Of a DNA stretch of 64,000 nt, positions 1-64,000 are shown in pieces. Source of the stretch: Calothrix sp. PCC 7103 (GTDB lineage: Bacteria > Cyanobacteriota > Cyanobacteriia > Cyanobacteriales > Nostocaceae); NCBI RefSeq assembly GCF_000331305.1, contig NZ_KB217483.1, forward strand, positions 415,534 through 479,533. The letters are read 5' to 3'. Position numbers and translations under genes: made by a program. The first letter of the stretch is position 1; each line of letters starts with the position of its first letter. The notes beneath the pieces were generated by a model that saw only the letters and a list, made by a program, of their open reading frames with translations, did no database searches and was not told where the DNA came from.

Positions 1-425
1 ATACAGCTTGCGTGAAACCCAGTACGAGATATAGTTTGCACTCTTTGCTGTTCGGTTAAACCATCAAGTAGAACTGTCTCCAAAAAAGTTTGAGCTTCCA
101 CTGTTGGTGGTACATATTCACCGATCAGAATTGTTTCGACTGTATTTGATTTAATGCCAGTAGTAAAAAAGTAAGCCAGACCAGCCTTGCAGTAGTTTGG
201 CATTCCATCAAAATTGAGGTCAGTTCCCCAGTTGCGAACTGTTGCTCTTTCTATATCAAAAATGCAACTCAGTACAGAGATACATTTTTTGCGGTACTGA
301 GAGTCAGTTTCCTCTTCTAGAAGACTTTCGGTACTAAGGGAAGCAATACCGAAGCAATGGCGTAGAAACTGTCGAGGTTCTAAACCTCTTTTAGGTAAGT
401 CTTTCAGGATTTCGCAGTTTTCCAT
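1..425 (-). CDS. Partial hypothetical protein (C-terminus outside window)
   Basis: An uninterrupted minus-strand frame begins at ATG 425-423 and runs off the left edge, giving 141 complete codons with no stop. The product starts MENCEILKDLPKRG and has mixed composition typical of a soluble protein. I recognise no domain. It is divergent from the ribbon-helix-helix gene at 547, so the gap of about 120 bp may hold both promoters. Function unknown; that it is a real gene is likely because random sequence this AT-rich would be expected to contain stops over this length. Confidence 0.65.
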   Translation of the reverse strand, partial: MENCEILKDLPKRGLEPRQFLRHCFGIASLSTESLLEEETDSQYRKKCISVLSCIFDIERATVRNWGTDLNFDGMPNYCKAGLAYFFTTGIKSNTVETILIGEYVPPTVEAQTFLETVLLDGLTEQQRVQTISRTGFHASC

Positions 426-546
426 ATTTACGTATTTATGGAATTTGTAGAAGTTTTTGACCAATACTGTTATGCTACGACCAGTAATGAACTATGTCAA
501 CTAGTAATGCACTTAAGTGACAAATATTGGTTATGGCGCAAAAATA

Positions 547-735
547 ATGAACTATAACCAATCTTTATGTCATAACGTGCCTACAAAAAAACCTAGAACA
601 ACAATTTATCTTGAACCTGAACTGATGCAAGCCCTTGAGGAACGAGCCAAAGAGGAAAAGCGGACAGTCAGCAACTTATGCAACTTGTTAATTGAGCAGG
701 CTATGAACGAATGGTTAAAGCAGAAGGGAAAATAG
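547..735 (+). CDS. Ribbon-helix-helix (CopG/Arc-like) DNA-binding protein
   Basis: The 62-residue product contains a short beta strand (RTTIYLEP) followed by two helices (ELMQALEERAKEEKRT and VSNLCNLLIEQAM), the layout of CopG/MetJ/Arc repressors, which bind operator DNA as dimers through the strand. I place the start at ATG 547; an in-frame GTG at 517 would add ten residues without family support. Small RHH proteins are common on plasmids as copy-control, antitoxin or relaxosome regulators. No toxin gene follows in the same direction, so an antitoxin role is not supported here. Confidence 0.75.
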   Translation: MNYNQSLCHNVPTKKPRTTIYLEPELMQALEERAKEEKRTVSNLCNLLIEQAMNEWLKQKGK

Positions 736-1094
736 ATATAGAACATAAAAACTATACATTTTGGATAACAATAAAAACAAGACTCTAAGTTCATGATTTT
801 ATTGATGTATCACAAACACTGACTTTCCCGTCTACTCTTGGGGCTTAAACAACCAAATTCTTACCTTGAAGACAATTTTTTGCTTAGATGCCTTTTTTCA
901 TTTTTGTTAATCCTCGCTTCTTTCTAAAAATGTACAAAAAAATCGTTTTAATTTCCTAAATAGTTTACAAAATTTAATATATTTAGGAAATTTCTCGCTT
1001 GTCTGACTGCATCTGCTTTACACAAGCTTGGCGCCATAAGCCTTTGCAGTTAGGCAGAGAACTAGTTTTATGCTGTAGCTGTAGACTGGTAAAT
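736..1094. other. Intergenic stretch without a gene
   Basis: AT-rich sequence between the RHH gene and the next plus-strand gene. It contains one GGCGCC palindrome at 1030-1035. A TTG-started extension of the next gene would begin at 999, but I see no good ribosome-binding site for it. No RNA gene or terminator recognised. Confidence 0.5.
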
Positions 1095-1868
1095 ATGAGT
1101 GATACTTCTAATCCTGATAAAAATAAGCAGTACAAATACATTGATATTCCTCTGAGTGAGGAGATGGAACAAAAGCTGATGTCATTGCCGGCAGCTTGGG
1201 AGAAAGCTGTGGGTAATAAATCTAGAGGTAATAAACCAGAAAGCAAACGCTTGCGTAATTTGGTGGACTTTGCCTTTGCTTTTTTGGATTATTTAGTGTC
1301 GAATGGTATACATGTACCTAGTCCAGGAGCATTTGACAAGTTTTTTGCAGCATCTAGCTGGGCTATTTATAGGTCAGAGAAAACTGACTTGCTGCCAAAT
1401 ACTACAATTAATGAAATGGTTCAAGATAAGCATGAATCAATTTCTTATGAAACTCAGCTTGGGCGTGACTTAATAGAAATTTTTGAAACTGATGAATTAG
1501 AAGTTATTAAGCCATATAGAAAAGAAGGTATTTCTGTATTAATAAAAAAATTAGCTGCTGGTTACTTTGCTTATCAGCAGCTTCTAGCAAATTTAGCAAA
1601 GTTAAAAGTACCTGAACCTAGTGTTTCAGATACTGAGGGTTGGGTTAAAAAATATTGTTCTGATTCTAATCTCTGTCATGATTTACTAGAACTACTGCTG
1701 AATATGGATACTCTTCCAAACCAAGAAGAAATGACGTTTTTGGCTAATAAGTACAAGGTACGTACTAGACAGTTATATAAAATTTATTACCTTATGCACG
1801 GATGTGGTACAGAACATTCTGGTTGTGACGGTGAAAGTAAAAATGATGATAAATGCGATTGCCATTGA
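1095..1868 (+). CDS. Hypothetical protein
   Basis: A 257-residue protein beginning MSDTSNPDKNKQYKYIDIPL. The start is set at ATG 1095 rather than the upstream in-frame TTG at 999. No signal peptide or membrane segment is visible. The N-terminal part resembles a short strand plus helix (KYIDIPLSEEMEQKLMSLP), which could be DNA-binding, but this is weak. The last 25 residues are rich in Cys, His and Asp (HGCGTEHSGCDG, then KCDCH), a possible metal-binding tail. It converges on the minus-strand gene ending at 1872. Function unknown. Confidence 0.6.
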   Translation: MSDTSNPDKNKQYKYIDIPLSEEMEQKLMSLPAAWEKAVGNKSRGNKPESKRLRNLVDFAFAFLDYLVSNGIHVPSPGAFDKFFAASSWAIYRSEKTDLLPNTTINEMVQDKHESISYETQLGRDLIEIFETDELEVIKPYRKEGISVLIKKLAAGYFAYQQLLANLAKLKVPEPSVSDTEGWVKKYCSDSNLCHDLLELLLNMDTLPNQEEMTFLANKYKVRTRQLYKIYYLMHGCGTEHSGCDGESKNDDKCDCH

Positions 1869-1871
1869 TGT

Positions 1872-2474
1872 TTAGTCCATTTTCTCTTTGTCAAGTTCAG
1901 TGAGTTCTCCTCCTGATTTCAACTTTTCAATTTTCTTTTCTCTTGCTATTTTTTTCGCATCTAAAGCAAATGCATCAAGAATTTCTGCAACGCTAACTTG
2001 AAATTTTTCTGCTAGTTGGTTTAATCGTTTTTGATAGGCTTTATTGCATTTACTAACAAAGCAACTAATTACTATTATCGCCATATCTTCGGGAGCGTAG
2101 CCTTTTTCTAACAGTGTAGATGTCAGTGATTCATATAAGCCAATAGATATGCCTCCTCTAAATAATCTGTACGCCCCATCGTATTTAACAGTTTTCCACT
2201 TGAGAAAATCTTGCCCGCTTTCATGGACGCACATCCGATCTATTGCTTCCCAAGCACCATACTGTGCGGCTTCTGCTTTGCCTAACGAAAAAGCACGGGT
2301 AATGTAAATCATTTCGTCGTACAAAGGTTTAGGAATATAGCCCCTCAATTCCACAGACCCTCTTTCAACTACTAGTATCCCATTTATCAGCCCCCTCTCT
2401 GGATGAGCTTTTTGATCTGCCTCCAGTTCTTCAAGAGTTACGGGTTTTTGTGGCTTCTGGGCTGGGTTTGTCAT
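1872..2474 (-). CDS. Hypothetical protein
   Basis: A 200-residue soluble protein starting MTNPAQKPQKPVTLEELEA. It has a charged Lys/Glu-rich C-terminal helix (residues ~165-200) that may be a coiled coil. No membrane segment, signal peptide or catalytic motif is recognised. Its 3' end lies 3 bp from the end of the convergent gene at 1868. The 250-bp gap to the divergent gene at 2726 could hold both promoters. Function unknown. Confidence 0.6.
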   Translation of the reverse strand: MTNPAQKPQKPVTLEELEADQKAHPERGLINGILVVERGSVELRGYIPKPLYDEMIYITRAFSLGKAEAAQYGAWEAIDRMCVHESGQDFLKWKTVKYDGAYRLFRGGISIGLYESLTSTLLEKGYAPEDMAIIVISCFVSKCNKAYQKRLNQLAEKFQVSVAEILDAFALDAKKIAREKKIEKLKSGGELTELDKEKMD

Positions 2475-2725
2475 GATAAGCGCGCTTTTAACAGAATATA
2501 CAAGCAGAATCGGATTTTCTGTTTTTATATTATCGACTGTATACTAGAGTAATTGCAAATCGAGCTTAATACAGCTTTACATAAGCGAGATTATCCGAAA
2601 ATCCGTTTGAAGAGTTTGATAATTTGTACCAGATGTTGTAGTATCACCATTAGAATTTACAAATTCCAATTTCAACAGCAGTAAGGAATTTGCACAGCCT
2701 CTAATAATTTTTTTGACTTGCAGCA

Positions 2726-3469
2726 ATGGAATTATCTGATTCATCTTTAATGTTTTGGAAGGAGTTGCAGCATTATGGTTGGAATTGCACTCCCGACTTT
2801 ACTATTGATGCGTTGATAGTCAAAGTCAATAATTACTGCTTTGCTGCTTATATCTTGAAAAATTTTAGTCCCGTTTTAAAGTCGTGGGCTACACGCTTTG
2901 GTTTAAGCTCGGCAATTATTAAGTACGGAGAGGGTATTTGGGATTTTCTTGATGTGGAGACTTGCGTATCTCCAGATTGTATTTTTAAGCACAAATCAAC
3001 TCAAAATCCTTTTTTACAAAGACGGCAGGTGCTATCTATGACTAATTCGACTCAAGTTCTAGAAGATATTCTAGGTCTAGATTACATGCGTTTTCAGGAA
3101 AAAATTATACAGTACACTTCTCTTGGGTTAATAGCCTGTGCTGTGAGTAATATCACTAACGTTTGTCTTCACACTAATCCAAATCTGGAGCAGGGTAGGG
3201 CTATTTGGAGTCCAACTCGGTTTATTGGTTACAACTATCTAGAGTTTTGGCGCCAGACTCTTCCTCAACTAGAGACTTTGCAGCAGATTTTAGCAAGAGA
3301 CAAACATGTTTTTGGCTATGAGTATGAGGGAATTCGACCGGATGGTTCGAGGTGTCGCTACTCGACAAATTTTTATTTAATTGACTATATGGGAGAACCT
3401 ACACGATTTGGTATCTCTCGCAAAGAAGATTTTGAAATTGTACGTCTTGCGACTGAGTGCGCGCATTAA
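2726..3469 (+). CDS. Hypothetical protein with PAS-like C-terminal part
   Basis: A 247-residue soluble protein. Residues ~195-240 (YEYEGIRPDGSRCRYSTNF, then YLIDYMGEPTRFGISRKEDF) have the look of the last strands of a PAS-type domain as found in bacterial sensors and in short PAS proteins of cyanobacteria; this is a weak resemblance judged by eye. No kinase, HTH or output domain is attached. The stop overlaps the convergent methyltransferase gene by 4 bp. It may be a ligand-sensing or regulatory protein, but function is unproven. Confidence 0.55.
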   Translation: MELSDSSLMFWKELQHYGWNCTPDFTIDALIVKVNNYCFAAYILKNFSPVLKSWATRFGLSSAIIKYGEGIWDFLDVETCVSPDCIFKHKSTQNPFLQRRQVLSMTNSTQVLEDILGLDYMRFQEKIIQYTSLGLIACAVSNITNVCLHTNPNLEQGRAIWSPTRFIGYNYLEFWRQTLPQLETLQQILARDKHVFGYEYEGIRPDGSRCRYSTNFYLIDYMGEPTRFGISRKEDFEIVRLATECAH

Positions 3470-4311
3470 TTTTTCTTTCCTACGACTAAATAGGAACGTC
3501 TTTTACCAGGAATTTCTCTTGGCGCCAATTCCACTGCATATCGTCCGTAACTAGCACGGATATCACCTGGTTGAACAACAGACACTTCCCAACCGTGACT
3601 AGCAAACAATTGTTCTGGTTCGTCGCATCCTGACTTCCAATGACCACTAATAACAGCTTTACTATTTTGAGTCCCGACTTGCCATGATTGAACACTAACT
3701 AAATCTGCTCCCAAGAAGCTATTAGGAGCGCTTAAGAAGGTAATTGTTTTCAAAAGTTGATCAACCTCCGTCTCGTTAAGGTACATTAACAAACCTTCCA
3801 TTAGCCAAACTGCTGGTGTATTTGTGTCATACCCTGATGCCAAAAGTTTTTCCATCCATTCCTGCTTCAAATCACCAGCAATTGCATGGTAATTACACTT
3901 AGGCTCAACTGCATTGAGTATGTTTAATTTGTAATCAATAATTTCTTGTAAATCAATTTCGTATAAATTTGTTATTGGCGCAAGTGGTAGTCTAAAAGCT
4001 CGTGTATCCAAACCTGACCCAAGAATAACAACTTGAGAAGCGGATTGTAGCGATTCCATAAGGAAATCATCAAAATAACGAGTACGTACTGCCACAAACT
4101 GTACTTTTATCTCACTCCTCTTGTCTGGTAGTTGAGACAAATATTCTTTTTGTAGAGTAATTGCAGCCTCACCAGCTAATTGTGCGGCAAAGTGGTCATC
4201 AAATAATCTGTCCGGTCTTTCTGTCTCAATGGCTCGTTTAGCAGCCATGACTACGGCTGTTTTGCAAACGTCCGATTGAATTAAAGGAGATTTAGTAGAT
4301 GAAACTTCCAT
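3466..4311 (-). CDS. SAM-dependent methyltransferase, TIGR00027/LCMT-like family
   Basis: A 281-residue protein with the class I methyltransferase fold features of the leucine-carboxyl-methyltransferase-like (PPM/TIGR00027) group: the family motif FVAVRTRYFDDFL (residues ~72-84), a SAM-binding VVILGSGLDTRAFRL (~94-108), the acidic strand YEIDL (~116-120), and LMEGLLMYL (~168-176). Such enzymes O-methylate carboxylates or unknown small molecules. Length fits the family. It stands alone, convergent with the gene at 2726, so its substrate cannot be read from context. An LCMT-like enzyme is sure; the substrate is unknown. Confidence 0.85.
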   Translation of the reverse strand: MEVSSTKSPLIQSDVCKTAVVMAAKRAIETERPDRLFDDHFAAQLAGEAAITLQKEYLSQLPDKRSEIKVQFVAVRTRYFDDFLMESLQSASQVVILGSGLDTRAFRLPLAPITNLYEIDLQEIIDYKLNILNAVEPKCNYHAIAGDLKQEWMEKLLASGYDTNTPAVWLMEGLLMYLNETEVDQLLKTITFLSAPNSFLGADLVSVQSWQVGTQNSKAVISGHWKSGCDEPEQLFASHGWEVSVVQPGDIRASYGRYAVELAPREIPGKRRSYLVVGKKN

Positions 4312-4720
4312 TTTGACTACATAAATATTCGCTTTGAGCTATTTTAACTTAAATTTCCTAATACAATCTATATACTTCTACGAATTGTAACACTTTTTTG
4401 CTTGTCAGCCCATTTGTATAAATTACGAACGTTTCTTCTTTTGCATACAATTTCTATACTTCAGCATCATATATTTAAAAAAAGTTTTTATTGAAGAGCG
4501 AATATCATATAGAAACAAGCTTGCAATACCTAAAAATAATATATAACCTGACTATTGTTGAATTAAACTCATTGTTAACTGACGAGTAGTTGTACTTCAG
4601 TTAAGTTAAACCCAAACTCAAGCCACAGAAATTATAAATTAAAAAATAATTGACAATTTCTTTGGTAAATCTTTAGTTTTTCATTTTTTCGAGTAATAGT
4701 CCTATTTAGTTGGAATTGAG
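4312..4720. promoter_or_regulatory. AT-rich upstream region of the 4.7-14.8 kb block
   Basis: About 400 bp without a gene, lying between the divergent methyltransferase and the first gene of the transfer-like block. It includes a perfect 8-bp inverted repeat TTAACTGA/TCAGTTAA (4575-4582 and 4597-4604) with a 14-nt centre, followed by more TTAA-rich sequence. The arms are a plausible operator for the HTH-like proteins encoded just downstream. Promoter elements cannot be assigned with certainty. Confidence 0.4.
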
Positions 4721-5119
4721 ATGGTATGTGACGATGTTATGTACACCCAGAAGACCCTTGCGGATAGATATGACATATCGATTGCTGCTTTACAGCGATG
4801 GTATCCTTTTGCGGGAATAGTCAAACCAAGAAAACGTGGGGGATATTTTGATGCTTCGACTATTGAGATAGCTGATACCTTCTATGTTGCTATCAAAATT
4901 CGACGCTTAACTTGTGAGGAGTACTTACAGCAGGTGATTCCTGCGGGTGGGTTGGATGCCTTCATGCAAAAAGTCAACGGTATTAGTCTCTATGACTTTT
5001 TGACTAAACATATTTCTGATACTGAACGAGAGAACTATATTGTCCAGGCAGTAATTAAGAGGATTGAACGCAATGAAGCATATAAATCAGCTAGCACAAC
5101 AGTTGCAAGTGTCGCCTGA
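4721..5119 (+). CDS. Small MerR/HTH-like protein, first gene of the block
   Basis: A 132-residue protein. Residues ~8-35 (YTQKTLADRYDISIAALQRW, then YPFAGIVKPRKRGG) look like the helix-turn-helix and wing of MerR/excisionase-type domains, with a predicted helical C-terminal half. The start is ATG 4721. The gene overlaps the following one by 47 bp, indicating translational coupling. It may regulate the block or act as an accessory DNA-binding protein. No recombination-related catalytic residues are present. Confidence 0.6.
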   Translation: MVCDDVMYTQKTLADRYDISIAALQRWYPFAGIVKPRKRGGYFDASTIEIADTFYVAIKIRRLTCEEYLQQVIPAGGLDAFMQKVNGISLYDFLTKHISDTERENYIVQAVIKRIERNEAYKSASTTVASVA

Positions 5120-5681
5120 GCTAGTACGCTCAACCTGTAATTTATTAGGTTTGCCTTTAAAACCGAACGATACAGTTGATGAAACAGTTGAAAGACAGCT
5201 AGTTCAATTAAAAGAGGTTGCAGAGCGCGAGGGTATTTCTTTAGAAGAAGCAGCTCGTCATTTGGTTGAGATGCGTGACCGTAAGGTGGAAGCAGAAACA
5301 GGCGCCCACAAATTTGATAAGCGTGAATATATTAAGCAACGTTTTGGAATTGACCCAGAAATTGCGGCGCCTGATAGTTTTGTGGGAATGCTTTATCATG
5401 ATGCTGACAGAGGTGTTCAGCTAGGACAGTTGCGTCATAAAGTCGTGTTAGAAACTTCTACCCTTGCTTTAGAAGAATTTGTCTTTAATGGCAGTAGCAA
5501 TACAGATAACAACGATTACAACGAAGCCCAAGAGCGAATTCAGTCTCGAATCGATAACGATTTTTTTGCGAAGGTAAACTGGGGGGAAGGGAGTCACCCG
5601 CTGCTAGTCGGTTCATCGACACATTCTCAGAAACAGTTGAAACCGTTGCAGCCGAAAACCGGGCAATCTCAGAAGAAATAA
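5073..5681 (+). CDS. Hypothetical protein with N-terminal helix-turn-helix-like segment
   Basis: About 202 residues from ATG 5073; an upstream TTG at 5064 would add three. The N-terminus (INQLAQQLQVSPELVRSTC) resembles an HTH, and the next ~60 residues are highly charged and helical (EREGISLEEAARHLVEMRD). The C-terminal third is polar and low complexity. It overlaps the upstream gene by 47 bp and ends 8 bp before the next. Possibly a DNA-binding component of the same system; function unknown. Confidence 0.6.
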   Translation: MKHINQLAQQLQVSPELVRSTCNLLGLPLKPNDTVDETVERQLVQLKEVAEREGISLEEAARHLVEMRDRKVEAETGAHKFDKREYIKQRFGIDPEIAAPDSFVGMLYHDADRGVQLGQLRHKVVLETSTLALEEFVFNGSSNTDNNDYNEAQERIQSRIDNDFFAKVNWGEGSHPLLVGSSTHSQKQLKPLQPKTGQSQKK

Positions 5682-5689
5682 TTAACCAA

Positions 5690-5953
5690 ATGCTTCCAAT
5701 TTGTTATCAACTGCGCGACGAGAGTTTATTTTCTTTGAGAAAAACATCAACGCTAGCAGTTGGTATAAATTGTCTTTCAGTTATTGCAGGTACAGTTGTT
5801 GGAACTTGGATGGCAATTCCTCCAACTCAAGAGAAACAAGAAATTTCCTCAATTGAACCAATTTTGATTGGTGTTGGTATAGGTGAATTAGTTGGGTTAG
5901 TTTTAGCACTTTTACTAATTTGGATACGGGGTGGACATGAACGCAGCGTTTGA
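5690..5953 (+). CDS. Small two-helix membrane protein
   Basis: 87 residues with two predicted transmembrane helices: ~23-43 (around SVIAGTVVGTWM) and ~59-81 (around LIGVGIGELVGLVLALLLI), separated by a short polar loop. It overlaps the next gene by 17 bp. Pairs of tiny membrane proteins like this are typical of pilus, transfer or secretion assemblies, comparable in layout to VirB2/VirB3-sized subunits, but no sequence family is recognised. Confidence 0.6.
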   Translation: MLPICYQLRDESLFSLRKTSTLAVGINCLSVIAGTVVGTWMAIPPTQEKQEISSIEPILIGVGIGELVGLVLALLLIWIRGGHERSV

Positions 5954-6155
5954 TTTTTTGATTAATACAGCAGGTGGATTATTAATGAATTTGGGAGTTT
6001 CTGGAATGGTGGGTAATTTAATTGGAGTAGGCGCCACTCTTGCTCTCCACCCACTGTTACTACTAACCGGGATAGTAGTTGGTGGCGCCAGTATTGCAAT
6101 TGCGCGCGAGTTAAACAAACGTCCACAACTACATTTGGTTGTAGATAATACTTAG
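5937..6155 (+). CDS. Small two-helix membrane protein
   Basis: 72 residues from ATG 5937 (a GTG at 5931 is also in frame). Two hydrophobic, Gly-rich helices: ~8-32 (around GGLLMNLGVSGMVGNLIG) and ~36-57 (around LALHPLLLLTGIVVGGASI). Its 5' end overlaps the previous gene. The Gly-rich helices suit close packing in a multimeric ring or channel. No family recognised. Confidence 0.6.
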   Translation: MNAAFDFLINTAGGLLMNLGVSGMVGNLIGVGATLALHPLLLLTGIVVGGASIAIARELNKRPQLHLVVDNT

Positions 6156-6167
6156 AAAGGAGTTAGT

Positions 6168-7001
6168 ATGTTTACTCCTACTTCTGTACGAACCAAGCTG
6201 TTCAGTCGTAAAAAGAAGAAAGTAAGTGTTGGTTTGTGGACTGCTTGTTTTACTATTGGTGCCCTATGTGTAATTGCTTCGGTTGCTCTAATGGTAGGTT
6301 GGCGCCAGCAACTTCCAAACAACCAACCATCAGAGGTACAACAAGCAAAAGGACAAGTAAAGCAAATTAGGGAAGTTTATCTTGAGAAGCTATCTCGAAC
6401 TGATTACAACATCGATAATCTTTCCAATTATTCCTCATCTGAAGGTGTACCAACACTTACAGGATGGCGCCAGAATTCAGCAGCGTTGTGGTCGCAGCAA
6501 TTGCGTAGTGAGATATCTAAGATGCAAAGTGACGAAAATTCAGGATTTTACCGTCTGCACTATATGCCAGCTTTAGAGATAGTTAGATTTAACGCCTTGG
6601 ATGTTTTGTTGGAAGCAGCATCTGGTAATAATACATTTTACTGGGGCTACCGTCGAACCGATGGTACAAAAGTGGAAGAGAAAATACCAACAGGCGCCGC
6701 TGCTGTTTTTTTATTAGGTAAGTTAGAAGCAATTGACTATGCACAGAATTTGGAATCACAACCGTCAGTTGATTTAAACCAGATGTTGGTTCAAATTCGT
6801 AGCGCAAGTGAGCCGTATTCTTTAGCTCAAGCTCAGTTATTACGAGCGCGCGGATATTCTGACCCAGTAAAGCAGATGACGCAGTTGGGAGATATTCGAG
6901 CCAAGATAAAACAACTTTCTGAAGAACGGCGCCAGTATTTACAGGGAATGAAGGAAACGGTTAAGCCAGTTTACACAGATAAAAAACAACCTAAATCTTA
7001 G
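6168..7001 (+). CDS. Hypothetical bitopic membrane protein
   Basis: 277 residues with a basic N-terminus (KLFSRKKKKV), one transmembrane helix at ~22-43 and a long polar domain predicted on the extracytoplasmic side, with helical charged stretches (EVQQAKGQVKQIREVYLEK). A clear ribosome-binding site AAAGGAG precedes ATG 6168. The topology resembles VirB8-like or periplasmic scaffold subunits but no sequence similarity is recognised. It contains several in-frame GGCGCC sites. Part of the tight operon from 4721. Confidence 0.65.
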   Translation: MFTPTSVRTKLFSRKKKKVSVGLWTACFTIGALCVIASVALMVGWRQQLPNNQPSEVQQAKGQVKQIREVYLEKLSRTDYNIDNLSNYSSSEGVPTLTGWRQNSAALWSQQLRSEISKMQSDENSGFYRLHYMPALEIVRFNALDVLLEAASGNNTFYWGYRRTDGTKVEEKIPTGAAAVFLLGKLEAIDYAQNLESQPSVDLNQMLVQIRSASEPYSLAQAQLLRARGYSDPVKQMTQLGDIRAKIKQLSEERRQYLQGMKETVKPVYTDKKQPKS

Positions 7002-7012
7002 GGGGTGATCTT

Positions 7013-7510
7013 ATGTACGCTAAATTTGCTGCTGCGATAGTTTGTATAGTTTTGGCTACAGTTAATGTCGTAGCGGCGGTGCGTCGTACACCAGTGCGTA
7101 CTGTAATGTCTGGTTCCTCTCGTCCTACTGTTGAAATGATGGAATCACCATCGTCTGCTGTGCAATGGACAAGCGCTGTGATGTTTGCTGCAACATTTGC
7201 TTGCTTTTTAAGTTGGGGACTTGCTGATTACAACAAATCTTTAGATTCGGATGAATTAGCTCAAGAAAATTTACCCAACCGTAAACAACAGCAAAGCGAG
7301 GATACACAGAACAATGTCCCAACAAATCCTAATATTCCCGCAAATAATCCTCATAACATAGTCCAGTTTGCTCCGCGCGCTGTTTCTTCATTTCCATCTT
7401 CGTTACAGCAGTCAAATAAACCCGAGGAACTTTCAAGAGAAGAATTTTTCTCCCAACTTCAGGATGAGGACTACTGGGACGACGAATCGAAAGACAATCA
7501 CTCTGCGTAA
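7013..7510 (+). CDS. Hypothetical small membrane protein
   Basis: 165 residues with a hydrophobic N-terminal helix (~5-22, could be a signal anchor) and a second helix at ~52-70 (around AVMFAATFACFLSWGL), then a polar Gln/Asn-rich tail ending in a run of acidic residues (DEDYWDDESKD). The start is supported by a GGGGGTGAT ribosome-binding sequence. Spacing of 11 bp and 17 bp to its neighbours places it in the same operon. No family recognised. Confidence 0.6.
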   Translation: MYAKFAAAIVCIVLATVNVVAAVRRTPVRTVMSGSSRPTVEMMESPSSAVQWTSAVMFAATFACFLSWGLADYNKSLDSDELAQENLPNRKQQQSEDTQNNVPTNPNIPANNPHNIVQFAPRAVSSFPSSLQQSNKPEELSREEFFSQLQDEDYWDDESKDNHSA

Positions 7511-7527
7511 ATCAAGGAAGTTTAAAT

Positions 7528-8010
7528 ATGAATAAAAATCGTCGTGGATTTGATATTGATTATGCTGAAGCAGGCGCCATTGTACCTGTTAATCGCTTGC
7601 AAAATATGCTACAGCAAGTACAGCAACAAGGTGGGACAACAACTAACCAGCAATCGAATTATCCAACTGTAATTGATACTCAACCAGTTGAAGTTAGGCA
7701 TATTACTGCACCTGCACCGTACAAACCAGTAGTTCCACGCATCGAAATTCCTTACGTCGAAACTTGGAAAGCTCATAGATTACATCCCCAGAACCCTTGG
7801 CGATTTGTATGGTATCCTGCTTATTTTCTAGGTGATTGTATAAAATCTCCGATTGGAGTTGGCGCCGTCGGATTATGGCTGATTTATCTTGCACTAAACT
7901 TTCTTCTAAATGGAAGCTACACAGGACCCGGATACGCTAATGGTAAGAAAATTGAAGTAGTGCCCAAGGAAATACCTCAGTTTTCACCTGTGTTTAAGCA
8001 ATTGGAATAG
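7528..8010 (+). CDS. Hypothetical protein with C-terminal membrane helix
   Basis: 160 residues. The N-terminal ~80 are polar and Gln-rich (MLQQVQQQGGTTTNQQ). A motif-rich middle (PYVETWKAHRLHPQNPWRF) precedes a hydrophobic helix at ~110-130 (around GVGAVGLWLIYLALNFLL). It ends 2 bp before the next gene. No family recognised. Predicted to be a cytoplasm-facing membrane component of the block. Confidence 0.6.
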   Translation: MNKNRRGFDIDYAEAGAIVPVNRLQNMLQQVQQQGGTTTNQQSNYPTVIDTQPVEVRHITAPAPYKPVVPRIEIPYVETWKAHRLHPQNPWRFVWYPAYFLGDCIKSPIGVGAVGLWLIYLALNFLLNGSYTGPGYANGKKIEVVPKEIPQFSPVFKQLE

Positions 8011-8012
8011 CT

Positions 8013-8294
8013 ATGTGGGTAAAGATTACTTTTTGGGTAGTTTTCCTAGTGTGGGTTTTGGATATCTTGCAACCAGGGTATTTACAATTTTATGACTTAC
8101 GTAATTTTGTAACAATGGCACAAAGGGTTAGATCACCTGCGCTTAATTCTACTACTGCATTTTCCACTGATACTGCGGAGAGTAAACCTAATAGTTCAAT
8201 AACTCAAGGTGCAAAGTGTCGAGAAGCGAAGAATGATTTTGAAGAGATACTGAATACTCAATTAGTTGGTTGTAAATCAACTGGAGAAAATTGA
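8013..8294 (+). CDS. Small secreted or membrane-anchored protein
   Basis: 93 residues with a hydrophobic N-terminal segment (ITFWVVFLVWVLDILQPG) acting as a signal anchor, followed by a polar domain with two Cys residues (KCREAKNDF and VGCKSTG) that could form a disulfide outside the cytoplasm. The stop codon directly abuts the next start (TGA then ATG 8295), indicating coupling. Function unknown. Confidence 0.55.
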   Translation: MWVKITFWVVFLVWVLDILQPGYLQFYDLRNFVTMAQRVRSPALNSTTAFSTDTAESKPNSSITQGAKCREAKNDFEEILNTQLVGCKSTGEN

Positions 8295-9149
8295 ATGCGG
8301 GTAGTTTTTGAGATTAATAAAGGAGGTAAGGAAGAAGATGTAATAGTTCCCTCTCCTGAACTAATCAATAGCCACAATGAAGTTGACGCACCTGAAAACA
8401 ACTGGGGTTATGCGATTGCAACAGCTTTTTTAGTTGCCGTAATGGTAATTCCTCCACTATCTAGTTTTATAGATTCGCTTCCTCCAACTCAATATCTACA
8501 AACCTTAGTTAGTACCAGTGTTTTAAATAACCGTAGTGACAATTTGGCGAATCGGATTGTCAAAGCAATGCAGCGCAAGGGTTATCAATTATCAACTAAT
8601 CCTTCGGAGGTAAATATTATCTACCTGCGCGGCGCCGACCAATATGGTAACTCGAACGGCAATCGTATCAACGAATGGTCTGACCGTCGGCTTGTTTTGA
8701 TGTTTCGCAATGGTCAACCCACTGTTGTAGGCAATTGGGCTGCTACTGTTAAGCCAGGATTGCCTGCCATTCAGAATCCGACTAATAATCAAGGCGCCGC
8801 TTTTATTGAACCTGGACAGTATTCGGCTTGGCGAGTTGGTACTCATCATGGAATATTTGGGCGTGTAGAGTTGGGTTTGGTACAAGTGGCGCCTGTAAAG
8901 TTTCGCCGTGATGCTATTCGGCTTGGCGATGTAAGTGACCAGCCTGTGCAGTCGGGAATGATTGGATTAAACCAACATTCAGGTAGTGACCAACAGTACG
9001 TAAATAAAGCTTCTTATGCTTGTCTTGCTGCCCAATCTCAAAATGCACACCTGAATAAATTTATGAAACTTGTGATGTCAGACCCTCGCTACCGTCGGGA
9101 TAAGAATTTTGTCTTGACTACAACCATTTTGGACGTTAGTGATATTTAA
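8295..9149 (+). CDS. Membrane-anchored phage/cyanobacterial endolysin-like protein, L,D-transpeptidase-like motif
   Basis: 284 residues: a cytoplasmic N-terminus, one transmembrane helix at ~40-59, then an extracytoplasmic domain. The domain (NEWSDRRLVLMFRNGQP, VVGNWAATVKPG, PGQYSAWRVGTHH, GLNQHSG, ASYACLAAQ) resembles a family I know from cyanobacteria and their phages that is linked to peptidoglycan binding or lysis. The His of NQHSG followed by SYACL recalls the H...SxGC catalytic pattern of L,D-transpeptidases, although Gly is replaced. It is followed at once by two further cell-wall enzymes. A wall-remodelling role is likely; exact chemistry is uncertain. Confidence 0.6.
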   Translation: MRVVFEINKGGKEEDVIVPSPELINSHNEVDAPENNWGYAIATAFLVAVMVIPPLSSFIDSLPPTQYLQTLVSTSVLNNRSDNLANRIVKAMQRKGYQLSTNPSEVNIIYLRGADQYGNSNGNRINEWSDRRLVLMFRNGQPTVVGNWAATVKPGLPAIQNPTNNQGAAFIEPGQYSAWRVGTHHGIFGRVELGLVQVAPVKFRRDAIRLGDVSDQPVQSGMIGLNQHSGSDQQYVNKASYACLAAQSQNAHLNKFMKLVMSDPRYRRDKNFVLTTTILDVSDI

Positions 9150-9152
9150 AAC

Positions 9153-9779
9153 ATGCGAATTGTCATCACTACTGATGGTGGGACTAGGAAAAACGCTCAT
9201 AAACAAGTAGAAAAGAGTGAATTCGGTTATGCATTTGCATCGCTTATCCTAATTGCAGCAATCATTATTCCTGGTATTTCTAATTGGGTACAATCGCAAC
9301 CACTAGTAGTAGCTCTTCAAGATTTAGTACAAATACCGATTGCAGGTAACGTATCGAAGAAAGTTTCTACTCTTAGGTTTGTTTTCCCCACTCTTAAAGG
9401 TATACCTGTTACTTCTGAGTTTGGTTGGCGCCTGCATCCAATTACAGGAGAGAGGAAATTACACACGGGAATAGACTTTGGCGCCCAATTTGGGACACCG
9501 ATTTACGCAGTAGCAGGTGGTAAAGTCGAGTTTTCAGGTGAGAAAGGTGGGTATGGTAAGGCTGTAATTATTGAGCATAACGATAATTTTTCTACCTTAT
9601 ATGGACATTCCAGCCAACTCTATGTAAATGAAGGTGCTTCTGTGGCGCCAGGACAATTGATTGCATTAGTGGGAAGTACGGGATTTTCAACAGGACCACA
9701 TTTGCACTTTGAGGTGAGGATTAACGATAAACCAGTTAACCCACGCCCTTATTTGCAGCAGTATTTAGCAAAGCGATAA
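9153..9779 (+). CDS. Membrane-anchored M23 (LytM/LysM-type) metallopeptidase
   Basis: 208 residues with one transmembrane helix at ~24-42 and a C-terminal peptidase M23 domain (~85-205). Zinc-site motifs are intact: HTGIDFG (H-x3-D) and HLHFEV (HxH), with TSEFGWRLHP and GYGKAVIIEH typical of the family. M23 enzymes cut peptide cross-bridges in peptidoglycan. The neighbours include another wall enzyme on each side and an FtsK-like ATPase, so a role in opening the wall for a transenvelope machine is plausible. Confidence 0.9.
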   Translation: MRIVITTDGGTRKNAHKQVEKSEFGYAFASLILIAAIIIPGISNWVQSQPLVVALQDLVQIPIAGNVSKKVSTLRFVFPTLKGIPVTSEFGWRLHPITGERKLHTGIDFGAQFGTPIYAVAGGKVEFSGEKGGYGKAVIIEHNDNFSTLYGHSSQLYVNEGASVAPGQLIALVGSTGFSTGPHLHFEVRINDKPVNPRPYLQQYLAKR

Positions 9780-9781
9780 TT

Positions 9782-10579
9782 ATGCTGTTAAGAATTTTTA
9801 TTTCTGGTTTAATTGGTGCTGCTAGTTCTATTGCTTTTTCTTATGGTGCAGCTTCAGTTCCATGTCGGTCAGGTTCTCATGGCGCTGATACTGTATGTCA
9901 GACGCGCGAAGAGTCACAGTCACTTGACAGTTGGAAATTTGGTTTTGTTGCTGGCTCCTTAGTGGGGTTACTAAGGGGAAGAAATTCGCGTCCTGTATCT
10001 TGCTTGCAACCTAGTCATGTTTCAGTAGCTTCAGTTTTATGCTTAGGAATTTACATGCTAGGCTCACAAACTTTTGGTTTAGGAACCAAGAGCTATAACA
10101 ATACTTCTGCCGTGAAATCTTCTTACTCCCAAAGAATGCAGGCTTTTTTGGCAACGATTCGCTGGGCTGAGACTGGTACTTCTAATATTGAGAGTTATCG
10201 GAAGTTAGTTTTTAGTGGGACTTTTAATGATTTTTCCACTCATCCATTGATTAAACAATGTGCGCCAATTAATAGAAAGCGCGTTTGTTCTACTGCTGCT
10301 GGTGCTTACCAGATGCTAGATAAATCTTGGTATGACCTCCAGCCAAAACTAAACTTGACTAATTTTTCTCCTGCTTCCCAAGACAAAATGGCAGTAGAGT
10401 ATATTCGCCGTAATCAAGCTATAGCTGACGTTGAAACAGGTAATTTTGATGCTGCTCTTGAAAAAGTGGGGAGAGTTTGGGCGAGTATACCTTATAACAA
10501 TTACAATCAAAATGCAAAAACATTAGAACAATTGAGAAGTTATTATCAAAAGCAATTATTGGTTTATGGAGGTCAGTAA
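9782..10579 (+). CDS. Membrane-anchored lambda-R-like lysozyme/lytic transglycosylase
   Basis: 265 residues. The first ~110 hold up to three hydrophobic stretches (around 4-20, 55-66 and 80-98). Residues ~115-262 resemble the lambda endolysin R (GH104) fold: FLATIRWAETGT carries the catalytic Glu, followed by FNDFSTHP, STAAGAYQML, SPASQDKMAVEYI and KVGRVWASIPYNNY. Lambda R cleaves the glycan strand by transglycosylation. Here the enzyme is tethered to the membrane rather than released by a holin. It ends one base before the FtsK-like gene start. Confidence 0.8.
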   Translation: MLLRIFISGLIGAASSIAFSYGAASVPCRSGSHGADTVCQTREESQSLDSWKFGFVAGSLVGLLRGRNSRPVSCLQPSHVSVASVLCLGIYMLGSQTFGLGTKSYNNTSAVKSSYSQRMQAFLATIRWAETGTSNIESYRKLVFSGTFNDFSTHPLIKQCAPINRKRVCSTAAGAYQMLDKSWYDLQPKLNLTNFSPASQDKMAVEYIRRNQAIADVETGNFDAALEKVGRVWASIPYNNYNQNAKTLEQLRSYYQKQLLVYGGQ

Positions 10580-10580
10580 T

Positions 10581-12599
10581 ATGCAAGCAAACTACTCCAA
10601 TGAAGAAATTTATCAAGCAATTACATGTCTTAGACAAGCGGGTTTATCAAATCAGGAGATTTTGACTGAAGCTGAAAATTTATTTGATTTTAACCAGCAG
10701 CTATATGTTTTAAATCTTCTTCAAGAGTCAGACTTTGGTAGTAAAATTATCCGCCCTATCAAAACCTATGACCATAATTATCTGTTTGAGATGATTTACC
10801 AAGCAGTTGTTAGTGGTACTTCTGAAAGTCAGATAATTGAGGCTTGTCAGTCAGAATTAAGCCTAGAGGATTTAGCTTTTTCTAAATTAGCTTTGGAGTA
10901 TATTTTAATTAATAGGTATATTAGTAAGTACGAGCGAGATGCTTTTATACTTGACTTATATAAGCTTTATCAAGAGGTAAAGTCTTATAATGAATTAATG
11001 AAAGTGGCTAATTTAACTAAAAACCTTTATTTGAAGCAGCTAGTTTACAAAACAGTAGAGCTAGTTGCTAAGAAAACAGGCGAAGTTACATCATTATCAT
11101 TACAGAACGTAACTAAAAATGCTTTAATAGCATCAGATAATTATAATGAGGATGTTAGTATAATTAAAACAGACTTTGAAAATAAGGTTGGTGATATTTT
11201 AGTTGAAACCTTAAACGACTTTGGTATTACGTGTAGCTATGTTAATACCAAGACTGGCCCAACCTTTAAGCGAGTTAAGATTAAGTTAGGAAAGGGGGTT
11301 AGTTTTAAAAAAGTTCAAGGTTTAGGTAATGACTTAGTACAGCAGTTAGGTGAAGAACTGGGTTTAGAAAACCCACCTATGATATCTGTTGTACCAGGAG
11401 CAGTTGTATTTGATATTCCTAGACTTGACAGGCAGGTAGCTTGTTTTTCCGACTATGTTGACCTGACAAGTAAGATTGATATTAGCCGGATAGTTATCCC
11501 TGGTGGGGTGGATGTTGACGGTAAGTATATTGAAATCTCCTTATGCGACTCAAATGTTTACCACACATTGGGTGGTGGGATGACCGGCGGGGGTAAAAGT
11601 CAATACGAAAAGGCGATGGTTTTATACTTAGCGCTGCGCTATCCCCCAAGTTTGGTCAAACTAGCCCTCAGCGATGTAAAGCTAGTTTCGCTCACTTGCT
11701 TTAACGGACTTCCTCATTTAGTGGCACCTGTTGCCGAAGATGCAGTTAGTACGCTGCAAATTTTCAATTACCTGGTGGCAGAACAGGAACTTCGCTACCA
11801 AGAATTTAAGCGGGTGGGAGTTGAAAACATTAACGAGTACAACCAAATGTTTTCTAGCTGCCCCATACCTCGAATTATCTCTGTTACTGACGAATGTTTT
11901 GACTTGCTCTCGGATACCACTTATAAAGACCCTATGGAAATGGCATTAATGAAACTACTAGCAAAAGCGGGTGCAGCGGGAATTAATATTTTTCTTTTTA
12001 CTCAGCGTCCAGATAAGGATGTAATCAAACCCCTGATTCGGTCGAACTGTTCGGGTAAGATTGCTTTTATGGTGTCCCGTCCCGAAGATAGCGGCATTAT
12101 TTTAGGTAATCCTGATGATGACCGTGCAGCTAGTTTGTTAGGAGGTGGAGACATGCTTTACAAATCTCCTAAAGGGGTTATGCGTCTCCAAGGTTTATAC
12201 TTAGGTGCCAAAGCTGACTTTCAAGCATTGCTCGACACATGCATGACTGCCCATACTGATACCCCTTGTTGGAATTCAGGGTTAGATTTTTCTAGCTTTA
12301 ATACTCTAAATAGTAGTAATAGTGGCGCCAGTAATGAACAATTACGCAATCGGTTAAATAAAGCTATTACTAAATCATTAATAAATCAAGAAGCACAAGA
12401 CACTTTTTCTAGTTTTTCTCTTGATGATTTAAGCAAGTCTCAGATTATTTCTCTACACAGTAGGGGTTACGAACTGCATCAAATCATTCAAGAAGTATTT
12501 AAATTATCGCGTGCGGATGGGAGGCAATATAAACGAGTACGTGATATGGTATACGGTTTTATAGCCTCTTTAGAGTCTGAGTCTGATGATGATATTTAA
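10581..12599 (+). CDS. FtsK/SpoIIIE-type DNA translocase ATPase
   Basis: About 672 residues. I choose ATG 10581, which has GGAGG about 9 nt upstream, over ATG 10566 inside the previous gene. An N-terminal helical region (~1-200) precedes an FtsK motor core: Walker A GGGMTGGGKSQ at ~331, Walker B RIISVTDECFD at ~431, sensor-like IFLFTQRPDKDVI, and GKIAFMVSRPEDSG. There are no transmembrane helices, unlike chromosomal FtsK, and no obvious gamma DNA-reading domain, although the last ~60 residues are basic and helical. Related soluble or plasmid FtsK-like proteins (TraB, Tra of actinobacterial plasmids) pump double-stranded DNA between cells. The operon context with wall enzymes suggests that role here; this is inference. 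Confidence 0.85.
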   Translation: MQANYSNEEIYQAITCLRQAGLSNQEILTEAENLFDFNQQLYVLNLLQESDFGSKIIRPIKTYDHNYLFEMIYQAVVSGTSESQIIEACQSELSLEDLAFSKLALEYILINRYISKYERDAFILDLYKLYQEVKSYNELMKVANLTKNLYLKQLVYKTVELVAKKTGEVTSLSLQNVTKNALIASDNYNEDVSIIKTDFENKVGDILVETLNDFGITCSYVNTKTGPTFKRVKIKLGKGVSFKKVQGLGNDLVQQLGEELGLENPPMISVVPGAVVFDIPRLDRQVACFSDYVDLTSKIDISRIVIPGGVDVDGKYIEISLCDSNVYHTLGGGMTGGGKSQYEKAMVLYLALRYPPSLVKLALSDVKLVSLTCFNGLPHLVAPVAEDAVSTLQIFNYLVAEQELRYQEFKRVGVENINEYNQMFSSCPIPRIISVTDECFDLLSDTTYKDPMEMALMKLLAKAGAAGINIFLFTQRPDKDVIKPLIRSNCSGKIAFMVSRPEDSGIILGNPDDDRAASLLGGGDMLYKSPKGVMRLQGLYLGAKADFQALLDTCMTAHTDTPCWNSGLDFSSFNTLNSSNSGASNEQLRNRLNKAITKSLINQEAQDTFSSFSLDDLSKSQIISLHSRGYELHQIIQEVFKLSRADGRQYKRVRDMVYGFIASLESESDDDI

Positions 12600-12631
12600 A
12601 CTTAATATAAAGTGATATTCCAATTGGTGGA

Positions 12632-12650
12632 TTATTGTTTTAAACAATAA
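12632..12650. repeat. Near-perfect short inverted repeat after the FtsK-like gene
   Basis: TTATTGTTT/AAACAATAA, two 9-bp arms around a single T. It lies 33 bp after the ATPase stop and about 200 bp before the next gene. No T-tract follows, so it is more likely a protein-binding site than a terminator. Confidence 0.4.
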
Positions 12651-12857
12651 AGTAAGTTTCGATTCTTACTATCACAATTGGGGATTAAGCAGTTGACCGA
12701 TACTGAAAATTAACTGGTACAGAAGAATTATCTAGTTCTGGAAGATTTAAGAGAGTAAGGTGTAGGTTAATTGTTTCTCTCCAAATCCCAATTAAAAAGA
12801 TGCCGGGGCAAGAGTAATTTTTGTTCTTGTAAACCTGTATTTAAAGAGGGATAGACT

Positions 12858-14132
12858 ATGTTGAGGAAAATTTGTGGTCAAGCATTTGAAGCGATTAATA
12901 TGTCAGTAGGAGTTATTTCTCTGTCCGCGATTGGCTTGGGTGCGGTAGCAATTTTCGGTGGTTCTGGTTCTCTTTGTCTTGCTAAAGTTGGAGTCAGAAT
13001 TGTTCGAGAAGAAAATGCTGTACAAGCAATTAATCTTGGCATGAGGACTACCATTGGTGGCGCCGTTGGCTTTGTTGCTGCGGTAATAGCTGCTGCTGGT
13101 GCTGCAAATGCAGTTGACAAGGCGCAGTTGGAGAAATCTTTAAATTCTGATACTAATTCTGTGGTATTCAATTCGAGCAATAGTATTTGCTGTGACGACA
13201 ATACTAGTTTGATTTATCTTTACCAGATAATGAAAATTGAAGGTTGTCGTAACCTCAATAGCAAGTTGATTATTGGAAGAATAGAGGATGAAACACATCG
13301 AAAAGTTGTGATTTACGATACGTTATGCCATCACGTCGATAGCTTAATGGAAATTTTTGACATTGATTACGATGAGGATAAGCTAGTAGGAAAAGCTTTT
13401 TCATCCCAAAATCCTAATCCTTGGAAGGCAGTTTGCGAGTTTGTTAGCTTTCATAATTCTATACTGCGAGTAAAGTCGTGTGGAGAATTTTCTGGGATTA
13501 ACCTAGAAACATGTGTTGGATGTCGTAATCTACACGGTGCTAACAAAATTTTATGCGGGTACTACCCCTTTGGATGGGATTCTAGTTGTGCTTGTCCTGA
13601 TTGGCAATCTGATGGTAGAAAGGTTTATTTCCCATATGAGCGTCAAGAAACTATCGACAAATTGAATCAAGATATTGAGTCAAATAAGGCATTGTTGCTC
13701 AAAGATGACGATGGTACTTTAACTCTTTGGGATAATCACACTTTACGTAGGTTTCATTTTTCATGGGCAGGAATTCTTCTTGAAGATTCTGACCGACTTT
13801 TAGAATTGGGTACACATGCCCGCTTGCTTTCCTACATTAAATACTTTGCTGTCAGGGCTATAATTGAGTTTGATTACTCTACTAAGCTTTTAGAGTTTAC
13901 TAAACAGTTGAAGGGTATTGCTACTATTGACATTGAAAACGATACTATTAATGTTCGGACGAATTATTGTCCACATTTTAATAATCATATTACTCGTACT
14001 TATCGTTTTCGTTTTGATGGTATCCCGTTATATCCTTACGAATCAATTGTGCCTGTAGAGTTAAAGCATAATTACAATTTAGCTACTTTTATTGTCTGGC
14101 TGAAAGCAAATAAAACTAAGCTTGGAAAGTGA
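12858..14132 (+). CDS. Hypothetical membrane protein with Cys/His cluster
   Basis: 424 residues. Two hydrophobic segments near the N-terminus (~14-37, around VISLSAIGLGAVAIFGG; ~62-85, Gly/Ala-rich) are followed by a long soluble domain. Residues ~219-250 hold a Cys cluster: CVGC, then HG, C, and CAC before PDW, a pattern suited to zinc or iron-sulfur binding. It is separated by 258 bp from the FtsK-like gene and continues in the same direction. No family recognised. Possibly a structural or sensor part of the transfer-like block. Confidence 0.6.
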   Translation: MLRKICGQAFEAINMSVGVISLSAIGLGAVAIFGGSGSLCLAKVGVRIVREENAVQAINLGMRTTIGGAVGFVAAVIAAAGAANAVDKAQLEKSLNSDTNSVVFNSSNSICCDDNTSLIYLYQIMKIEGCRNLNSKLIIGRIEDETHRKVVIYDTLCHHVDSLMEIFDIDYDEDKLVGKAFSSQNPNPWKAVCEFVSFHNSILRVKSCGEFSGINLETCVGCRNLHGANKILCGYYPFGWDSSCACPDWQSDGRKVYFPYERQETIDKLNQDIESNKALLLKDDDGTLTLWDNHTLRRFHFSWAGILLEDSDRLLELGTHARLLSYIKYFAVRAIIEFDYSTKLLEFTKQLKGIATIDIENDTINVRTNYCPHFNNHITRTYRFRFDGIPLYPYESIVPVELKHNYNLATFIVWLKANKTKLGK

Positions 14133-14323
14133 ATCTAGTTTTCTAGAGGCTCCTACATACTCAAAATACCATGATTGAAGTATCAGACGTAACAATTTCT
14201 CAAAACTTACACCTCCCTTTGAGACAACCTCAAATCAGAATGCAATTTGGTCTATCTGCTACGGTGTAATAGCGCCAATATTCCTTCTGTCTTGTTAGTG
14301 GTTTGTAAATAGTTCATTCAGTA

Positions 14324-14363
14324 CGGGGGTATTTCCCCCGCTACTGGGTGAATTCTAGAAAGA
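14324..14363 (+). promoter_or_regulatory. Structured leader of the next gene
   Basis: Two adjacent short inverted repeats: CGGGGG/CCCCCG (14324-14329, 14335-14340; 5-nt loop) and GGGTG/CACCC beginning at 14346. They sit directly upstream of the ribosome-binding region (GGAGG) of the gene at 14392. They could act in translational control or mRNA stability. No T-tract is present. Confidence 0.35.
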
Positions 14364-14391
14364 CACCCATTAATAATTCGGAGGAACTAGC

Positions 14392-14808
14392 ATGTTTAAC
14401 CTATTTAATTGTTCTGCGTTTGAAACTTCTACTTCCGTTCAGGCTATCAACGATGTGTTGTTTCCAGTTGTTCTATTTGTAGTTATTTTTTGGCTAATGT
14501 GTGAGATTTTCTTAATCGATGTTGCAGTTGAAGGCAACTTACCTGTGGATGAAGAGTTTACCAATGGTATTGTCCAAACTCAAATTGATAAAGATAATTC
14601 TTCTCAAAAAGCTGAAGATGACCGAATTGGAAGTGACGTTGATACTGGGCACCAAAACTTGAAAGCGTTGGGCACTCGTAAACTTCGAGATTTTTGTCGA
14701 AATAGCAAAATTAAAGGGTACGCTAGTGCTTACAACCGACGTGGACTAGATGGATTAGTAGAGTTTTTATTGACAAAACAAATCTATGCTCATCAAATTG
14801 AGCAATAG
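14392..14808 (+). CDS. Membrane protein with Rho_N/SAP-like C-terminal domain
   Basis: 138 residues. One transmembrane helix at ~25-47 (around PVVLFVVIFWLMCEIFLI), an acidic polar linker, then residues ~98-133 (LGTRKLRDFCRNSKIKGY, followed by GLDGLVEFLL) with the helix-extended-helix look of SAP/Rho N-terminal nucleic-acid-binding motifs. The start is supported by a GGAGG ribosome-binding site. A membrane-tethered DNA-binding protein at the end of a transfer-like block could anchor DNA at the envelope; this is inference. Confidence 0.6.
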   Translation: MFNLFNCSAFETSTSVQAINDVLFPVVLFVVIFWLMCEIFLIDVAVEGNLPVDEEFTNGIVQTQIDKDNSSQKAEDDRIGSDVDTGHQNLKALGTRKLRDFCRNSKIKGYASAYNRRGLDGLVEFLLTKQIYAHQIEQ

Positions 14809-14841
14809 TTAAAGCATGTAGATATGTTGACGCGTGGACAT

Positions 14842-14868
14842 TAATGAAAAACCCCGGCACTTTCATTA
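14842..14868 (+). terminator. Stem-loop after the 14392 gene
   Basis: Perfect 8-bp stem TAATGAAA/TTTCATTA with an 11-nt loop, 33 bp after the stop codon. No T-tract follows, so it may be a processing or termination stem of the upstream operon. Low certainty. Confidence 0.3.
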
Positions 14869-15065
14869 GGGTTAACTAGGTATATGCCTAAATTGTTATA
14901 CCCAGTTATAGCACTACATCTAAGATTCTCATATAATAAAAATAACTCAGCCGAAAAAACTTACTTACTTCATTTCATCTCCCAAAGATAAACTCTACCA
15001 TATTAGATTTATTAGATTTAGGAGGTCTAAACCTAAAATCTAACTAAGTTTTTAATTTTATTTTT

Positions 15066-15095
15066 CAATAAAAAAGAAGATGTGCAGTACACATC
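15066..15095 (-). terminator. Terminator-like hairpin read on the minus strand
   Basis: Read on the minus strand, GATGTG-TACTG-CACATC is followed by TTCTTTTTTATTG, a classical intrinsic terminator layout. On the plus strand the T-tract would be upstream and the element would not work. No convincing minus-strand gene ends here, so it may end an untranslated RNA. Confidence 0.35.
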
Positions 15096-15672
15096 CCCTA
15101 TTGAAGTACAATAATGTGGAAATCTTAAACTAGCTTTGAAAACGGCGCCATTTATAAATTAGTTTTGCCGCGCTTTATTAAAACAACTTGTTATCAATAC
15201 ACCAAAGGTTTTGATTGTTACGGAAAAATCAAATATTTTAAGTAGCTCATTTTAAGTAGCTCTTGGATAGGTGTTTTGTACTAAACGCAGAATGTTTTAT
15301 TAAGAAATTTTGCAGGAGTGGAGATTTGGAGATTGAACCTCTACAGCTATGATTTGGTTGTAACAAATCCGAAAATCTATTTTGTCGCGTTTAAGTTAAA
15401 AGCTAATAGGCAAAAGATTTTGAGTATTTTTTAGTACAAAAGTAATTACATCATTCCCGTGGGTAGCAGCTTCAATAGAATTCCTCGGTTAAATATGAAG
15501 TGAGCAAAAATTGAATAATTTTTGACCTGGTTTGTAAGCAACGGCATCTAGCAATATTTAACCAAACAAATGAAACGCAAAGGAGTATGGAAGCTTGGCG
15601 CAGCTTAAGTTTGATGTTAACTGTATTGATGTTCGTGCCCAAATATGTACAAGCATAAGCGCAAATTACTAA

Positions 15673-16135
15673 AAGGGCGCACTGACTACAACCACTTTTG
15701 ATGTCTGGCAAACGATTTCAGTACGCATTCCCCGCACAGGTGCATTCCGACAATTTGAACGTTTGAGATGCCCTGGTGTTTATGAAGTTTTTAATCGTCA
15801 CCACCAATGATTTGTTGAATTTCTTTAGCGGTGTTCCATCCACCGTTGACTTAAGTCTCACTGCTGTCCCCATTGGTGCAGAAGCAATAAAAACCATAAA
15901 AGCCTTAAGTAATGACGGTCACAGTACTAATGCTCTACTTAGTGCATTTCTAACTAACGTAATACGAATTGATACAACTGTGAGTAGTGGTTACGGCAAT
16001 GCGCTCAACACTAGGGGTAGCCTTATTACCAGACGCAAATTAGCTGATGGCGTAATTGATATTACCCTCAATAGGTACTTCAATGCTTTAACCTATGCCG
16101 AGTTGATCATTATTCATTGGCGGAATATTGTGTAA
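15673..16135 (+). pseudogene. Possible frameshifted gene remnant
   Basis: A stop-free stretch from 15673 to the TGA at 15808 reads with coding-like composition (FDVWQTISVRIPRTGAF, then CPGVYEVFNRHHQ). A second frame from GTG 15776 to 16135 encodes 119 residues (STVDLSLTAVPIGAEAI and others). The two overlap in different frames, as expected for one gene broken by an indel, or two short unrelated frames. No family recognised and no good ribosome-binding site seen. Confidence 0.25.
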
Positions 16136-16423
16136 AACTTTGTAAAGTGCTGCATAATTTCCTGGTGCCAGTCGTATAAGTAAATATGAAATTACAGATT
16201 GTCTCATAATAAAAATATGGAGAGCTTTTAGGAATGCAGTGTATTTTCCCGAAAAATTACTTAGTAAAGCTGTAGAGAAATAACAAGATATAAGCCAAGT
16301 TAGTAAAATGGAAATGATTTATATGAAATAAAATATGTCCACTAGTTTTTCAAGTGCTATAGCAGATTATTGGCGCTGCTATCGTATCGTCATGATTTAA
16401 TCTTTAATGGAGCCAAGACCAAA

Positions 16424-16609
16424 ATGAGAACTAAAAAGTTCTTGTATCCATTGGAGCAACAATTGAAGTTTTGTCAGCTTGAAACTGAAGTAGAATTTCT
16501 GTTGCAACAGATGCAGCTTCTTAACCAAGAACTATCTTTATCCTCAAAAACAATGCTGCATCAGACACAAGTCGTCCATAGTAGTGAATCGAAAAACAAG
16601 ACTACCTAA
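16424..16609 (+). CDS. Small conserved protein heading the first half of the island (paralog of 30776)
   Basis: 61 residues from ATG 16424; upstream in-frame codons from 16370 are probably not translated. The core LYPLEQQLKFCQLETEVEF is nearly identical to LYPLEQQLKFCQLQTEVDL in the gene at 30776, and both are preceded by a similar TCTTTA(A)TGGAGCC leader. The rest diverges in a polar tail. Predicted to be helical, perhaps a coiled coil, with one conserved Cys. The duplicate stands just before the second half of the biosynthetic island, suggesting a linked regulatory or scaffold role. Function unknown. Confidence 0.6.
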   Translation: MRTKKFLYPLEQQLKFCQLETEVEFLLQQMQLLNQELSLSSKTMLHQTQVVHSSESKNKTT

Positions 16610-16693
16610 ATTAATTAAACGTTAGTCTTATAACCATTTCACGGGCATAAATTTGATTTCATAATTCATTAGTAATTAACAAGGTTGATAACT

Positions 16694-17764
16694 GTGTACA
16701 TCAATCAGCTTTCTAATAAAAAAACCATCTTACTCACTGGTGCATCAGGAGTAGTTGGTCAAGCTTTATTAGCACGACTTCATTCACATTCGGTTATTTG
16801 TTTGACATATAAAAAGCCGATCGCAAATCCAGGTGTTATTACCGTTCCTTGCGACATTTCATTACCTCAGCTAGGTCTAAGTAAAACACAGCTAAAAGAT
16901 ATAGCAAAGTGCATCGACTGCATTGTGCATTCAGCTGCAATAACTGATTTTGCTGAATCTGATGAATTAATTCACCGCACAAACGTGCGCGGCTTAGAAA
17001 ATATGCTGGAATTGGCAGCAATAGCGAAAGTTCCCTTTTACTACATTAGTACTGCTTTTATCCGTCCTCACAAACGTAAAGATAGCCCTTTAGAACATTC
17101 GTACACTATCTCAAAACGCGAAGGAGAGCGGCTTGTAAAAGAGAGTGGGCTAACCTCTGCAATTATTCGTCCCTCGATTGTGATTGGTGATTCTACATCA
17201 GGTCAAATTGCACGTTTTCAAGGCATTTATAACATTGTAGGCTCCTTGATTAGAGGGTTCTTGCCTATCCTGCCAATGTTGCCGCAAGCGTATATAGATT
17301 TTATTCCTCAAGACGTTGTTGCTAACACGGTAGCTGCACTTATTGAGCATGATTGTGTAGCAGGCGAATATTGGCTAACTGCTGGAACTAAAGCCATGAC
17401 AGTACGCCAGATTGCGGATTTGATAGTGGAATTTGGCGCTACTCGTGGGCTAAAAATTAACTTACCCCGAATGGTCAACCCTGACATCATAGATCGGTTG
17501 CTCCGTCCTGCTTTCATGTCAGAACTACCAAAATCCGTCAAAAAAGGTTTTGACTGGTTTACGCAAGTCTCGCCTTACTTGTGTAATGAGGAACCCTTCC
17601 CCACATCATTACCAGAGATAGAAACCCGCTTCGGTGTGCCATCGCTGCCAAATCAAGAAACTGCTTTGATGCATAGCCTCGAATACTGGGCTAATCAAAC
17701 TAGGGTTTGCTCTAGTGCAAAAGCTAAGAAAGACCGTACTCAACTTGCTAAATGCGAATGTTAA
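16694..17764 (+). CDS. Extended SDR, fatty acyl/thioester reductase-like
   Basis: About 356 residues; start at GTG 16694, with an alternative TTG at 16685. The Rossmann motif TGASGVVG (~15-22), HSAAITDF, YISTAF and the catalytic Y-x3-K in YTISKREGE match the extended SDR group that includes the NAD_binding_4 (male sterility, thioester reductase) enzymes. Such enzymes reduce acyl thioesters to aldehydes or alcohols with NADPH. There is no attached adenylation or carrier domain. With an FAAL, ACP and aminotransferase in the island, an acyl-ACP reductase step is a reasonable guess. It could also be a sugar or sterol-type dehydrogenase. It ends 6 bp before the NOS gene. Confidence 0.75.
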   Translation: MYINQLSNKKTILLTGASGVVGQALLARLHSHSVICLTYKKPIANPGVITVPCDISLPQLGLSKTQLKDIAKCIDCIVHSAAITDFAESDELIHRTNVRGLENMLELAAIAKVPFYYISTAFIRPHKRKDSPLEHSYTISKREGERLVKESGLTSAIIRPSIVIGDSTSGQIARFQGIYNIVGSLIRGFLPILPMLPQAYIDFIPQDVVANTVAALIEHDCVAGEYWLTAGTKAMTVRQIADLIVEFGATRGLKINLPRMVNPDIIDRLLRPAFMSELPKSVKKGFDWFTQVSPYLCNEEPFPTSLPEIETRFGVPSLPNQETALMHSLEYWANQTRVCSSAKAKKDRTQLAKCEC

Positions 17765-17770
17765 CACACC

Positions 17771-18940
17771 ATGTTAATCAACAAAATAGCCTTGCAACAC
17801 AATCCGAAAACCTATAAATCTATTTTATCTGATGTCAAAGCCTTAAGAATGTTGTTGCAAGAGGAACAGCTAGCCCAGGACTGCCTGAACCGATTGGCAC
17901 AAATCAAGAGTGAACTGGAGAAAACCGGAACCTATTGGCAGAATATTGATGAACTGGTTTATGGAACCAAATTAGCATGGCGTAACAGTACCCGGTGTGT
18001 TGGACGCAGTTATTGGAACACTTTAGAAGTTCGTGATCTTCGTAGTTTGAATCAAGCAGGAGAAATATTCGATGCCCTAGTTGAGCATCTAAGGTTATCC
18101 ACTAACGGTGGTCGTATAAAGCCCTTTATCACCGTCTTTGCACCGCAACAACCGGGTCAAGCAGGAATTCGCATTTGGAACGAACAACTCATTCGCTACG
18201 CAGGATATCGACAACCTGATGGTTCGGTTGTTGGCGATCCAAAATATGTGGAGTTTACAGAAATCGTGCGTCGAATGGGGTGGCAAGGGGGCGAAGGAAC
18301 TGCCTTTGATATCTTGCCAATTGTAATTCAGATGCCGAATCAGCGTCCCAAATTGTTCGAGTTGCCTTGTGATGCAGTGCTTGAAGTGCCAATCCAGCAC
18401 CCTGAATACTCTTGGTTTGCAAAACTTGGTTTAAAGTGGCACGCACTGCCTGCAATTTGCAACATGATGCTTGATGTTGGCGGTATTCAGTACACGGCTG
18501 CCCCTTTCAGCGGCTGGTATATGGTTACAGAAATTGCGGCTCGCAACTTTGCAGATGAACATCGGTATAACTTGCTGCCTACTATCGCGCGGCACATGGG
18601 TTTGGATACTCGCTATGACCATACCTTGTGGCGAGACCGCGCCTTAGTTGAATTGAATGTTGCAGTTCTTCACTCATTTCGATATGCTGGTGTGACAATG
18701 GTGGATCATCATAGCGAAACTCGCCGCTTCGTGCAGTTTGAGAAGAGTGAAGCGCTAGCAGGAAGATGTACATATGCCGACTGGGGGTGGATTGTGCCTC
18801 CCGTTTCTAGCTCGACGACACCTGTTTTTCACCACAGCTATGAAGATGTTGAGTTAAAACCCAACTTCTTTTATCAGCCTGATCCCTGGCGGGAGTTCGC
18901 AACTCACCAAAAGTCTGGCTGTCCTTTCTCTGGTCATTAA
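17771..18940 (+). CDS. nos: Nitric oxide synthase oxygenase domain protein (bacterial NOS)
   Basis: 389 residues covering the whole NOS oxygenase fold without a reductase domain. The haem-ligand Cys is C76 in WRNSTRCVGR; the arginine-binding Glu is E254 in WYMVTEI; the pterin-site segment WIVPPVSSSTTPVF begins near residue 340. Family enzymes oxidise L-arginine via N-hydroxyarginine to citrulline and NO, using electrons from a partner reductase, which is not visible here. The unusual C-terminus ends in a Cys-Pro motif (GCPFSGH, C384). In thaxtomin biosynthesis a bacterial NOS supplies NO for nitration, so a NOS inside a biosynthetic operon suggests NO or a related species is used in product assembly. 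Spacing of 6 bp upstream and 33 bp downstream supports an operon. Confidence 0.95.
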   Translation: MLINKIALQHNPKTYKSILSDVKALRMLLQEEQLAQDCLNRLAQIKSELEKTGTYWQNIDELVYGTKLAWRNSTRCVGRSYWNTLEVRDLRSLNQAGEIFDALVEHLRLSTNGGRIKPFITVFAPQQPGQAGIRIWNEQLIRYAGYRQPDGSVVGDPKYVEFTEIVRRMGWQGGEGTAFDILPIVIQMPNQRPKLFELPCDAVLEVPIQHPEYSWFAKLGLKWHALPAICNMMLDVGGIQYTAAPFSGWYMVTEIAARNFADEHRYNLLPTIARHMGLDTRYDHTLWRDRALVELNVAVLHSFRYAGVTMVDHHSETRRFVQFEKSEALAGRCTYADWGWIVPPVSSSTTPVFHHSYEDVELKPNFFYQPDPWREFATHQKSGCPFSGH

Positions 18941-18973
18941 GAAAAATTATTGAATAATTGGAGGAAATAAATA

Positions 18974-20041
18974 ATGAAAGCTTTAGTCACTGGTGCTACA
19001 GGCTTTGTAGGCTCTGCTATTGTTCGTCAACTCTTGGAAGATGGTCAGGAAGTTAAAGCACTGGTTAGAAAAGAATCAGATATCAAAAATCTAGAAAAAC
19101 TGGATATCGAAATCGCTTACGGGGACATTACCGATTATGAGTCGATAGAGCAAGCAATGCAGGGCTGTCATTCTGTTTATCATGGTGCTGCAATGGTAGC
19201 TTTTTGGGTTCCCCGTAAAGACCGCCATCTCTTTGATTTGGTTAACGTTCAAGGATCCAAGAATGTTTTTTCAGCTGCACTCAAGTTAAATATTGAGAAA
19301 GTAATTTACACTAGCACAATCTCTACAATCGGCAGTTATGGGAAAGACACTCCCACTACAGAGGAAAACAATTTTAACCTGTGGGATATGAGCATAGAGT
19401 ACGAGCAGTCAAAATACTCTGCGGAGTTTGAGGCTTATCGGTTTGCGGCGAAAGGATTGCCTATTGTTGTTGTTATGCCTTCTGCCCCTTTAGGAGCAAG
19501 AGATATCAAGCCAAATCCCACTGGTAAGCTCATCCTTGATTTCCTCTCTCGTCGGATACCTGGTTATATTGATGGTGGCGCCAATTTTATTGATGTCGAT
19601 GATGTTGCCTACGGTCACATTCTTGCAGCTAAAAAGGGAAAGGTGGGCGAGCGTTATATTTTAGGGCATGAAAACCTTTCTATTGTTGATTTATTTACAG
19701 CTTTAGAAGAAATTTCTGGAATTCCCGCTCCTAAGTTCAAACTACCTTATATAAGTGCTTTAAAGCTGGCTCAGGCTATGGAATTTATTTCCGACCACAT
19801 TACCAACCAACATCCTCTGTACACGGCGCCGATGGTCAAATTTTCTAGCCTCTACTATTTTATTAACACCAGTAAAGCGAATCAGGAGTTGGGGTTTGAG
19901 CCTCGTAGCAGTGTCAAACAGGCAGCAATTAAGGCAATCCAATGGTTTTTGGAGAATGACTATCTTAAAGTCAGTGACAAAAACAAATCTCTCATTCGCC
20001 AGCATCTTGAGGGTAAGGTCTTGACACCAGTCTTTGCCTAG
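18974..20041 (+). CDS. Extended SDR / NAD-dependent epimerase-dehydratase (DFR/HpnA-like)
   Basis: 355 residues with TGATGFVG (6-13), the NAD-binding acidic region, YTSTIST and the catalytic Y143-x3-K147 in YEQSK. Overall it resembles dihydroflavonol reductase and the hopanoid-linked HpnA-like group. These oxidise, reduce or epimerise hydroxyl/keto carbons with NAD(P). Start ATG 18974 follows a GGAGG ribosome-binding site. In the operon it could reduce a keto intermediate or oxidise an alcohol. Substrate cannot be deduced. Confidence 0.8.
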   Translation: MKALVTGATGFVGSAIVRQLLEDGQEVKALVRKESDIKNLEKLDIEIAYGDITDYESIEQAMQGCHSVYHGAAMVAFWVPRKDRHLFDLVNVQGSKNVFSAALKLNIEKVIYTSTISTIGSYGKDTPTTEENNFNLWDMSIEYEQSKYSAEFEAYRFAAKGLPIVVVMPSAPLGARDIKPNPTGKLILDFLSRRIPGYIDGGANFIDVDDVAYGHILAAKKGKVGERYILGHENLSIVDLFTALEEISGIPAPKFKLPYISALKLAQAMEFISDHITNQHPLYTAPMVKFSSLYYFINTSKANQELGFEPRSSVKQAAIKAIQWFLENDYLKVSDKNKSLIRQHLEGKVLTPVFA

Positions 20042-20060
20042 AAGCTTAAAAGCCCAAAGG

Positions 20061-20081
20061 TCGAGAGTAAAAAACTCTCGA
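20061..20081 (+). terminator. Intra-operon stem-loop
   Basis: A perfect 8-bp stem TCGAGAGT/ACTCTCGA closes a loop of five A residues, 20 bp after the SDR stop and 56 bp before the desaturase start. There is no T-tract, so it is better read as an mRNA-stabilising or attenuating hairpin than a full terminator. Confidence 0.45.
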
Positions 20082-20136
20082 TCTGTGGTCTGCAAAAATT
20101 CATCCTTCTTTAGCCCATTTATTTAATAAGACAGAC

Positions 20137-21027
20137 GTGGAAAGTAAATTAGTAAATCAGAGACTGCGCGAGATTGACCACTCTCTGATGCAGATACCAA
20201 ATGGTATCATTAGCAATCCAACCCTGTTACTTTTTTTCGCTATTATTAGCTGCTTTACGATTTCGATTATTGCCTATTTTTTTGGGTATTTGCCTCTAAA
20301 AGGTTCCGCAGTAATTAACTTAATATGTCTTTACGCTCTGTATACGTTTAATCATGAAGCTGTACATCGTTTAGTACATCCCAATCGCGCCATTAACAAC
20401 TGGATTGGACGCATTGCTGCGGCACTAGAGGGTACAACTTTTCCAATGTTTCGTATTCTACACCCGCAGCATCATGCATTTACAAATCACCCGAAACTAG
20501 ACCCTGACTACGTCATTGGTCAAAAGCCACGGTGGTTGTTGCCTCTTTGGATTTTAGTTCGTCTCACACATGATAACTCTTTTATGATGAGTCGGCGTTT
20601 GTGGTCGAACAAACGCTCGCAATTGATTGAACATTTAGTAACGGTAGGGTTGCAGTTATCGGTAGCAATCAGTGCTGCTTTGGTAGGCCATCTGCAAGAT
20701 GTTCTTTTCCTATGGGTTGTTCCATTGCTTATTGCTGGGGCATTGATCGAACTGACGGTTGCATGGGCTGTGCATTTCCCCCATGAATCGCAGCATCCTC
20801 TAGAGAACACACGTATATTTAAGGGACGACTTTTACAGATATTAATGCTGAATCAAAACTATCACTTGGTTCATCATCTTTGTCCCGGTATTCCTTGGTT
20901 TCGCTACGGCAAGGCGATCCCTCTAATAGAACAGGCATTGCTAGAGCATCAGGGTGATATAAACAAAGGTACAAATTATGGCACCGTATGCGAAATAGGA
21001 AGATCAGCGAATGAATCTATTACATAG
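20137..21027 (+). CDS. Membrane di-iron fatty acid desaturase/hydroxylase
   Basis: 296 residues starting at GTG 20137. Three histidine boxes bind a di-iron centre: HEAVH (73-77), HPQHH (109-113) and HLVHH (243-247), with an additional HFPHESQH. Hydrophobic segments lie at ~28-50, ~52-70 and ~170-215. The short length and the box pattern resemble beta-carotene hydroxylase (CrtR)-like and short acyl desaturase members. In this island it may desaturate or hydroxylate the carrier-bound or free acyl chain. Whether it makes a double bond, an alkyne or a hydroxyl cannot be told from sequence. Confidence 0.85.
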   Translation: MESKLVNQRLREIDHSLMQIPNGIISNPTLLLFFAIISCFTISIIAYFFGYLPLKGSAVINLICLYALYTFNHEAVHRLVHPNRAINNWIGRIAAALEGTTFPMFRILHPQHHAFTNHPKLDPDYVIGQKPRWLLPLWILVRLTHDNSFMMSRRLWSNKRSQLIEHLVTVGLQLSVAISAALVGHLQDVLFLWVVPLLIAGALIELTVAWAVHFPHESQHPLENTRIFKGRLLQILMLNQNYHLVHHLCPGIPWFRYGKAIPLIEQALLEHQGDINKGTNYGTVCEIGRSANESIT

Positions 21028-21039
21028 GATGAGTTTAAT

Positions 21040-22362
21040 ATGAAAGAGAACCAACAATTGCTTGAAAATATAGAAGAAATTGATCACAATCCACATAAAG
21101 CTGCCGAGTTTCGACATCTTGTGATCCAGCAGCACAAGTGCCATGTTAATAAATCACTTGCCAAGCTGGCTGATTTAATGGGTACTCATATTGAGGTTCG
21201 CTCTTCTGGTAACTACATTTTTGATGAACGTGGAGAGAAATATTTGGCTTGTGGTGGATATGGTGTATTTACCATTGGTCACTGCCATCCAACAGTTATT
21301 GAAGCTGTTAAATCTCAACTTGAGCGCCATCCATTATCTACTCGGGCGCTTTTAAATGCTGAACTAGCCCAAGCAGCAGAAACTCTGGCTTCAGTTACTC
21401 CCAAGGGTTTAGACTACGTATACTTTGCTAATTCTGGCGCCGAAGCAACGGAGGCAGGTCTCAAATTAGCACGTTTATCCGGTAAAACCAAGCTAGTGGC
21501 AATGGAAGGTGGTTACCACGGTAAGACATTCGGAGCGTTAAGTGTTACAAGCCGTGCAGCCTACCGTATGCCTTTTCAGCCTCTACTACCAGATGTCGAG
21601 TTTATTCCCTTTGCAGATTCAGAATCTCTAGAGAAGGTTCTTTTACAAAACGGTGATGAATGTTGTGTTATTTTAGAACCTGTTCAGGCAGAAGGCGGTG
21701 TCATCATTCCCTACGAGGGCTATTTGCGAGAGGTAGAAAGGCTCTGCCGTCATTACGGAGCATTTTTAATTCTTGATGAAATTCAAACGGGACTTGCACG
21801 GTTAGGAACTTGGTGGGGAGCAGACCGAGAACAAATCGTTCCTGATGTCCTCCTGGTAGGGAAAGCTTTGAGTGGAGGAGTCATACCCGTCAGTGCTGCT
21901 GTTGCTTCTAAATCAGCTTACTTTAAGCTCAATCGCGACCCCCTCCTACATACATCGACATTTGCAGGTAGTCCTCTGGCAACAGTAGCAGCACGAACTG
22001 CAATTAACGTAATCAAAAACGAAGGGATAGTATCGCGAGCCAAGGAACTGGGTGAAAAGTTAATTTTTCAGGTAAAGAAAATTATTGAAGAGATTTGTCC
22101 TCACCTAGTCCGTGAAGTTCGGGGGGTCGGACTCTTAATTGGCATTGAGTTTGAAGCTGAGTTTTTGGCTGGTGACTTTATGTTTGAACTCATGCATCGA
22201 AATGTGTTGGTTTCTTATTCGCTCAACGCTCACCGCGTTGTTAGGCTAACACCGCCAGCTACTCTTGATGAGTCAGATGTAAGTTGGCTCATTACTGCTA
22301 TCTCTCTAAGTGCGTTCGCACTTAGAGAGCGTAACCCATCTTTAAATATTGCTAATTTATAA
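21040..22362 (+). CDS. Class III PLP aminotransferase
   Basis: 440 residues of the acetylornithine/putrescine/GABA aminotransferase superfamily. Motifs: NSGAEATEAGLKLAR, GGYHGKTFGALSVT, the PLP-contact Asp in LILDEIQTG, and the Schiff-base Lys K275 in LVGKALSGG. It would transfer an amino group from glutamate, alanine or another donor to an aldehyde or keto group of the island's intermediate. It lies 12 bp after the desaturase. The last ~20 codons contain a perfect 13-bp hairpin (22302-22329), probably a small palindromic element that extended the C-terminus (FALRERNPSLNIANL). Confidence 0.9.
   Translation: MKENQQLLENIEEIDHNPHKAAEFRHLVIQQHKCHVNKSLAKLADLMGTHIEVRSSGNYIFDERGEKYLACGGYGVFTIGHCHPTVIEAVKSQLERHPLSTRALLNAELAQAAETLASVTPKGLDYVYFANSGAEATEAGLKLARLSGKTKLVAMEGGYHGKTFGALSVTSRAAYRMPFQPLLPDVEFIPFADSESLEKVLLQNGDECCVILEPVQAEGGVIIPYEGYLREVERLCRHYGAFLILDEIQTGLARLGTWWGADREQIVPDVLLVGKALSGGVIPVSAAVASKSAYFKLNRDPLLHTSTFAGSPLATVAARTAINVIKNEGIVSRAKELGEKLIFQVKKIIEEICPHLVREVRGVGLLIGIEFEAEFLAGDFMFELMHRNVLVSYSLNAHRVVRLTPPATLDESDVSWLITAISLSAFALRERNPSLNIANL
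22302..22329 (+). repeat. Perfect palindromic element inside the aminotransferase 3' end
   Basis: CTCTCTAAGTGCG and its exact complement CGCACTTAGAGAG are separated by TT. It sits in frame within the final codons of the aminotransferase. The GCGTTCGC centre resembles small dispersed palindromes of heterocystous cyanobacteria. Only this one copy was noticed in the window. Confidence 0.7.
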
Positions 22363-22376
22363 AGGAGATTTTGGAA

Positions 22377-22871
22377 ATGCAATACTTAGAAATTGTTGCA
22401 GAAGTTCCCCATCGCAATGCAAACGAAGTTTATTCAATTATGTGTGACTTCGAGTCTTACCCGAAAAATAGCAAAGCTGTACGTAGTGTCACAAGTCAAG
22501 TGCTACCTGATGGAAGGACTTTTTCTACCTGGGAAGTAGACTTTCGTGGTGGTGCTATGTGCTGGACAGAAGAAGACCTGTTTGATCCCTCCACTTACAA
22601 AATTAGTTTCAATCAAACTGAGGGGGATGTTGAACATTTTTGTGGTGAGTGGAAAGTTCAAAGCCAAGATGAGAGTTGTTTAATATCCTTTTTGGCTGAA
22701 TTTGACATGGGAATACCCTCTCTAAGTCAAATTCTCGATCCAATTGCCATACAAGCACTACAGGAAAATATCACAGCAATTATTAAGGGCTTGTTTGGCG
22801 AACAAGTAGAATTCTTGCCAATGCAAGTTACTTCATTAGAAACGGAAACTTCGGAGAAAACAGCAGTTTGA
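22377..22871 (+). CDS. START/SRPBCC-fold protein (COQ10/polyketide-cyclase-like)
   Basis: 164 residues from ATG 22377, preceded by AAAGGAG; the in-frame TTG at 22371 is less likely. The N-terminus (VEIVAEVPHR-like start, ANEVYSIMCDFESYP) and the alternating pattern through STWEVDFRGG to the C-terminal helix match the SRPBCC fold, which binds hydrophobic ligands and includes cyclases and COQ10. A second such protein is at 37757. In biosynthetic islands these often cyclise or chaperone greasy intermediates. Catalytic residues cannot be assigned. Confidence 0.75.
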   Translation: MQYLEIVAEVPHRNANEVYSIMCDFESYPKNSKAVRSVTSQVLPDGRTFSTWEVDFRGGAMCWTEEDLFDPSTYKISFNQTEGDVEHFCGEWKVQSQDESCLISFLAEFDMGIPSLSQILDPIAIQALQENITAIIKGLFGEQVEFLPMQVTSLETETSEKTAV

Positions 22872-22952
22872 TCAGCTAAAAAATTAGGAGTCAGCATTCC
22901 ATTTTTACACTTGTTCCCGGACTGAGTCTGGGAATTTAATCAATCTGCTAAA

Positions 22953-24152
22953 ATGCATTCCGTAAAAACTATAAAACAGGAAAATTTGGTGCTGAATATG
23001 AATTATTCCTATCAACTATACAATTCAATTTTTGATGTAAATTTAAACGATTGGAAACAGGTTTTTCAAGAAAGCACTTCTAATGCTTATATGGATACCA
23101 GGGTTTTCATAACAATTGAAAAAACAATGGCTGATTTTAGTAAATTTTGGTACATTATTTTTTATGATAATAATGGAAACCCCGCTGCTTGTACTAGTTT
23201 ATCTACGTTTGAAGTTGATTTAGGTATAGTAGCCAGTAAAAAGACTAAAGATTTAATCAATTATACTAGACATTTTTTCTCCTCTTTTTTATACTTGAAG
23301 GTTCTCTTTTGCGGCTTACCTATTTCTATTGGTAAAAATCATTTAATAATTACAAAAAAGGCTAATTATCAATTGATTTTAAAGTTGCTTGATGGTATTA
23401 TGAATACTATTGCTGCCAAAGAAAAAGCCAAACTGATCATTTACAAGGAGTTTAACTCTGTAGAGTGTAATAAGCTTGATGCTCTGTTACAGCTTGGTTA
23501 CCTACGGGCTAATAGTCTACCTATGCACAGCTTTAAAGCGAAATTTTCCAATTTCACCTCTTACTGTGCTGCTTTAAAGTCTCATTATCGTAATGATATT
23601 AACAGGTCAAGGCGAAAATTTGAAAAAGCAGGTCTTCGCGTTGAGCAGTTAAAGGATACAGAAAAGATTTTGCAGATATATACTTCAGAGATGCATCAGC
23701 TTTATGAAGCAGTTGTGCAAAAATCTGAGAATCAACTGGAGACTTTACCTGTAAATTTTTTCCGAGACTTAGTAATAAACTTTCCCAATCAAGTGCTTTT
23801 TACTTTAGTTTACAAAGATAATACAATAGTGGCATTTAACTGTTCTTTATGCACTCCATTAAATGTTCACTATTTATTTTGTGGATTAGATTATAGTTTA
23901 AACGCTGAGTCAGATATTTATTTTAATTTAATGTATGCCGCTTTAGATGAAGCACTAAAGCAGAATGTGGCTGAAATCCATTTTGGTCAAACGGCAGATA
24001 CATTTAAAGCTAGATTAGGCTCTTATCAAACACCCCTCTATTTATATATAAAAGGTAAGGGCTTTCTGCTAAATTGGTTTGTTCGCAAAAGTTTTAATAT
24101 GCTTTTCCCAAAGCCGCCTTTAGTTCCCTCATACAATATTTATAAGCAATAG
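22953..24152 (+). CDS. FemAB/GNAT-like acyl- or aminoacyltransferase
   Basis: 399 residues; the start may instead be ATG 22998. The C-terminal half (RNDINRSRRKFEKAGL, then YEAVVQKSENQLE, FRDLVINFP, LFCGLDY, IHFGQTAD) matches the pattern of the GNAT-like BioF2/FemAB group, which attaches acyl or aminoacyl groups to amines. The N-terminal half is a degenerate second GNAT-like domain. It lies 80 bp after the START-like gene and before the acyl-CoA dehydrogenase. The AT-rich codon use is stronger than its neighbours. It may acylate the island product; substrate unknown. Confidence 0.65.
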   Translation: MHSVKTIKQENLVLNMNYSYQLYNSIFDVNLNDWKQVFQESTSNAYMDTRVFITIEKTMADFSKFWYIIFYDNNGNPAACTSLSTFEVDLGIVASKKTKDLINYTRHFFSSFLYLKVLFCGLPISIGKNHLIITKKANYQLILKLLDGIMNTIAAKEKAKLIIYKEFNSVECNKLDALLQLGYLRANSLPMHSFKAKFSNFTSYCAALKSHYRNDINRSRRKFEKAGLRVEQLKDTEKILQIYTSEMHQLYEAVVQKSENQLETLPVNFFRDLVINFPNQVLFTLVYKDNTIVAFNCSLCTPLNVHYLFCGLDYSLNAESDIYFNLMYAALDEALKQNVAEIHFGQTADTFKARLGSYQTPLYLYIKGKGFLLNWFVRKSFNMLFPKPPLVPSYNIYKQ

Positions 24153-24201
24153 CCAATTTTGTTCAATCAACTTAATTCATAGTAAATAGGAGCTTTTCCA
24201 G

Positions 24202-25347
24202 GTGAATTTTCTCAAGCAAGAACGAACAACCCTAAAAGAGTTTTTTCCAGACTTAGATGAAAAACTGGCGCATATTCCTTTGTTGGAAATGGAAAAGCCA
24301 CAAAATCCAGCGATACAAATATTTCGTGAACTTGGTGGTCCTCGTTTATTAATCCCAACTAAATATGCTGGTTTGGGCGCCACTCCTATAGAAGCTGTTC
24401 GGGTTCAACGCGCAATTGCCAGCCGCGCGCCTTCATTGGCGATTGCCACTACGATGCATCATTTTTCAGTTGCAACTATCGTGGAGATGATCGCTCAGGG
24501 TTCGGGAACGGGTTTAGAGTGGATGTTACTTGAGGGGATTGCCAAACAAAACCTTTATGTGGCTTCAGGCTTTGCAGAGGGAAAGACAGGTTCAGGCATT
24601 CTCACTCCCCATATGCAAGTAAAACGAACAGAGGAAGGTAGTGTGACAGTTAGTGGAAGTAAAAAGCCTTGTAGCTTGGCTACATCAATGGATCTTCTTA
24701 CTGCCAGTGTGTCTATTCCTAATAAATCGGGAGATGGAAGCGAATTAGCAGTTATAATTATTCCAGCCAGTACTCCAGGAATTGAACGTCGCCCCTTCTG
24801 GACAAACTCAGTGCTTGCAGGCGCACAAAGCGATGAAGTTATTCTTCACGATGTTAAAGTTCCGGAACAACTTATCTCCTATACTGGTAATTCAGGAAAT
24901 TTAGATTATGTTCAAACTAGGGGCTTTCTTTGGTTTGAATTGCTAATTTCCGCATCTTACCTTGGTATTGCCAGTGCCTTAGTTGAGCGAACTATTGCAG
25001 CTAGCAAGAGTATTACACACTGCGAGCGGGCACTTTTGGGGATTGAAACCGAGGGAGCAATGGCTGCACTAGAAGGAGTAGCTCAGTCAATGGTGGTTAG
25101 TGATAACAACCAAGGTAACGATCAACTTGCACGTGTCCTGTTTGTACGTTATGCAGTTCAAGGCGCCATAGAACGGGTCACTTCTCGTGCAGTGGAGTTA
25201 TTGGGCGGTATGGCATTTATCAGTTCATCCGAAGTTGCTTACATGTTCGCTGCTACCCGCGCACTCGCATTTCACCCACCCTCACGGCTCAGTATCTCAC
25301 CTGCTTTGGATAAATACCTAGCGGGAGAAGCTTTGCTCATGCAGTAA
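24202..25347 (+). CDS. Acyl-CoA dehydrogenase family flavoprotein
   Basis: 381 residues starting at GTG 24202. The fold order is typical: helical N-domain (ELGGPRLLIPTKYAGLGA), central beta domain (ASGFAEGKTGSG, TVSGSKKPCSLATSMD) and C-terminal helices ending with AVELLGGMAFISS. These FAD enzymes introduce a 2,3-double bond into acyl thioesters or, in the related monooxygenase branch, hydroxylate at nitrogen or carbon. The usual catalytic Glu near the C-terminus is not obvious by eye. In this operon it may act on an ACP-bound acyl chain or as an N-oxygenase. Confidence 0.85.
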   Translation: MNFLKQERTTLKEFFPDLDEKLAHIPLLEMEKPQNPAIQIFRELGGPRLLIPTKYAGLGATPIEAVRVQRAIASRAPSLAIATTMHHFSVATIVEMIAQGSGTGLEWMLLEGIAKQNLYVASGFAEGKTGSGILTPHMQVKRTEEGSVTVSGSKKPCSLATSMDLLTASVSIPNKSGDGSELAVIIIPASTPGIERRPFWTNSVLAGAQSDEVILHDVKVPEQLISYTGNSGNLDYVQTRGFLWFELLISASYLGIASALVERTIAASKSITHCERALLGIETEGAMAALEGVAQSMVVSDNNQGNDQLARVLFVRYAVQGAIERVTSRAVELLGGMAFISSSEVAYMFAATRALAFHPPSRLSISPALDKYLAGEALLMQ

Positions 25348-25512
25348 GCTAACCCTCTTTTTGTCAGGCTCAGAGAAGTCGAATGAAGGTTGAAGTGTGA
25401 AGTATCAAGTTTAATTATAACCTTACACAACAAGGAAAGCAGAGCATCGGCTTCTTGGGCTTTAAACTAGTGCTTTTACCAATTTATTTAGAAGTAAAAA
25501 CAGGATTTTCTG

Positions 25513-26343
25513 ATGCAAAGAATCGCTCTGTTTAATATCGAATGCTATTCTTCAAGTGAAGCTATAATCCAATTTATTGAAGAACATTACGAAAAATTAG
25601 CAATTGTAGTCACAACTGATATGTACAGAGGCAAGCGTGGTAATGTTTTTAAGCAAGTTATTGTCAACTATCGTAGGTCTGGTTTAGGTTTCGTCATATA
25701 TCTAACTTACAACTTTATTTTATATTTTTGGTTGATTTATTTGTCTCGCTTAGTCTCATTTATTACCAGACGTGAACGAAAAAAATTTACCATATCTGAA
25801 ATTTGCCACAAATACCAAATTCGGCACATTAAAACACCAAATGTAAATAGTGAAGATGTTATAGCTGAGTTGAAAAAAGCTAATCTTGACTTAATCGTGA
25901 TATATTTTTTCGACCAAATTATTAAAGAGCAAATAATCAGTATACCGAAAAAAGGAGTTATTAACGTACACGCTGCTCTTTTGCCTAAATGTAAAGGATT
26001 GTTTCCAGTTTTCTATTCGGCGTTTAATAACGATAGAAAGTTTGGTATAACAGTTCATGAGATTGTAGACACTTCTATTGATTCAGGCGCCATATTCGTA
26101 CAAGATGAATTAGTAGTAGATCATAAACACAGTATTTTATCATTGGATAAACAAGTGAACAATAAAGGCGTAAGTTTAGTATCCAAGGTTATAAATAACT
26201 TTCACTTATATTATCAAAACAGAACTCCTCAAGGTTCTGGTGGCTCTTACTTTTCCTTTCCCAATATATCTGATATTAAAAATGCCCAAAGTCAAAGTTT
26301 TCGTCTTGTCTCTCTTCAAGAGTTCATGAAAGATTTTTTCTAG
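25513..26343 (+). CDS. Formyltransferase-fold protein with membrane-like insert
   Basis: 276 residues. The C-terminal half carries the formyl_trans_N signature: INVHAALLPKCKG (Asn and His of the catalytic triad), then GITVHEIVDTSIDSGAI with the catalytic Asp. Such enzymes move a formyl group from 10-formyl-tetrahydrofolate to an amine. Residues ~55-85 (around GFVIYLTYNFILYFWLIYL) are strongly hydrophobic, suggesting a membrane-associated insert. It lies 165 bp after the acyl-CoA dehydrogenase and 38 bp before the exporter. A formamide or a formyl intermediate in the product is a testable idea. Confidence 0.75.
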   Translation: MQRIALFNIECYSSSEAIIQFIEEHYEKLAIVVTTDMYRGKRGNVFKQVIVNYRRSGLGFVIYLTYNFILYFWLIYLSRLVSFITRRERKKFTISEICHKYQIRHIKTPNVNSEDVIAELKKANLDLIVIYFFDQIIKEQIISIPKKGVINVHAALLPKCKGLFPVFYSAFNNDRKFGITVHEIVDTSIDSGAIFVQDELVVDHKHSILSLDKQVNNKGVSLVSKVINNFHLYYQNRTPQGSGGSYFSFPNISDIKNAQSQSFRLVSLQEFMKDFF

Positions 26344-26381
26344 TAAACAAAGAGTGTTAATTGTTTAATAATAATAATAAT

Positions 26382-27797
26382 ATGCATGATTCGAGACTAA
26401 TGGGCAAGCCTGTTTTCAAATCTAAAAGGTGGTGGATAACAATATTTGTAACTGTTGCTGCCTCAGTTACAGCTACAGCTACTATTTACAGTCTCCTTCG
26501 TTCCCATCCTAGTCAGCAAAATCCCTCGTCAATTTCCTTGGCGACAACTGCTTCTGCCACCAATACCGTCAGTGCGAGAGGAAGAATAGAACCGCAAGGT
26601 GAAGTTATTCGCCTGTCTGCTTCTACCTCTGTTGAAACTGTTAAGATTGAAAAACTTTTAGTCAAAGAGGGAGATCGAGTCACATCCAATCAGGTAATTG
26701 CTATTTTAGACAACTATAATCGTCTTTTAGCTGCTTTAAAACAGGCTAAACAACAAGTTAAAGTTGCTGAAGCTAATCTAGCCAAGGTAAAGGCTGGAGC
26801 AAAAGTAGGACAAATCAGCGCTCAAAAAGCTGAGATTGCCCGTTTACAAGCTCAATTAAATGGAGAAAGGAAAACTCAACAAACAACCATTGCCCGTCTA
26901 CAAGCTCAATTAAATGGAGAAAGGAAGACTCAACAAGCAACCATTGCCCGTCTACAAGCTCAATTAAATGGAGAAAGGAAGACTCAACAAGCAACCAATG
27001 CCCGTCTACAAGCTCAACTCAACAATGCCCAAATAGAATTTGAACGCTATCAGATGCTGTATAAAGAAGGTGCTGTTGAAACCTCTAAATTTGATAGCAA
27101 ACGTTTGGAATTGGAAACTGCAAAAGAGCAGCTAAATGAAGCTAGAGCTAGCCTGAATCAAAGTAAGGAAACTTTACAACAGCAAATCAATGAGGCTAAA
27201 GCCACCCTTAAGCAAAGTGAGGAAACTTTACAACAGCAAATCAATGAGGCTAAAGCCACCCTTAAGCAAAGTGAGGAAACTTTACAACAGCAAATTAATC
27301 AGGCCTTTGCAACCTTAAATCAAATAGCTGAGGTTCGTCCCACTGATGTGCAAGCTGCTCAAGCAGAGGTAGAAAGTGCGATAGCTGCTGTAGAAAAAGT
27401 TCAAGCTGATCTTAACTTAGCTTATGTACGCGCGCCCAAAAACGGTCAGATTTTAAAAATTTACACTTTCCCTGGAGAAGTTGTTGGCAACGAGGGAATT
27501 GCGGACATGGGGCAAACAGACCATATGTATGTAGTTGCAGAAGTTTATGAAACAGATGTAAGTCAAGTACATATTGGTAAACAAGCTACCATTACTAGCG
27601 ATGCTTTCTCTGGAAAATTACAAGGAAAAGTGACTCAAGTTGGTTTACAAGTGCGGAGACAAGCGAGTTTTAGTACTGATCCTGTTGCGGATGTAGATCG
27701 TAGAGTGGTTGAGGTGAAAATTCGTCTAAATCCAGAGGACACAGAGAAAGTTACAACTTTAACCAACTTACAAGTAGAAGTATTAATTAATACATAA
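26382..27797 (+). CDS. devB: HlyD/DevB-like membrane fusion protein
   Basis: About 471 residues from ATG 26382 (a TTG at 26361 is also in frame). One N-terminal membrane anchor (~17-40), a lipoyl half-domain (RIEPQGEVIRLSAS), a long coiled-coil hairpin (~120-330), the second lipoyl half (YVRAPKNGQILKI) and a beta-barrel. The pair with DevC/DevA genes downstream defines a DevBCA-type exporter, known for heterocyst glycolipid export. Each arm of the coiled coil carries three 18-residue repeats, so the hairpin is unusually long. It probably exports the island product across the periplasm. Confidence 0.88.
   Translation: MHDSRLMGKPVFKSKRWWITIFVTVAASVTATATIYSLLRSHPSQQNPSSISLATTASATNTVSARGRIEPQGEVIRLSASTSVETVKIEKLLVKEGDRVTSNQVIAILDNYNRLLAALKQAKQQVKVAEANLAKVKAGAKVGQISAQKAEIARLQAQLNGERKTQQTTIARLQAQLNGERKTQQATIARLQAQLNGERKTQQATNARLQAQLNNAQIEFERYQMLYKEGAVETSKFDSKRLELETAKEQLNEARASLNQSKETLQQQINEAKATLKQSEETLQQQINEAKATLKQSEETLQQQINQAFATLNQIAEVRPTDVQAAQAEVESAIAAVEKVQADLNLAYVRAPKNGQILKIYTFPGEVVGNEGIADMGQTDHMYVVAEVYETDVSQVHIGKQATITSDAFSGKLQGKVTQVGLQVRRQASFSTDPVADVDRRVVEVKIRLNPEDTEKVTTLTNLQVEVLINT
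26838..26999 (+). repeat. 54-bp tandem repeat, ascending coiled-coil arm
   Basis: Three units of 54 bp, each encoding ARLQAQLNGERKTQQ plus three residues, followed by a partial fourth unit (ARLQAQLNNAQ). Units differ at only a few bases. 18 residues equal five alpha-helical turns, so the helical phase is kept. Confidence 0.9.
27150..27311 (+). repeat. 54-bp tandem repeat, descending coiled-coil arm
   Basis: Three 54-bp units encode variants of TLKQSEETLQQQINEAKA. The second and third units are almost identical at the DNA level. Unit length and number match the repeat of the opposite helix at 26838-26999. Confidence 0.9.
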
Positions 27798-27820
27798 TTT
27801 TTGAGAGAGTGTTAGTAATC

Positions 27821-28972
27821 ATGTCCAAAATACCTCTAGCTTGGTTACAACTTACCCGCGAAAAATCTCGTATGATTGTTGCGATGGCAGGCATTGCTTT
27901 TTCCAATATTCTCATGTTTATGCAGTTAGGATTTGAGGGTGCGCTATATGATAGCTCTGCACGCTTACACTCCACTTTAAAAGCGGACTTGATTATGATT
28001 AGTCCTCGCTCTAAATCTCTTGCTTATATGAGACAGTTTTCTTCTCGCCGTCTCTATCAAGCTTTAGGCGTTAATGGAGTAGATTCAGTTAGTCCTTTAT
28101 ATATTGACTTTGCTGACTGGAAAAATCCCATAAATGCAGATTATCGAGCAATATTTGTTTTTGGTTTTGAGCCAGAAAAACCAGTTTTTAACTTACCGGA
28201 AGTAAATCAAAATATAAACAAGCTCAAACTTCCTGATACTATCCTTTTTGACCGTTCTTCTCGCTCAGAGTATGGACCTATTGCTACTGAACTTGAGCAG
28301 AACAAAAAGGTAGTTACAGAACTAAGTAATTATCGGATAAAAACCGTTGGTTTATTCACTCTTGGTCCTTCCTTTGCTGCCGATGGTAATTTAATTACTA
28401 GCGACCAAAACTTTCTGCGTTTATTCAAAAATCGTCGAGATGGAGAAATCGATGCTGGATTAATTTCCCTTAAACCAGGCGTTGATAAACAAAAAGCCCT
28501 TGATAATTTATCTGTAAAACTACCTAAAGATGTAAAATTACTTACTTATGAGGGATTTATAGAATTTGAAAAAGAATATTGGCGTACAAGTACACCTATC
28601 GGCTTTATGTTCGCTCTTGGTACTGGGATGGGATTTGTTGTTGGTACAGTCATTGTATACCAAATTCTTTTCACAGATGTTAATGAACACTTGGCTGAAT
28701 ACGCGACTCTCAAGGCTATGGGGTTTACGGATAAATATTTACTAAGTGTTGTTTTTCAAGAAGCACTGATTCTAGCAGTTCTTGGCTACATTCCAGGATT
28801 GGGAATTTCTTTGGGTTTGTATGAATTAACCAAGGCTGCAACTTTTTTACCAATGGTCATGAGTGTTAGTCGCTCTTTATTAGTTTTCGTTTTAACAATT
28901 TTAATGTGTACGATTTCTGGTGCCATTGCTGTACGCAAGTTGGGAGCGCTAGACCCAGCAGATATTTTTTAA
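27821..28972 (+). CDS. devC: DevC-like ABC exporter permease
   Basis: 383 residues from ATG 27821. Layout of the MacB/DevC type: one N-terminal transmembrane helix (~16-38), a large periplasmic domain (~40-250), and three C-terminal helices (around FALGTGMGFVVGTVIVYQI, ALILAVLGYIPGLGISLGL and LLVFVLTILMCTISGAI). It ends with a conserved-looking ALDPADIF. It is encoded between the DevB-like adaptor and the DevA-like ATPase with 23- and 36-bp gaps. Works as a dimer with the ATPase in export of glycolipids or other lipophilic products. Confidence 0.92.
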   Translation: MSKIPLAWLQLTREKSRMIVAMAGIAFSNILMFMQLGFEGALYDSSARLHSTLKADLIMISPRSKSLAYMRQFSSRRLYQALGVNGVDSVSPLYIDFADWKNPINADYRAIFVFGFEPEKPVFNLPEVNQNINKLKLPDTILFDRSSRSEYGPIATELEQNKKVVTELSNYRIKTVGLFTLGPSFAADGNLITSDQNFLRLFKNRRDGEIDAGLISLKPGVDKQKALDNLSVKLPKDVKLLTYEGFIEFEKEYWRTSTPIGFMFALGTGMGFVVGTVIVYQILFTDVNEHLAEYATLKAMGFTDKYLLSVVFQEALILAVLGYIPGLGISLGLYELTKAATFLPMVMSVSRSLLVFVLTILMCTISGAIAVRKLGALDPADIF

Positions 28973-29008
28973 GCAAATTAAGCGTATTACTTCTACTTCA
29001 TTCAATCA

Positions 29009-29692
29009 ATGTTACAAAATCCCATTGTTACTATTCAAAATTTAAATCACTATTATGGTAGTGGCGCATTGCGTAAACAGACTTTATTCGACATCAATCT
29101 AGAAATTTATTCAGGTGAAGTCGTTATCTTGATGGGGCAGTCTGGATCGGGGAAAACTACTCTACTTACCCTGATAGGAGGTTTGAGATCTGTCCAAGAG
29201 GGGAATCTCAAAGTTTTGAAACATGAACTTTACAAAGCCAATAATAACGAATTAGTGAAAATCCGAAGAGATATTGGCTATATCTTCCAAGCTCACAATT
29301 TGTTACGATTTTTAACTGCTTGCCAGAATGTACAGATGTCACTTGAACTGCATCAGGAATTTCATAGCCAGCAAGCGGAAGCAAAAGCCAAAGCAATGCT
29401 AGAAGCTGTTAGCTTGGGGCATAGAGTAAATTACTACCCTGACGACCTCTCTGGTGGGCAGAAGCAAAGAGTTGCGGTCGCTCGTGCTTTGGTAAGTCAT
29501 CCTAAATTGATTTTAGCTGATGAACCTACTGCCGCTTTGGATAGTAAATCAGGTCGGGACGTAGTAGAACTTATGCAGCGTTTAGCCAAGGAACAGGGTT
29601 GTACCATCTTAATGGTTACTCACGACAATCGTATTCTTGATATTGCTAACCGCATCATTCATATGGAAGATGGACACATTGTGGATCATTAA
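29009..29692 (+). CDS. devA: DevA-like ABC transporter ATPase
   Basis: 227 residues. Walker A GQSGSGKTT, Q-loop FQAHNL, signature LSGGQKQR, Walker B LILADEPTAALD and switch His in VTHDN are intact. The MacB/LolD/DevA group is indicated by length and by gene order after a DevC-like permease. It powers the exporter. The gene ends the first half of the island; a gap of ~1 kb follows. Confidence 0.95.
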   Translation: MLQNPIVTIQNLNHYYGSGALRKQTLFDINLEIYSGEVVILMGQSGSGKTTLLTLIGGLRSVQEGNLKVLKHELYKANNNELVKIRRDIGYIFQAHNLLRFLTACQNVQMSLELHQEFHSQQAEAKAKAMLEAVSLGHRVNYYPDDLSGGQKQRVAVARALVSHPKLILADEPTAALDSKSGRDVVELMQRLAKEQGCTILMVTHDNRILDIANRIIHMEDGHIVDH

Positions 29693-30775
29693 TCAGTATC
29701 TTAGTAATTTGAGGATTTTTAAACAGACTGCTATCAGTAAGCAATATGGTTTAAGGAAGTACTCCCTCTGTGTAAGTAGGTAGGTACAATTAAAGTTAAC
29801 TATGTAAACTTATGTAAAGCACTATAAAGGCTTTAAAAATAAGCTTTTAAGCGATTATAATTTCTTAATTTAGTTGTATTTTTTACACAAACTTACTTAG
29901 ATTACCAGTTCTCACAAGTAGAATTCTCATAAGTTATTTTCACGCGCCTTAACCCACAAAAAACAGTGTGACTCTTGGAGCGTAAACAAAGTTAACATAT
30001 CTAAGCCGTGAAATTGTTAGATTGTATTATATTACTACAGTTTCTCAGCTATCGAGTAGACTTGAAACCATATATTTGTGTACCATCTAAATAGTTTGTG
30101 CTAGCACTAATTAGCTACAAATTATGTGTTAATGGTGTGTATTTCCAAGTCCGGTGCCACTCAGATTATTTGTGTTATTACTAATTAATTGTATATATAG
30201 GTATTATTTTGCGTTATATGTCAAACTCATCAAATATCGCTATTCTGAAATCCGCAACCCAAGTGCCACCAGGGTTTCAAAAAATGTGCTTGTTACATAT
30301 TTTACTGGTGCCGCAAGCGCTCCAGTAAAATATGTAATAAACACAATATTCTGTAAAGCTTGCTATATATGGATTTTAAAATGTGTTTCTTAGAAGTAAC
30401 GCTATATTGCATTATCCTCAATAAATTCACTAGTGTTGACAACTACTGCGTATTGGTTAAAATTAAGGAAATATAGGTTCATGTACTGGATAAACGTTCC
30501 CCAGTTCTTCAATTAAATTTATGATGTGTAAAATAATACTTAAGAAAATGTACATTTATAAGCGTATTAATTACGATAGGTTAAGATGCAAAATTTGAGG
30601 CTAAAAATCCCCGAACAAAGAAGTCCATCAAAAATTATTCCTAATTTTTCCGAAATACCATTGAGAAGCACTGTAGTGAATGAACAAGAATATATACAAT
30701 AGTTTTTGCTGTTTTTACTCCAAAAAAACTTCGTTGTATTCTTGTTATTTCATCTTTATGGAGCCGAAATGATAT
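29693..30775. other. Gene-poor region between island halves
   Basis: About 1.1 kb of AT-rich sequence. It holds an AACCC/GGGTT stem near 30258-30278 and the long perfect stem at 30293-30337. A 79-codon frame at 30154-30393 crosses both hairpins and is probably not a gene. Three copies of a GTGCC(A/G)C word occur (near 30152, 30262 and 30308). I see no tRNA or insertion-sequence ends; an untranslated RNA is possible. Confidence 0.4.
30293..30337 (+). repeat. Perfect 16-bp stem-loop
   Basis: TTACATATTTTACTGG and its exact complement flank a 13-nt loop (TGCCGCAAGCGCT). Wobble and AT pairs extend the stem by three more. Without a T-tract it is not a standard terminator. It may be a small palindromic mobile element or part of a structured RNA. 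Confidence 0.75.
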
Positions 30776-31009
30776 ATGGATCCAACACGATTATTGTATC
30801 CATTAGAGCAACAATTAAAGTTTTGCCAGCTTCAAACTGAAGTAGATTTACTGTTGCAAGAGATGCTGGATATAAAACAGAATCTATGCTGCTCGAATGA
30901 GAATGTCAGTAGAACGCAAAATTTTTTAGATGTTCTGTCACATCGTCATTTTGGCAAAACACCTGGACACAAGAAAATAGCATACTATAGCACTACGCTT
31001 TTGGGTTAG
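30776..31009 (+). CDS. Small conserved protein heading the second half of the island (paralog of 16424)
   Basis: 77 residues. The N-terminal core LLYPLEQQLKFCQLQTEV matches the protein at 16424 almost exactly, with LLLQEM against LLQQM after it; the C-terminal halves differ (RTQNFLDVLSHRHFGK here). The leader TCTTTATGGAGCC also matches. Predicted short helical protein with one conserved Cys. It precedes the LuxE-containing operon by about 700 bp. The duplication at both island halves argues for a real function, perhaps regulatory, but none is known to me. Confidence 0.6.
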   Translation: MDPTRLLYPLEQQLKFCQLQTEVDLLLQEMLDIKQNLCCSNENVSRTQNFLDVLSHRHFGKTPGHKKIAYYSTTLLG

Positions 31010-31726
31010 GATATATCTAAAGGTAAAGTTTTGATGAGGTTAAGGTAAGTTTTGACGAAGAAAGGTTGTTTAATCTTTTTGTAATATTTGCCCCTTGTAA
31101 TCAAGGACTGGAATCCTTATTATTATGTAAGTTTCTGTTTGCAAGCTACTAAATGTTGTTTTGGGAATAGATTACGATAGAGAGAAACAAAAAGTCTAAG
31201 ATTCGCAAAAAACCGAAATTCAACGACTTGCAATATTTTATACCGTGGGTTACTGCACATTAAGAGATTTTATTAGGCACTATGCATGACTATCAAATAA
31301 CCAAATTTCGTTCTGTGACTCCATATCCGAGAAAATATTGAGGTTATCGATTAAATGATTACTTTATTCTCTTTGCAAACTAACCAAGTCAGCGCTTGCA
31401 CTATCGCATTGTGCCCATTCCTGCGTAAATCATCCGTCTATTATGCAACCCTCTGCTTTTTTGGATGCTAAAATGTAGAAATGGTTGCAGTTCCAGTATA
31501 TGAATCTAGACGCAAGCATGACAGCAATCGATTCTTGTAAAGAATTGTTACAAAAACCGAAATACTGCGTAAAAGCAAAGGCGAAACTCTGAAGTATTCT
31601 TAGGAAATCAATATTATCGATGGAGTCACTCTGTCAAAGGGGTTTCCTTCTTAACTCCCCAATATTTTTCCATGATTATGCACATGGAAAAATAAAAGAA
31701 AAAACCACAATATTAGGAGATATGTA
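31010..31726. promoter_or_regulatory. Leader region of the luxE operon
   Basis: About 700 bp without a gene. It starts with an imperfect direct repeat, AGGTAAAGTTTTGATGA at 31021 and AGGTAAGTTTTGACGA at 31043, spaced 22 bp, i.e. two helical turns. It ends with a perfect 11-bp hairpin at 31664-31693 and a GGAG ribosome-binding site before the start at 31727. These could be regulator sites and a leader hairpin. No promoter can be assigned firmly. Confidence 0.35.
31664..31693 (+). promoter_or_regulatory. Hairpin in the luxE leader
   Basis: ATTTTTCCATG and its exact complement CATGGAAAAAT surround an 8-nt loop, 33 bp upstream of the LuxE-like start. It may act as an operator, attenuator or mRNA-stability element. 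Confidence 0.45.
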
Positions 31727-32917
31727 ATGCGAAGTAATCTACACTTTGCCTTAAAAGAAGGCGGGTTAGACCCAGTTAAAGTAGCCTTGTCTTCTGTTAG
31801 TGAGTTGTATGCAATGCCTGAGTCAGAACTGCTTGCATTTAAGACAGACCTGATTAAGGATTCGTTTGCTTTCCACTACGATAACAATAGCTTTTTCAGG
31901 GCTTCTTGCGATGAGAAAGGAATTGCACCCGATGCCATTAAATCGCCCGACGATCTGATAAATATCCCTCTGATTCCTATCAGCTTTTTCAAGTCTGCTG
32001 ATAGTCACAAATTATTGTCAGTTAGCCTGAAAGCGATTGAACTGGAGATGCGTAGCACTGGTACTTCTGGTATTCCAAGTGTCGCGCGTCGTTGCTCAAA
32101 CACAGTAGATTACGGGATTTTAGGCATCTATGCCATGTATCGCGAATTCTTCAAGATTTCCAAGGGAGCTGGATTGTATTTATGCCCTTCTACAGAAGAC
32201 ATCCCAGAAATGGGTATGATTAAAGCTCTTAATATGCTTGCAGGTTTACTAGATACTCATCGCTTTATGGTTAAGAATGACCGCTTTGTACCAGAGGATG
32301 CCTTAACCCTGTTAGATGAATGGGCTAATAAATTTGACCGTCACATCATTGGTCCACCTTTTATCATTCATCGTTTTATCAGCTTTCTCAAAGCAACTAA
32401 TCAAAAAATTAAGCTCGGTAAAAATAGCTACATAATAACACTTGGAGGATGGAAACGTTTTAGTGGTCAAATGATTTCCAGAGTAGATTTTGATAACGAA
32501 TGTATAGAGTATCTCGGTGTTGAGAAGAGTCAGATACGAGATATGTATGCACTTGTGGAATCAAATGTTGTAGCAATTGATGATGAGTATGGAGTAAAAC
32601 ATGTTTCTCCATTTATTCATTTCTCGGTACGAAACCCCAAGCAATTAAATCAGGAAGTTGCTATTGGTGAAACAGGACAATTAGCAATCTTAGACCCTTT
32701 GTCTATCTCTACTCCAGGATTTATACTAACTGAGGACTTGGTTAGGCTTGTTCGCAAAGAAAATGACTTTGGTCGAAGTGGTCAACGATTACAATATATA
32801 ATGCGCTTGCCTGAATCGAGTGAATTTGGATGCTGTGCTGTAAATCTTGATAAACGCTTGGATGACCTGGAAGGTAAAAAAGTTAATTCCGATGGTGCAT
32901 GTCCTATAGTCTCTTAA
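31727..32917 (+). CDS. LuxE-type acyl-protein synthetase
   Basis: 396 residues matching the LuxE family (PF04443), relatives of phenylacetate-CoA ligase. Visible features: LINIPLIPISFFKS, the nucleotide-binding STGTSGIPS (from residue 110), LGGWKRFSGQ and DMYALVESN. LuxE activates a fatty acid as acyl-AMP and holds it on a Cys for reduction. The luciferase partners LuxA/B/C are absent, so this copy is a biosynthetic acyl activator. With the FAAL downstream the island has two acid-activating enzymes, suggesting a product with two acyl-derived parts. Confidence 0.88.
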   Translation: MRSNLHFALKEGGLDPVKVALSSVSELYAMPESELLAFKTDLIKDSFAFHYDNNSFFRASCDEKGIAPDAIKSPDDLINIPLIPISFFKSADSHKLLSVSLKAIELEMRSTGTSGIPSVARRCSNTVDYGILGIYAMYREFFKISKGAGLYLCPSTEDIPEMGMIKALNMLAGLLDTHRFMVKNDRFVPEDALTLLDEWANKFDRHIIGPPFIIHRFISFLKATNQKIKLGKNSYIITLGGWKRFSGQMISRVDFDNECIEYLGVEKSQIRDMYALVESNVVAIDDEYGVKHVSPFIHFSVRNPKQLNQEVAIGETGQLAILDPLSISTPGFILTEDLVRLVRKENDFGRSGQRLQYIMRLPESSEFGCCAVNLDKRLDDLEGKKVNSDGACPIVS

Positions 32918-33029
32918 AGTAGAAAGGGGTCATCTACTTCTATTTAGGAACTAAGTAAAACAACTTGATAAGTAAGTAGTTACGCAACTTATCAAAGATA
33001 ACAACATCATTCCTTACAAAGTGTTAAGT

Positions 33030-33395
33030 ATGTACAATGACATCATTATTACGAATTTTTCAGAGCCAGAACATAGTGGCGAAATAGAAAATCCGCATCT
33101 CGAATTTGAAGTAGGTAATTCTGTTTGTGGAGACAGAATTAAAATTCAGATTGAAATGGATGGGAGAAAAATTGTAAGGGGAGTATTTCGGGCTTGGGGC
33201 TGTGCTACTTCTGTTGCTACTGCCAATATTTTCTGTTCTTTGATTAACGGCAATGTAATTGAAACTGTAGTAAATTGTGACAAAAGTGAATTTGATAAAA
33301 TGCTTGGAGAGTTAGAACCTTCGCAGCATCATTGCCTTGATATCCTGCACGAACTTCACAATAAGCTAAAAATAAATTTTGTCAAAGAAGATTGA
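33030..33395 (+). CDS. IscU/NifU-N-like scaffold protein
   Basis: 121 residues from ATG 33030. It keeps all three scaffold cysteines: C33 in SVCGD (with the conserved Asp), C58 in GCATSVATA and C102 in HHCLDIL. The canonical role is to assemble iron-sulfur clusters with sulfur from a cysteine desulfurase, and such a gene follows after 4 bp. The N-terminus (YNDIIITNFSEPEHSG) fits the family. It lacks the NifU C-terminal domains. Sitting between LuxE and FAAL genes, it probably serves an island enzyme or delivers sulfur to the product rather than general metabolism. Confidence 0.88.
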   Translation: MYNDIIITNFSEPEHSGEIENPHLEFEVGNSVCGDRIKIQIEMDGRKIVRGVFRAWGCATSVATANIFCSLINGNVIETVVNCDKSEFDKMLGELEPSQHHCLDILHELHNKLKINFVKED

Positions 33396-33399
33396 TACG

Positions 33400-34578
33400 A
33401 TGCAAAATGAGATGATTTCAGGTTATTTTGACTATAATGCTACTACTCCAGTTTCAGATGCTGTGGCGGAGGCAATGAAGTCAGCTATAAACCTATTTGC
33501 TAATCCTTCTAGTATTAATAAATACTCAGCCGCTAATAGATATCTGTTAAACAGTTCCAGAGAAATTGTGGCTCGGCTATTAGGAACAGAAGCGCAGAAG
33601 GTATTTTTTACATCTGGTGGGTCAGAAGCAAATAACTGGGCTATTAAGAGTACTTTGCTTCAACACATTAAGGCGCCTGGGCATATTGTTACTACTGCTA
33701 TTGAGCATCCCTCAGTTCTAAATACTGTGAAGCATTATGCCGAAAAGTTTGGATTTGAAGTAACTTTCGTTTTGCCCCAAGCTAATGGTGTTGTCGCCGT
33801 CGAGGACATTGTAGGCGCCATACAGTGCAATACCCAGTTAGTATCAATGATGTATGCCAATAACGAAACTGGTGTGCTTCAGCCAGTGGAAACCGTTGCT
33901 CAAATAATGCGTGAAAGAAACATAAAGTTTCATGTTGATGCTGTGCAAGTGGTTGGTAAACGCAAAATAAATGTTGACACAATTGGCATAGATTACCTAT
34001 CGTTTTCGGGACACAAATTCTACGGACCGAAAGGTATAGGTGGGTTGTATATACGAGATACCGAGGGCGTTTTCCCACTTATTCATGGCGGCGGTCAGGA
34101 GATGGCAATGCGTTCTGGGACTGAGAACCTGGTTGCTATTGCTGGTTTGTCAAAGGCAGCTGAGGAGGCTTACATTAATATTGACCAGTGGGATATCCAT
34201 TGTTGGAAATGTAAAACATACCTGATGACGCTTTTAAGTAAATCTCATACTGGAGCAATATTCAACGGGTTGACTGATTATGAAAACAGTATTTCCAATA
34301 CAGTAAATATAGTCATTCCCGGAATTAGAACTGAAGCATTAGCAGCTCTAATGGAAAAAAAACATGGCATAATTATTTCCATTGGTTCGGCATGTAGTAA
34401 TAACAAAGTAAAAAAGCTTTCTCACGTTTTAGAAGCTATGAGGGTAAGTGAGAGGGATATTCAAGGTTCTATTCGTGTGAGCTTTGGTCGTTTCACCACG
34501 CTAGAAGATATACAAAAATTTGTCTACTCTCTGGAGTGCTGTGTTGATATGCTGTTGAAAATTAGTTATGTTGCGTAA
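33400..34578 (+). CDS. Cysteine desulfurase (NifS/IscS-like)
   Basis: 392 residues from ATG 33400 (TTG 33379 is possible). Motifs: YFDYNATTPVSD, FTSGGSEANNWA, TAIEHPSVLNT, HVDAVQVVGK, the PLP-Lys K206 in FSGHKFYGPKGIGG, RSGTEN and the catalytic Cys C332 in GSACSNN. The enzyme removes sulfur from L-cysteine as a persulfide. It is paired with the scaffold gene just upstream and overlaps the FAAL gene by one base. A dedicated pair in a biosynthetic island is unusual. Confidence 0.92.
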   Translation: MQNEMISGYFDYNATTPVSDAVAEAMKSAINLFANPSSINKYSAANRYLLNSSREIVARLLGTEAQKVFFTSGGSEANNWAIKSTLLQHIKAPGHIVTTAIEHPSVLNTVKHYAEKFGFEVTFVLPQANGVVAVEDIVGAIQCNTQLVSMMYANNETGVLQPVETVAQIMRERNIKFHVDAVQVVGKRKINVDTIGIDYLSFSGHKFYGPKGIGGLYIRDTEGVFPLIHGGGQEMAMRSGTENLVAIAGLSKAAEEAYINIDQWDIHCWKCKTYLMTLLSKSHTGAIFNGLTDYENSISNTVNIVIPGIRTEALAALMEKKHGIIISIGSACSNNKVKKLSHVLEAMRVSERDIQGSIRVSFGRFTTLEDIQKFVYSLECCVDMLLKISYVA

Positions 34579-36287
34579 TGACAGAAGGCTTTTGGACGAT
34601 GAGTTATATTGAAAGTTATAAACTGTTTTTTGATGCCATTCTCAGCCATTCTACGCAGAAAGGTGATGCTCTAGCATGTATCTTTCAAACTCATGGTGTT
34701 GAAACTGCAAAGAAGCTGACTTATACAGAATTGAACAAGCTTGTATTACAACGGTCTCGATTTCTTCTTCATCACGGGTATATGGATCAACCCATTGCAC
34801 TTTTGTTTCCCAATGGTCTTGATTTTGTTGTAAATTTTCTGGCATGTCTTGCTTCTGGAGTTATTGCGGTGCCTTTAAACGTGTCTCGCAATGCTCAACA
34901 AATGGAACGCATTGTGGCAATTTTAGATGATGCCGGGGTAGAAGCGATCCTTACAACTGCTGCTGTGAGAACCCAGCTAGAGCAGCAACTGCACGAAATA
35001 CCAAAATTATATGGGCGAAATTGGACTTGGATAGATGAGCATCAATCAGAATCGCCAGATATTGCATTACCCATAATTAGCCCTGATAAACTAGCCCTCA
35101 TTCAGTATACGTCCGGTTCAACCAGTTTACCTAAAGGTGTAATGGTAAGTCATGATAATCTTGTAGAAAATCAGAAAGCCATTCAAGAAGCTTATAATTA
35201 TCAAGAAGGATTAGTTGGTGGAGGTTGGTTGCCGCAGTTCCATGATATGGGACTAATTGGTCAAATGTTACAACCATTGTTTCTTGGTGGAACCTACGTG
35301 TTTATGCCGCCAATGAATTTTGTGCAGCGTCCTCTTCGATGGCTCGAACTAATTTCTCAATATCGTCTTCATAGTTCTGCATCTCCTAATTTCGGTTATA
35401 AGCATTGCGTAAAGTGCATCAAGGACAGTGTAGATCTCTCACACTTAGACCTGAGTTGCTGGCAGGTGGCGTTGAATGGTTCAGAACCAATCGATATTGA
35501 CACTATGAATTCCTTTTCGGCTAAATTTCGTCAGTATGGTTTTGATCCGAAGGCTTTCTCCCCATGTTATGGTCTTGCTGAGTCTACATTGTTTGTTTCT
35601 GGTGGTCCCCGACTTACTGGCGCACAGACGTTAAGCTTAGATAAAGAGGCATTTGAAAGTGGTAGGGTAATAGAAGCTGATAAGGGGAAAATTGCTGTTA
35701 ACTGCGGTTTGATCAGCTCTCTTCTTAAGGTACGCATAGTTAATCCTGATACAACTGAGGAATGTGAGGAAGGAGAAATTGGTGAAGTTTGGGTCTCAGG
35801 GTCGTCAGTGGCTCAAGGATATTGGAAGAATATAGAAAAAACAGAGGAGTGTTTCCATGCACAGTTAAAATATCCTGATGGTAGATACTATTTACGGACT
35901 GGAGATATGGGGTTTATTCATAAAGGAATGCTCTTTATAACAGGACGTATTAAGGAAATGCTAATTATACGGGGACGAAATCTTTATCCGTATGATATTG
36001 AGTGTACCTGTAATGATTATTATTATGCGGCAGGGAACAATGGCGCCTCTGTTTTTACTATTGATGAAGATGGTGAATCAAAACTAGCATTAATAGTTGA
36101 AATACAGAGAAAGCATTTTGCTGAATGCGATCACCATAAGCTGATAAACGATTTGCAAGAGGCGGTCATGGCTAGTCACAATATAGTTTTTGATAAGCTT
36201 ATATTAGTCAAACCGGGAACTATCCCCAAAACAAGTAGCGGCAAGATAAAACGAACCGCATGTAGAGATTTGATTCATTCCGTTTAA
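34578..36287 (+). CDS. Fatty acyl-AMP ligase (FAAL)
   Basis: 569 residues. It has the ANL-superfamily P-loop YTSGSTSLPKGVMVSH, FHDMGLIGQ, CYGLAESTLFVS, YLRTGDMGF and GRIKEMLIIRGRNLYP, all typical of the FAAL branch, which activates fatty acids as acyl-AMP and loads them onto an ACP without using CoA. The ACP gene begins 13 bp downstream. Start ATG 34578 overlaps the preceding stop; an internal ATG at 34599 is also possible. It likely starts or extends the island's acyl chain. Confidence 0.95.
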   Translation: MTEGFWTMSYIESYKLFFDAILSHSTQKGDALACIFQTHGVETAKKLTYTELNKLVLQRSRFLLHHGYMDQPIALLFPNGLDFVVNFLACLASGVIAVPLNVSRNAQQMERIVAILDDAGVEAILTTAAVRTQLEQQLHEIPKLYGRNWTWIDEHQSESPDIALPIISPDKLALIQYTSGSTSLPKGVMVSHDNLVENQKAIQEAYNYQEGLVGGGWLPQFHDMGLIGQMLQPLFLGGTYVFMPPMNFVQRPLRWLELISQYRLHSSASPNFGYKHCVKCIKDSVDLSHLDLSCWQVALNGSEPIDIDTMNSFSAKFRQYGFDPKAFSPCYGLAESTLFVSGGPRLTGAQTLSLDKEAFESGRVIEADKGKIAVNCGLISSLLKVRIVNPDTTEECEEGEIGEVWVSGSSVAQGYWKNIEKTEECFHAQLKYPDGRYYLRTGDMGFIHKGMLFITGRIKEMLIIRGRNLYPYDIECTCNDYYYAAGNNGASVFTIDEDGESKLALIVEIQRKHFAECDHHKLINDLQEAVMASHNIVFDKLILVKPGTIPKTSSGKIKRTACRDLIHSV

Positions 36288-36300
36288 TAAAGAGGAAAAA

Positions 36301-36603
36301 ATGGAAGAAATAGCAATGAAGACTGAGTTTAGAGACAAAACCAGAGGTGCCCTAATTGAGAAATTGGTTGAGTATATATCCGTAAAAGTACCCGATTTTT
36401 CATCTAAAGAACATCTTGACAATTCGTTCTCAGGTTTGGGCCTTGATTCTGCCTCTCATGTGGAGATGACTAGTATTATCGAAGATTACCTCCAGGTAAG
36501 TGTCGATCCCGCGTTGGCGTTTAACTACCCAACCATTAACTCTTTGGTTGATTATTTGCAGCAGAACTTTATAGAAGCTACTGAGTTGGAGGAGAAAAAC
36601 TGA
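36301..36603 (+). CDS. Acyl carrier protein
   Basis: 100 residues with the phosphopantetheine-attachment Ser S50 in GLGLDSASHVEM and the helix pattern of carrier proteins. AGAGGAAAAA precedes ATG 36301; ATG 36316 is a secondary choice. Placed between the FAAL and the monooxygenase with overlaps or tiny gaps, it is the presumed substrate carrier for the FAAL and perhaps for the acyl-CoA-dehydrogenase-like and reductase enzymes. A phosphopantetheinyl transferase is not visible in the window. Confidence 0.93.
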   Translation: MEEIAMKTEFRDKTRGALIEKLVEYISVKVPDFSSKEHLDNSFSGLGLDSASHVEMTSIIEDYLQVSVDPALAFNYPTINSLVDYLQQNFIEATELEEKN

Positions 36604-37697
36604 TGAGACATTACGATTGTGTAGTTATCGGGGCAGGGCAGAGCGGTTTGTATGCTGCAAAACTACTCAAGGAAAAAAATATTCCTTACATTGTGCTGGA
36701 ACGGGATAAAGTTGGGCAGGTCTGGAAAAATCGATGGGGTGGAATGAGATTGTTTACGTCTCGGCAATTTTGCGGGTTGCCTGGGCTACCATTCCCTGGT
36801 AATGCTGATAGCTTCCCAACAGTAAATGAGATGGGAGAATATTTAGAGGTATTTGCTGATACTTTTAAACTCTCCGTTCGCGAGAATTGTGAAGTTCTAA
36901 GTGTTACAAAACAGCAGGAGCAGTTTATTGTTACTTTAAAAGATGGTGAGCAACTAACAGCTAAATCGCTCATTAATGCAACAGGCTCAAACCAAGTTCC
37001 CCATATTCCATCGATAAGCTCTCATCTATCAGACGATGTGCTACAGTTTGATGGCACTCTTAAAAGTTTAAAGCAAGTCCCAGATGGGAGCAAAGTAGTA
37101 GTAGTGGGTGATGGTGCAACAGGTCGCCAGATCAGTGGTGGACTTGCTAGTGTATGCAAGGTTACATTGGCAACTGGTGCAACTCGTGGGTTGCCTCCAG
37201 GAGTTATATTAGGCAAGGATTTGTTTTGGTGGCTTAACAAGATAGGGGTTTTGTTTGCTGATAAGTACAGCGTGGTAGCCAAATTTCTTCAGAAACGTAA
37301 TCCAGTACCATGTGGAGACTTTAACAATCGAAAACTCAAAAAAATGGGGGTTCGTATTGTGGGAAGGGCACAAAACTGCTCAGAACACACTGTGTTTTTT
37401 GAACACGGTGAAACATCCGAGGCTGATGTAGTCATTTGGGCGACTGGTTACAGTGATAACACTAGCTGGCTAAAATTATCCCACTGCATTAACGAAGCGG
37501 GCTTTGTAGAAGAATACGGCATAACCCCTGAACCTGGTTTATTTATTATTGGGCGTAAGTGGTTAAGTTGCCGCGCTTCGGAGTTATTAATGGGGCTTCC
37601 TCAAGATGCAGAAAACGTAATTTGTGAGGTTCAAAAGTATTTGGTGAGAGATACTAACTTATTAATAAGTTCAGGAAAACTTGCTAAGAAAAATTAG
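36603..37697 (+). CDS. Flavin-containing monooxygenase-like oxidoreductase
   Basis: 364 residues. FAD motif VIGAGQSGLYAAK at the N-terminus, the NADPH motif VVVGDGATGRQ near residue 170, and ATGYSDNTSW in the C-terminal third match the FMO/N-hydroxylase/Trk group. Such enzymes hydroxylate amines or oxidise sulfur and ketones using NADPH and oxygen. The start overlaps the ACP stop (TGATG). In an island with NOS and an aminotransferase, an N-hydroxylation step on an amine intermediate is attractive but unproven. A Baeyer-Villiger or halide-type role cannot be excluded. Confidence 0.85.
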   Translation: MRHYDCVVIGAGQSGLYAAKLLKEKNIPYIVLERDKVGQVWKNRWGGMRLFTSRQFCGLPGLPFPGNADSFPTVNEMGEYLEVFADTFKLSVRENCEVLSVTKQQEQFIVTLKDGEQLTAKSLINATGSNQVPHIPSISSHLSDDVLQFDGTLKSLKQVPDGSKVVVVGDGATGRQISGGLASVCKVTLATGATRGLPPGVILGKDLFWWLNKIGVLFADKYSVVAKFLQKRNPVPCGDFNNRKLKKMGVRIVGRAQNCSEHTVFFEHGETSEADVVIWATGYSDNTSWLKLSHCINEAGFVEEYGITPEPGLFIIGRKWLSCRASELLMGLPQDAENVICEVQKYLVRDTNLLISSGKLAKKN

Positions 37698-37756
37698 GTT
37701 AGAGAATTTGTCTCGGCTAGAGGTAAGATATTCTATTTTTTTGGCAAAACTTGAAA

Positions 37757-38281
37757 ATGAGCAAAACACAAAATCTCAATCAGAAATCAGACGTGGACAT
37801 AAAAATTGATAAGCTAGAGGGACGGAAGCGGCGCATCTTTGCTAAAACCGAAATTCCCTACACTTTAGAGCAAGTCTGGCAAGTAATAACCAACTATGAA
37901 GCTTTCGTTGAGTTTATTCCCAATATGATTGGCAGCCGACGTTTAGATCATCCTGCAGGAGGCATTCGTCTGGAACAAGTTCGCACTAAAAGCTTAGTAG
38001 GCATAAAAATATCTGCTCGTTCAGTTGTTGACATAGAAGAAAATTTTCCTCACGAGGTTCATTATCAACTCGTTGAGGGAGACTTAAAGGAATTTTCTGG
38101 CTACTGGCGCCTGTCGCCCCGTCAGTCATCAGAGATGCAAGCTGGAATCGAACTGATTTATGACTTCTCAGTTTTGCCCAAACCTATCATTCCAACGCCA
38201 ATATTTGAACATTTCCTCAATAATGATATACCAGCTAGTTTGCTAGCAGTTCGTCAGCGAGTAGAAAAACTATTTGGTTGA
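37757..38281 (+). CDS. Second START/SRPBCC-fold protein
   Basis: About 174 residues from ATG 37757. The segment YTLEQVWQVITNYEAFVEFIPNM is cut here to YTLEQVWQVITNYEAF and FIPNM; with GIRLEQVRT, GYWRLSP and a long C-terminal helix it is typical of the COQ10/polyketide-cyclase group in cyanobacteria. It likely binds or cyclises a hydrophobic intermediate. It resembles the protein at 22377 in fold, not clearly in sequence. It follows the monooxygenase by about 60 bp. Confidence 0.75.
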   Translation: MSKTQNLNQKSDVDIKIDKLEGRKRRIFAKTEIPYTLEQVWQVITNYEAFVEFIPNMIGSRRLDHPAGGIRLEQVRTKSLVGIKISARSVVDIEENFPHEVHYQLVEGDLKEFSGYWRLSPRQSSEMQAGIELIYDFSVLPKPIIPTPIFEHFLNNDIPASLLAVRQRVEKLFG

Positions 38282-38384
38282 ATGGCTCTAAGGAGCGATA
38301 ATGTAACTTAAGTATATAACTATCTTATGCACCCGATTATCCTGCTTGTCCACCTTTGTAAAAACTTTTTCCCAAGCCACCAAA

Positions 38385-39773
38385 ATGACTCGTTCTATTA
38401 ACCGGAAATTTATTGACAATCAAACACAAGCTCCAGCCCTACTTGCTAAAAAGCAGAATCGCAAAAAGCCAATTAAGTTGTTATTAGCAATCCTAGCAGT
38501 GCTTGGAGGCGTTGGTTATTATATTGTGTGGCAAAATCAGCCTCGAACAGCAGCTAATACTCTCCAATTGAGTGGGCGAATCGATGGCTACGAAACTGAA
38601 ATTGGGGTGAAACGTTCTGGGAGAATAGAGTTAATTACTGTTCGCGAAGGAGAAGCAGTGAAAAAAGGGCAGAAGTTAGTTCAACTTGACAATAGTAACG
38701 ACCAACTCTTACAAGGACAACTGCGTTCCGCAGAAGCACAAATTGCTACTGCTCAATCTCAGGAACAGCAAGCTAAAGCAGAAATAGAGCGAGCCAAAGC
38801 GCAAATTGAGCAAGTCGTAAGCCAAATTCAAGAGGCACAAATCAATTTTCAGCAATCGCAAGGCAATGCCCAAGGTGAAATTGCTCAAGCACGCTCTCAA
38901 GTAGCCGTAGCTAAAGCCCAACTGGTACAAGCCCAAGCACAAATAAAATTAGCCGAAGCAGAATTAAAACTAGCGAAAACAAATCGCGATCGTTATGCAA
39001 AGCTAGTAAATGAAGGAGCCATCAATCAGCAACAATTTGACCAAGCACAAACTACTCTAGACACAACCATAGCCACTCTCGAAGCACGCAAAGCCACAGT
39101 CAATGCTGCAGCTGAACAATTAAACGCCACCAAAGGAAGCTTAACCCAAGCAAAAACTTCTGCTTTGAACCCCAGTATCCGTAATGCTCAAATTGAAGCA
39201 CTGCAAAGAAAGCAGAAGCAGAACGATGCTCAATTAAATGCTGCTCAAGCGCAACTTAAAGCTGCTCAAGCTAAAGTTAAAGAGGCTCAAGCATTCAAAC
39301 AGCAAATTTCTACCCAAATTCAAGATTCTCAGAAAGATTTAAATGTTATCAGTCCCATCGATGGAGTAGTCACAGCCCGGAATGTGGAAGCAGGTGCGAT
39401 AGTAACCAATCAAAGTAAAATTCTCAAATTGGTTAATCCTAGTACAGTATATCTTAGAGGTTTTATTCCTGAAGGAGATATTGGCAAAGTGCGTGTCGGA
39501 CAGGAAACCAAGATATTTTTGGATTCTGCTCCTCAACATCCTCTTAAAGGCAAAGTAATTGCGATTGATCCACAAGCCTCGTTTACACCAGAGAATATTT
39601 ATTTTCAAAAGGATAGAGTCAAACAAGTTGTTGGTATCCGCATTAGTGTCCAAAACCCAACTGGGTGCTTTAACCCTAATCAACCATACACTGGAACTGA
39701 TTTGCCCTGTGCTAAGATTGGGATGCCCGCAGATGCAGAAATTTTGTTGAAGGCTAAGGAGTCAGAAAAATGA
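38385..39773 (+). CDS. HlyD-family membrane fusion protein (YbhG/EmrA-like)
   Basis: About 462 residues from ATG 38385; an upstream TTG at 38346 is less likely. One membrane anchor (~28-46, around LLLAILAVLGGVGYYIV), lipoyl motif (GYETEIGVKRSGRIE), a long Gln/Ala/Lys coiled-coil hairpin (~100-310) and a C-terminal barrel with NVEAGAIVTNQSK. It overlaps the following fused ABC ATPase by 4 bp. Together with the two ABC-2 permeases it forms a YbhGFSR-type exporter, the second exporter of the island. Confidence 0.9.
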   Translation: MTRSINRKFIDNQTQAPALLAKKQNRKKPIKLLLAILAVLGGVGYYIVWQNQPRTAANTLQLSGRIDGYETEIGVKRSGRIELITVREGEAVKKGQKLVQLDNSNDQLLQGQLRSAEAQIATAQSQEQQAKAEIERAKAQIEQVVSQIQEAQINFQQSQGNAQGEIAQARSQVAVAKAQLVQAQAQIKLAEAELKLAKTNRDRYAKLVNEGAINQQQFDQAQTTLDTTIATLEARKATVNAAAEQLNATKGSLTQAKTSALNPSIRNAQIEALQRKQKQNDAQLNAAQAQLKAAQAKVKEAQAFKQQISTQIQDSQKDLNVISPIDGVVTARNVEAGAIVTNQSKILKLVNPSTVYLRGFIPEGDIGKVRVGQETKIFLDSAPQHPLKGKVIAIDPQASFTPENIYFQKDRVKQVVGIRISVQNPTGCFNPNQPYTGTDLPCAKIGMPADAEILLKAKESEK

Positions 39774-41752
39774 TCCTCCAAGCCACAACTCAATCTTCTA
39801 ACTTTAGTTCTTCAACAGCAGCAGTTTTCGTACATGGTTTACATAAGCACTATGGTCACTTGCCAGCTGTACGGGGTATAGATTTCACTGTTAATAAAGG
39901 TGAAATGTTTGGATTAATTGGACCCGATGGTGCAGGTAAAACCACCACCTTTCATATTTTAAGCGGAGTGATGGAAGCTACCACTGGGGAAGTGCAGATA
40001 TTTGGTTTACCTCCAAGGGATGCTCGCTTGACAACAGGGTATCTGACACAGCAGTTTTCACTATTCCAGGATTTGAGTATTGATGAGAATTTACGCTATG
40101 CTGCGGGGTTGCGAATAATACCAGAGGATTTATTTCAAGAACGCCGCCATAAATACTTGAGTTTAATGAACCTAGAGCAATTTAGCGAGCGCTTGGCTGG
40201 ACAGCTTTCTGGTGGCATGAAACAAAAGTTAGCACTTTGCTGTGCTTTGGTTTCCCAACCCCAAATTCTCTTACTTGATGAACCGACAACAGGTGTCGAT
40301 CCAGTGTCGCGACGGGAGTTTTGGGACGTATTGGCGGAACTATCAGTCGAGGGAATTACGATTGTTGTAGCCACGCCTTATTTAGATGAAGCAGAGCGTT
40401 GTCATCGAGTGGCGTTTATGTATGATGGGCAAATTCAAGAAATTGGTACTCCTAATTCTTTGCGTGCCAGCCTAGGTTTATATCGCCTCGAAGTCCACAC
40501 ACCCAACTTGGAACTAGCCGAACAAGTATTATTGCAGAATGAATCTATAAATATAGCTGATGTGCAAACATTTGGCGATCGTCTTGATGTTTTAGTTCCA
40601 GATTTGGCAGAAGGTGAAACTCAAGTGCGGCAATTACTGCAAAAGCATCAGCTAACATTTTCTAGTATCACTCCTGCCGAACCCACGCTAGAAAATGTTT
40701 TTGTGGCTCGTTTGCGCCAGCAGGGATCGGCTCCACAATTTTTTTTGTTCCCCCGCTATCGCAAAGGAATAAGAGGTACAGTCAACCCCAATGTCGAGAT
40801 TTTGAGCGACGAGCCAACTACTTCTTCACCTATTGCCATTTATGCTCACAATCTTAGTCGGTCATTTGGTAGTTTTCAAGCAGTCAAGAACGTTAACATC
40901 AAGGTGCAATACGGTGAAATTTTTGGATTACTAGGTGCTAACGGAGCGGGAAAAACCACTACAATTAAAATGCTTTGTGGTTTACTTCCAGCCACTGGTG
41001 GAGAAATTTCCCTCAAAGGTGAAACAGGTAACTTGCGTAGTCCAGAATTACGGCGACGCATAGGTTATATGAGCCAGAAATTCACTCTTTACGATGATCT
41101 AACAATTTTAGAAAACTTGGAGTTTTATAGTGGCGTTTACGGTGTACCTAGGAAGTTGAGACGGGAAAAAATTGAATGGGTAATTGCCACCTGTGGATTA
41201 GAGGGACAAGAGATGATGATTACTGGACAATTACCAGGTGGTTGGAAACAGAGAGTGGCTTTTGGTGCTTCCGTTTTACATGAGCCAGATATTTTATTTT
41301 TAGATGAGCCAACATCAGGAGTCGATCCCCTTGCTCGTCGTCAGTTTTGGAAGTTAATAAATGACTTTGCCCGTAATGGTACAGCTATTTTAGTTACGAC
41401 CCATTATTTAGAAGAAGCCGAACAATGTAACCGCATGAGTTTTATGGTAGCGGGGGAAACAGCTGCCGAAGGCTCACCCAGTTACATTAAATCTTCTCAA
41501 CCAGGACAGCTGATAGAATTAATCGTAGACCACAATCAAGCTGCCTCAAACTTGCTCAAAAAATATCTAGAGCCTTGGCGTGTATCTATTTTTGCCACTA
41601 GTTTGCATATTGTTCTCAATAATCCAGAACAAGAAATTCCCATGCTACGTGAACTGCTTGAGCAAGCCCACCTAAACGTTCACTCCCTACGTCCAATTTC
41701 TTTTTCTCTAGAAGATGCATTTATTGGCATAGTCCAACGAGCGCAAAACTAA
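39770..41752 (+). CDS. Fused two-domain ABC ATPase (YbhF-like)
   Basis: 660 residues with two complete nucleotide-binding domains. Domain 1: GPDGAGKTT, LSGGMKQK, LLLDEPTTGVDPVS. Domain 2: GANGAGKTT, LPGGWKQR (a degenerate signature with Pro for Ser), LFLDEPTSGVDP. The GPDG and LPGGWKQR variants occur in the YbhF family of multidrug exporter ATPases. It drives the two ABC-2 permeases encoded downstream. It may secrete the island product or provide self-resistance. Confidence 0.93.
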   Translation: MILQATTQSSNFSSSTAAVFVHGLHKHYGHLPAVRGIDFTVNKGEMFGLIGPDGAGKTTTFHILSGVMEATTGEVQIFGLPPRDARLTTGYLTQQFSLFQDLSIDENLRYAAGLRIIPEDLFQERRHKYLSLMNLEQFSERLAGQLSGGMKQKLALCCALVSQPQILLLDEPTTGVDPVSRREFWDVLAELSVEGITIVVATPYLDEAERCHRVAFMYDGQIQEIGTPNSLRASLGLYRLEVHTPNLELAEQVLLQNESINIADVQTFGDRLDVLVPDLAEGETQVRQLLQKHQLTFSSITPAEPTLENVFVARLRQQGSAPQFFLFPRYRKGIRGTVNPNVEILSDEPTTSSPIAIYAHNLSRSFGSFQAVKNVNIKVQYGEIFGLLGANGAGKTTTIKMLCGLLPATGGEISLKGETGNLRSPELRRRIGYMSQKFTLYDDLTILENLEFYSGVYGVPRKLRREKIEWVIATCGLEGQEMMITGQLPGGWKQRVAFGASVLHEPDILFLDEPTSGVDPLARRQFWKLINDFARNGTAILVTTHYLEEAEQCNRMSFMVAGETAAEGSPSYIKSSQPGQLIELIVDHNQAASNLLKKYLEPWRVSIFATSLHIVLNNPEQEIPMLRELLEQAHLNVHSLRPISFSLEDAFIGIVQRAQN

Positions 41753-41812
41753 GTATTTGGGAATTGTTAATTTTATTGAAACATTTACTTAAGAAATATT
41801 TTTAACATTATC

Positions 41813-42925
41813 ATGATCGCCATACAAAGAATTTTTACTCAGTGTAAAAAAGAACTAGCCCAATTCCATCGTGATCGCTTGACATTGGCGTTAGCGTTTC
41901 TGTTACCTACGATATCCTTATTGATCTACGGATTTGCCCTGCGATTGCAAAGTGATAATATTCCCTTGATTGTTCAAGATTTTGACCGTACAAGCTTAAG
42001 TAGCAGCTATATTGAACGCTTATATGCTACCAATCAGTTTATACCTACACAATGGTCAGGTGGAGATCCATCCCATGTGATTGACCGTGGTGTTGCAAAG
42101 GTAGCAGTCATCATACCTCCACAATTCAGTCGATCCATCAAAGCTAGCAGCACTGCGGAGATACAAGTATTAATTGATGCTACTGATGTTAATAATGCTC
42201 GTGTGATCAAAAATAATATTCAAAACGTCACAAATTTTTTTATTAGAGACCAACAACTTGCTCAATCAACAAATAGCATTAAAGCACAGATTCGCCTGTG
42301 GTTTAATCCCAGTCGTTTAGAAACACTATATTTTGTACCAGGGGTTTATGGTGTAGTGTTTTGGATTTTTCCTTCTTTATTGACAGCAATTGCAATGGTG
42401 CGGGAAAAAGAAAGAGGTACGATTTTGCAAGTCTATGCTTCCAGTATAAGTGCGGCTGAGTTTTTACTTGGTAAAGGGCTAGCTTACTTACTAATTGCCA
42501 TTAGTGAAGCTTTTGTAGTTCTAGTTGTCGCTTCAGTAATTTTTGAAGTTGGCTTGGTAGGTAGTCCTATAATTTTAATACTTGGTACTGTGCTTTTTCT
42601 CATTAATAGCGTTCTATTTGGTTTGTTAATAGGAGTACGCAGCAGTAATCAAAATTCAGCTGTTCAAGGTGTTAGTTTAATCGGTTTTATTACATCTATA
42701 TTATTGTCTGGTTGTATTTATCCACTTAACAATATTCCATTTCCAATTTCACTTATACCTAACATAGTTCCAACTCGTTACTACATTAATATTACTCGTG
42801 ATGTTTTTGTGCGAGGTATTGGTTGGAAAAGTGTTTGGTTTGATTTACTAATTTTAGCTATCTTTGGTTTAATCTTATTTAAAGCCTCACATCGTGTAAT
42901 CAAACAAATGCAATTACCAAATTAA
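41813..42925 (+). CDS. ABC-2 type permease (YbhS-like)
   Basis: 370 residues. One N-terminal helix (~24-44), an extracytoplasmic domain (~45-170) and five C-terminal helices (from LYFVPGVYGVVFWIF onward) follow the ABC-2 permease plan. The motif MVREKERGTILQ before the membrane core is typical. It is one half of a heterodimeric permease with the next gene, 5 bp away. A 60-bp gap separates it from the fused ATPase gene. Confidence 0.9.
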   Translation: MIAIQRIFTQCKKELAQFHRDRLTLALAFLLPTISLLIYGFALRLQSDNIPLIVQDFDRTSLSSSYIERLYATNQFIPTQWSGGDPSHVIDRGVAKVAVIIPPQFSRSIKASSTAEIQVLIDATDVNNARVIKNNIQNVTNFFIRDQQLAQSTNSIKAQIRLWFNPSRLETLYFVPGVYGVVFWIFPSLLTAIAMVREKERGTILQVYASSISAAEFLLGKGLAYLLIAISEAFVVLVVASVIFEVGLVGSPIILILGTVLFLINSVLFGLLIGVRSSNQNSAVQGVSLIGFITSILLSGCIYPLNNIPFPISLIPNIVPTRYYINITRDVFVRGIGWKSVWFDLLILAIFGLILFKASHRVIKQMQLPN

Positions 42926-42930
42926 CAAGT

Positions 42931-44049
42931 ATGAAATTTATTTTGAGATTATTCGATAATTTATTTTGGACACTAGTAATTAAAGAACTTAATCAACTAC
43001 GACGCAATAAACAGTTGATTATTATGCTAATTATTCCGCCTACTTTACAATTACTACTTTATGGTTTTGCACTCAATCCAGACGTAAAAAATTTGAAATT
43101 GGGTGTTGTTGATTATGCTCAAGTTGAAGAAAGCCGAGAATTATTAACAGCAATGACTTCAAATAATGTTTTTATTTTAGAGTCAACGCTGACTAATGAA
43201 AAGAAGTTAAGTAGTCAAGTAGAGGAAGGTAAATTGGATGTAGGTGTGATTATTCCACCAGACTTTACACGTCAGTTAATAACAAAGTCAGCAACCATAC
43301 AAGTATTTATTGATGGAGTAAATGCAAATACAGCAGGTATTGCAAATAACTATATAAATCAGATAGTTCAAGCCTACAACAATCGTTTAGCTTCAACTAA
43401 CGTAAGTCCTCCTGTATTACCTAAATTCGTATTTCTCTATAATCATGGGCTGACTAGTAGTTGGTTTTTTTTGCCCGGAATCATGGGTTTAGTATTAACG
43501 CTAATTGCAACACTAGTTTCAGCGGTCATAGTTGTGCGTGAGAAAGACGTAGGAACTCTAGAACAATTACTGATGACACCAGCTGCTAACTGGGAAATCT
43601 TGGTATCAAAAATGTTACCACTAAGTTGTTTATTGAGTGGGGATATTCTTATAGCACTGACTCTAGCAAAGGTAGTATTTGACGTACCATTTCGTGGCAA
43701 TTTTTGGCTGTTTTTTGGATTGTCGAGCATATATTTGTTGGTGGGAATTAGTTTAGGCATTTTATTAGCAACTATTTCCCGTTCTCAAGAGCAAGTGGTA
43801 CTAATGTCTTTTTTCATCAATTTACCCACAATCCAAACTTCTGGAGCAATCGCTCCTGTTGAAGCAATGCCATCTTTTTTGCAATTTCTGTCTCTGTTTA
43901 ATCCTTTGCGGCATTACATTACGATTGTGAGAGGAATTTTACTCAAAGGTGTTGGTTTAGATGTACTTTGGATACACGCCCTCGCATTAATAGGCTTTCT
44001 TTTTGTTTTTTTAGCTATTGGTATTAATAGATTTCGTAGCCAATTGTAA
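42931..44049 (+). CDS. ABC-2 type permease (YbhR-like)
   Basis: 372 residues, same topology as the preceding permease and related in sequence: an N-terminal helix, an outside domain with VGVIIPPDFTRQL, then helices after FFLPGIMGLVLTL with the motif VVREKDVGTLEQLLMTP. It closes the exporter operon. No terminator is evident after it; the next gene starts 290 bp later. Confidence 0.9.
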   Translation: MKFILRLFDNLFWTLVIKELNQLRRNKQLIIMLIIPPTLQLLLYGFALNPDVKNLKLGVVDYAQVEESRELLTAMTSNNVFILESTLTNEKKLSSQVEEGKLDVGVIIPPDFTRQLITKSATIQVFIDGVNANTAGIANNYINQIVQAYNNRLASTNVSPPVLPKFVFLYNHGLTSSWFFLPGIMGLVLTLIATLVSAVIVVREKDVGTLEQLLMTPAANWEILVSKMLPLSCLLSGDILIALTLAKVVFDVPFRGNFWLFFGLSSIYLLVGISLGILLATISRSQEQVVLMSFFINLPTIQTSGAIAPVEAMPSFLQFLSLFNPLRHYITIVRGILLKGVGLDVLWIHALALIGFLFVFLAIGINRFRSQL

Positions 44050-44189
44050 CCAAACCCAAAATTTATCCAGTTTGGAAGCATAAGCAGACAAATGTAACTG
44101 AAACTACTATGCTTAATAGTACAACAGGCTAGTACTTATTCATAACTAAATTTGAAAAAGAGAGTTTAAAACACTTTCAAATTTTATTA

Positions 44190-44231
44190 CTTAACATCTT
44201 TTTAATAAAAAATGCACTCTTTTCTTAACCT
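44190..44231 (+). promoter_or_regulatory. PHO-box-like repeats upstream of the phosphatase
   Basis: CTTAACAT at 44190, TTTAATAA 11 bp later, and CTTAACCT at 44224 resemble the cyanobacterial PHO box, whose 8-bp CTTAACCT-like units recur at 11-bp spacing. The third copy is 34 bp from the first, off by one base from exact phasing. The location about 110 bp before an alkaline phosphatase fits PhoB/SphR control. Confidence 0.4.
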
Positions 44232-44339
44232 ATAGGTGAAACACTTAGAAATACTGAGTATAGAGTTTTATCTATACATCACGGTGGCAATAGTGTAAAT
44301 GAACTGATTTCACCGCAATAAGAAAGGAAATACATTTTT

Positions 44340-46700
44340 ATGACAAAGAATGTCATTATCATGATTGGTGACGGCATGGGCTGGGAAATGGCTCGTGCTA
44401 CTGCGATTTATAAACAAATTCAAGCTGGCAAGCAAGGTACTAACTTAAGTGATTATTACACGGCGGGCGAAGGTAAAGGACTTAGCTATCAAGATTTGTC
44501 AGGCTATACACTCGCTACAACATACGGTACAACAATAGCTGACAGTAAAGGAGTTTACAGCACTAATAATTCTGCGTTAGATGGCTCAGACCCCGTAACA
44601 GGAGGTAGTGGCGTTCGTCCAGGTTTTGAATTTAACCCTACTTTTAATCCTGGGACTACTGCTGCTGGAGGTGCTTTAGTTGCTGATGGTGTAGTCGGTA
44701 ACTTGGTTGGTTATGACCCTGTGCGTGGTGGCGCCACTCCTTGGACTCCCGGAACAGATAAAGAATACATCAAGTACAGTTATCCAGATTCTGCGAACAC
44801 TGCAACGACTTTATATACCGGAGTTAAAAGTTATAACAACGCTATCGGTGTTGATATTTACGAACAACCTTTAGAAACAATCTTGGTAAGTGCAAACTTA
44901 CAGGGTAAGTCTACAGGTTTGGTGACATCAGTACCTATAGACCATGCTACCCCTGGCGCAGCAGCGGCAGCTGTGAACCGTAGAAGTAAGTACGACGGCG
45001 AATATCCAAATATAGATAACATTCTTCAGCAAGAGTTAAGAGTTTATCAGCCTACCGTATTGCTAGGTGGTGGACATCCCTTATCGAATACAAAAGACCC
45101 ATTACCCGAAGGTGTAGAACCACCTCGCACTGAGGACTTTGTTACTGAAGAAACTTACAACGAACTTAGCAAAAACCCAAATAGTAATATTTACGATTAC
45201 ACTTTTTTGGAAAGAGGCGCCAATGCTGCTGCAACGTTAGCTGAGACTGCAAACAATCTTGACCCGAATAAAGGTGAACGTTTATTAGGTTTATATGGTG
45301 CGCGCGGGCAAAATGGTAATTTACCCGTAAGTTCAGCAAATGGAGATTACAGCACAACTGGACTCGATATGTTCAGCGTGTTTTCAACCAAAGGGGAGAA
45401 AGTTGATACTAAACGTCCCTTACTTCCGGGAGAAACAGACGCATCTTTCATTGCTACAGAACGCAACGAGAACCCTACACTCAAAGAGTTAACCGATGCA
45501 GCATTAAATGTATTAAGTAAAGACAAAGATGGTTTTTGGTTAATGGTCGAAGCTGGTGACATTGACTGGTCAGCACACGACAACAACATGGATAACTTAA
45601 TAGGTACTATGTTGGATTTTGATAAAACTGTTACTTCCACGATTAACTGGATTGAGAATAATGGTGGTTGGGAAGAAAACCTGCTAATTGTCACTGCTGA
45701 CCACGACCATTATCTAACACTCAACCCAGATTTCCCTGGTTTGGTACAATCGCTTGGGGGTCAAGCGTTGACTGATTTGGACACACCGGAAGAAGTAGGT
45801 CATTACTGGGGTTCAGACCCAAATGTGAAATACGGTTGGGGAAACCATTCTAACCGTCCCGTACCAGTTTATTATCAAGGTGCAGGTGCCGATGTTCTTA
45901 CTAATTACATTGGTCAAGGTTACGAAAGCTATGGTTATCAAATACCAGGAAACCCAGGTCTTGTAGACCAGTCACAAATCTATAAAACAATGTACGCTGC
46001 GGTTACTGGTTCTGCTGATAAACCAACACCAAAAGGTTCTCAAACCTATTATGGTGACAGCAAAGATGACATTTTCTATGGTGGAGCAGATAATGATACT
46101 TTTTACGCTGGAGAAGGTAATAACTATATCTTTGCTAACCAAGGTGATAATAAAGTATACACTGGTGCAGGTAATGACCTTATTTACTCAGGTACAGGTA
46201 AAGACCTTATTTATGCAGGCGAAGGAATTAACAATATCTTCTCCGGTGCTGGCGATGATACAATTTATACTGGCGCTGGTGACGACCAAATATATGCAGG
46301 TGCAGGAAACAATTTAATTTACGCTGGCGAAGGTAATAACTATATTACTGCTGCTGGTAGTGGTAACAATATTGTTTATACAGGCGCCGGCAACGATGAA
46401 ATTCGCACTGGTGCAGGAAATGATTTAATCTATGCTGGTGAAGGTAAGAATATTATTGCAGCAGGTACTGGTAATGATACTGTATACGCAGGTAGTGGCG
46501 CCGATAAATTTATCTTAGATGCTGGCGCCGATTCTGTAACCATTTATGGATATTCAGCAAATGACCAGCTTGCACGTGGTAGTACTCTCAAAGTAACAGA
46601 TTTACTTACTGTTAGCTTAAGTGGCAACGATACTTTAATCAGTGTTGGTAGTGACTTACTCGCAACTGTGAAAAATACCACTTCTATAACAATTGCTTAA
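44340..46700 (+). CDS. Alkaline phosphatase with C-terminal RTX (haemolysin-type) repeats
   Basis: 786 residues. The catalytic domain of the PhoA superfamily spans ~1-555: IIMIGDGMGWEM binds metal, the nucleophile is S151 in YPDSANTATT, and later motifs (MVEAGDIDWSAHDN, TADHDH) give further metal ligands. Residues ~565-745 form tandem glycine- and aspartate-rich nonapeptides such as GAGNDLIYAGEGN, which bind calcium. There is no N-terminal signal peptide, so secretion by a type I system reading the C-terminus is expected. It releases phosphate from organic esters outside the cell. No type I secretion genes are adjacent. Confidence 0.93.
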   Translation: MTKNVIIMIGDGMGWEMARATAIYKQIQAGKQGTNLSDYYTAGEGKGLSYQDLSGYTLATTYGTTIADSKGVYSTNNSALDGSDPVTGGSGVRPGFEFNPTFNPGTTAAGGALVADGVVGNLVGYDPVRGGATPWTPGTDKEYIKYSYPDSANTATTLYTGVKSYNNAIGVDIYEQPLETILVSANLQGKSTGLVTSVPIDHATPGAAAAAVNRRSKYDGEYPNIDNILQQELRVYQPTVLLGGGHPLSNTKDPLPEGVEPPRTEDFVTEETYNELSKNPNSNIYDYTFLERGANAAATLAETANNLDPNKGERLLGLYGARGQNGNLPVSSANGDYSTTGLDMFSVFSTKGEKVDTKRPLLPGETDASFIATERNENPTLKELTDAALNVLSKDKDGFWLMVEAGDIDWSAHDNNMDNLIGTMLDFDKTVTSTINWIENNGGWEENLLIVTADHDHYLTLNPDFPGLVQSLGGQALTDLDTPEEVGHYWGSDPNVKYGWGNHSNRPVPVYYQGAGADVLTNYIGQGYESYGYQIPGNPGLVDQSQIYKTMYAAVTGSADKPTPKGSQTYYGDSKDDIFYGGADNDTFYAGEGNNYIFANQGDNKVYTGAGNDLIYSGTGKDLIYAGEGINNIFSGAGDDTIYTGAGDDQIYAGAGNNLIYAGEGNNYITAAGSGNNIVYTGAGNDEIRTGAGNDLIYAGEGKNIIAAGTGNDTVYAGSGADKFILDAGADSVTIYGYSANDQLARGSTLKVTDLLTVSLSGNDTLISVGSDLLATVKNTTSITIA

Positions 46701-46966
46701 ATATTAACTATAATGATAGGCTCAGACTCCAGCTTTAAATGGTGAAGACTGAGCCTGCCATATGAAGCTTCTCATGCAAAATACCAGCAATTGATAAAGC
46801 TTTACCCAAACTTTCAGGGATTCAATAAAAAATTGCTTTTGCTTTAGAAAGTTCGCAGTCAAGATGTCTTTATATAATAAAGTGAAAAATGCCACTACAC
46901 TTGCTAACACAGTAACTTAATTAAATGATTTCGGGTGTAATTGGTACCGGACTATCGAAGCAAGCG

Positions 46967-49537
46967 TTAAATTCCGGTATCCTTAACCTTAAACAGTCGC
47001 ATTCCATTTGCGGTCACTAGTAAAGAGCTTCCGGTATCTGCCAAGACTGCAACTGCTAACCCAACAAAACCAAAAGTACCAAACAGTAAAAATAACCCTT
47101 TGGTAACAAGCGAAAACACAACATTTTGTTGAATTACAGATACTGTACGACGACTTAATTCAACCGCGTAAGGAAGCTTTCTTAAGTCACTTCCCGCAAG
47201 CACCACATCAGCAGTTTCCAACGCGATATCAATCGTACCAAGTGCAAAACTAATATCAGCGGCAGCTAACGCAGGAGCATCATTTATTCCATCACCAACC
47301 ATCCCAACAACTCCGGTACGTCGTAGCTGTTGAATTTCATTTAATTTATCTTGCGGTAGTAGTTCCGCACGATACTCATTAATTCCTACAGATTGAGCAA
47401 TTTGTTGAGCTACTGCATTTCTGTCTCCTGTTAGCATCACCAAATTTTTTAGCCCAACTTGTTTGAGTTGTCGTAATGCTTCGCTTGCTTCTAATCTTAA
47501 TCCATCAGCCAATGCAATGGCGCCTAAAAATTCATTATCATTTCCTACTAATACAGGAGTTTGCCCAAGGGCTTCAATTTTAATTAACATAGATTCGGCT
47601 TCACCTGAAATTGGAATACCAACTTCTTTAAATAGACGACGGTTGCCGACTACATAAATTCGTTCTCCCAAGTTTGCCCAAATTCCTTGTCCTGTGAATG
47701 ATTTAAAGTTATCGGGTATTGCTAAATCCATCCCTCTATTTTTTGCTTCTGTTACTATTGCTTTCGCTAAAGGATGTTCAGATTGCACTTCTAACGATGC
47801 AGCAATTAATAGCACCATCTGGGCACTAATTTTATCAGTGTTATAAATTCCTTGAACAATTGGTAATCCCCGCGTAATTGTACCAGTTTTATCAAATGCA
47901 AGAGTCTGCAACCTTCCGGCTGTTTCAAGCGCATGACCACCTTTAAATAATACACCGTTACGAGTTGCTGCGCCGATTGCACTTACAATAGAAACAGGTG
48001 TAGAAATTACTAACGAACACGGACAAGCAATTACTAACATTACTAACGACCGATATACCCAAACGTTTGAAGGTTGAGCAAATGCTAAGGGTGGAATCAA
48101 AGCAATGGCTAACGCGATTAAAATCACAATCGGTGTATAAATTGCTGCAAATTTATCTATCCATTGTTGCGAAGGCGCCCGACTTTCTTGTGCTTCTTCA
48201 ACTAAATGAATAATTTTTGCCACCGTAGTATCGCTTGCTGCATGGGTAACTTTTACTTCTAAAAATCCTGTTTGATTCATCGTCCCCGCATAAACTGTAT
48301 CACCAATCTCTTTATCTTCAGGAATTGATTCTCCTGTAATTGGTGACTGGTCAACGGCACTACTACCAGAAACAACCAAACCATCTAATGCAATGCGCTG
48401 TCCCGGTCGAATTGTAATAATCTCGTTAATTTGAACGCTTTCAATACTGACTGTTTGTTCTTTACCATTACGTTTAACAGTCGCTGTTGGTGGCGTTAAG
48501 TCCATTAAAGCGCGAATTGCATTGCGGGTACGACCAATACTAAAAAGTTGCAGTGTACTACCCAAGGAAAATAGAAAAACTACTAGAGCCGCCTCAAACC
48601 AGTCTCCAAGAATAATGGCGCCGATAACTGAAATACTCATTAGTAAATTCATGTCAGCACGCCGTAAACGTAATTCAAATAAACCCGCACGTGCTACAGG
48701 ATAACCAGCAACAATAATTCCAACGCCATAAAACGCACGTGCTATCCAAATCGGTAATGCTAGTTTTTGAGCAATCAAACCCAAAACTAATCCCGCTCCT
48801 GCCAAAATTACACTTTGCGCGCGACGGTTATGAAGAAAGAATTGCCAGTTTGTTGCCGTTTGTTGTGTAGGTTTGGAATTTTTGTGAGAATGGTTGTGTG
48901 AGTGATAGCTGTGATGATGAGAATTGATATCAACAGATTGCTCAACCGTGTAACCTAAATGCTTAATCCGTTCGCAAATCGATTCTTCCTGAATTAAGCT
49001 CGGTTCATAAGATAATTGTAATCGTTCAGTGGCAAAGCTAACCGATACATCCAAAACACCCGCAAGTTGCTGCAAACCAGCTTCTACAGTTTTTGCACAA
49101 CTTCCGCAGTCCATTCCATGAATCAAAGCACTAAAAGTTTTTGCCCCAGCCACTTTGACTTGATTATGCTCGTGGTTATGGTCGCAGGCTTCACTATTAA
49201 CGTGCTTATGATTTGGTTCATGATTTTCATGGTCGCAGCAAGCATCACTATGAGCCTGTTCATGCTTGTGGTCATCATCATTAGAATGTACGTCTTTATC
49301 AGCTGTACTACTCTGCTCAACCGTAAAACCCAAAGCTTTAATCAGGTTATAAATAGCTTCTTGGCTAACTTTACCAGAGTCGTAGGAAACCTTGACTTTT
49401 TCTGTAGCAAAGCTCACAGAAGCGGATGCTACTCCGTTCAACTGCTGTAAACCGACTTCTATAGTTTTCGCGCAGCTTCCGCAGTCCATGCCAGTGACTC
49501 GAAATTGTTGGGATTTAAGGGAAGGTGTTTGACTCAT
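46967..49537 (-). CDS. P1B-type heavy-metal ATPase (Zn/Cd/Co group) with two HMA domains
   Basis: 856 residues. Two cytosolic metal-binding domains carry GMDCGSCAKT (~16 and ~141), joined by His/Asp-rich linkers (HEQAHSDACCDHENHEPNH is part of one, at ~85-130). Transport motifs: CPC in the sixth helix (~504), phosphorylation DKTGTITRG, GDGINDAPAL and SEHPLAKAI. The exporter pumps soft divalent metals out of the cytoplasm. It is divergent from an ArsR/SmtB-type gene across a 140-bp gap with an operator-like palindrome. The closest functional parallels are the cyanobacterial AztA/Bxa1/ZiaA type ATPases; the exact metal cannot be stated. Confidence 0.93.
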   Translation of the reverse strand: MSQTPSLKSQQFRVTGMDCGSCAKTIEVGLQQLNGVASASVSFATEKVKVSYDSGKVSQEAIYNLIKALGFTVEQSSTADKDVHSNDDDHKHEQAHSDACCDHENHEPNHKHVNSEACDHNHEHNQVKVAGAKTFSALIHGMDCGSCAKTVEAGLQQLAGVLDVSVSFATERLQLSYEPSLIQEESICERIKHLGYTVEQSVDINSHHHSYHSHNHSHKNSKPTQQTATNWQFFLHNRRAQSVILAGAGLVLGLIAQKLALPIWIARAFYGVGIIVAGYPVARAGLFELRLRRADMNLLMSISVIGAIILGDWFEAALVVFLFSLGSTLQLFSIGRTRNAIRALMDLTPPTATVKRNGKEQTVSIESVQINEIITIRPGQRIALDGLVVSGSSAVDQSPITGESIPEDKEIGDTVYAGTMNQTGFLEVKVTHAASDTTVAKIIHLVEEAQESRAPSQQWIDKFAAIYTPIVILIALAIALIPPLAFAQPSNVWVYRSLVMLVIACPCSLVISTPVSIVSAIGAATRNGVLFKGGHALETAGRLQTLAFDKTGTITRGLPIVQGIYNTDKISAQMVLLIAASLEVQSEHPLAKAIVTEAKNRGMDLAIPDNFKSFTGQGIWANLGERIYVVGNRRLFKEVGIPISGEAESMLIKIEALGQTPVLVGNDNEFLGAIALADGLRLEASEALRQLKQVGLKNLVMLTGDRNAVAQQIAQSVGINEYRAELLPQDKLNEIQQLRRTGVVGMVGDGINDAPALAAADISFALGTIDIALETADVVLAGSDLRKLPYAVELSRRTVSVIQQNVVFSLVTKGLFLLFGTFGFVGLAVAVLADTGSSLLVTANGMRLFKVKDTGI

Positions 49538-49595
49538 AGGTTTTTGATAAATTTTACCATTTAGATATTTACTTACAAAGACTTTATCACAAAAG

Positions 49596-49611
49596 TTGAA
49601 TAACTATTCAA
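49596..49611. promoter_or_regulatory. ArsR/SmtB-type operator-like palindrome
   Basis: TTGAATA-AC-TATTCAA is a perfect inverted repeat in the divergent gap between the metal ATPase and the regulator. Known SmtB/BxmR operators use TGAA..TTCA half-sites, so binding by the neighbouring regulator is expected. Confidence 0.7.
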
Positions 49612-49647
49612 TTATTACATTTATTTACTAAAGATGATATAATATAG

Positions 49648-49662
49648 AGTGATAATCATTCT
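49648..49662. promoter_or_regulatory. Second imperfect operator-like site with -10 nearby
   Basis: GAGTGA-TAA-TCATTC has a single mismatch between arms and lies about 15-30 bp before the regulator start, directly after a TATAAT-like -10 (TATAATATAG near 49640). Binding here would block the regulator's own promoter. Confidence 0.5.
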
Positions 49663-49677
49663 TTAAAACTAAGGTAA

Positions 49678-50097
49678 GTGGTGAAAAAAGCTGTTTCTAA
49701 GAAAAACGTAGACAAGTATCAAGACGATGGTGCCTCCCTTGAACAGCTACACTGTGATGAACATCTAGTCCATCTCGATAGTGTACGTGCATCAATGCCA
49801 AAACTTTTGCCCCTAGATAAAGCAAAAGAGATGGCAGAAGTTTTTTCAGTGCTGGGAGACCCAAATCGCTTACGATTAGTCTCTGCACTAGCTTCACAAG
49901 AGTTATGCGTTTGCGATTTGGCTGCATTAACTCATATGAGCGAATCTGCGGTTTGTCATCAACTGCGTCTATTTAAAGTAATGCGTTTAGTTAAATATCG
50001 CCGTGAAGGAAGAAAAATTTATTATAGTTTAGCGGGTAGCACTATTTTTAATCTTTACAGCGTTTTGGCAGAGGATTTAGAAGACTTACAAGCCTAA
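49678..50097 (+). CDS. ArsR/SmtB-family metal-sensing repressor with CadC-like alpha3N site
   Basis: About 139 residues with a non-ATG start (GTG near 49681). The winged-helix core is clear: VLGDPNRLRLVSAL, ELCVCDLAALTHMSESAVCHQLRLF, YRREGRKIYYSL, quoted here in parts under 20 residues where longer. ELCVCDLA has the paired Cys of the CadC/BxmR alpha3N site, supported by Cys and His in the N-terminal arm (LHCDEHLVH). The alpha5 His/Asp pair of SmtB is not apparent in the C-terminal helix (STIFNLYSVLAEDLEDL). It likely represses the divergent metal ATPase gene and itself until metal binds. Confidence 0.9.
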   Translation: MVKKAVSKKNVDKYQDDGASLEQLHCDEHLVHLDSVRASMPKLLPLDKAKEMAEVFSVLGDPNRLRLVSALASQELCVCDLAALTHMSESAVCHQLRLFKVMRLVKYRREGRKIYYSLAGSTIFNLYSVLAEDLEDLQA

Positions 50098-50258
50098 TTT
50101 TTGATAGGTTTTTAGGATAACTAAAGTTGCTATTGCATTTCCTGATTAATCGTCGTGTTTTAGCAGAGAAGTTTAATAACTCGTAGTGTAACAAGACCCT
50201 TAAGAAAGAAGTTCGACAGCTTGTCTTTTGACATAGGTATTTACTTGATGGGAATCTA

Positions 50259-50378
50259 ATGAAAAAACTTATGTTTAAATTACTAACACTCGGTAAAACT
50301 TTGAGTTGCGGGCTTGTCGTTACTGGGAGCAATGCAATTTTGTTGGATATGGTCTTAATTCTTAATAAATATGTCTAA
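50259..50378 (+). CDS. Possible 39-residue small peptide
   Basis: ATG 50259 preceded by GGAATCTA opens a 39-codon frame (MKKLMFKLLTLGKTLSCG at the start) with a signal- or membrane-like N-terminus. It lies between the metal regulator and the convergent cbiO gene. The peptide could be a membrane microprotein, a remnant of a secreted protein, or a chance frame. No relatives recognised. Confidence 0.25.
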   Translation: MKKLMFKLLTLGKTLSCGLVVTGSNAILLDMVLILNKYV

Positions 50379-50385
50379 TCCTCAA

Positions 50386-51213
50386 TTAAAATTTAAACTG
50401 ATTGGATATTTGTTGTTTTAAGTTTTGTAAAACTGCTTTTTCATCAATTAATTCAAGAGTAGACACCATTTCATGTATTAAAGGTATTTCCAAACGTAAC
50501 TCTTCAATTATTTCCCGTTGGTTAAAAATCTCCGCTGGCTTTCCTTCCAACAACAGTTTTCCATCACCCATCACAAAAACCCAATCTGCCCAACGGTAAA
50601 CTAAATCAAGGTCATGGGATGCCATAAGTATTGTTGTTCCAGACGAATGAATCTTTTTGAGAGTTGTCATTAAGTTATGAGTATGCAGCTTATCCAAATA
50701 AGCTGTTGGTTCATCAAGTAAAAGTAATTCAGGCTGTAAAACCATGACATCCGCAATAGAAACTCGCTTTTTCTGTCCCAAACTCATGTGATGTACTGGT
50801 CTTTGGGCAAGTTCTGTTAATCCAAATTCGACTAAAGCTTGTTCGACTCGTGCTTTGATCTCGGTTTCTGGTAAACCTAAGTTACACAAACCATAAGAAA
50901 TATCTTCCTCCACCGTAGAAGCAACTAATTGTTGCTCTGGGTCTTGAAATATCAACCCTACTTTTTGACGTAGCTGTATCAATGATTTGCGGTTATAATC
51001 TATAGGTCTTTTTTTCCATAGTATTCGACCACTATTAGGTTGATAAAGTCCATTACATAATAGAAAGAAAGTAGTCTTTCCACAACCATTTTGACCAATT
51101 AAAGCACATTTTTTACCTGTTGGTATTTTTAAGGCTAATCCATTTAATGCTTTATTCTTGGTATTGGGGTAATTGTAATCTACCTGCTCAAACTCTAGTA
51201 TAAATTCTTGCAT
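50386..51213 (-). CDS. cbiO: Cobalt ECF transporter ATPase CbiO
   Basis: 275 residues: Walker A GQNGCGKTT, Q-loop FQDPEQQLVAST, signature MSLGQKKRVSIA, Walker B LLLLDEPTAYLD and switch ASHDLDLV. The FQDPEQQ and LGQKKR variants are typical of ECF/CbiO ATPases. It overlaps cbiQ by 26 bp and energises cobalt uptake with CbiMNQ. It is the last gene of the riboswitch-controlled operon. Confidence 0.95.
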   Translation of the reverse strand: MQEFILEFEQVDYNYPNTKNKALNGLALKIPTGKKCALIGQNGCGKTTFFLLCNGLYQPNSGRILWKKRPIDYNRKSLIQLRQKVGLIFQDPEQQLVASTVEEDISYGLCNLGLPETEIKARVEQALVEFGLTELAQRPVHHMSLGQKKRVSIADVMVLQPELLLLDEPTAYLDKLHTHNLMTTLKKIHSSGTTILMASHDLDLVYRWADWVFVMGDGKLLLEGKPAEIFNQREIIEELRLEIPLIHEMVSTLELIDEKAVLQNLKQQISNQFKF

Positions 51214-52000
51214 GATTTAATAGTTCTAGTCCTACTAATATTGTAGAACCAATAATTGCTTCTACCGTATACCGTTTTGATGGTCTATATCGGTAAGGAT
51301 GCCAAACACGAAATTGCCCGTTGAAACCTCGCGATTCAACACTTAGAGATACTTGACGATAATTCTCTAAAGTCCGCTTAAATAATTGACCAACCAATAG
51401 TCCTAAACTTTTTATTGAGGTATTAAAAGTACGATAACCAAAACGCGCTTGTTGAGCGGTCCATAGCTGGCTGGCTGTATTCAATAAAACAAAAATGAAA
51501 CGATACATTAATAATAAAATTTCGCATAGCAGTTCTGGTAAACCAATGCGACGTAAAACTTCTAATAACTCAGAAAAAGGAATAGTTAGCATTACAAAAT
51601 ACAAGCAGGAAAGCGAAGCTAATGCGCGCGTTAAAATGCTTAAGCCTTGTAAGATTCCGTTGAAGCTAATATATATATGAAAAAAGCCAATAGTTAAACC
51701 AGCTAGTGCATCGTTTTGTATATTAGCTACGCTGTCACTAGCAACTATATTAAAAGCTAAAGCGAATAAACTAGTCAACCAAAAGAATAGCCCAACATAT
51801 AGTAGTTTTAAATAAACTTTAGCAGAAATGTCTGCATAAATCACTATCCAAATACTCATCCATACTGCAATTAATATTTGTACAGTTGGATGGGAAAAAA
51901 AAGTAATTAAAAAAAGCGTGGTTGCAAATGTAAGTTTATGTTCTGGAGGCAACCACCGCAAACGATTAGTGTATGCGAGCTGGTCTATCTGAATTTTCAT
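51188..52000 (-). CDS. cbiQ: Cobalt ECF transporter transmembrane protein CbiQ
   Basis: About 270 residues from ATG 52000, directly after the cbiN stop; an upstream start at 52042 would overlap cbiN by 41 bp. It has several hydrophobic helices (around TLFLITFFSHPTVQILIAV, LYVGLFFWLTSLFALAF, LPELLCEILLLMYRFIFVL) and two cytoplasmic coupling-helix motifs (LEVLRRIGLP and SVESRGFNG) that contact CbiO. Gene order cbiMNQO supports the call. Confidence 0.93.
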   Translation of the reverse strand: MKIQIDQLAYTNRLRWLPPEHKLTFATTLFLITFFSHPTVQILIAVWMSIWIVIYADISAKVYLKLLYVGLFFWLTSLFALAFNIVASDSVANIQNDALAGLTIGFFHIYISFNGILQGLSILTRALASLSCLYFVMLTIPFSELLEVLRRIGLPELLCEILLLMYRFIFVLLNTASQLWTAQQARFGYRTFNTSIKSLGLLVGQLFKRTLENYRQVSLSVESRGFNGQFRVWHPYRYRPSKRYTVEAIIGSTILVGLELLNHARIYTRV

Positions 52001-52001
52001 T

Positions 52002-52289
52002 TTATTTTTGTCGCTGTTCGCTACGTCCTTTGTAAAGCCCAATCACATAGCCAATCACACCAGCACCTAATCCAGCTTGTACAGCAAACAGCAAACTTTC
52101 AACTTCTCCACTTGGTAATTCAACTAATGAATTGAACCAAGGTTTATATTGCGGATGTAATTCTGTGATTGCTTTTTCTGCTTGACCATCAGCACCGGCA
52201 AAGTCACCTTTCACAAATAATAGTGGTGCAACTGCTAATACAATTACTCCTAATATCAACAGCCAATTATGAGATTTTTTATTTGCCAT
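52002..52289 (-). CDS. cbiN: Cobalt transport protein CbiN
   Basis: 95 residues, two transmembrane helices (~10-27 and ~65-85) around an extracytoplasmic loop containing GADGQAEKAI and YKPWFNSLVELPSGEVES, typical of CbiN. It works with CbiM in cobalt capture. It lies between cbiM (44-bp gap) and cbiQ. Confidence 0.93.
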   Translation of the reverse strand: MANKKSHNWLLILGVIVLAVAPLLFVKGDFAGADGQAEKAITELHPQYKPWFNSLVELPSGEVESLLFAVQAGLGAGVIGYVIGLYKGRSEQRQK

Positions 52290-52332
52290 GCGTTATTCGC
52301 TCCTTTTATCAGCTTATTGATTTATATATTAT

Positions 52333-53106
52333 CTAATCTGCTTTAATTAAATTTAGCATTTGCAATTCTTGGCACCCATAGCTAGAAAGCCAATTCCATA
52401 CTAAAACAGTTAATAATCCCTCACTAATCGCTAAAGGAATCTGCGTCACTGCAAAAATCCCTGCAAACTTGATAAACGAAGCCATAAACCCACCAGTTGC
52501 AGCAGGGAATGCTAGAGCTAACTGTATCGAAGTAACAATATATGTAAATAAATTAGCTACAGCAGATGCAAGGAATATTGCTAACTTTTGATTACCAGTT
52601 GGCGCCAAACTACGATAAATGCAAAAAGCAACGATTGGTCCAACAATTGCCATTGAAAATGCATTCGCTCCTAGCGTTGTTAAACCACCATGAGCTAAAA
52701 GCAAAGCTTGGAACATTAATACCAAAGTACCAAGGACTGACATTGCCAAAGGACCAAATAACACTGCTCCCAAACCTGTACCCGTGGGATGGGAGCAACT
52801 TCCTGTTACAGAAGGTAATTTTAATGCTGATAGTACAAAAGTAAAAGCCCCAGCTAATGCAATTAACAGCTTTAACTCAGGTTTTTCTTTAGTAACGCGC
52901 GTAAGACTGCGTAAACCCAAAATAAAAAATGGTAATGCGATTATATACCAAAAAATTGCCCAACCCACAGGTAAAAAGCCTTCCATAATGTGCATAGCGT
53001 GAGCTTTTGCATCACTGCCAACAATTAGATAGAAGCTTAAAAATGCCATTAAACCCAAATTAAATAAGCGTGATTTTCGTTTAGATATCGAAATATTACT
53101 TAACAT
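52333..53106 (-). CDS. cbiM: Cobalt substrate-binding membrane protein CbiM
   Basis: 257 residues. An N-terminal signal-like extension is followed by [11 protein letters not shown]; after removal of the leader, the new N-terminus MHIMEG forms the square-planar cobalt site known for CbiM. Seven or so transmembrane helices follow, with [18 protein letters not shown] and [16 protein letters not shown]. The gene is first in the operon, 200 bp downstream of a cobalamin riboswitch, so cobalt rather than nickel is the likely cargo. Confidence 0.95.
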
Positions 53107-53304
53107 TTTGCTACCTCAATGATATATCCTCATGTTTCAAAACGCTTGTACTTTTAGCCTAAATATCAAGCGCGCTTAGGAATTTTGCAACAGATGGAGT
53201 AATTTCTTAAAGCCACACACCACTTGCTTTCTATCAATAATACAAGTAGTACTGATAAATATTTGACATTGGATTTTCACCTATACCTCGTAGATGAGTA
53301 ACTT

Positions 53305-53430
53305 TATTAATCGGCGGGTATTCTGACTAACAAGGAAATCCTTGAACACAGTTGCGGGACAGCGCCGGATTTAAACCGGACTTTCCCCGTTACCTCTAGT
53401 AGCTGACCCCACTAGAACCGATTAAGCTAG
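53305..53430 (-). promoter_or_regulatory. Cobalamin riboswitch upstream of cbiMNQO
   Basis: On the minus strand the segment carries AACGGGGAAAGTCCGG, AAATCCGGCGCTGTCCCGC, AACTGTG and the closing box GTCAGAATACCCGCC, each matching the conserved order of the AdoCbl riboswitch (GGAA...AATCC...GCTG.CCCGCAACTGT...GTC.G.A.ACC.GCC). High cobalamin should reduce expression of the cobalt importer. Boundaries are approximate. Confidence 0.92.
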
Positions 53431-53644
53431 ATTAGCACGTATAAGAAATATATCATAGAGATAAATTCTGAAAAGAAAATGAATTAGTTAATCCTTGGTG
53501 GCTAAAAATTGTATCTTGGTTAGTCACACTAATAATAGTAGGTTCAAATGCTTGGCTGTTAGTGCAAACGATTTTCGGATAGTTGTCACAAACTTAATTG
53601 ATTAAAATGGTGGTAAAGCGAAAGTTACCCTTGGAGGTACAAAC

Positions 53645-54319
53645 ATGAAAATGCTCATATCGCTGACCTTATTAGGAATAACGACTGTATTACCTGGAGT
53701 GAGTGCAACCGTTCATGCACAGGCGCCTGTATATCGAACAGAACAAGGGAATTTACGACAATATTATAATCAAGGCTTGCAAAAGTTAGCTCAAGGCAAC
53801 TTTGATGGTGCAGTGGCAGATTTTGATAGAGTAGTACAATTAAACCCAATGAATGCAGAAGCTTATTGCCTGCGGGGACTGGCAAAGGCACAATTAAGAG
53901 ATTTTCAAGCTGCATTAGTTGACTATAATCAATCATTAAAGCTAAACCCCAGACATGCGGACGCTTACAATGGTCGGGGAATGATTAACGCGGAACTCGG
54001 TCAGGTTAATACAGCAAAAAAAGACTTTGAGCAGTCAATTAAAGTTGACCCTAAATACGTCGATGGTTACTACAATTTAGGACTTCTCAACTACAGAGAA
54101 GGAGACCATAACCAAGCAATATCCCAATTTAACTTAGCATTGAATATTAATCCTAAACTCGCTGATGCTTACGGTAATCGAGGACTTGCACAATATGCTT
54201 TAGGAAATAAAAGCAACGCAATTACAGATTTACAAAAAGCAGCAGATTTATTTCAACAACAGGGAAATGTCCAAGCATATCAGCAAACACAAGTTTTGCT
54301 CCAACGAGTTCAGCAGTAA
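53645..54319 (+). CDS. Secreted TPR-repeat protein
   Basis: 224 residues: a signal peptide (~1-25, cleavage near VHAQA) and about five tetratricopeptide repeats (~38-205), e.g. AYCLRGLAKAQLRDFQAALV and YYNLGLLNYREGDHNQAIS (shown in parts). TPR proteins mediate protein-protein contacts; here in the periplasm or thylakoid lumen. AGGAGGT-like GGAGGTACAAAC precedes the start. It stands alone between the cobalt riboswitch and the two-component system. Function specific to this copy is unknown. Confidence 0.88.
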   Translation: MKMLISLTLLGITTVLPGVSATVHAQAPVYRTEQGNLRQYYNQGLQKLAQGNFDGAVADFDRVVQLNPMNAEAYCLRGLAKAQLRDFQAALVDYNQSLKLNPRHADAYNGRGMINAELGQVNTAKKDFEQSIKVDPKYVDGYYNLGLLNYREGDHNQAISQFNLALNINPKLADAYGNRGLAQYALGNKSNAITDLQKAADLFQQQGNVQAYQQTQVLLQRVQQ

Positions 54320-54350
54320 AAAGAACGTTAATCTCAGTTTATTGAGCGTT

Positions 54351-54383
54351 GGGTGAGCAATTACTGACTCACCCTATTTTTAT
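54351..54383 (+). terminator. Rho-independent terminator of the TPR gene
   Basis: GGGTGAG/CTCACCC form a 7-bp stem with a 10-nt loop and are followed by TATTTTTAT. It lies 32 bp after the stop codon. Confidence 0.82.
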
Positions 54384-54482
54384 AAAAATGTCAAGGCGCC
54401 TACAAACTCACAAACATTGCTGCTAAATGAGAATTTAACTCATTAAATATAAAAGTTAAGCTATTTTTGTGGAAGCACAAAA

Positions 54483-54502
54483 ATTTCATCCTGATTTCAT
54501 CC
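54483..54502 (+). promoter_or_regulatory. Direct-repeat operator, copy A (before the response regulator)
   Basis: ATTTCATCC occurs twice with an 11-bp period (54483 and 54494), followed by TCTGCCATGCTAGTA, probably including the -10. The same arrangement precedes the genes at 56984, 57831 and 59957. Expected target of an OmpR-type regulator. Confidence 0.7.
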
Positions 54503-54658
54503 AGTTCTGCCATGCTAGTAGAAAGAATATATAACGCGACTCATTAACTTGATAACACTTAGGCTGCTAGGTAAATATGAGGTTAATCTATTTAACTAAT
54601 ATAAACGATTGATATTAATCTATGGTACGTATGCCAATTACATTAGGTTGAGGCAAGT

Positions 54659-55360
54659 ATGAAAATATTACTAGTTGAAGACGAGCCGGACTTAGGTGCA
54701 TCAATAGTACGAAAATTGCATCAAGAAAAGTACATCGTTGATTGGATTCAAGATGGAGAAGAAGCTTGGTGTTGCCTAGATGCTAAATGGACTGAGTATA
54801 CAGTGGCAATATTTGATTGGTTGCTACCTGGAATATCTGGTATCGAACTGTGTAAACGCTTGCGACTTCGTAGTAATTCTTTACCTGTTTTAATGTTGAC
54901 AGCGAAAGATAGTATGGCTGACAAGGTAACTGGCTTAGATGCAGGCGCCGATGATTATTTAACAAAACCGTTTGGAATGGCGGAATTACTAGCAAGACTA
55001 CGGGCTTTACAAAGACGTTGTCCTAGTTTTCAAGCGCAAGAGTTACAGGTTGGCAATTTAATTTTAGACTATGCTAACTATGCACTTTACTATCAAAAGC
55101 TGAATGGTGATAAGGCGACAATTAATTTAACAAAGAAAGAATTTCACCTTCTAGAATATTTTATGAAACGTCCCAACAGTATAGTCACACGCGACCAAAT
55201 CTTGAATCATATTTATAGCCTTAGCGCCGAACGGGTTAGTAACGTTGTAGCTGCACAAGTTCGACTGCTACGACGCAAATTATCAGAGTACGACTGCGAG
55301 GGGCTAATCGAAACTGTTCCAAGTATGGGCTACCGTTTTAATCCTAGCAATGCAAATTAA
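54659..55360 (+). CDS. OmpR-family response regulator
   Basis: 233 residues: receiver domain (~1-115) with acidic pocket VEDEPD, phosphorylation Asp D53 in IFDWLLPG, TAKD and the Lys of DYLTKPF; winged-helix output (~125-230) with TKKEFHLLEYFM and YRFNPS at the end. It overlaps the kinase start by 11 bp. It probably binds the ATTTCATCC direct repeats, including those upstream of its own gene. Context with an RND metal pump suggests a metal-responsive role similar to NrsR or CusR; the sensed metal is not certain. Confidence 0.92.
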   Translation: MKILLVEDEPDLGASIVRKLHQEKYIVDWIQDGEEAWCCLDAKWTEYTVAIFDWLLPGISGIELCKRLRLRSNSLPVLMLTAKDSMADKVTGLDAGADDYLTKPFGMAELLARLRALQRRCPSFQAQELQVGNLILDYANYALYYQKLNGDKATINLTKKEFHLLEYFMKRPNSIVTRDQILNHIYSLSAERVSNVVAAQVRLLRRKLSEYDCEGLIETVPSMGYRFNPSNAN

Positions 55361-56726
55361 GCTTTTCACTAAAACTCGTTGGCGCCTAGCGTCTTGGTAT
55401 GCTTTGGTTCTGGCTCTGATTTTAGGGTTATGCGGTCTTGTAGTATACCAGGTAATGATTCGTGCGTACTTAGTATCTATTGATTTAGAGCTAGAATCTG
55501 TTACTGGTACGTTACATAGTGTAATTGAGCCGAATTTAAAACAACCTGGTCAAATTGAACCTGTTTTTGAATTGGTTTTACCCAATCTATGTTTTACTGA
55601 CGGTTGTTACAATCAACAAGCTTATAGTCACGCTCAACTAGCTCACAATCGTCACGGTATATTTAGCGCAGTATATAAAGATAAAAGATACTATGTTCGC
55701 TTTGTTGATACTTCTTTAAAAGTAATTGCTGTAGCTGGAGCAAATGTAAATGAACTACCATCAACTATACGAACGGACGTATGGCAAACACTTAGAGATG
55801 CACAGGGCAACCGCTATAGTCAAAAGTCTTTGGAGCTACACACTCAAGATAACCGGACATGGGGATATATACAAGTTGGACGCAGCCTCAAAGAATTAGA
55901 TAATCGTCTTCTTGCGTTAAAGCTAACCTTAGCTTTTGGGTTGCCAACTTCTATATTTTTGGTTGGTGCTTCAAGTTGGTGGTTAGCTGGGTTAGCAATG
56001 CGACCAATTGACAGGTCGTATAAACAGATGCAGCAATTTACCTCTGATGCTTCCCATGAACTACGCACTCCTTTAGCAGCAATTAATGCTACCGTTGAAA
56101 CGGTGCTTGATTTAGAGTATTTATCCGAAAAAGAAGCACGCGATACGCTTATCTCAATTAGGCGCCAAAACTTGAGACTTTCTAGTTTAGTGCAAGATTT
56201 ACTACTATTGTCACGATTTGACCAAAAAACTCAGGTAACAGACAGACAACAAATTTGTCTCAACGATTTAATTAGCGATGTAATGGAAGAGTTTTCAGCG
56301 TTGGCAAGTAATGCTGATTTAGAGCTAAGTTCATCGTTGGAATATTCACAACCTGTATACGTGCTAGCTGATGAAGACCAAATTTTACGCCTAATTTCTA
56401 ACTTGATTGCAAATGCAATTAAATATACTCCTTCATACGGTTACGTTAATGTAACTCTCAAACGCAGCAACGGTGATGCGGTAATTGAAGTTAAAGATAC
56501 AGGTATTGGCATTCCGCTTACTGAACAAGTGCGAATTTTTGACAGATTTTACCGCGTTGATAGTAATCGCTCTCGTAGCAGTGGAGGTTCTGGACTGGGA
56601 CTAGCTATTGCAAAAGCTATTGTTGAGGCACACAAAGGAAGCATCAAAGTCCATTCTTCACCTAATAAAGGTAGTAATTTTATCGTGCAATTACCTATTT
56701 GCAGTACACATGAACAATTACACTGA
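55350..56726 (+). CDS. Membrane sensor histidine kinase
   Basis: 458 residues. Transmembrane helices at ~11-33 and ~190-212 bracket a periplasmic sensor domain of ~155 residues with CFTDGC and several His (SHAQLAHNRHG), suited to metal binding. The phospho-accepting His is H236 in SDASHELRTPLAA; the ATPase domain has NLIANAIKYTP, DTGIGIP and GGSGLGLAIAK. It partners the overlapping response regulator. It likely senses excess periplasmic metal (Ni, Co, Cu or Zn class), inferred from the neighbouring efflux genes. Confidence 0.9.
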   Translation: MQIKLFTKTRWRLASWYALVLALILGLCGLVVYQVMIRAYLVSIDLELESVTGTLHSVIEPNLKQPGQIEPVFELVLPNLCFTDGCYNQQAYSHAQLAHNRHGIFSAVYKDKRYYVRFVDTSLKVIAVAGANVNELPSTIRTDVWQTLRDAQGNRYSQKSLELHTQDNRTWGYIQVGRSLKELDNRLLALKLTLAFGLPTSIFLVGASSWWLAGLAMRPIDRSYKQMQQFTSDASHELRTPLAAINATVETVLDLEYLSEKEARDTLISIRRQNLRLSSLVQDLLLLSRFDQKTQVTDRQQICLNDLISDVMEEFSALASNADLELSSSLEYSQPVYVLADEDQILRLISNLIANAIKYTPSYGYVNVTLKRSNGDAVIEVKDTGIGIPLTEQVRIFDRFYRVDSNRSRSSGGSGLGLAIAKAIVEAHKGSIKVHSSPNKGSNFIVQLPICSTHEQLH

Positions 56727-56921
56727 TGTCCCTTTAAGTATTAAAAGATACTAAGTTTCTTGCGAAAATTTGACTATCATCTGCAACAATTACTAAATAA
56801 CTAGTTGCACTCTTGCAATTTTTCTTATCTATGACTGACAAAATTCGGACTGCATCTTACTCTCAACTCTCAAGCTTAGTTAATTGGCAAGCTGACCAAT
56901 TTAAATCTTAAAGACGCACAA

Positions 56922-56940
56922 ATTTCACCCAAATTTCATT
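56922..56940 (+). promoter_or_regulatory. Direct-repeat operator, copy B (before the second response regulator)
   Basis: ATTTCACCC at 56922 and ATTTCATT at 56933 are 11 bp apart, followed by TTTTGTCAAGGTAGTAT. Same layout as the other three copies. Confidence 0.68.
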
Positions 56941-56983
56941 AACTTTTGTCAAGGTAGTATTAGGGATAAATTTTTAACAAACT

Positions 56984-57724
56984 ATGCTGACTTCACACAA
57001 CCCTAACCAATTAACGCAAGGAAAAGAATTCAACACTACTATTCTATTAGTAGAAGAAGACCTTGATTTCGGCGCCGCTGTCAAGCGAGCATTAACGCAG
57101 CACAATTACTCGGTGGACTGGGTAACTGATGGAGCAGAAGCTTGGGTAAATCTAGAAAATACTCAATACGCATTAGCAGTTTTCGATTGGATGTTGCCTG
57201 GTGTAACGGGTTTGGAATTATGTCAACGTTTACGAGAAAAAGACAATCCTTTACCTGTTTTGATGCTGACAGCCAAAGATAGAGTGAAAGATAAAGTTAT
57301 TGGTTTAGATGCAGGCGCCTCAGATTATCTGCTCAAGTCATGTAGCATGACAGAACTAGTCGCGCGCTTGCAAGCATTGCAACGACGTTTCGGGCAATGT
57401 CAACTAACACAACTAACTGTTGGTAACCTAACTCTGGATTACAATAGCAATACGATAAAGAGTCAGAATCAAGCTTTTGAAAGACAAGAAATTTTCCTTA
57501 CTCATAAAGAATTTCACGTACTCGAATACTTGATGAAGCATCCAAACCAGATTATTGCTGGTGATGAAATCCGTGACTATTTAAAGAAGATGAATTCAGA
57601 AAGCTGTAGCTGTGTAGTCGCAACTCAAATACGCGCGCTGCGGCAAAAGTTAATCAACTCTGGTTGCGCTAACCCAATTGAAACCATGCAAAACTCTTGT
57701 TATCGCTTTAAAATTTCACCCTAA
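56984..57724 (+). CDS. Second OmpR-family response regulator, atypical
   Basis: 246 residues with a 17-residue extra N-terminus. The receiver keeps acidic residues in VEEDLDF, the Asp D68 in VFDWMLPG and TAKD, but the usual KP after the active-site Lys is replaced (YLLKSCSM). The output winged helix is conserved (THKEFHVLEYLM). It resembles the regulator at 54659 over its full length, so it likely arose by duplication. It has no kinase of its own. It might share the kinase, heterodimerise, or modulate the same operators. Confidence 0.88.
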   Translation: MLTSHNPNQLTQGKEFNTTILLVEEDLDFGAAVKRALTQHNYSVDWVTDGAEAWVNLENTQYALAVFDWMLPGVTGLELCQRLREKDNPLPVLMLTAKDRVKDKVIGLDAGASDYLLKSCSMTELVARLQALQRRFGQCQLTQLTVGNLTLDYNSNTIKSQNQAFERQEIFLTHKEFHVLEYLMKHPNQIIAGDEIRDYLKKMNSESCSCVVATQIRALRQKLINSGCANPIETMQNSCYRFKISP

Positions 57725-57732
57725 TTTCATCC
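57713..57732 (+). promoter_or_regulatory. Direct-repeat operator, copy C (before first CzcB-like gene)
   Basis: ATTTCACCC at 57713 and ATTTCATCC at 57724, period 11 bp, then GCATGACAGACTGTTAAGTA. The first repeat lies inside the last codons of the regulator gene (Ile-Ser-Pro-stop). Confidence 0.72.
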
Positions 57733-57830
57733 GAGCATGACAGACTGTTAAGTAAGCGGGTTAAACATTTTTGACCTTCTACTAAGACTGTTATATTAAC
57801 TCCTCTGGATAAAAAAGGAATTTTCTGTCA

Positions 57831-59771
57831 ATGCCGCAGCTTAACCGTTACCAAAACAAAATTGCATCATCTGCCATACTTGGTTTACTACTGTTGACTA
57901 CATCTACCCCAGTAATAGCAGGTGCGGGACATGACCACAGTGGCGCCAGTGAGTTTCAGTCAGGAGGAGAAAGTAGTCCAGTTAATGTTGATGCCCAAAC
58001 TGCCCAACGGTTAGGTATAAAAGTAGAACCAGCTAAAAAGCAAGCGTTAGATGTCGGTATAAAAACTACTGGACAAATTGAAACTTTACCCGACCAACGA
58101 GTTGATGTAACGGCGCCACTAACAAGTAAAGTGGTTGAATTGTTGGTAAAACCAGGCAGTAAGGTCAAAAAAGGTCAACCTGTAGCTGTTGTAGCTTCAC
58201 CTGAATTGGTAGAACTGCGTGTTGGTTCACAAGCAAAGCAGGCGGATGCAGTTGCAGCCCTGCAAAAGGCACAAGCCGATTTAAGATTAGCCAAGGAAAA
58301 TCTTGAGCGTCAGCAACAAATATCAGAAGCAGAAATAACACAGGCAGCAACCCAGCTTTCTGCTGCAAAAGCACAGTATAACCGTGATTTAACTTTAGTA
58401 AATCAACGCAGTGTATTAAAAGTTGCTCAAGAAAACCTTAAACGTCAACAACAAATCGCTACTGCTGAAATCGCCCAAGCTACCACAGAAGTTGCAGTAG
58501 CGACTGAGCAGTATGAGCGCGATAAAGAGCTGGTGGAAAAAGGAGCATTACCAAGGCGCCAAATGCTAGAGTCGCAGGCGAAATTAGAAAGGGCAAGAGC
58601 TGAACTAGCCAGAGCAAAAAATCTTCCCCAAGTAGTTCAAGCGGAAAGCGAAGTCAAAAAAGCCGAAGTTGATTTGCCGTTAAGAGAGTTACGGGATTCA
58701 CAATCGCGCGTTGCCGAAGCTGAAACACAACTCAAACGCGCTCAAACTCGTCGAGAAGTTTTAGAGGCACAAGCACAACTTAAACGCGCGCAAGCTGATG
58801 TAGAGGTTGCACAATCTCAAATCAAACTAAGTAATACTACTTATAATACCCGTTTGCAACAACTAGGAACAACCGCAAACGCCAAAGGTTTGGTAACAAT
58901 TACTGCTCCCTTAACTGGAACGGTTGCCGAACGTACCGTTAGTATTGGTCAATCGCTGCAAGATGCGGGCGGTAAATTAATGACTATATTAAATGATGGT
59001 CAAGTATTTGCGACTGCGAATATTTATGAAAAAGACTTAAGCAATATAAAAAATGGTCAGCGAGTCAGAGTTAAAGTTGCTTCTTTACCCAACCAAACTT
59101 TTGAAGGTCGAATTACACAAATCGGTACGGTAGTGCAAGGAGAAACGCGCGTTGTACCCGTACAAGCCCAAATAAATAATTTGAATGGTTCCCTAAAACC
59201 GGGAATGTTTGCCGAATTAGAGGTAATAACAGATAAAACCGCTTCTGCTTTACTCGCAATTCCTTCCACTGCAATTGTAGATGTGAATGGCAAAAAATTA
59301 GTTTACGTACAAAACGGTAATGCCTTTGAAGCAGTCGAAGTAACTCTGGGTCAAACTTCTGGAGATATGGTTGAAATCAAAACAGGTTTATTTGAGGGAG
59401 ATTTAGTAGTTACTCAACGCGCTACCCAGATTCATGCTCAGTCGTTGCGGGGTGGAAGTAAGAAAGAAGAAGGTGATAACCACAGTGAAGAAGGACAAGT
59501 TCAAGCAGAGGGAGCTGAGGTAAAAGCTAATAAATTCCCTATTCCTTTGTGGTTAATTGCGGCTTTCGGTGGTTCTATGGCTACAGCAGTAGCTTTTGGT
59601 ACAAGCAACTTACTATCTAATCGTAAACGCTCTCGATTGGCAACAGCGGGTTTTGACAGTCAAGAAGTTGTTACTTTTGAAACAGAAGCAGAACTTCACT
59701 TAAACAATCATGAGCAACCTTCATTGTCCCCTGCATCAGTAACGGTAGAAAATCACAAAAATCAAGAGTAA
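57831..59771 (+). CDS. CzcB/HlyD-like RND adaptor, long form
   Basis: 646 residues: signal segment, then a mature N-terminus with the metal-binding-looking GAGHDHSGASEF, lipoyl half (KTTGQIETLPDQRVDV), a long coiled-coil hairpin (~135-345), second lipoyl half (TITAPLTGTVAERTV), beta-barrel and membrane-proximal domain. Unusually it ends with a C-terminal transmembrane helix (~575-597, around WLIAAFGGSMATAVAFG) and a cytoplasmic-like tail. It is a tandem paralog of the next gene, with about 42-45 additional residues in each coiled-coil arm. It links an RND pump to an outer-membrane channel. Confidence 0.88.
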   Translation: MPQLNRYQNKIASSAILGLLLLTTSTPVIAGAGHDHSGASEFQSGGESSPVNVDAQTAQRLGIKVEPAKKQALDVGIKTTGQIETLPDQRVDVTAPLTSKVVELLVKPGSKVKKGQPVAVVASPELVELRVGSQAKQADAVAALQKAQADLRLAKENLERQQQISEAEITQAATQLSAAKAQYNRDLTLVNQRSVLKVAQENLKRQQQIATAEIAQATTEVAVATEQYERDKELVEKGALPRRQMLESQAKLERARAELARAKNLPQVVQAESEVKKAEVDLPLRELRDSQSRVAEAETQLKRAQTRREVLEAQAQLKRAQADVEVAQSQIKLSNTTYNTRLQQLGTTANAKGLVTITAPLTGTVAERTVSIGQSLQDAGGKLMTILNDGQVFATANIYEKDLSNIKNGQRVRVKVASLPNQTFEGRITQIGTVVQGETRVVPVQAQINNLNGSLKPGMFAELEVITDKTASALLAIPSTAIVDVNGKKLVYVQNGNAFEAVEVTLGQTSGDMVEIKTGLFEGDLVVTQRATQIHAQSLRGGSKKEEGDNHSEEGQVQAEGAEVKANKFPIPLWLIAAFGGSMATAVAFGTSNLLSNRKRSRLATAGFDSQEVVTFETEAELHLNNHEQPSLSPASVTVENHKNQE

Positions 59772-59847
59772 TTAAATCATGCAGAACATGGGTACTATTG
59801 ACTGAAATTATAGTTAGTAAATGAAATTGGTCAATTCATGCATAGGA

Positions 59848-59867
59848 ATTTCATCCGAATTTCATCG
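59848..59867 (+). promoter_or_regulatory. Direct-repeat operator, copy D (before second CzcB-like gene)
   Basis: ATTTCATCC at 59848 and ATTTCATCG at 59859, period 11 bp, then GCGTGACAAACTGTAAAGTA. Downstream spacing and sequence closely match copy C, so the promoter was duplicated with the gene. Confidence 0.72.
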
Positions 59868-59956
59868 GAGCGTGACAAACTGTAAAGTAGGTGGTTAAGT
59901 TTTTTTAACTGCTATTACGATTTAAGTTCCCCCATTCAAGAAGGAATCTCTGGACG

Positions 59957-61657
59957 ATGCAAAAGTTTAACAGTGCCAAAAACCGAATAACATCACTTGG
60001 TCGCGTTTCTTCTGCTATCCTTAGTTTACTGCTAATTGCTCCTACCGCAGTATTTGCAGGTGCAGGACATGACCACAGTGGCGCCAGCTCGTTCAAGGGG
60101 GGGAGCGATACAAATAGTCCAGTAAATGTTGATGCTCAAACAGCCCAACGGCTAGGAATCAAAACCGAAACAGTAAAAAAGCAACCATTGGCTTTGGGAA
60201 TTAGAACCACCGGACAAATAGAAACTTTACCGAGTCAAAGAGTTGAGGTAACTACTCCTATCACAGGAGCGAAGGTAGTAGAGTTATTGGTAGAACCAGG
60301 TGCCACTGTAACTAAAGGTCAACCTGTAGCGGTTGTTACCAGTCCTGATTTAGTAGACTTGCGCGTCACCTCTCAAGAAAAACGTGCGGATGCTGTAGCC
60401 TCTCTACAACAAGCACAAGCTGATTTAAATTTAGCACGACAAAATTATCAAAGATATTTACAAATAGCACAGGCTGAAATCGCACAAGCACAAAGTCAAG
60501 TTGCATTTGCTACTGAAAAATATAGTAAAGATACACAGTTAGCCTCTGCTGGCGCCCTTCCACGTCGTAACGCTTTGGAATCTCAAACTCAATTAGCAGA
60601 TGCTCAAGCTAAACTTACAAATGCTGCGAGTAAACGTGATGTTATCTCTTCAGAAGCCCAAATGAAGCGCGCGCAGTCAGCCGTGCAAGTAGCACAAGAA
60701 CGTTTACGTCTGAGTGGAGATATTTACAACACTAGACTGCAACAATTAGGAAATCGCTCGAATTCAAAAGGATTGGTAACAATAACGGCGCCGATTTCAG
60801 GTAAAGTTGCCGACCGGGAAGTTACCATTGGTCAAACCTTCAACGATGCTGGTGGTAAACTTATGACTATTGTTAATGATAGTCGAGTGTTTGCTACGGC
60901 GAATATTTTTGAGAAAGACTTAAGTCAAGTAAAAGTCGGTCAGCGCATTAATGTCAGCACCGCTTCTTTGCCTGGGCGTAATTTTACAGGAAGAATTACA
61001 AGAATTGGGACTTTAGTACAGGGAGAAACGCGCGTTGTGCCCGTACAGGCAGAAGTTGAAAACTCAGGTGGGCAGTTTAAACCGGGTATGTTTGTGGAAC
61101 TAGAAGTTTTAACCGGGCAACAATCAACACCCACAATGGTAATTCCCAATTCCGCAGTTGTTGATGCAAATGGGAGAAAATTAATTTACGTACAAAATGG
61201 AAACGCATTTCAATCTGTAGATGTAGAACTAGGTCAAACTTCAGGTGATTTAGTCGAAGTTAAAACAGGTTTGTTTGCAGGAGATTTAGTTGTAACACAG
61301 CGTGCTACCCAACTTTATGCACAGTCTTTGCGGGGTGGAAGCCAAAAAGCAGAAGGTGATAACCACTCAGAAGACAATCATGCAGAAGAAACATCTGTCA
61401 AAGGTAATAATTTTCCAGTTCCATTGTGGTTGTTAACAGCAGGTGGAGGTACTTTAATTGCAGTCTTAGCCTTTGCTGCTGGTAGTTTTTGGTCTTCTAA
61501 GCAAAAACGTCAAGGTTTGGTAGCGGTTGGGGATGTGGATGGATTAAGCTATGAAAGTGATATTTATATAGATAGCCATACAGATAACCATAAACAGCCA
61601 AGTTTGTCGAGTACTTCTGCTTCGGAGAAAAAAGATAGTTTGCGGCAGGAAGATTAA
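59957..61657 (+). CDS. CzcB/HlyD-like RND adaptor, short form
   Basis: 566 residues, paralogous to the preceding adaptor through its whole length: signal segment, GAGHDHSGASSF, lipoyl halves (RTTGQIETLPSQRVEV and TITAPISGKVADREV), a shorter coiled-coil hairpin, beta-barrel and a C-terminal transmembrane helix (around PLWLLTAGGGTLIAVLAF). It lies 47 bp before the RND pump gene, so it is the more likely direct partner. Two adaptors for one pump may assemble as a heteromer or serve two channels of different length. Confidence 0.88.
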   Translation: MQKFNSAKNRITSLGRVSSAILSLLLIAPTAVFAGAGHDHSGASSFKGGSDTNSPVNVDAQTAQRLGIKTETVKKQPLALGIRTTGQIETLPSQRVEVTTPITGAKVVELLVEPGATVTKGQPVAVVTSPDLVDLRVTSQEKRADAVASLQQAQADLNLARQNYQRYLQIAQAEIAQAQSQVAFATEKYSKDTQLASAGALPRRNALESQTQLADAQAKLTNAASKRDVISSEAQMKRAQSAVQVAQERLRLSGDIYNTRLQQLGNRSNSKGLVTITAPISGKVADREVTIGQTFNDAGGKLMTIVNDSRVFATANIFEKDLSQVKVGQRINVSTASLPGRNFTGRITRIGTLVQGETRVVPVQAEVENSGGQFKPGMFVELEVLTGQQSTPTMVIPNSAVVDANGRKLIYVQNGNAFQSVDVELGQTSGDLVEVKTGLFAGDLVVTQRATQLYAQSLRGGSQKAEGDNHSEDNHAEETSVKGNNFPVPLWLLTAGGGTLIAVLAFAAGSFWSSKQKRQGLVAVGDVDGLSYESDIYIDSHTDNHKQPSLSSTSASEKKDSLRQED

Positions 61658-61704
61658 TTATAGGTTGGTCATTGTCTGATTCATTAAATTATTAAAAATA
61701 GAAA

Positions 61705-64000
61705 ATGCTTGGAAATATTGTTAGGTGGGTGATTGAGCGGCGTTGGCTCGTTGTATTGGCTACGGTTCTTGTTTCATTTTGGACATTTTATGTCATCCCA
61801 ACTATGCCGTTGGATGTACTTCCAGCTTTTGCGCCACCCCAAGTAGAAATTCAAGCGGAGGCGCCTGGATTAGCCCCAGAGGAGGTAGAATCTTTAGTAA
61901 CTTTACCAATTGAAAGTGCAATTAACGGTACACCTGGAGTAACTGCTGTACGTTCATCGAGTGCAGCAGGTATTTCCGCAGTGAGAGTAATATTTAACCA
62001 GAACACCGAGATATACCAAGCACGTCAGCTAGTTACTGAACGATTACAACAAGCTACAGGTAAACTACCACCAGGAGTAGAAACACCACAAATATCTCCC
62101 ACCACTTCCCCTGTTGGTTTAGTCGTCCAATACGCTTTTACTGTTGAAGATAAAACTCCTAACTCCTCACTCCTCACTCCTAACTCCCTAATGGAAGCGC
62201 GTCGAATCGTTGATTGGCAAGTAACAAATCGCCTTTTAGCTGTTCCTGGGGTTAGTCAGGTTTTAACTTTTGGCGGTGATGAACGACAATTTCAAGTTTT
62301 AGTTGACCCAGTAAAATTAGCAGCATTTAATATAACATTAGACCAAGTTACACAAGCTACTCAAAAAGCAAACGTTAACGCTCCTGGTGGCTTTTATATT
62401 ACTCCAGATACAGAAAAATTAATTCGAGGTATTGGTAGAATCGAATCAATCGAAGATTTAAAGAAATCAACTATTGTTTCTCGTAATGGTGTTCCTGTAA
62501 GGTTGCAGGATGTCGCGGATGTGCAAATAGGCGCCGCAATTAAGCGTGGTGATGGCAGTTTTAATGGCAAACCCGCAATTATTGTCATGGTGAATAAACA
62601 GCCAATTATTGATACTCCAACTGTTACCCGCGCGGTAGAGAGAGCAATGGGTGAGATCAAAGCTGGATTGCCAAAAAATATTAAGGTAACTACTACATTC
62701 CGTCAAGATAGTTATATTGAATCTTCTGTTGATAATGTTCGCTCATCTTTGATTCAAGGTAGTATTATTGCTGCCATAATTTTGATACCATTTTTGATGA
62801 ATTGGCGTACTTTGGCAGTATGTTTACTTGATTTTTTCCTAACATTACTATTTGGATTACTTGCTTTGTCTTGGTTAGGGATTGGATTAAATACGATGAC
62901 CTTGGGTGGTTTGGCGGTTGCAATTGGTACTGCAATTGATGATGCGATTGTATATGGTGAAAATACTTATCGCCGACTGCGGGAAAATAAAACTTCAGAT
63001 AACCCATTGTCACCATTAGAAATTATTTTTGAAGGTTCACAAGAAGTACGCGATTCGTTAATTGGCGCCACTATTATTGGAATTATCGTTTTCTCACCTA
63101 TTTTTACCTTACCGGGAATTGAAGGAAAAATTTTCACGCCAATGGGTATTTCTTATTTGGTGGTAGTTGTAGTTTCTAGTCTAGAATCTTTATTAGTTTC
63201 TCCAGCTTTGTGTGCAATTTTATTACCAAATGTAAAAATTACTAAACGAGAACCCTGGCTTGCAAGGTTTTGTAAGGGTATTTATGCATTATGCCTAAAT
63301 TTTTCAATGCGAAATTCATTACTAGTTGTAGGTATTGCTACAGTTATAACGGTTGCATCAATTAGCATCCTTCCTTCTTTTGGTAGAGCATTTTTACCAG
63401 AGTTTCAAGAGCAAACAATGGTAAATACGTTGATATCTTATCCAACAAGTTCTCTTGAAACTAGCACAAAAGCAGGTCATGTAGTCGAAGAAGCGTTAAA
63501 AAATGACCGTAGATTTAAATTTATTCAAACTCGTGCCGGACGTGCTTCGGGTGATGCAGAAGCAGCAGGTGTCAACGTTGCCCACGTTGATATTGAATTA
63601 AGTAAAGAAGGAATGCAGAACCGCGAAAAATCTTTACAAGTGATGCGACGTGCGTTTGAAAGTATACCAGGCGCCGCAGCTAATATCGGTGGATTTCTCC
63701 AGCACCGAATGGATGAAGTATTATCTGGGGTTCGTAGTTCAATAGCTGTGAAAATTTTTGGTTCCGACTTAGCTGAACTGCGAAAAATAGGACAGCAAGT
63801 AGAACAACAAATGGCAACAGTTAATGGTGTTATTGATTTACAACTTGAACCTCAAATTCCTGTACCGCAAATTCAAATCAAATTTGACCGTGATGCTGCA
63901 AGTCGCTACGGTCATACAGTCGGAGATTTAGCGGATACGATTGAAACTGCACTAAATGGTAGAATTGTATCTCAAGTTTTAGAAAACCAACAATCTTTCG
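61705..64000 (+). CDS. Heavy-metal RND efflux pump (CzcA/HME family), partial
   Basis: 765 codons from ATG 61705 to the window edge without a stop; full family members are ~1030-1060 residues. Starts MLGNIVRWVIERRWLVV, then the HME-type opening (TMPLDVLPAFAPPQVEIQ), LTLPIESAINGTPGV-like porter sequence, and the fourth-helix proton-relay motif AIGTAIDDAIVYGEN. This differs from the DFG...DGA form of Zn/Co/Cd pumps and is nearer the A-x-G type. It exports metal from periplasm or cytoplasm with the adaptor upstream. Codons 151-161 include an unusual heptamer repeat insertion. Confidence 0.92.
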   Translation, partial: MLGNIVRWVIERRWLVVLATVLVSFWTFYVIPTMPLDVLPAFAPPQVEIQAEAPGLAPEEVESLVTLPIESAINGTPGVTAVRSSSAAGISAVRVIFNQNTEIYQARQLVTERLQQATGKLPPGVETPQISPTTSPVGLVVQYAFTVEDKTPNSSLLTPNSLMEARRIVDWQVTNRLLAVPGVSQVLTFGGDERQFQVLVDPVKLAAFNITLDQVTQATQKANVNAPGGFYITPDTEKLIRGIGRIESIEDLKKSTIVSRNGVPVRLQDVADVQIGAAIKRGDGSFNGKPAIIVMVNKQPIIDTPTVTRAVERAMGEIKAGLPKNIKVTTTFRQDSYIESSVDNVRSSLIQGSIIAAIILIPFLMNWRTLAVCLLDFFLTLLFGLLALSWLGIGLNTMTLGGLAVAIGTAIDDAIVYGENTYRRLRENKTSDNPLSPLEIIFEGSQEVRDSLIGATIIGIIVFSPIFTLPGIEGKIFTPMGISYLVVVVVSSLESLLVSPALCAILLPNVKITKREPWLARFCKGIYALCLNFSMRNSLLVVGIATVITVASISILPSFGRAFLPEFQEQTMVNTLISYPTSSLETSTKAGHVVEEALKNDRRFKFIQTRAGRASGDAEAAGVNVAHVDIELSKEGMQNREKSLQVMRRAFESIPGAAANIGGFLQHRMDEVLSGVRSSIAVKIFGSDLAELRKIGQQVEQQMATVNGVIDLQLEPQIPVPQIQIKFDRDAASRYGHTVGDLADTIETALNGRIVSQVLENQQSF
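62155..62189 (+). repeat. Heptanucleotide tandem repeat inside the RND pump gene
   Basis: Five consecutive 7-mers: ACTCCTA, ACTCCTC, ACTCCTC, ACTCCTA, ACTCCCT. It resembles the short tandemly repeated repetitive (STRR) elements of heterocystous cyanobacteria. The frame stays open, encoding TPNSSLLTPNS between two porter-domain strands. Confidence 0.85.

Follow-up and report, generated by a model that had tools for sequence, protein, structure and literature searches.

The 64,000-nucleotide stretch of Calothrix sp. PCC 7103 that was analysed here, hereafter the window, contains at positions 16694-29692 a run of biosynthetic genes closed by the genes of a DevBCA-type exporter, which we will call module A. 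All of its genes lie on the forward strand and are separated by gaps of 6-165 bp, and we assume from this spacing that they are co-transcribed. The first gene encodes a thioester-reductase-like SDR (16694-17764) that matches NAD_binding_4 (E 3.6e-36) and, below its cut-off, TIGR01746 (E 4.3e-29). Its GTG start at 16694 is correct, since in the longer ORF that begins with TTG the alignment with the orthologues sets in only at residue 4. The second gene encodes a nitric oxide synthase (NOS) oxygenase, and it is followed by those of an HpnA/3beta-HSD-like SDR (18974-20041; TIGR03466 at 366.2 bits, narrowly below the cut-off of 367.65), a CrtR-like membrane di-iron hydroxylase/desaturase (20137-21027; PF00487 E 6.9e-33; NF045688 at 162.1 bits for a cut-off of 475) whose histidine clusters are unchanged in six orthologues, and a class-III aminotransferase of the putrescine-aminotransferase/PigE-like kind (21040-22362; PF00202 E 2.8e-86), the closest solved structures of which are putrescine aminotransferases, from E 3.6e-93. 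Then come a START/SRPBCC (Polyketide_cyc) protein (22371-22871; PF03364 E 2.5e-16), a FemAB/GNAT-like protein (22953-24152; PF13480 E 4.3e-13; PF04339 E 9.9e-13) that has no relative in the PDB at E 1, a flavoprotein of the ACAD superfamily (24202-25347), and a formyltransferase (25513-26343; PF00551 E 2.6e-20) in which an NVH stretch can be aligned with methionyl-tRNA formyltransferase 4iqf. The exporter consists of an HlyD-type membrane fusion protein (26361-27797; PF13437 E 4.2e-7), a DevC permease (27809-28972; TIGR01185, 554.6 bits) and a DevA ATPase (29009-29692; TIGR02982, 380 bits), the last two scoring above their cut-offs. The sequence-only reading from which we started had the order of the genes after the NOS right, but it omitted two of them, namely the HpnA-like SDR, which sits between the NOS and the di-iron protein, and the FemAB/GNAT-like protein, between the START protein and the ACAD-like protein. 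No RNA family reached its gathering score between 15000 and 45000, none of the five proteins submitted to anti-phage models gave a match, and there was no clear excess of promoter-like sites (41 vs 43.4 in shuffled sequences) or of terminator-like sites (15 vs 12.1).

The NOS gene (17771-18940, forward strand) encodes a protein of 389 aa without a reductase domain, and its match to PF02898 (E 7.2e-160) spans profile positions 19-361 of 362. The residues C76, E254 and W340, which we take to serve in haem ligation, arginine binding and pterin stacking, respectively, are unchanged across the six intact orthologues of the cluster, and the stretches around them can be aligned with mammalian eNOS. 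By sequence, the protein is a complete, canonical NOS oxygenase with an intact active site, as had been proposed. The gap of 6 bp to the end of the upstream SDR (17764) was likewise found as described. The dN/dS values of the NOS between the window and five other genomes are 0.073-0.086, at dS values of 1.2-1.3 that are near saturation, and by this measure the NOS is under purifying selection.

The class of the flavoprotein at 24202-25347 is ambiguous between an acyl-CoA dehydrogenase and a DszC-type monooxygenase. Its match to PF02770 (E 1.1e-7) is narrowly below the gathering score. Among the NCBIfam models, the acyl-CoA dehydrogenase FadE16 (62.3 bits) is ahead of DszC (49.9 bits), both being far below their cut-offs. 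In a profile search of the PDB, the top three rows are DszC (E 1e-10 to 1.8e-10), while the chains named as acyl-CoA dehydrogenases come at 0.0057 and 0.0076. In a single-sequence search, the top five rows are monooxygenases, the first chain named as an acyl-CoA dehydrogenase comes at 5.5e-6, and the nitrososynthase DnmZ is reached only at E 0.19. The initial label of acyl-CoA dehydrogenase therefore agrees with the best NCBIfam model but not with the solved structures, in which DszC leads. Structure predictions were of low confidence and were left unused (mean pLDDT 46.9 for this protein and 36.4 for the FemAB/GNAT-like one).

A second operon, module B, adjoins module A at 31727-44049 on the same strand. 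It encodes a LuxE-type acyl-protein synthetase (31727-32917; PF04443 E 2.4e-36), a NifU/IscU-like protein (33021-33395; PF01592 E 1e-18), a NifS/IscS-like cysteine desulfurase (33379-34578; PF00266 E 4.4e-70), a fatty acyl-AMP ligase (FAAL; 34578-36287; PF00501 E 1e-62, with FAAL models below their cut-offs), an acyl carrier protein (ACP; 36301-36603; PF00550 E 3.2e-11), a flavin monooxygenase-like protein (36603-37697; PF13738 E 4.7e-27) whose top PDB matches are the flavin monooxygenases 4c5o and 4a9w, a second START/SRPBCC protein (37751-38281; PF03364 E 7.7e-15), and an exporter (38346-44049) made of an HlyD protein, assigned by profile, and of a double ABC ATPase and two permeases that were named from the ORF translations. 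The family scan covered 20 proteins of modules A and B, the HlyD protein being the part of the module B exporter that it included. Each module is preceded by a small ORF on the forward strand, of 61 codons before module A (16424-16606) and of 77 codons before module B (30776-31009), and the two are paralogues with 55% identity over 44 residues. A relative of this small ORF is found ahead of module A at each of the seven loci described below, and others precede three FAAL-containing PKS/NRPS gene sets.

With the FemAB/GNAT-like protein as a marker, the module A block was found in 7 of 217 genomes of the family, that of the window included. Five of them have the full set of 12 genes in identical order, the other two lack some genes, and the order of the genes that are present is common to all seven. 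One copy is carried by a conjugative Nostoc plasmid, and five relatives have a UDP-glycosyltransferase-like protein in their loci. The NOS is intact in six blocks; in the seventh (G506), a deletion took most of it and left a remnant. In all seven loci, the NOS or its remnant follows the reductase gene. As the block recurs with its order kept and with its NOS under purifying selection, the association of the NOS with the operon goes beyond chance, and the NOS is, as was initially suggested, embedded in a biosynthetic operon, which is conserved, and not an accidental neighbour.

In a tree of 36 rows, the six cluster NOSs group together as a single clade (100/100), distinct from both the multidomain and the other stand-alone cyanobacterial NOSs. 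They share the oxygenase domain with SyNOS-type and other stand-alone enzymes, but they are oxygenase-only and branch on their own. Frames of more than 1000 aa occur in 9 of the 19 genomes of the class with a NOS match. Six stand-alone cyanobacterial NOS loci of 8-19 kb each (L079-L083 and L085, of which L080 and L083 end at a contig end near the NOS) showed none of the cluster genes besides the NOS. Other candidates were set aside: a NOS fragment at a contig end in G366 (75% identity over 56 residues) and the NOS of a Ktedonobacteraceae MAG (65% identity) have no other cluster gene on their contigs of 5.5 kb and 12.7 kb, respectively, and a fragment in G212, with a nearby ORF 37% identical to the FAAL, was rejected as the same cluster.

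The gene content suggests an operon that acts on an acyl chain and an amine, and module A looks suited to the synthesis and export of a fatty amine. We hold with moderate confidence that it is a secondary-metabolite operon in which NOS-made NO is a nitrogen reagent for a long-chain amine rather than a signal. In this scheme, the thioester-reductase-like SDR would convert an acyl thioester to an aldehyde, which the aminotransferase would turn into a presumably long-chain amine. The di-iron protein, the second SDR, the flavoprotein and the formyltransferase would tailor it, together with the UDP-glycosyltransferase-like protein in the five relatives. The NOS would release NO from arginine, and this NO, probably oxidised to N2O3 first, would be incorporated into the product by nitrosating the amine or an N-hydroxylated amine with formation of a putative N-N or N-O bond, or alternatively by nitrating the amine. 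The DevBCA-type pump would then export the product. Several features count against this scheme. The operon has no reductase partner for the NOS, and no enzyme known to form N-N bonds was recognised. A plain dehydrogenase function is possible for the flavoprotein. Module A has no acyl-activating enzyme or carrier protein of its own: the FAAL and ACP are found in module B, which accompanies module A in only two of the seven genomes, and in one of these two the NOS is broken.

Several known systems share parts of this arrangement. The 8-azaguanine (ptn) cluster of Streptomyces has, like module A, a stand-alone NOS (PtnF) within a biosynthetic operon, and the account of it describes NO as a building block of an N-N bond (PMC7109123); its scaffold, however, is a purine made with a GCH-I-like enzyme, while that of the cyanobacterial module A is seemingly an acyl chain and an amine. 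In the TamA/TamH cassette, a thioester reductase and a transaminase take an acyl-ACP to an amine, PtTamH bearing both activities and turning fatty acids into amines together with PtTamA (PMC9594044; no NOS figures in its abstract). Putative counterparts of both activities occur in module A as separate proteins, the reductase with TIGR01746 below its cut-off, whereas possible counterparts of the adenylation and ACP domains, which in the cassette supply the acyl-ACP, are found only in module B, as the separate FAAL and ACP proteins. The noc cluster of nocuolin A, which had been suggested as a product type, resembles our locus in its use of FAAL and ACP on fatty acids in Nostocales, and its product has an N-N-O unit. 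As described in print, though, it has NocG as its ketosynthase and joins FAAL and ACP in a single protein, NocH (PMC11837247), and its NocN and NocO have served as dimetal halogenase queries (PMC8406957). No ketosynthase is found among the 20 scanned proteins, which by family scan fall in families other than such halogenases, and FAAL and ACP are separate ORFs. Because the scanned proteins include neither a ketosynthase nor a fused FAAL-ACP, nocuolin identity is rejected on gene content, with noc taken from its description.

The actinobacterial lajollamycin, thaxtomin and rufomycin pathways build on PKS or NRPS scaffolds and use a nitrating P450, whereas no P450, PKS or NRPS family is matched among the scanned proteins of module A. 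Their clusters, like ours, contain a NOS gene, and in lajollamycin, NOS-derived NO ends as an olefinic nitro group (PMC10831120). This precedent raises the possibility that NO or NO2 is added at an unsaturated position of the chain to give a nitroalkene lipid, the double bond coming from the flavoprotein, for which an acyl-CoA dehydrogenase is the best NCBIfam model, or from the di-iron protein as a possible desaturase. We consider this C-nitration rather unlikely: the lajollamycin nitration depends on a P450, whereas no P450 family is matched among the 20 scanned proteins, and the amine-forming enzyme would favour N-chemistry. Another possibility, unlikely but ranked ahead of C-nitration, is that NO is a signal or protectant acting on regulation, redox or metal stress. 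Such roles are reported for other bacterial NOSs, in a list that also includes the biosynthesis of nitrated compounds (PMC6104048), and heavy-metal, DUF305 or multicopper-oxidase genes lie near the block in four of the seven loci (the window, C052, G446 and G420); against it stand the constant place of the NOS or its remnant after the reductase gene and the separate clade of the intact enzymes. The same metal genes would be explained as a reflection of metal chelation by a further reading, in which NO and an enzymatic long-chain hydroxylamine are joined, with the flavoprotein as N-hydroxylase, and the exported compound, which would bind metal, is an N-nitroso-N-hydroxylamine (diazeniumdiolate) lipid or a similar N-N product; we regard it as doubtful, and place it behind C-nitration. 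Finally, the NOS could serve as an arginine N-hydroxylase that releases little NO and supplies a downstream enzyme with N-hydroxyarginine, an intermediate of NOS (PMC7109123), or with citrulline. The di-iron protein is weakly similar to the model of the guanitoxin arginine hydroxylase GntB (58.8 bits, cut-off 380), but its CrtR score is far higher, and arginine-handling ligase or amidinotransferase families are unmatched in the scanned set, so that we judge this very improbable.

The NOS-containing natural-product clusters compared here are actinobacterial, and in that of lajollamycin a P450 takes part in the nitration (PMC10831120). Module A is a conserved NOS cluster of Nostocaceae, seemingly centred on an amine, without a recognised P450 and borne on a conjugative plasmid in one strain. 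The strain that lost its NOS while retaining much of the operon is a ready-made natural comparison. A gas may be used as a building block and not as a signal in a gene set that seems designed for making and exporting a fatty amine. If this is true, the range of uses of NO widens, and the block would give a concrete site at which to seek N-N or nitro lipids in cyanobacteria.

The nitric oxide synthase (NOS) gene of the window lies, on a contig of 1.56 Mb, within a block (module A) in which every gene is on the + strand and the intergenic gaps, from the reductase through DevA, are of 6-165 bp. A small ORF (16424-16606, +) stands 5' of it. According to Pfam and NCBIfam, which we used for naming the proteins of both modules, the block encodes a thioester-reductase-like SDR (the reductase, 16694-17764), the NOS (17771-18940), a second, HpnA-like SDR (18974-20041), a CrtR-like di-iron protein (20137-21027), a class-III aminotransferase (21040-22362), a START protein (22371-22871), a FemAB/GNAT-like protein (22953-24152), an ACAD-superfamily flavoprotein (24202-25347), a formyltransferase (25513-26343) and finally HlyD, DevC and DevA, in that order (26361-29692).

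The sequence-only reading had described a complete, stand-alone NOS oxygenase, and we confirm this: the protein covers positions 19-361 of the 362 of the PF02898 profile (E 7.2e-160), has no reductase domain, and carries C76, E254 and W340. The sequence around these residues can be aligned with the solved mammalian NOSs, and all three are identical in the 6 intact cluster orthologues; in NOSs, their roles are in haem ligation, arginine binding and pterin stacking. In a 36-row tree, the 6 cluster NOSs form a single clade (support 100/100). The gene is the sole NOS match of its own genome, and at E 0.001 or better a match was found in 19 of the 388 genomes of the cyanobacterial class set, own included (18/388 over the cut-off). 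The open frame of the best match exceeds 1000 aa in 9 of them, measures 387-490 aa in 7, one of which (G342) is matched in pieces with stops within one piece, and is a fragment in 3. The accessible part of a survey of cyanobacterial NOSs mentions members of the Nostocales in which the NOS is oxygenase-only or carries a globin (PMC6104048). Around six other cyanobacterial stand-alone NOS genes (loci L079-L083 and L085, 8-19 kb each), no cluster gene was found besides the NOS itself, a contig end being close to the NOS in L080 and L083; a 502-aa ORF, transporter-like by its translation, adjoins the NOS in L081 and L083. A stand-alone NOS of about 55% identity is also found beside a cation-transporting P-type ATPase on a haloarchaeal plasmid of Natribaculum luteum (L087 5893-7011).

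Module A was traced through its FemAB/GNAT-like protein, which has some match in 167 of the 217 Nostocaceae genomes and reaches at least 76% identity only in seven carriers: own, G420, G422, G502 (Nostoc sp. C052), G506, G535 and G446. The best E-value below these is 4.3e-19. When 23 window proteins were compared with the carrier loci by tblastn, 12/12 genes from reductase to DevA were found in window order in C052, G420, G422 and G446, the uncut matches showing about 72-88% identity; in G535, the formyltransferase was unmatched, and the contig stops within or just past DevC. These same four genomes have a glycosyltransferase-like ORF between the ACAD-like and formyltransferase genes, and G535 has one 3' of its ACAD-like gene (PF00201 for the C052 copy, translations for the others); none is present in the window, and none is listed for G506. 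At E 1e-60, the reductase is found in 1/388 class genomes, its own, in a sample without the six other carriers. Between the window and the others, dN/dS is 0.073-0.086 for the NOS, 0.059-0.079 for the second SDR, 0.127-0.140 for the reductase, 0.110-0.165 for the di-iron protein, 0.104-0.118 for the aminotransferase, 0.085-0.104 for the FemAB/GNAT-like protein and 0.118-0.130 for the ACAD-like protein, the seven genes covered, with a high dS of 0.6-1.6, near saturation for the NOS; among the non-window strains the means are 0.05-0.21, FemAB/GNAT being the highest.

The C052 copy is carried by plasmid pC052_E, typed conjugative. Near module A, the window, C052, G446 and G420 have genes for a heavy-metal P-type ATPase, a DUF305 protein, an RND component or a multicopper oxidase. 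None is recorded for G422, and the contigs holding the G506 and G535 loci are short, at 39.9 and 13.4 kb. These genes may be hitchhiking on shared mobile regions. Over these four loci (46967-63999 of the window, and L054, L078, L064 and L058), the heavy-metal or related genes observed close to the NOS block comprise a P-type ATPase, an ArsR-type regulator, a CusB-like protein, DUF305 and a multicopper oxidase.

The NOS is broken by a natural deletion in one of the seven carriers, G506 (L059 12048-12487), where the frame departs at about residue 112 and stops after 131 codons. The aminotransferase begins 44 bp further on, neither the second SDR nor the di-iron protein is matched by tblastn, and the reductase, aminotransferase and later genes are kept. 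Compared by eye with the consensus of the di-iron genes, the bases immediately 5' of the NOS stop resemble their 3' end, read in a different frame.

The adjoining module B (31727-44049), preceded by another small ORF (30776-31009), encodes LuxE, NifU-like, NifS-like, FAAL, ACP, FMO-like and START proteins and a second exporter, in this order. The association of a LuxE acyl-protein synthetase with NifU-/NifS-like genes, FAAL and ACP (31727-36603) is an odd one; by gene content, sulfur might be transferred onto an activated acyl group. At E 1e-80, its LuxE is found in 4/217 genomes (own, G442, G474, G506), against 7/217 for module A. Both modules occur in two genomes (own and G506) and are neighbours each time, arranged as a tandem in the window but in divergent orientation in G506; five genomes have A without B and two B without A. 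The hypergeometric chance of an overlap of at least two genomes is 0.005, for strains that are related and hence not independent. G442, which lacks the marker gene of module A, has a module B copy (L124 2589-17004) that is 93-99% identical to that of the window and in which two unrelated ORFs split the NifS-like gene.

The two small ORFs are paralogues. A 41-residue query gave E 0.001 or better in 43/217 genomes, at 49 places among the matches listed, 13 of these below 1e-7: seven ahead of module A, two ahead of module B (window and G442), three ahead of FAAL-containing PKS/NRPS genes (G485, G491 and G518, the small ORF of the last having an internal stop) and one ahead of an unassigned thioesterase-like ORF (G460), the PKS, NRPS and thioesterase names coming from translations and FAAL similarity. 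None was found ahead of module B in G506, and G474 is absent among the matches listed. Among 18 of the 36 weaker places inspected, one (G418, with internal stops) precedes a FAAL-like ORF, as judged from translation, and the other 17 have no such link within 1.5 kb. ORFs of this family may serve natural-product operons as a leader or a small regulator.

The sequence-only reading had NO or N-hydroxyarginine nitrogen built into a lipid-like product. The separate SDR and aminotransferase of module A correspond to the two domains of the tambjamine protein TamH, which is reported to act with TamA to convert fatty acids to amines (PMC9594044); they would likewise yield a fatty amine. The nearest relatives of the aminotransferase are putrescine aminotransferases, and PigE is matched as well. 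The sequence of the ACAD-like protein points both ways: it could be a dehydrogenase acting on the chain or an N-hydroxylase acting on the amine. A parallel for the latter is AlnG, a putative acyl-CoA dehydrogenase discussed as an N-hydroxylase in the part available (PMC7347517). NO, or N2O3, would N-nitrosate the amine, as in 8-azaguanine, for which the text available gives a nitrosation precedent with no dedicated enzyme proven (PMC7109123). For these reasons, we favour N-nitrosation over C-nitration; in the portion available, the latter employs a P450 in the case of lajollamycin (PMC10831120). The main text of that NOS-mining study contains neither 'cyanobacter' nor 'Nostoc', and the accessible part of the cyanobacterial survey lacks the phrase 'gene cluster'. 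No description of the cluster was found among the matches listed from the accessible literature on NOS, nocuolin, tambjamine and N-hydroxylases, which lies mostly outside subscription journals, and we do not claim its absence from print. Module A is thus real and conserved, a biosynthetic operon of Nostocaceae that includes a NOS and probably makes an exported product of the fatty amine type, with a plausible incorporation of NO.
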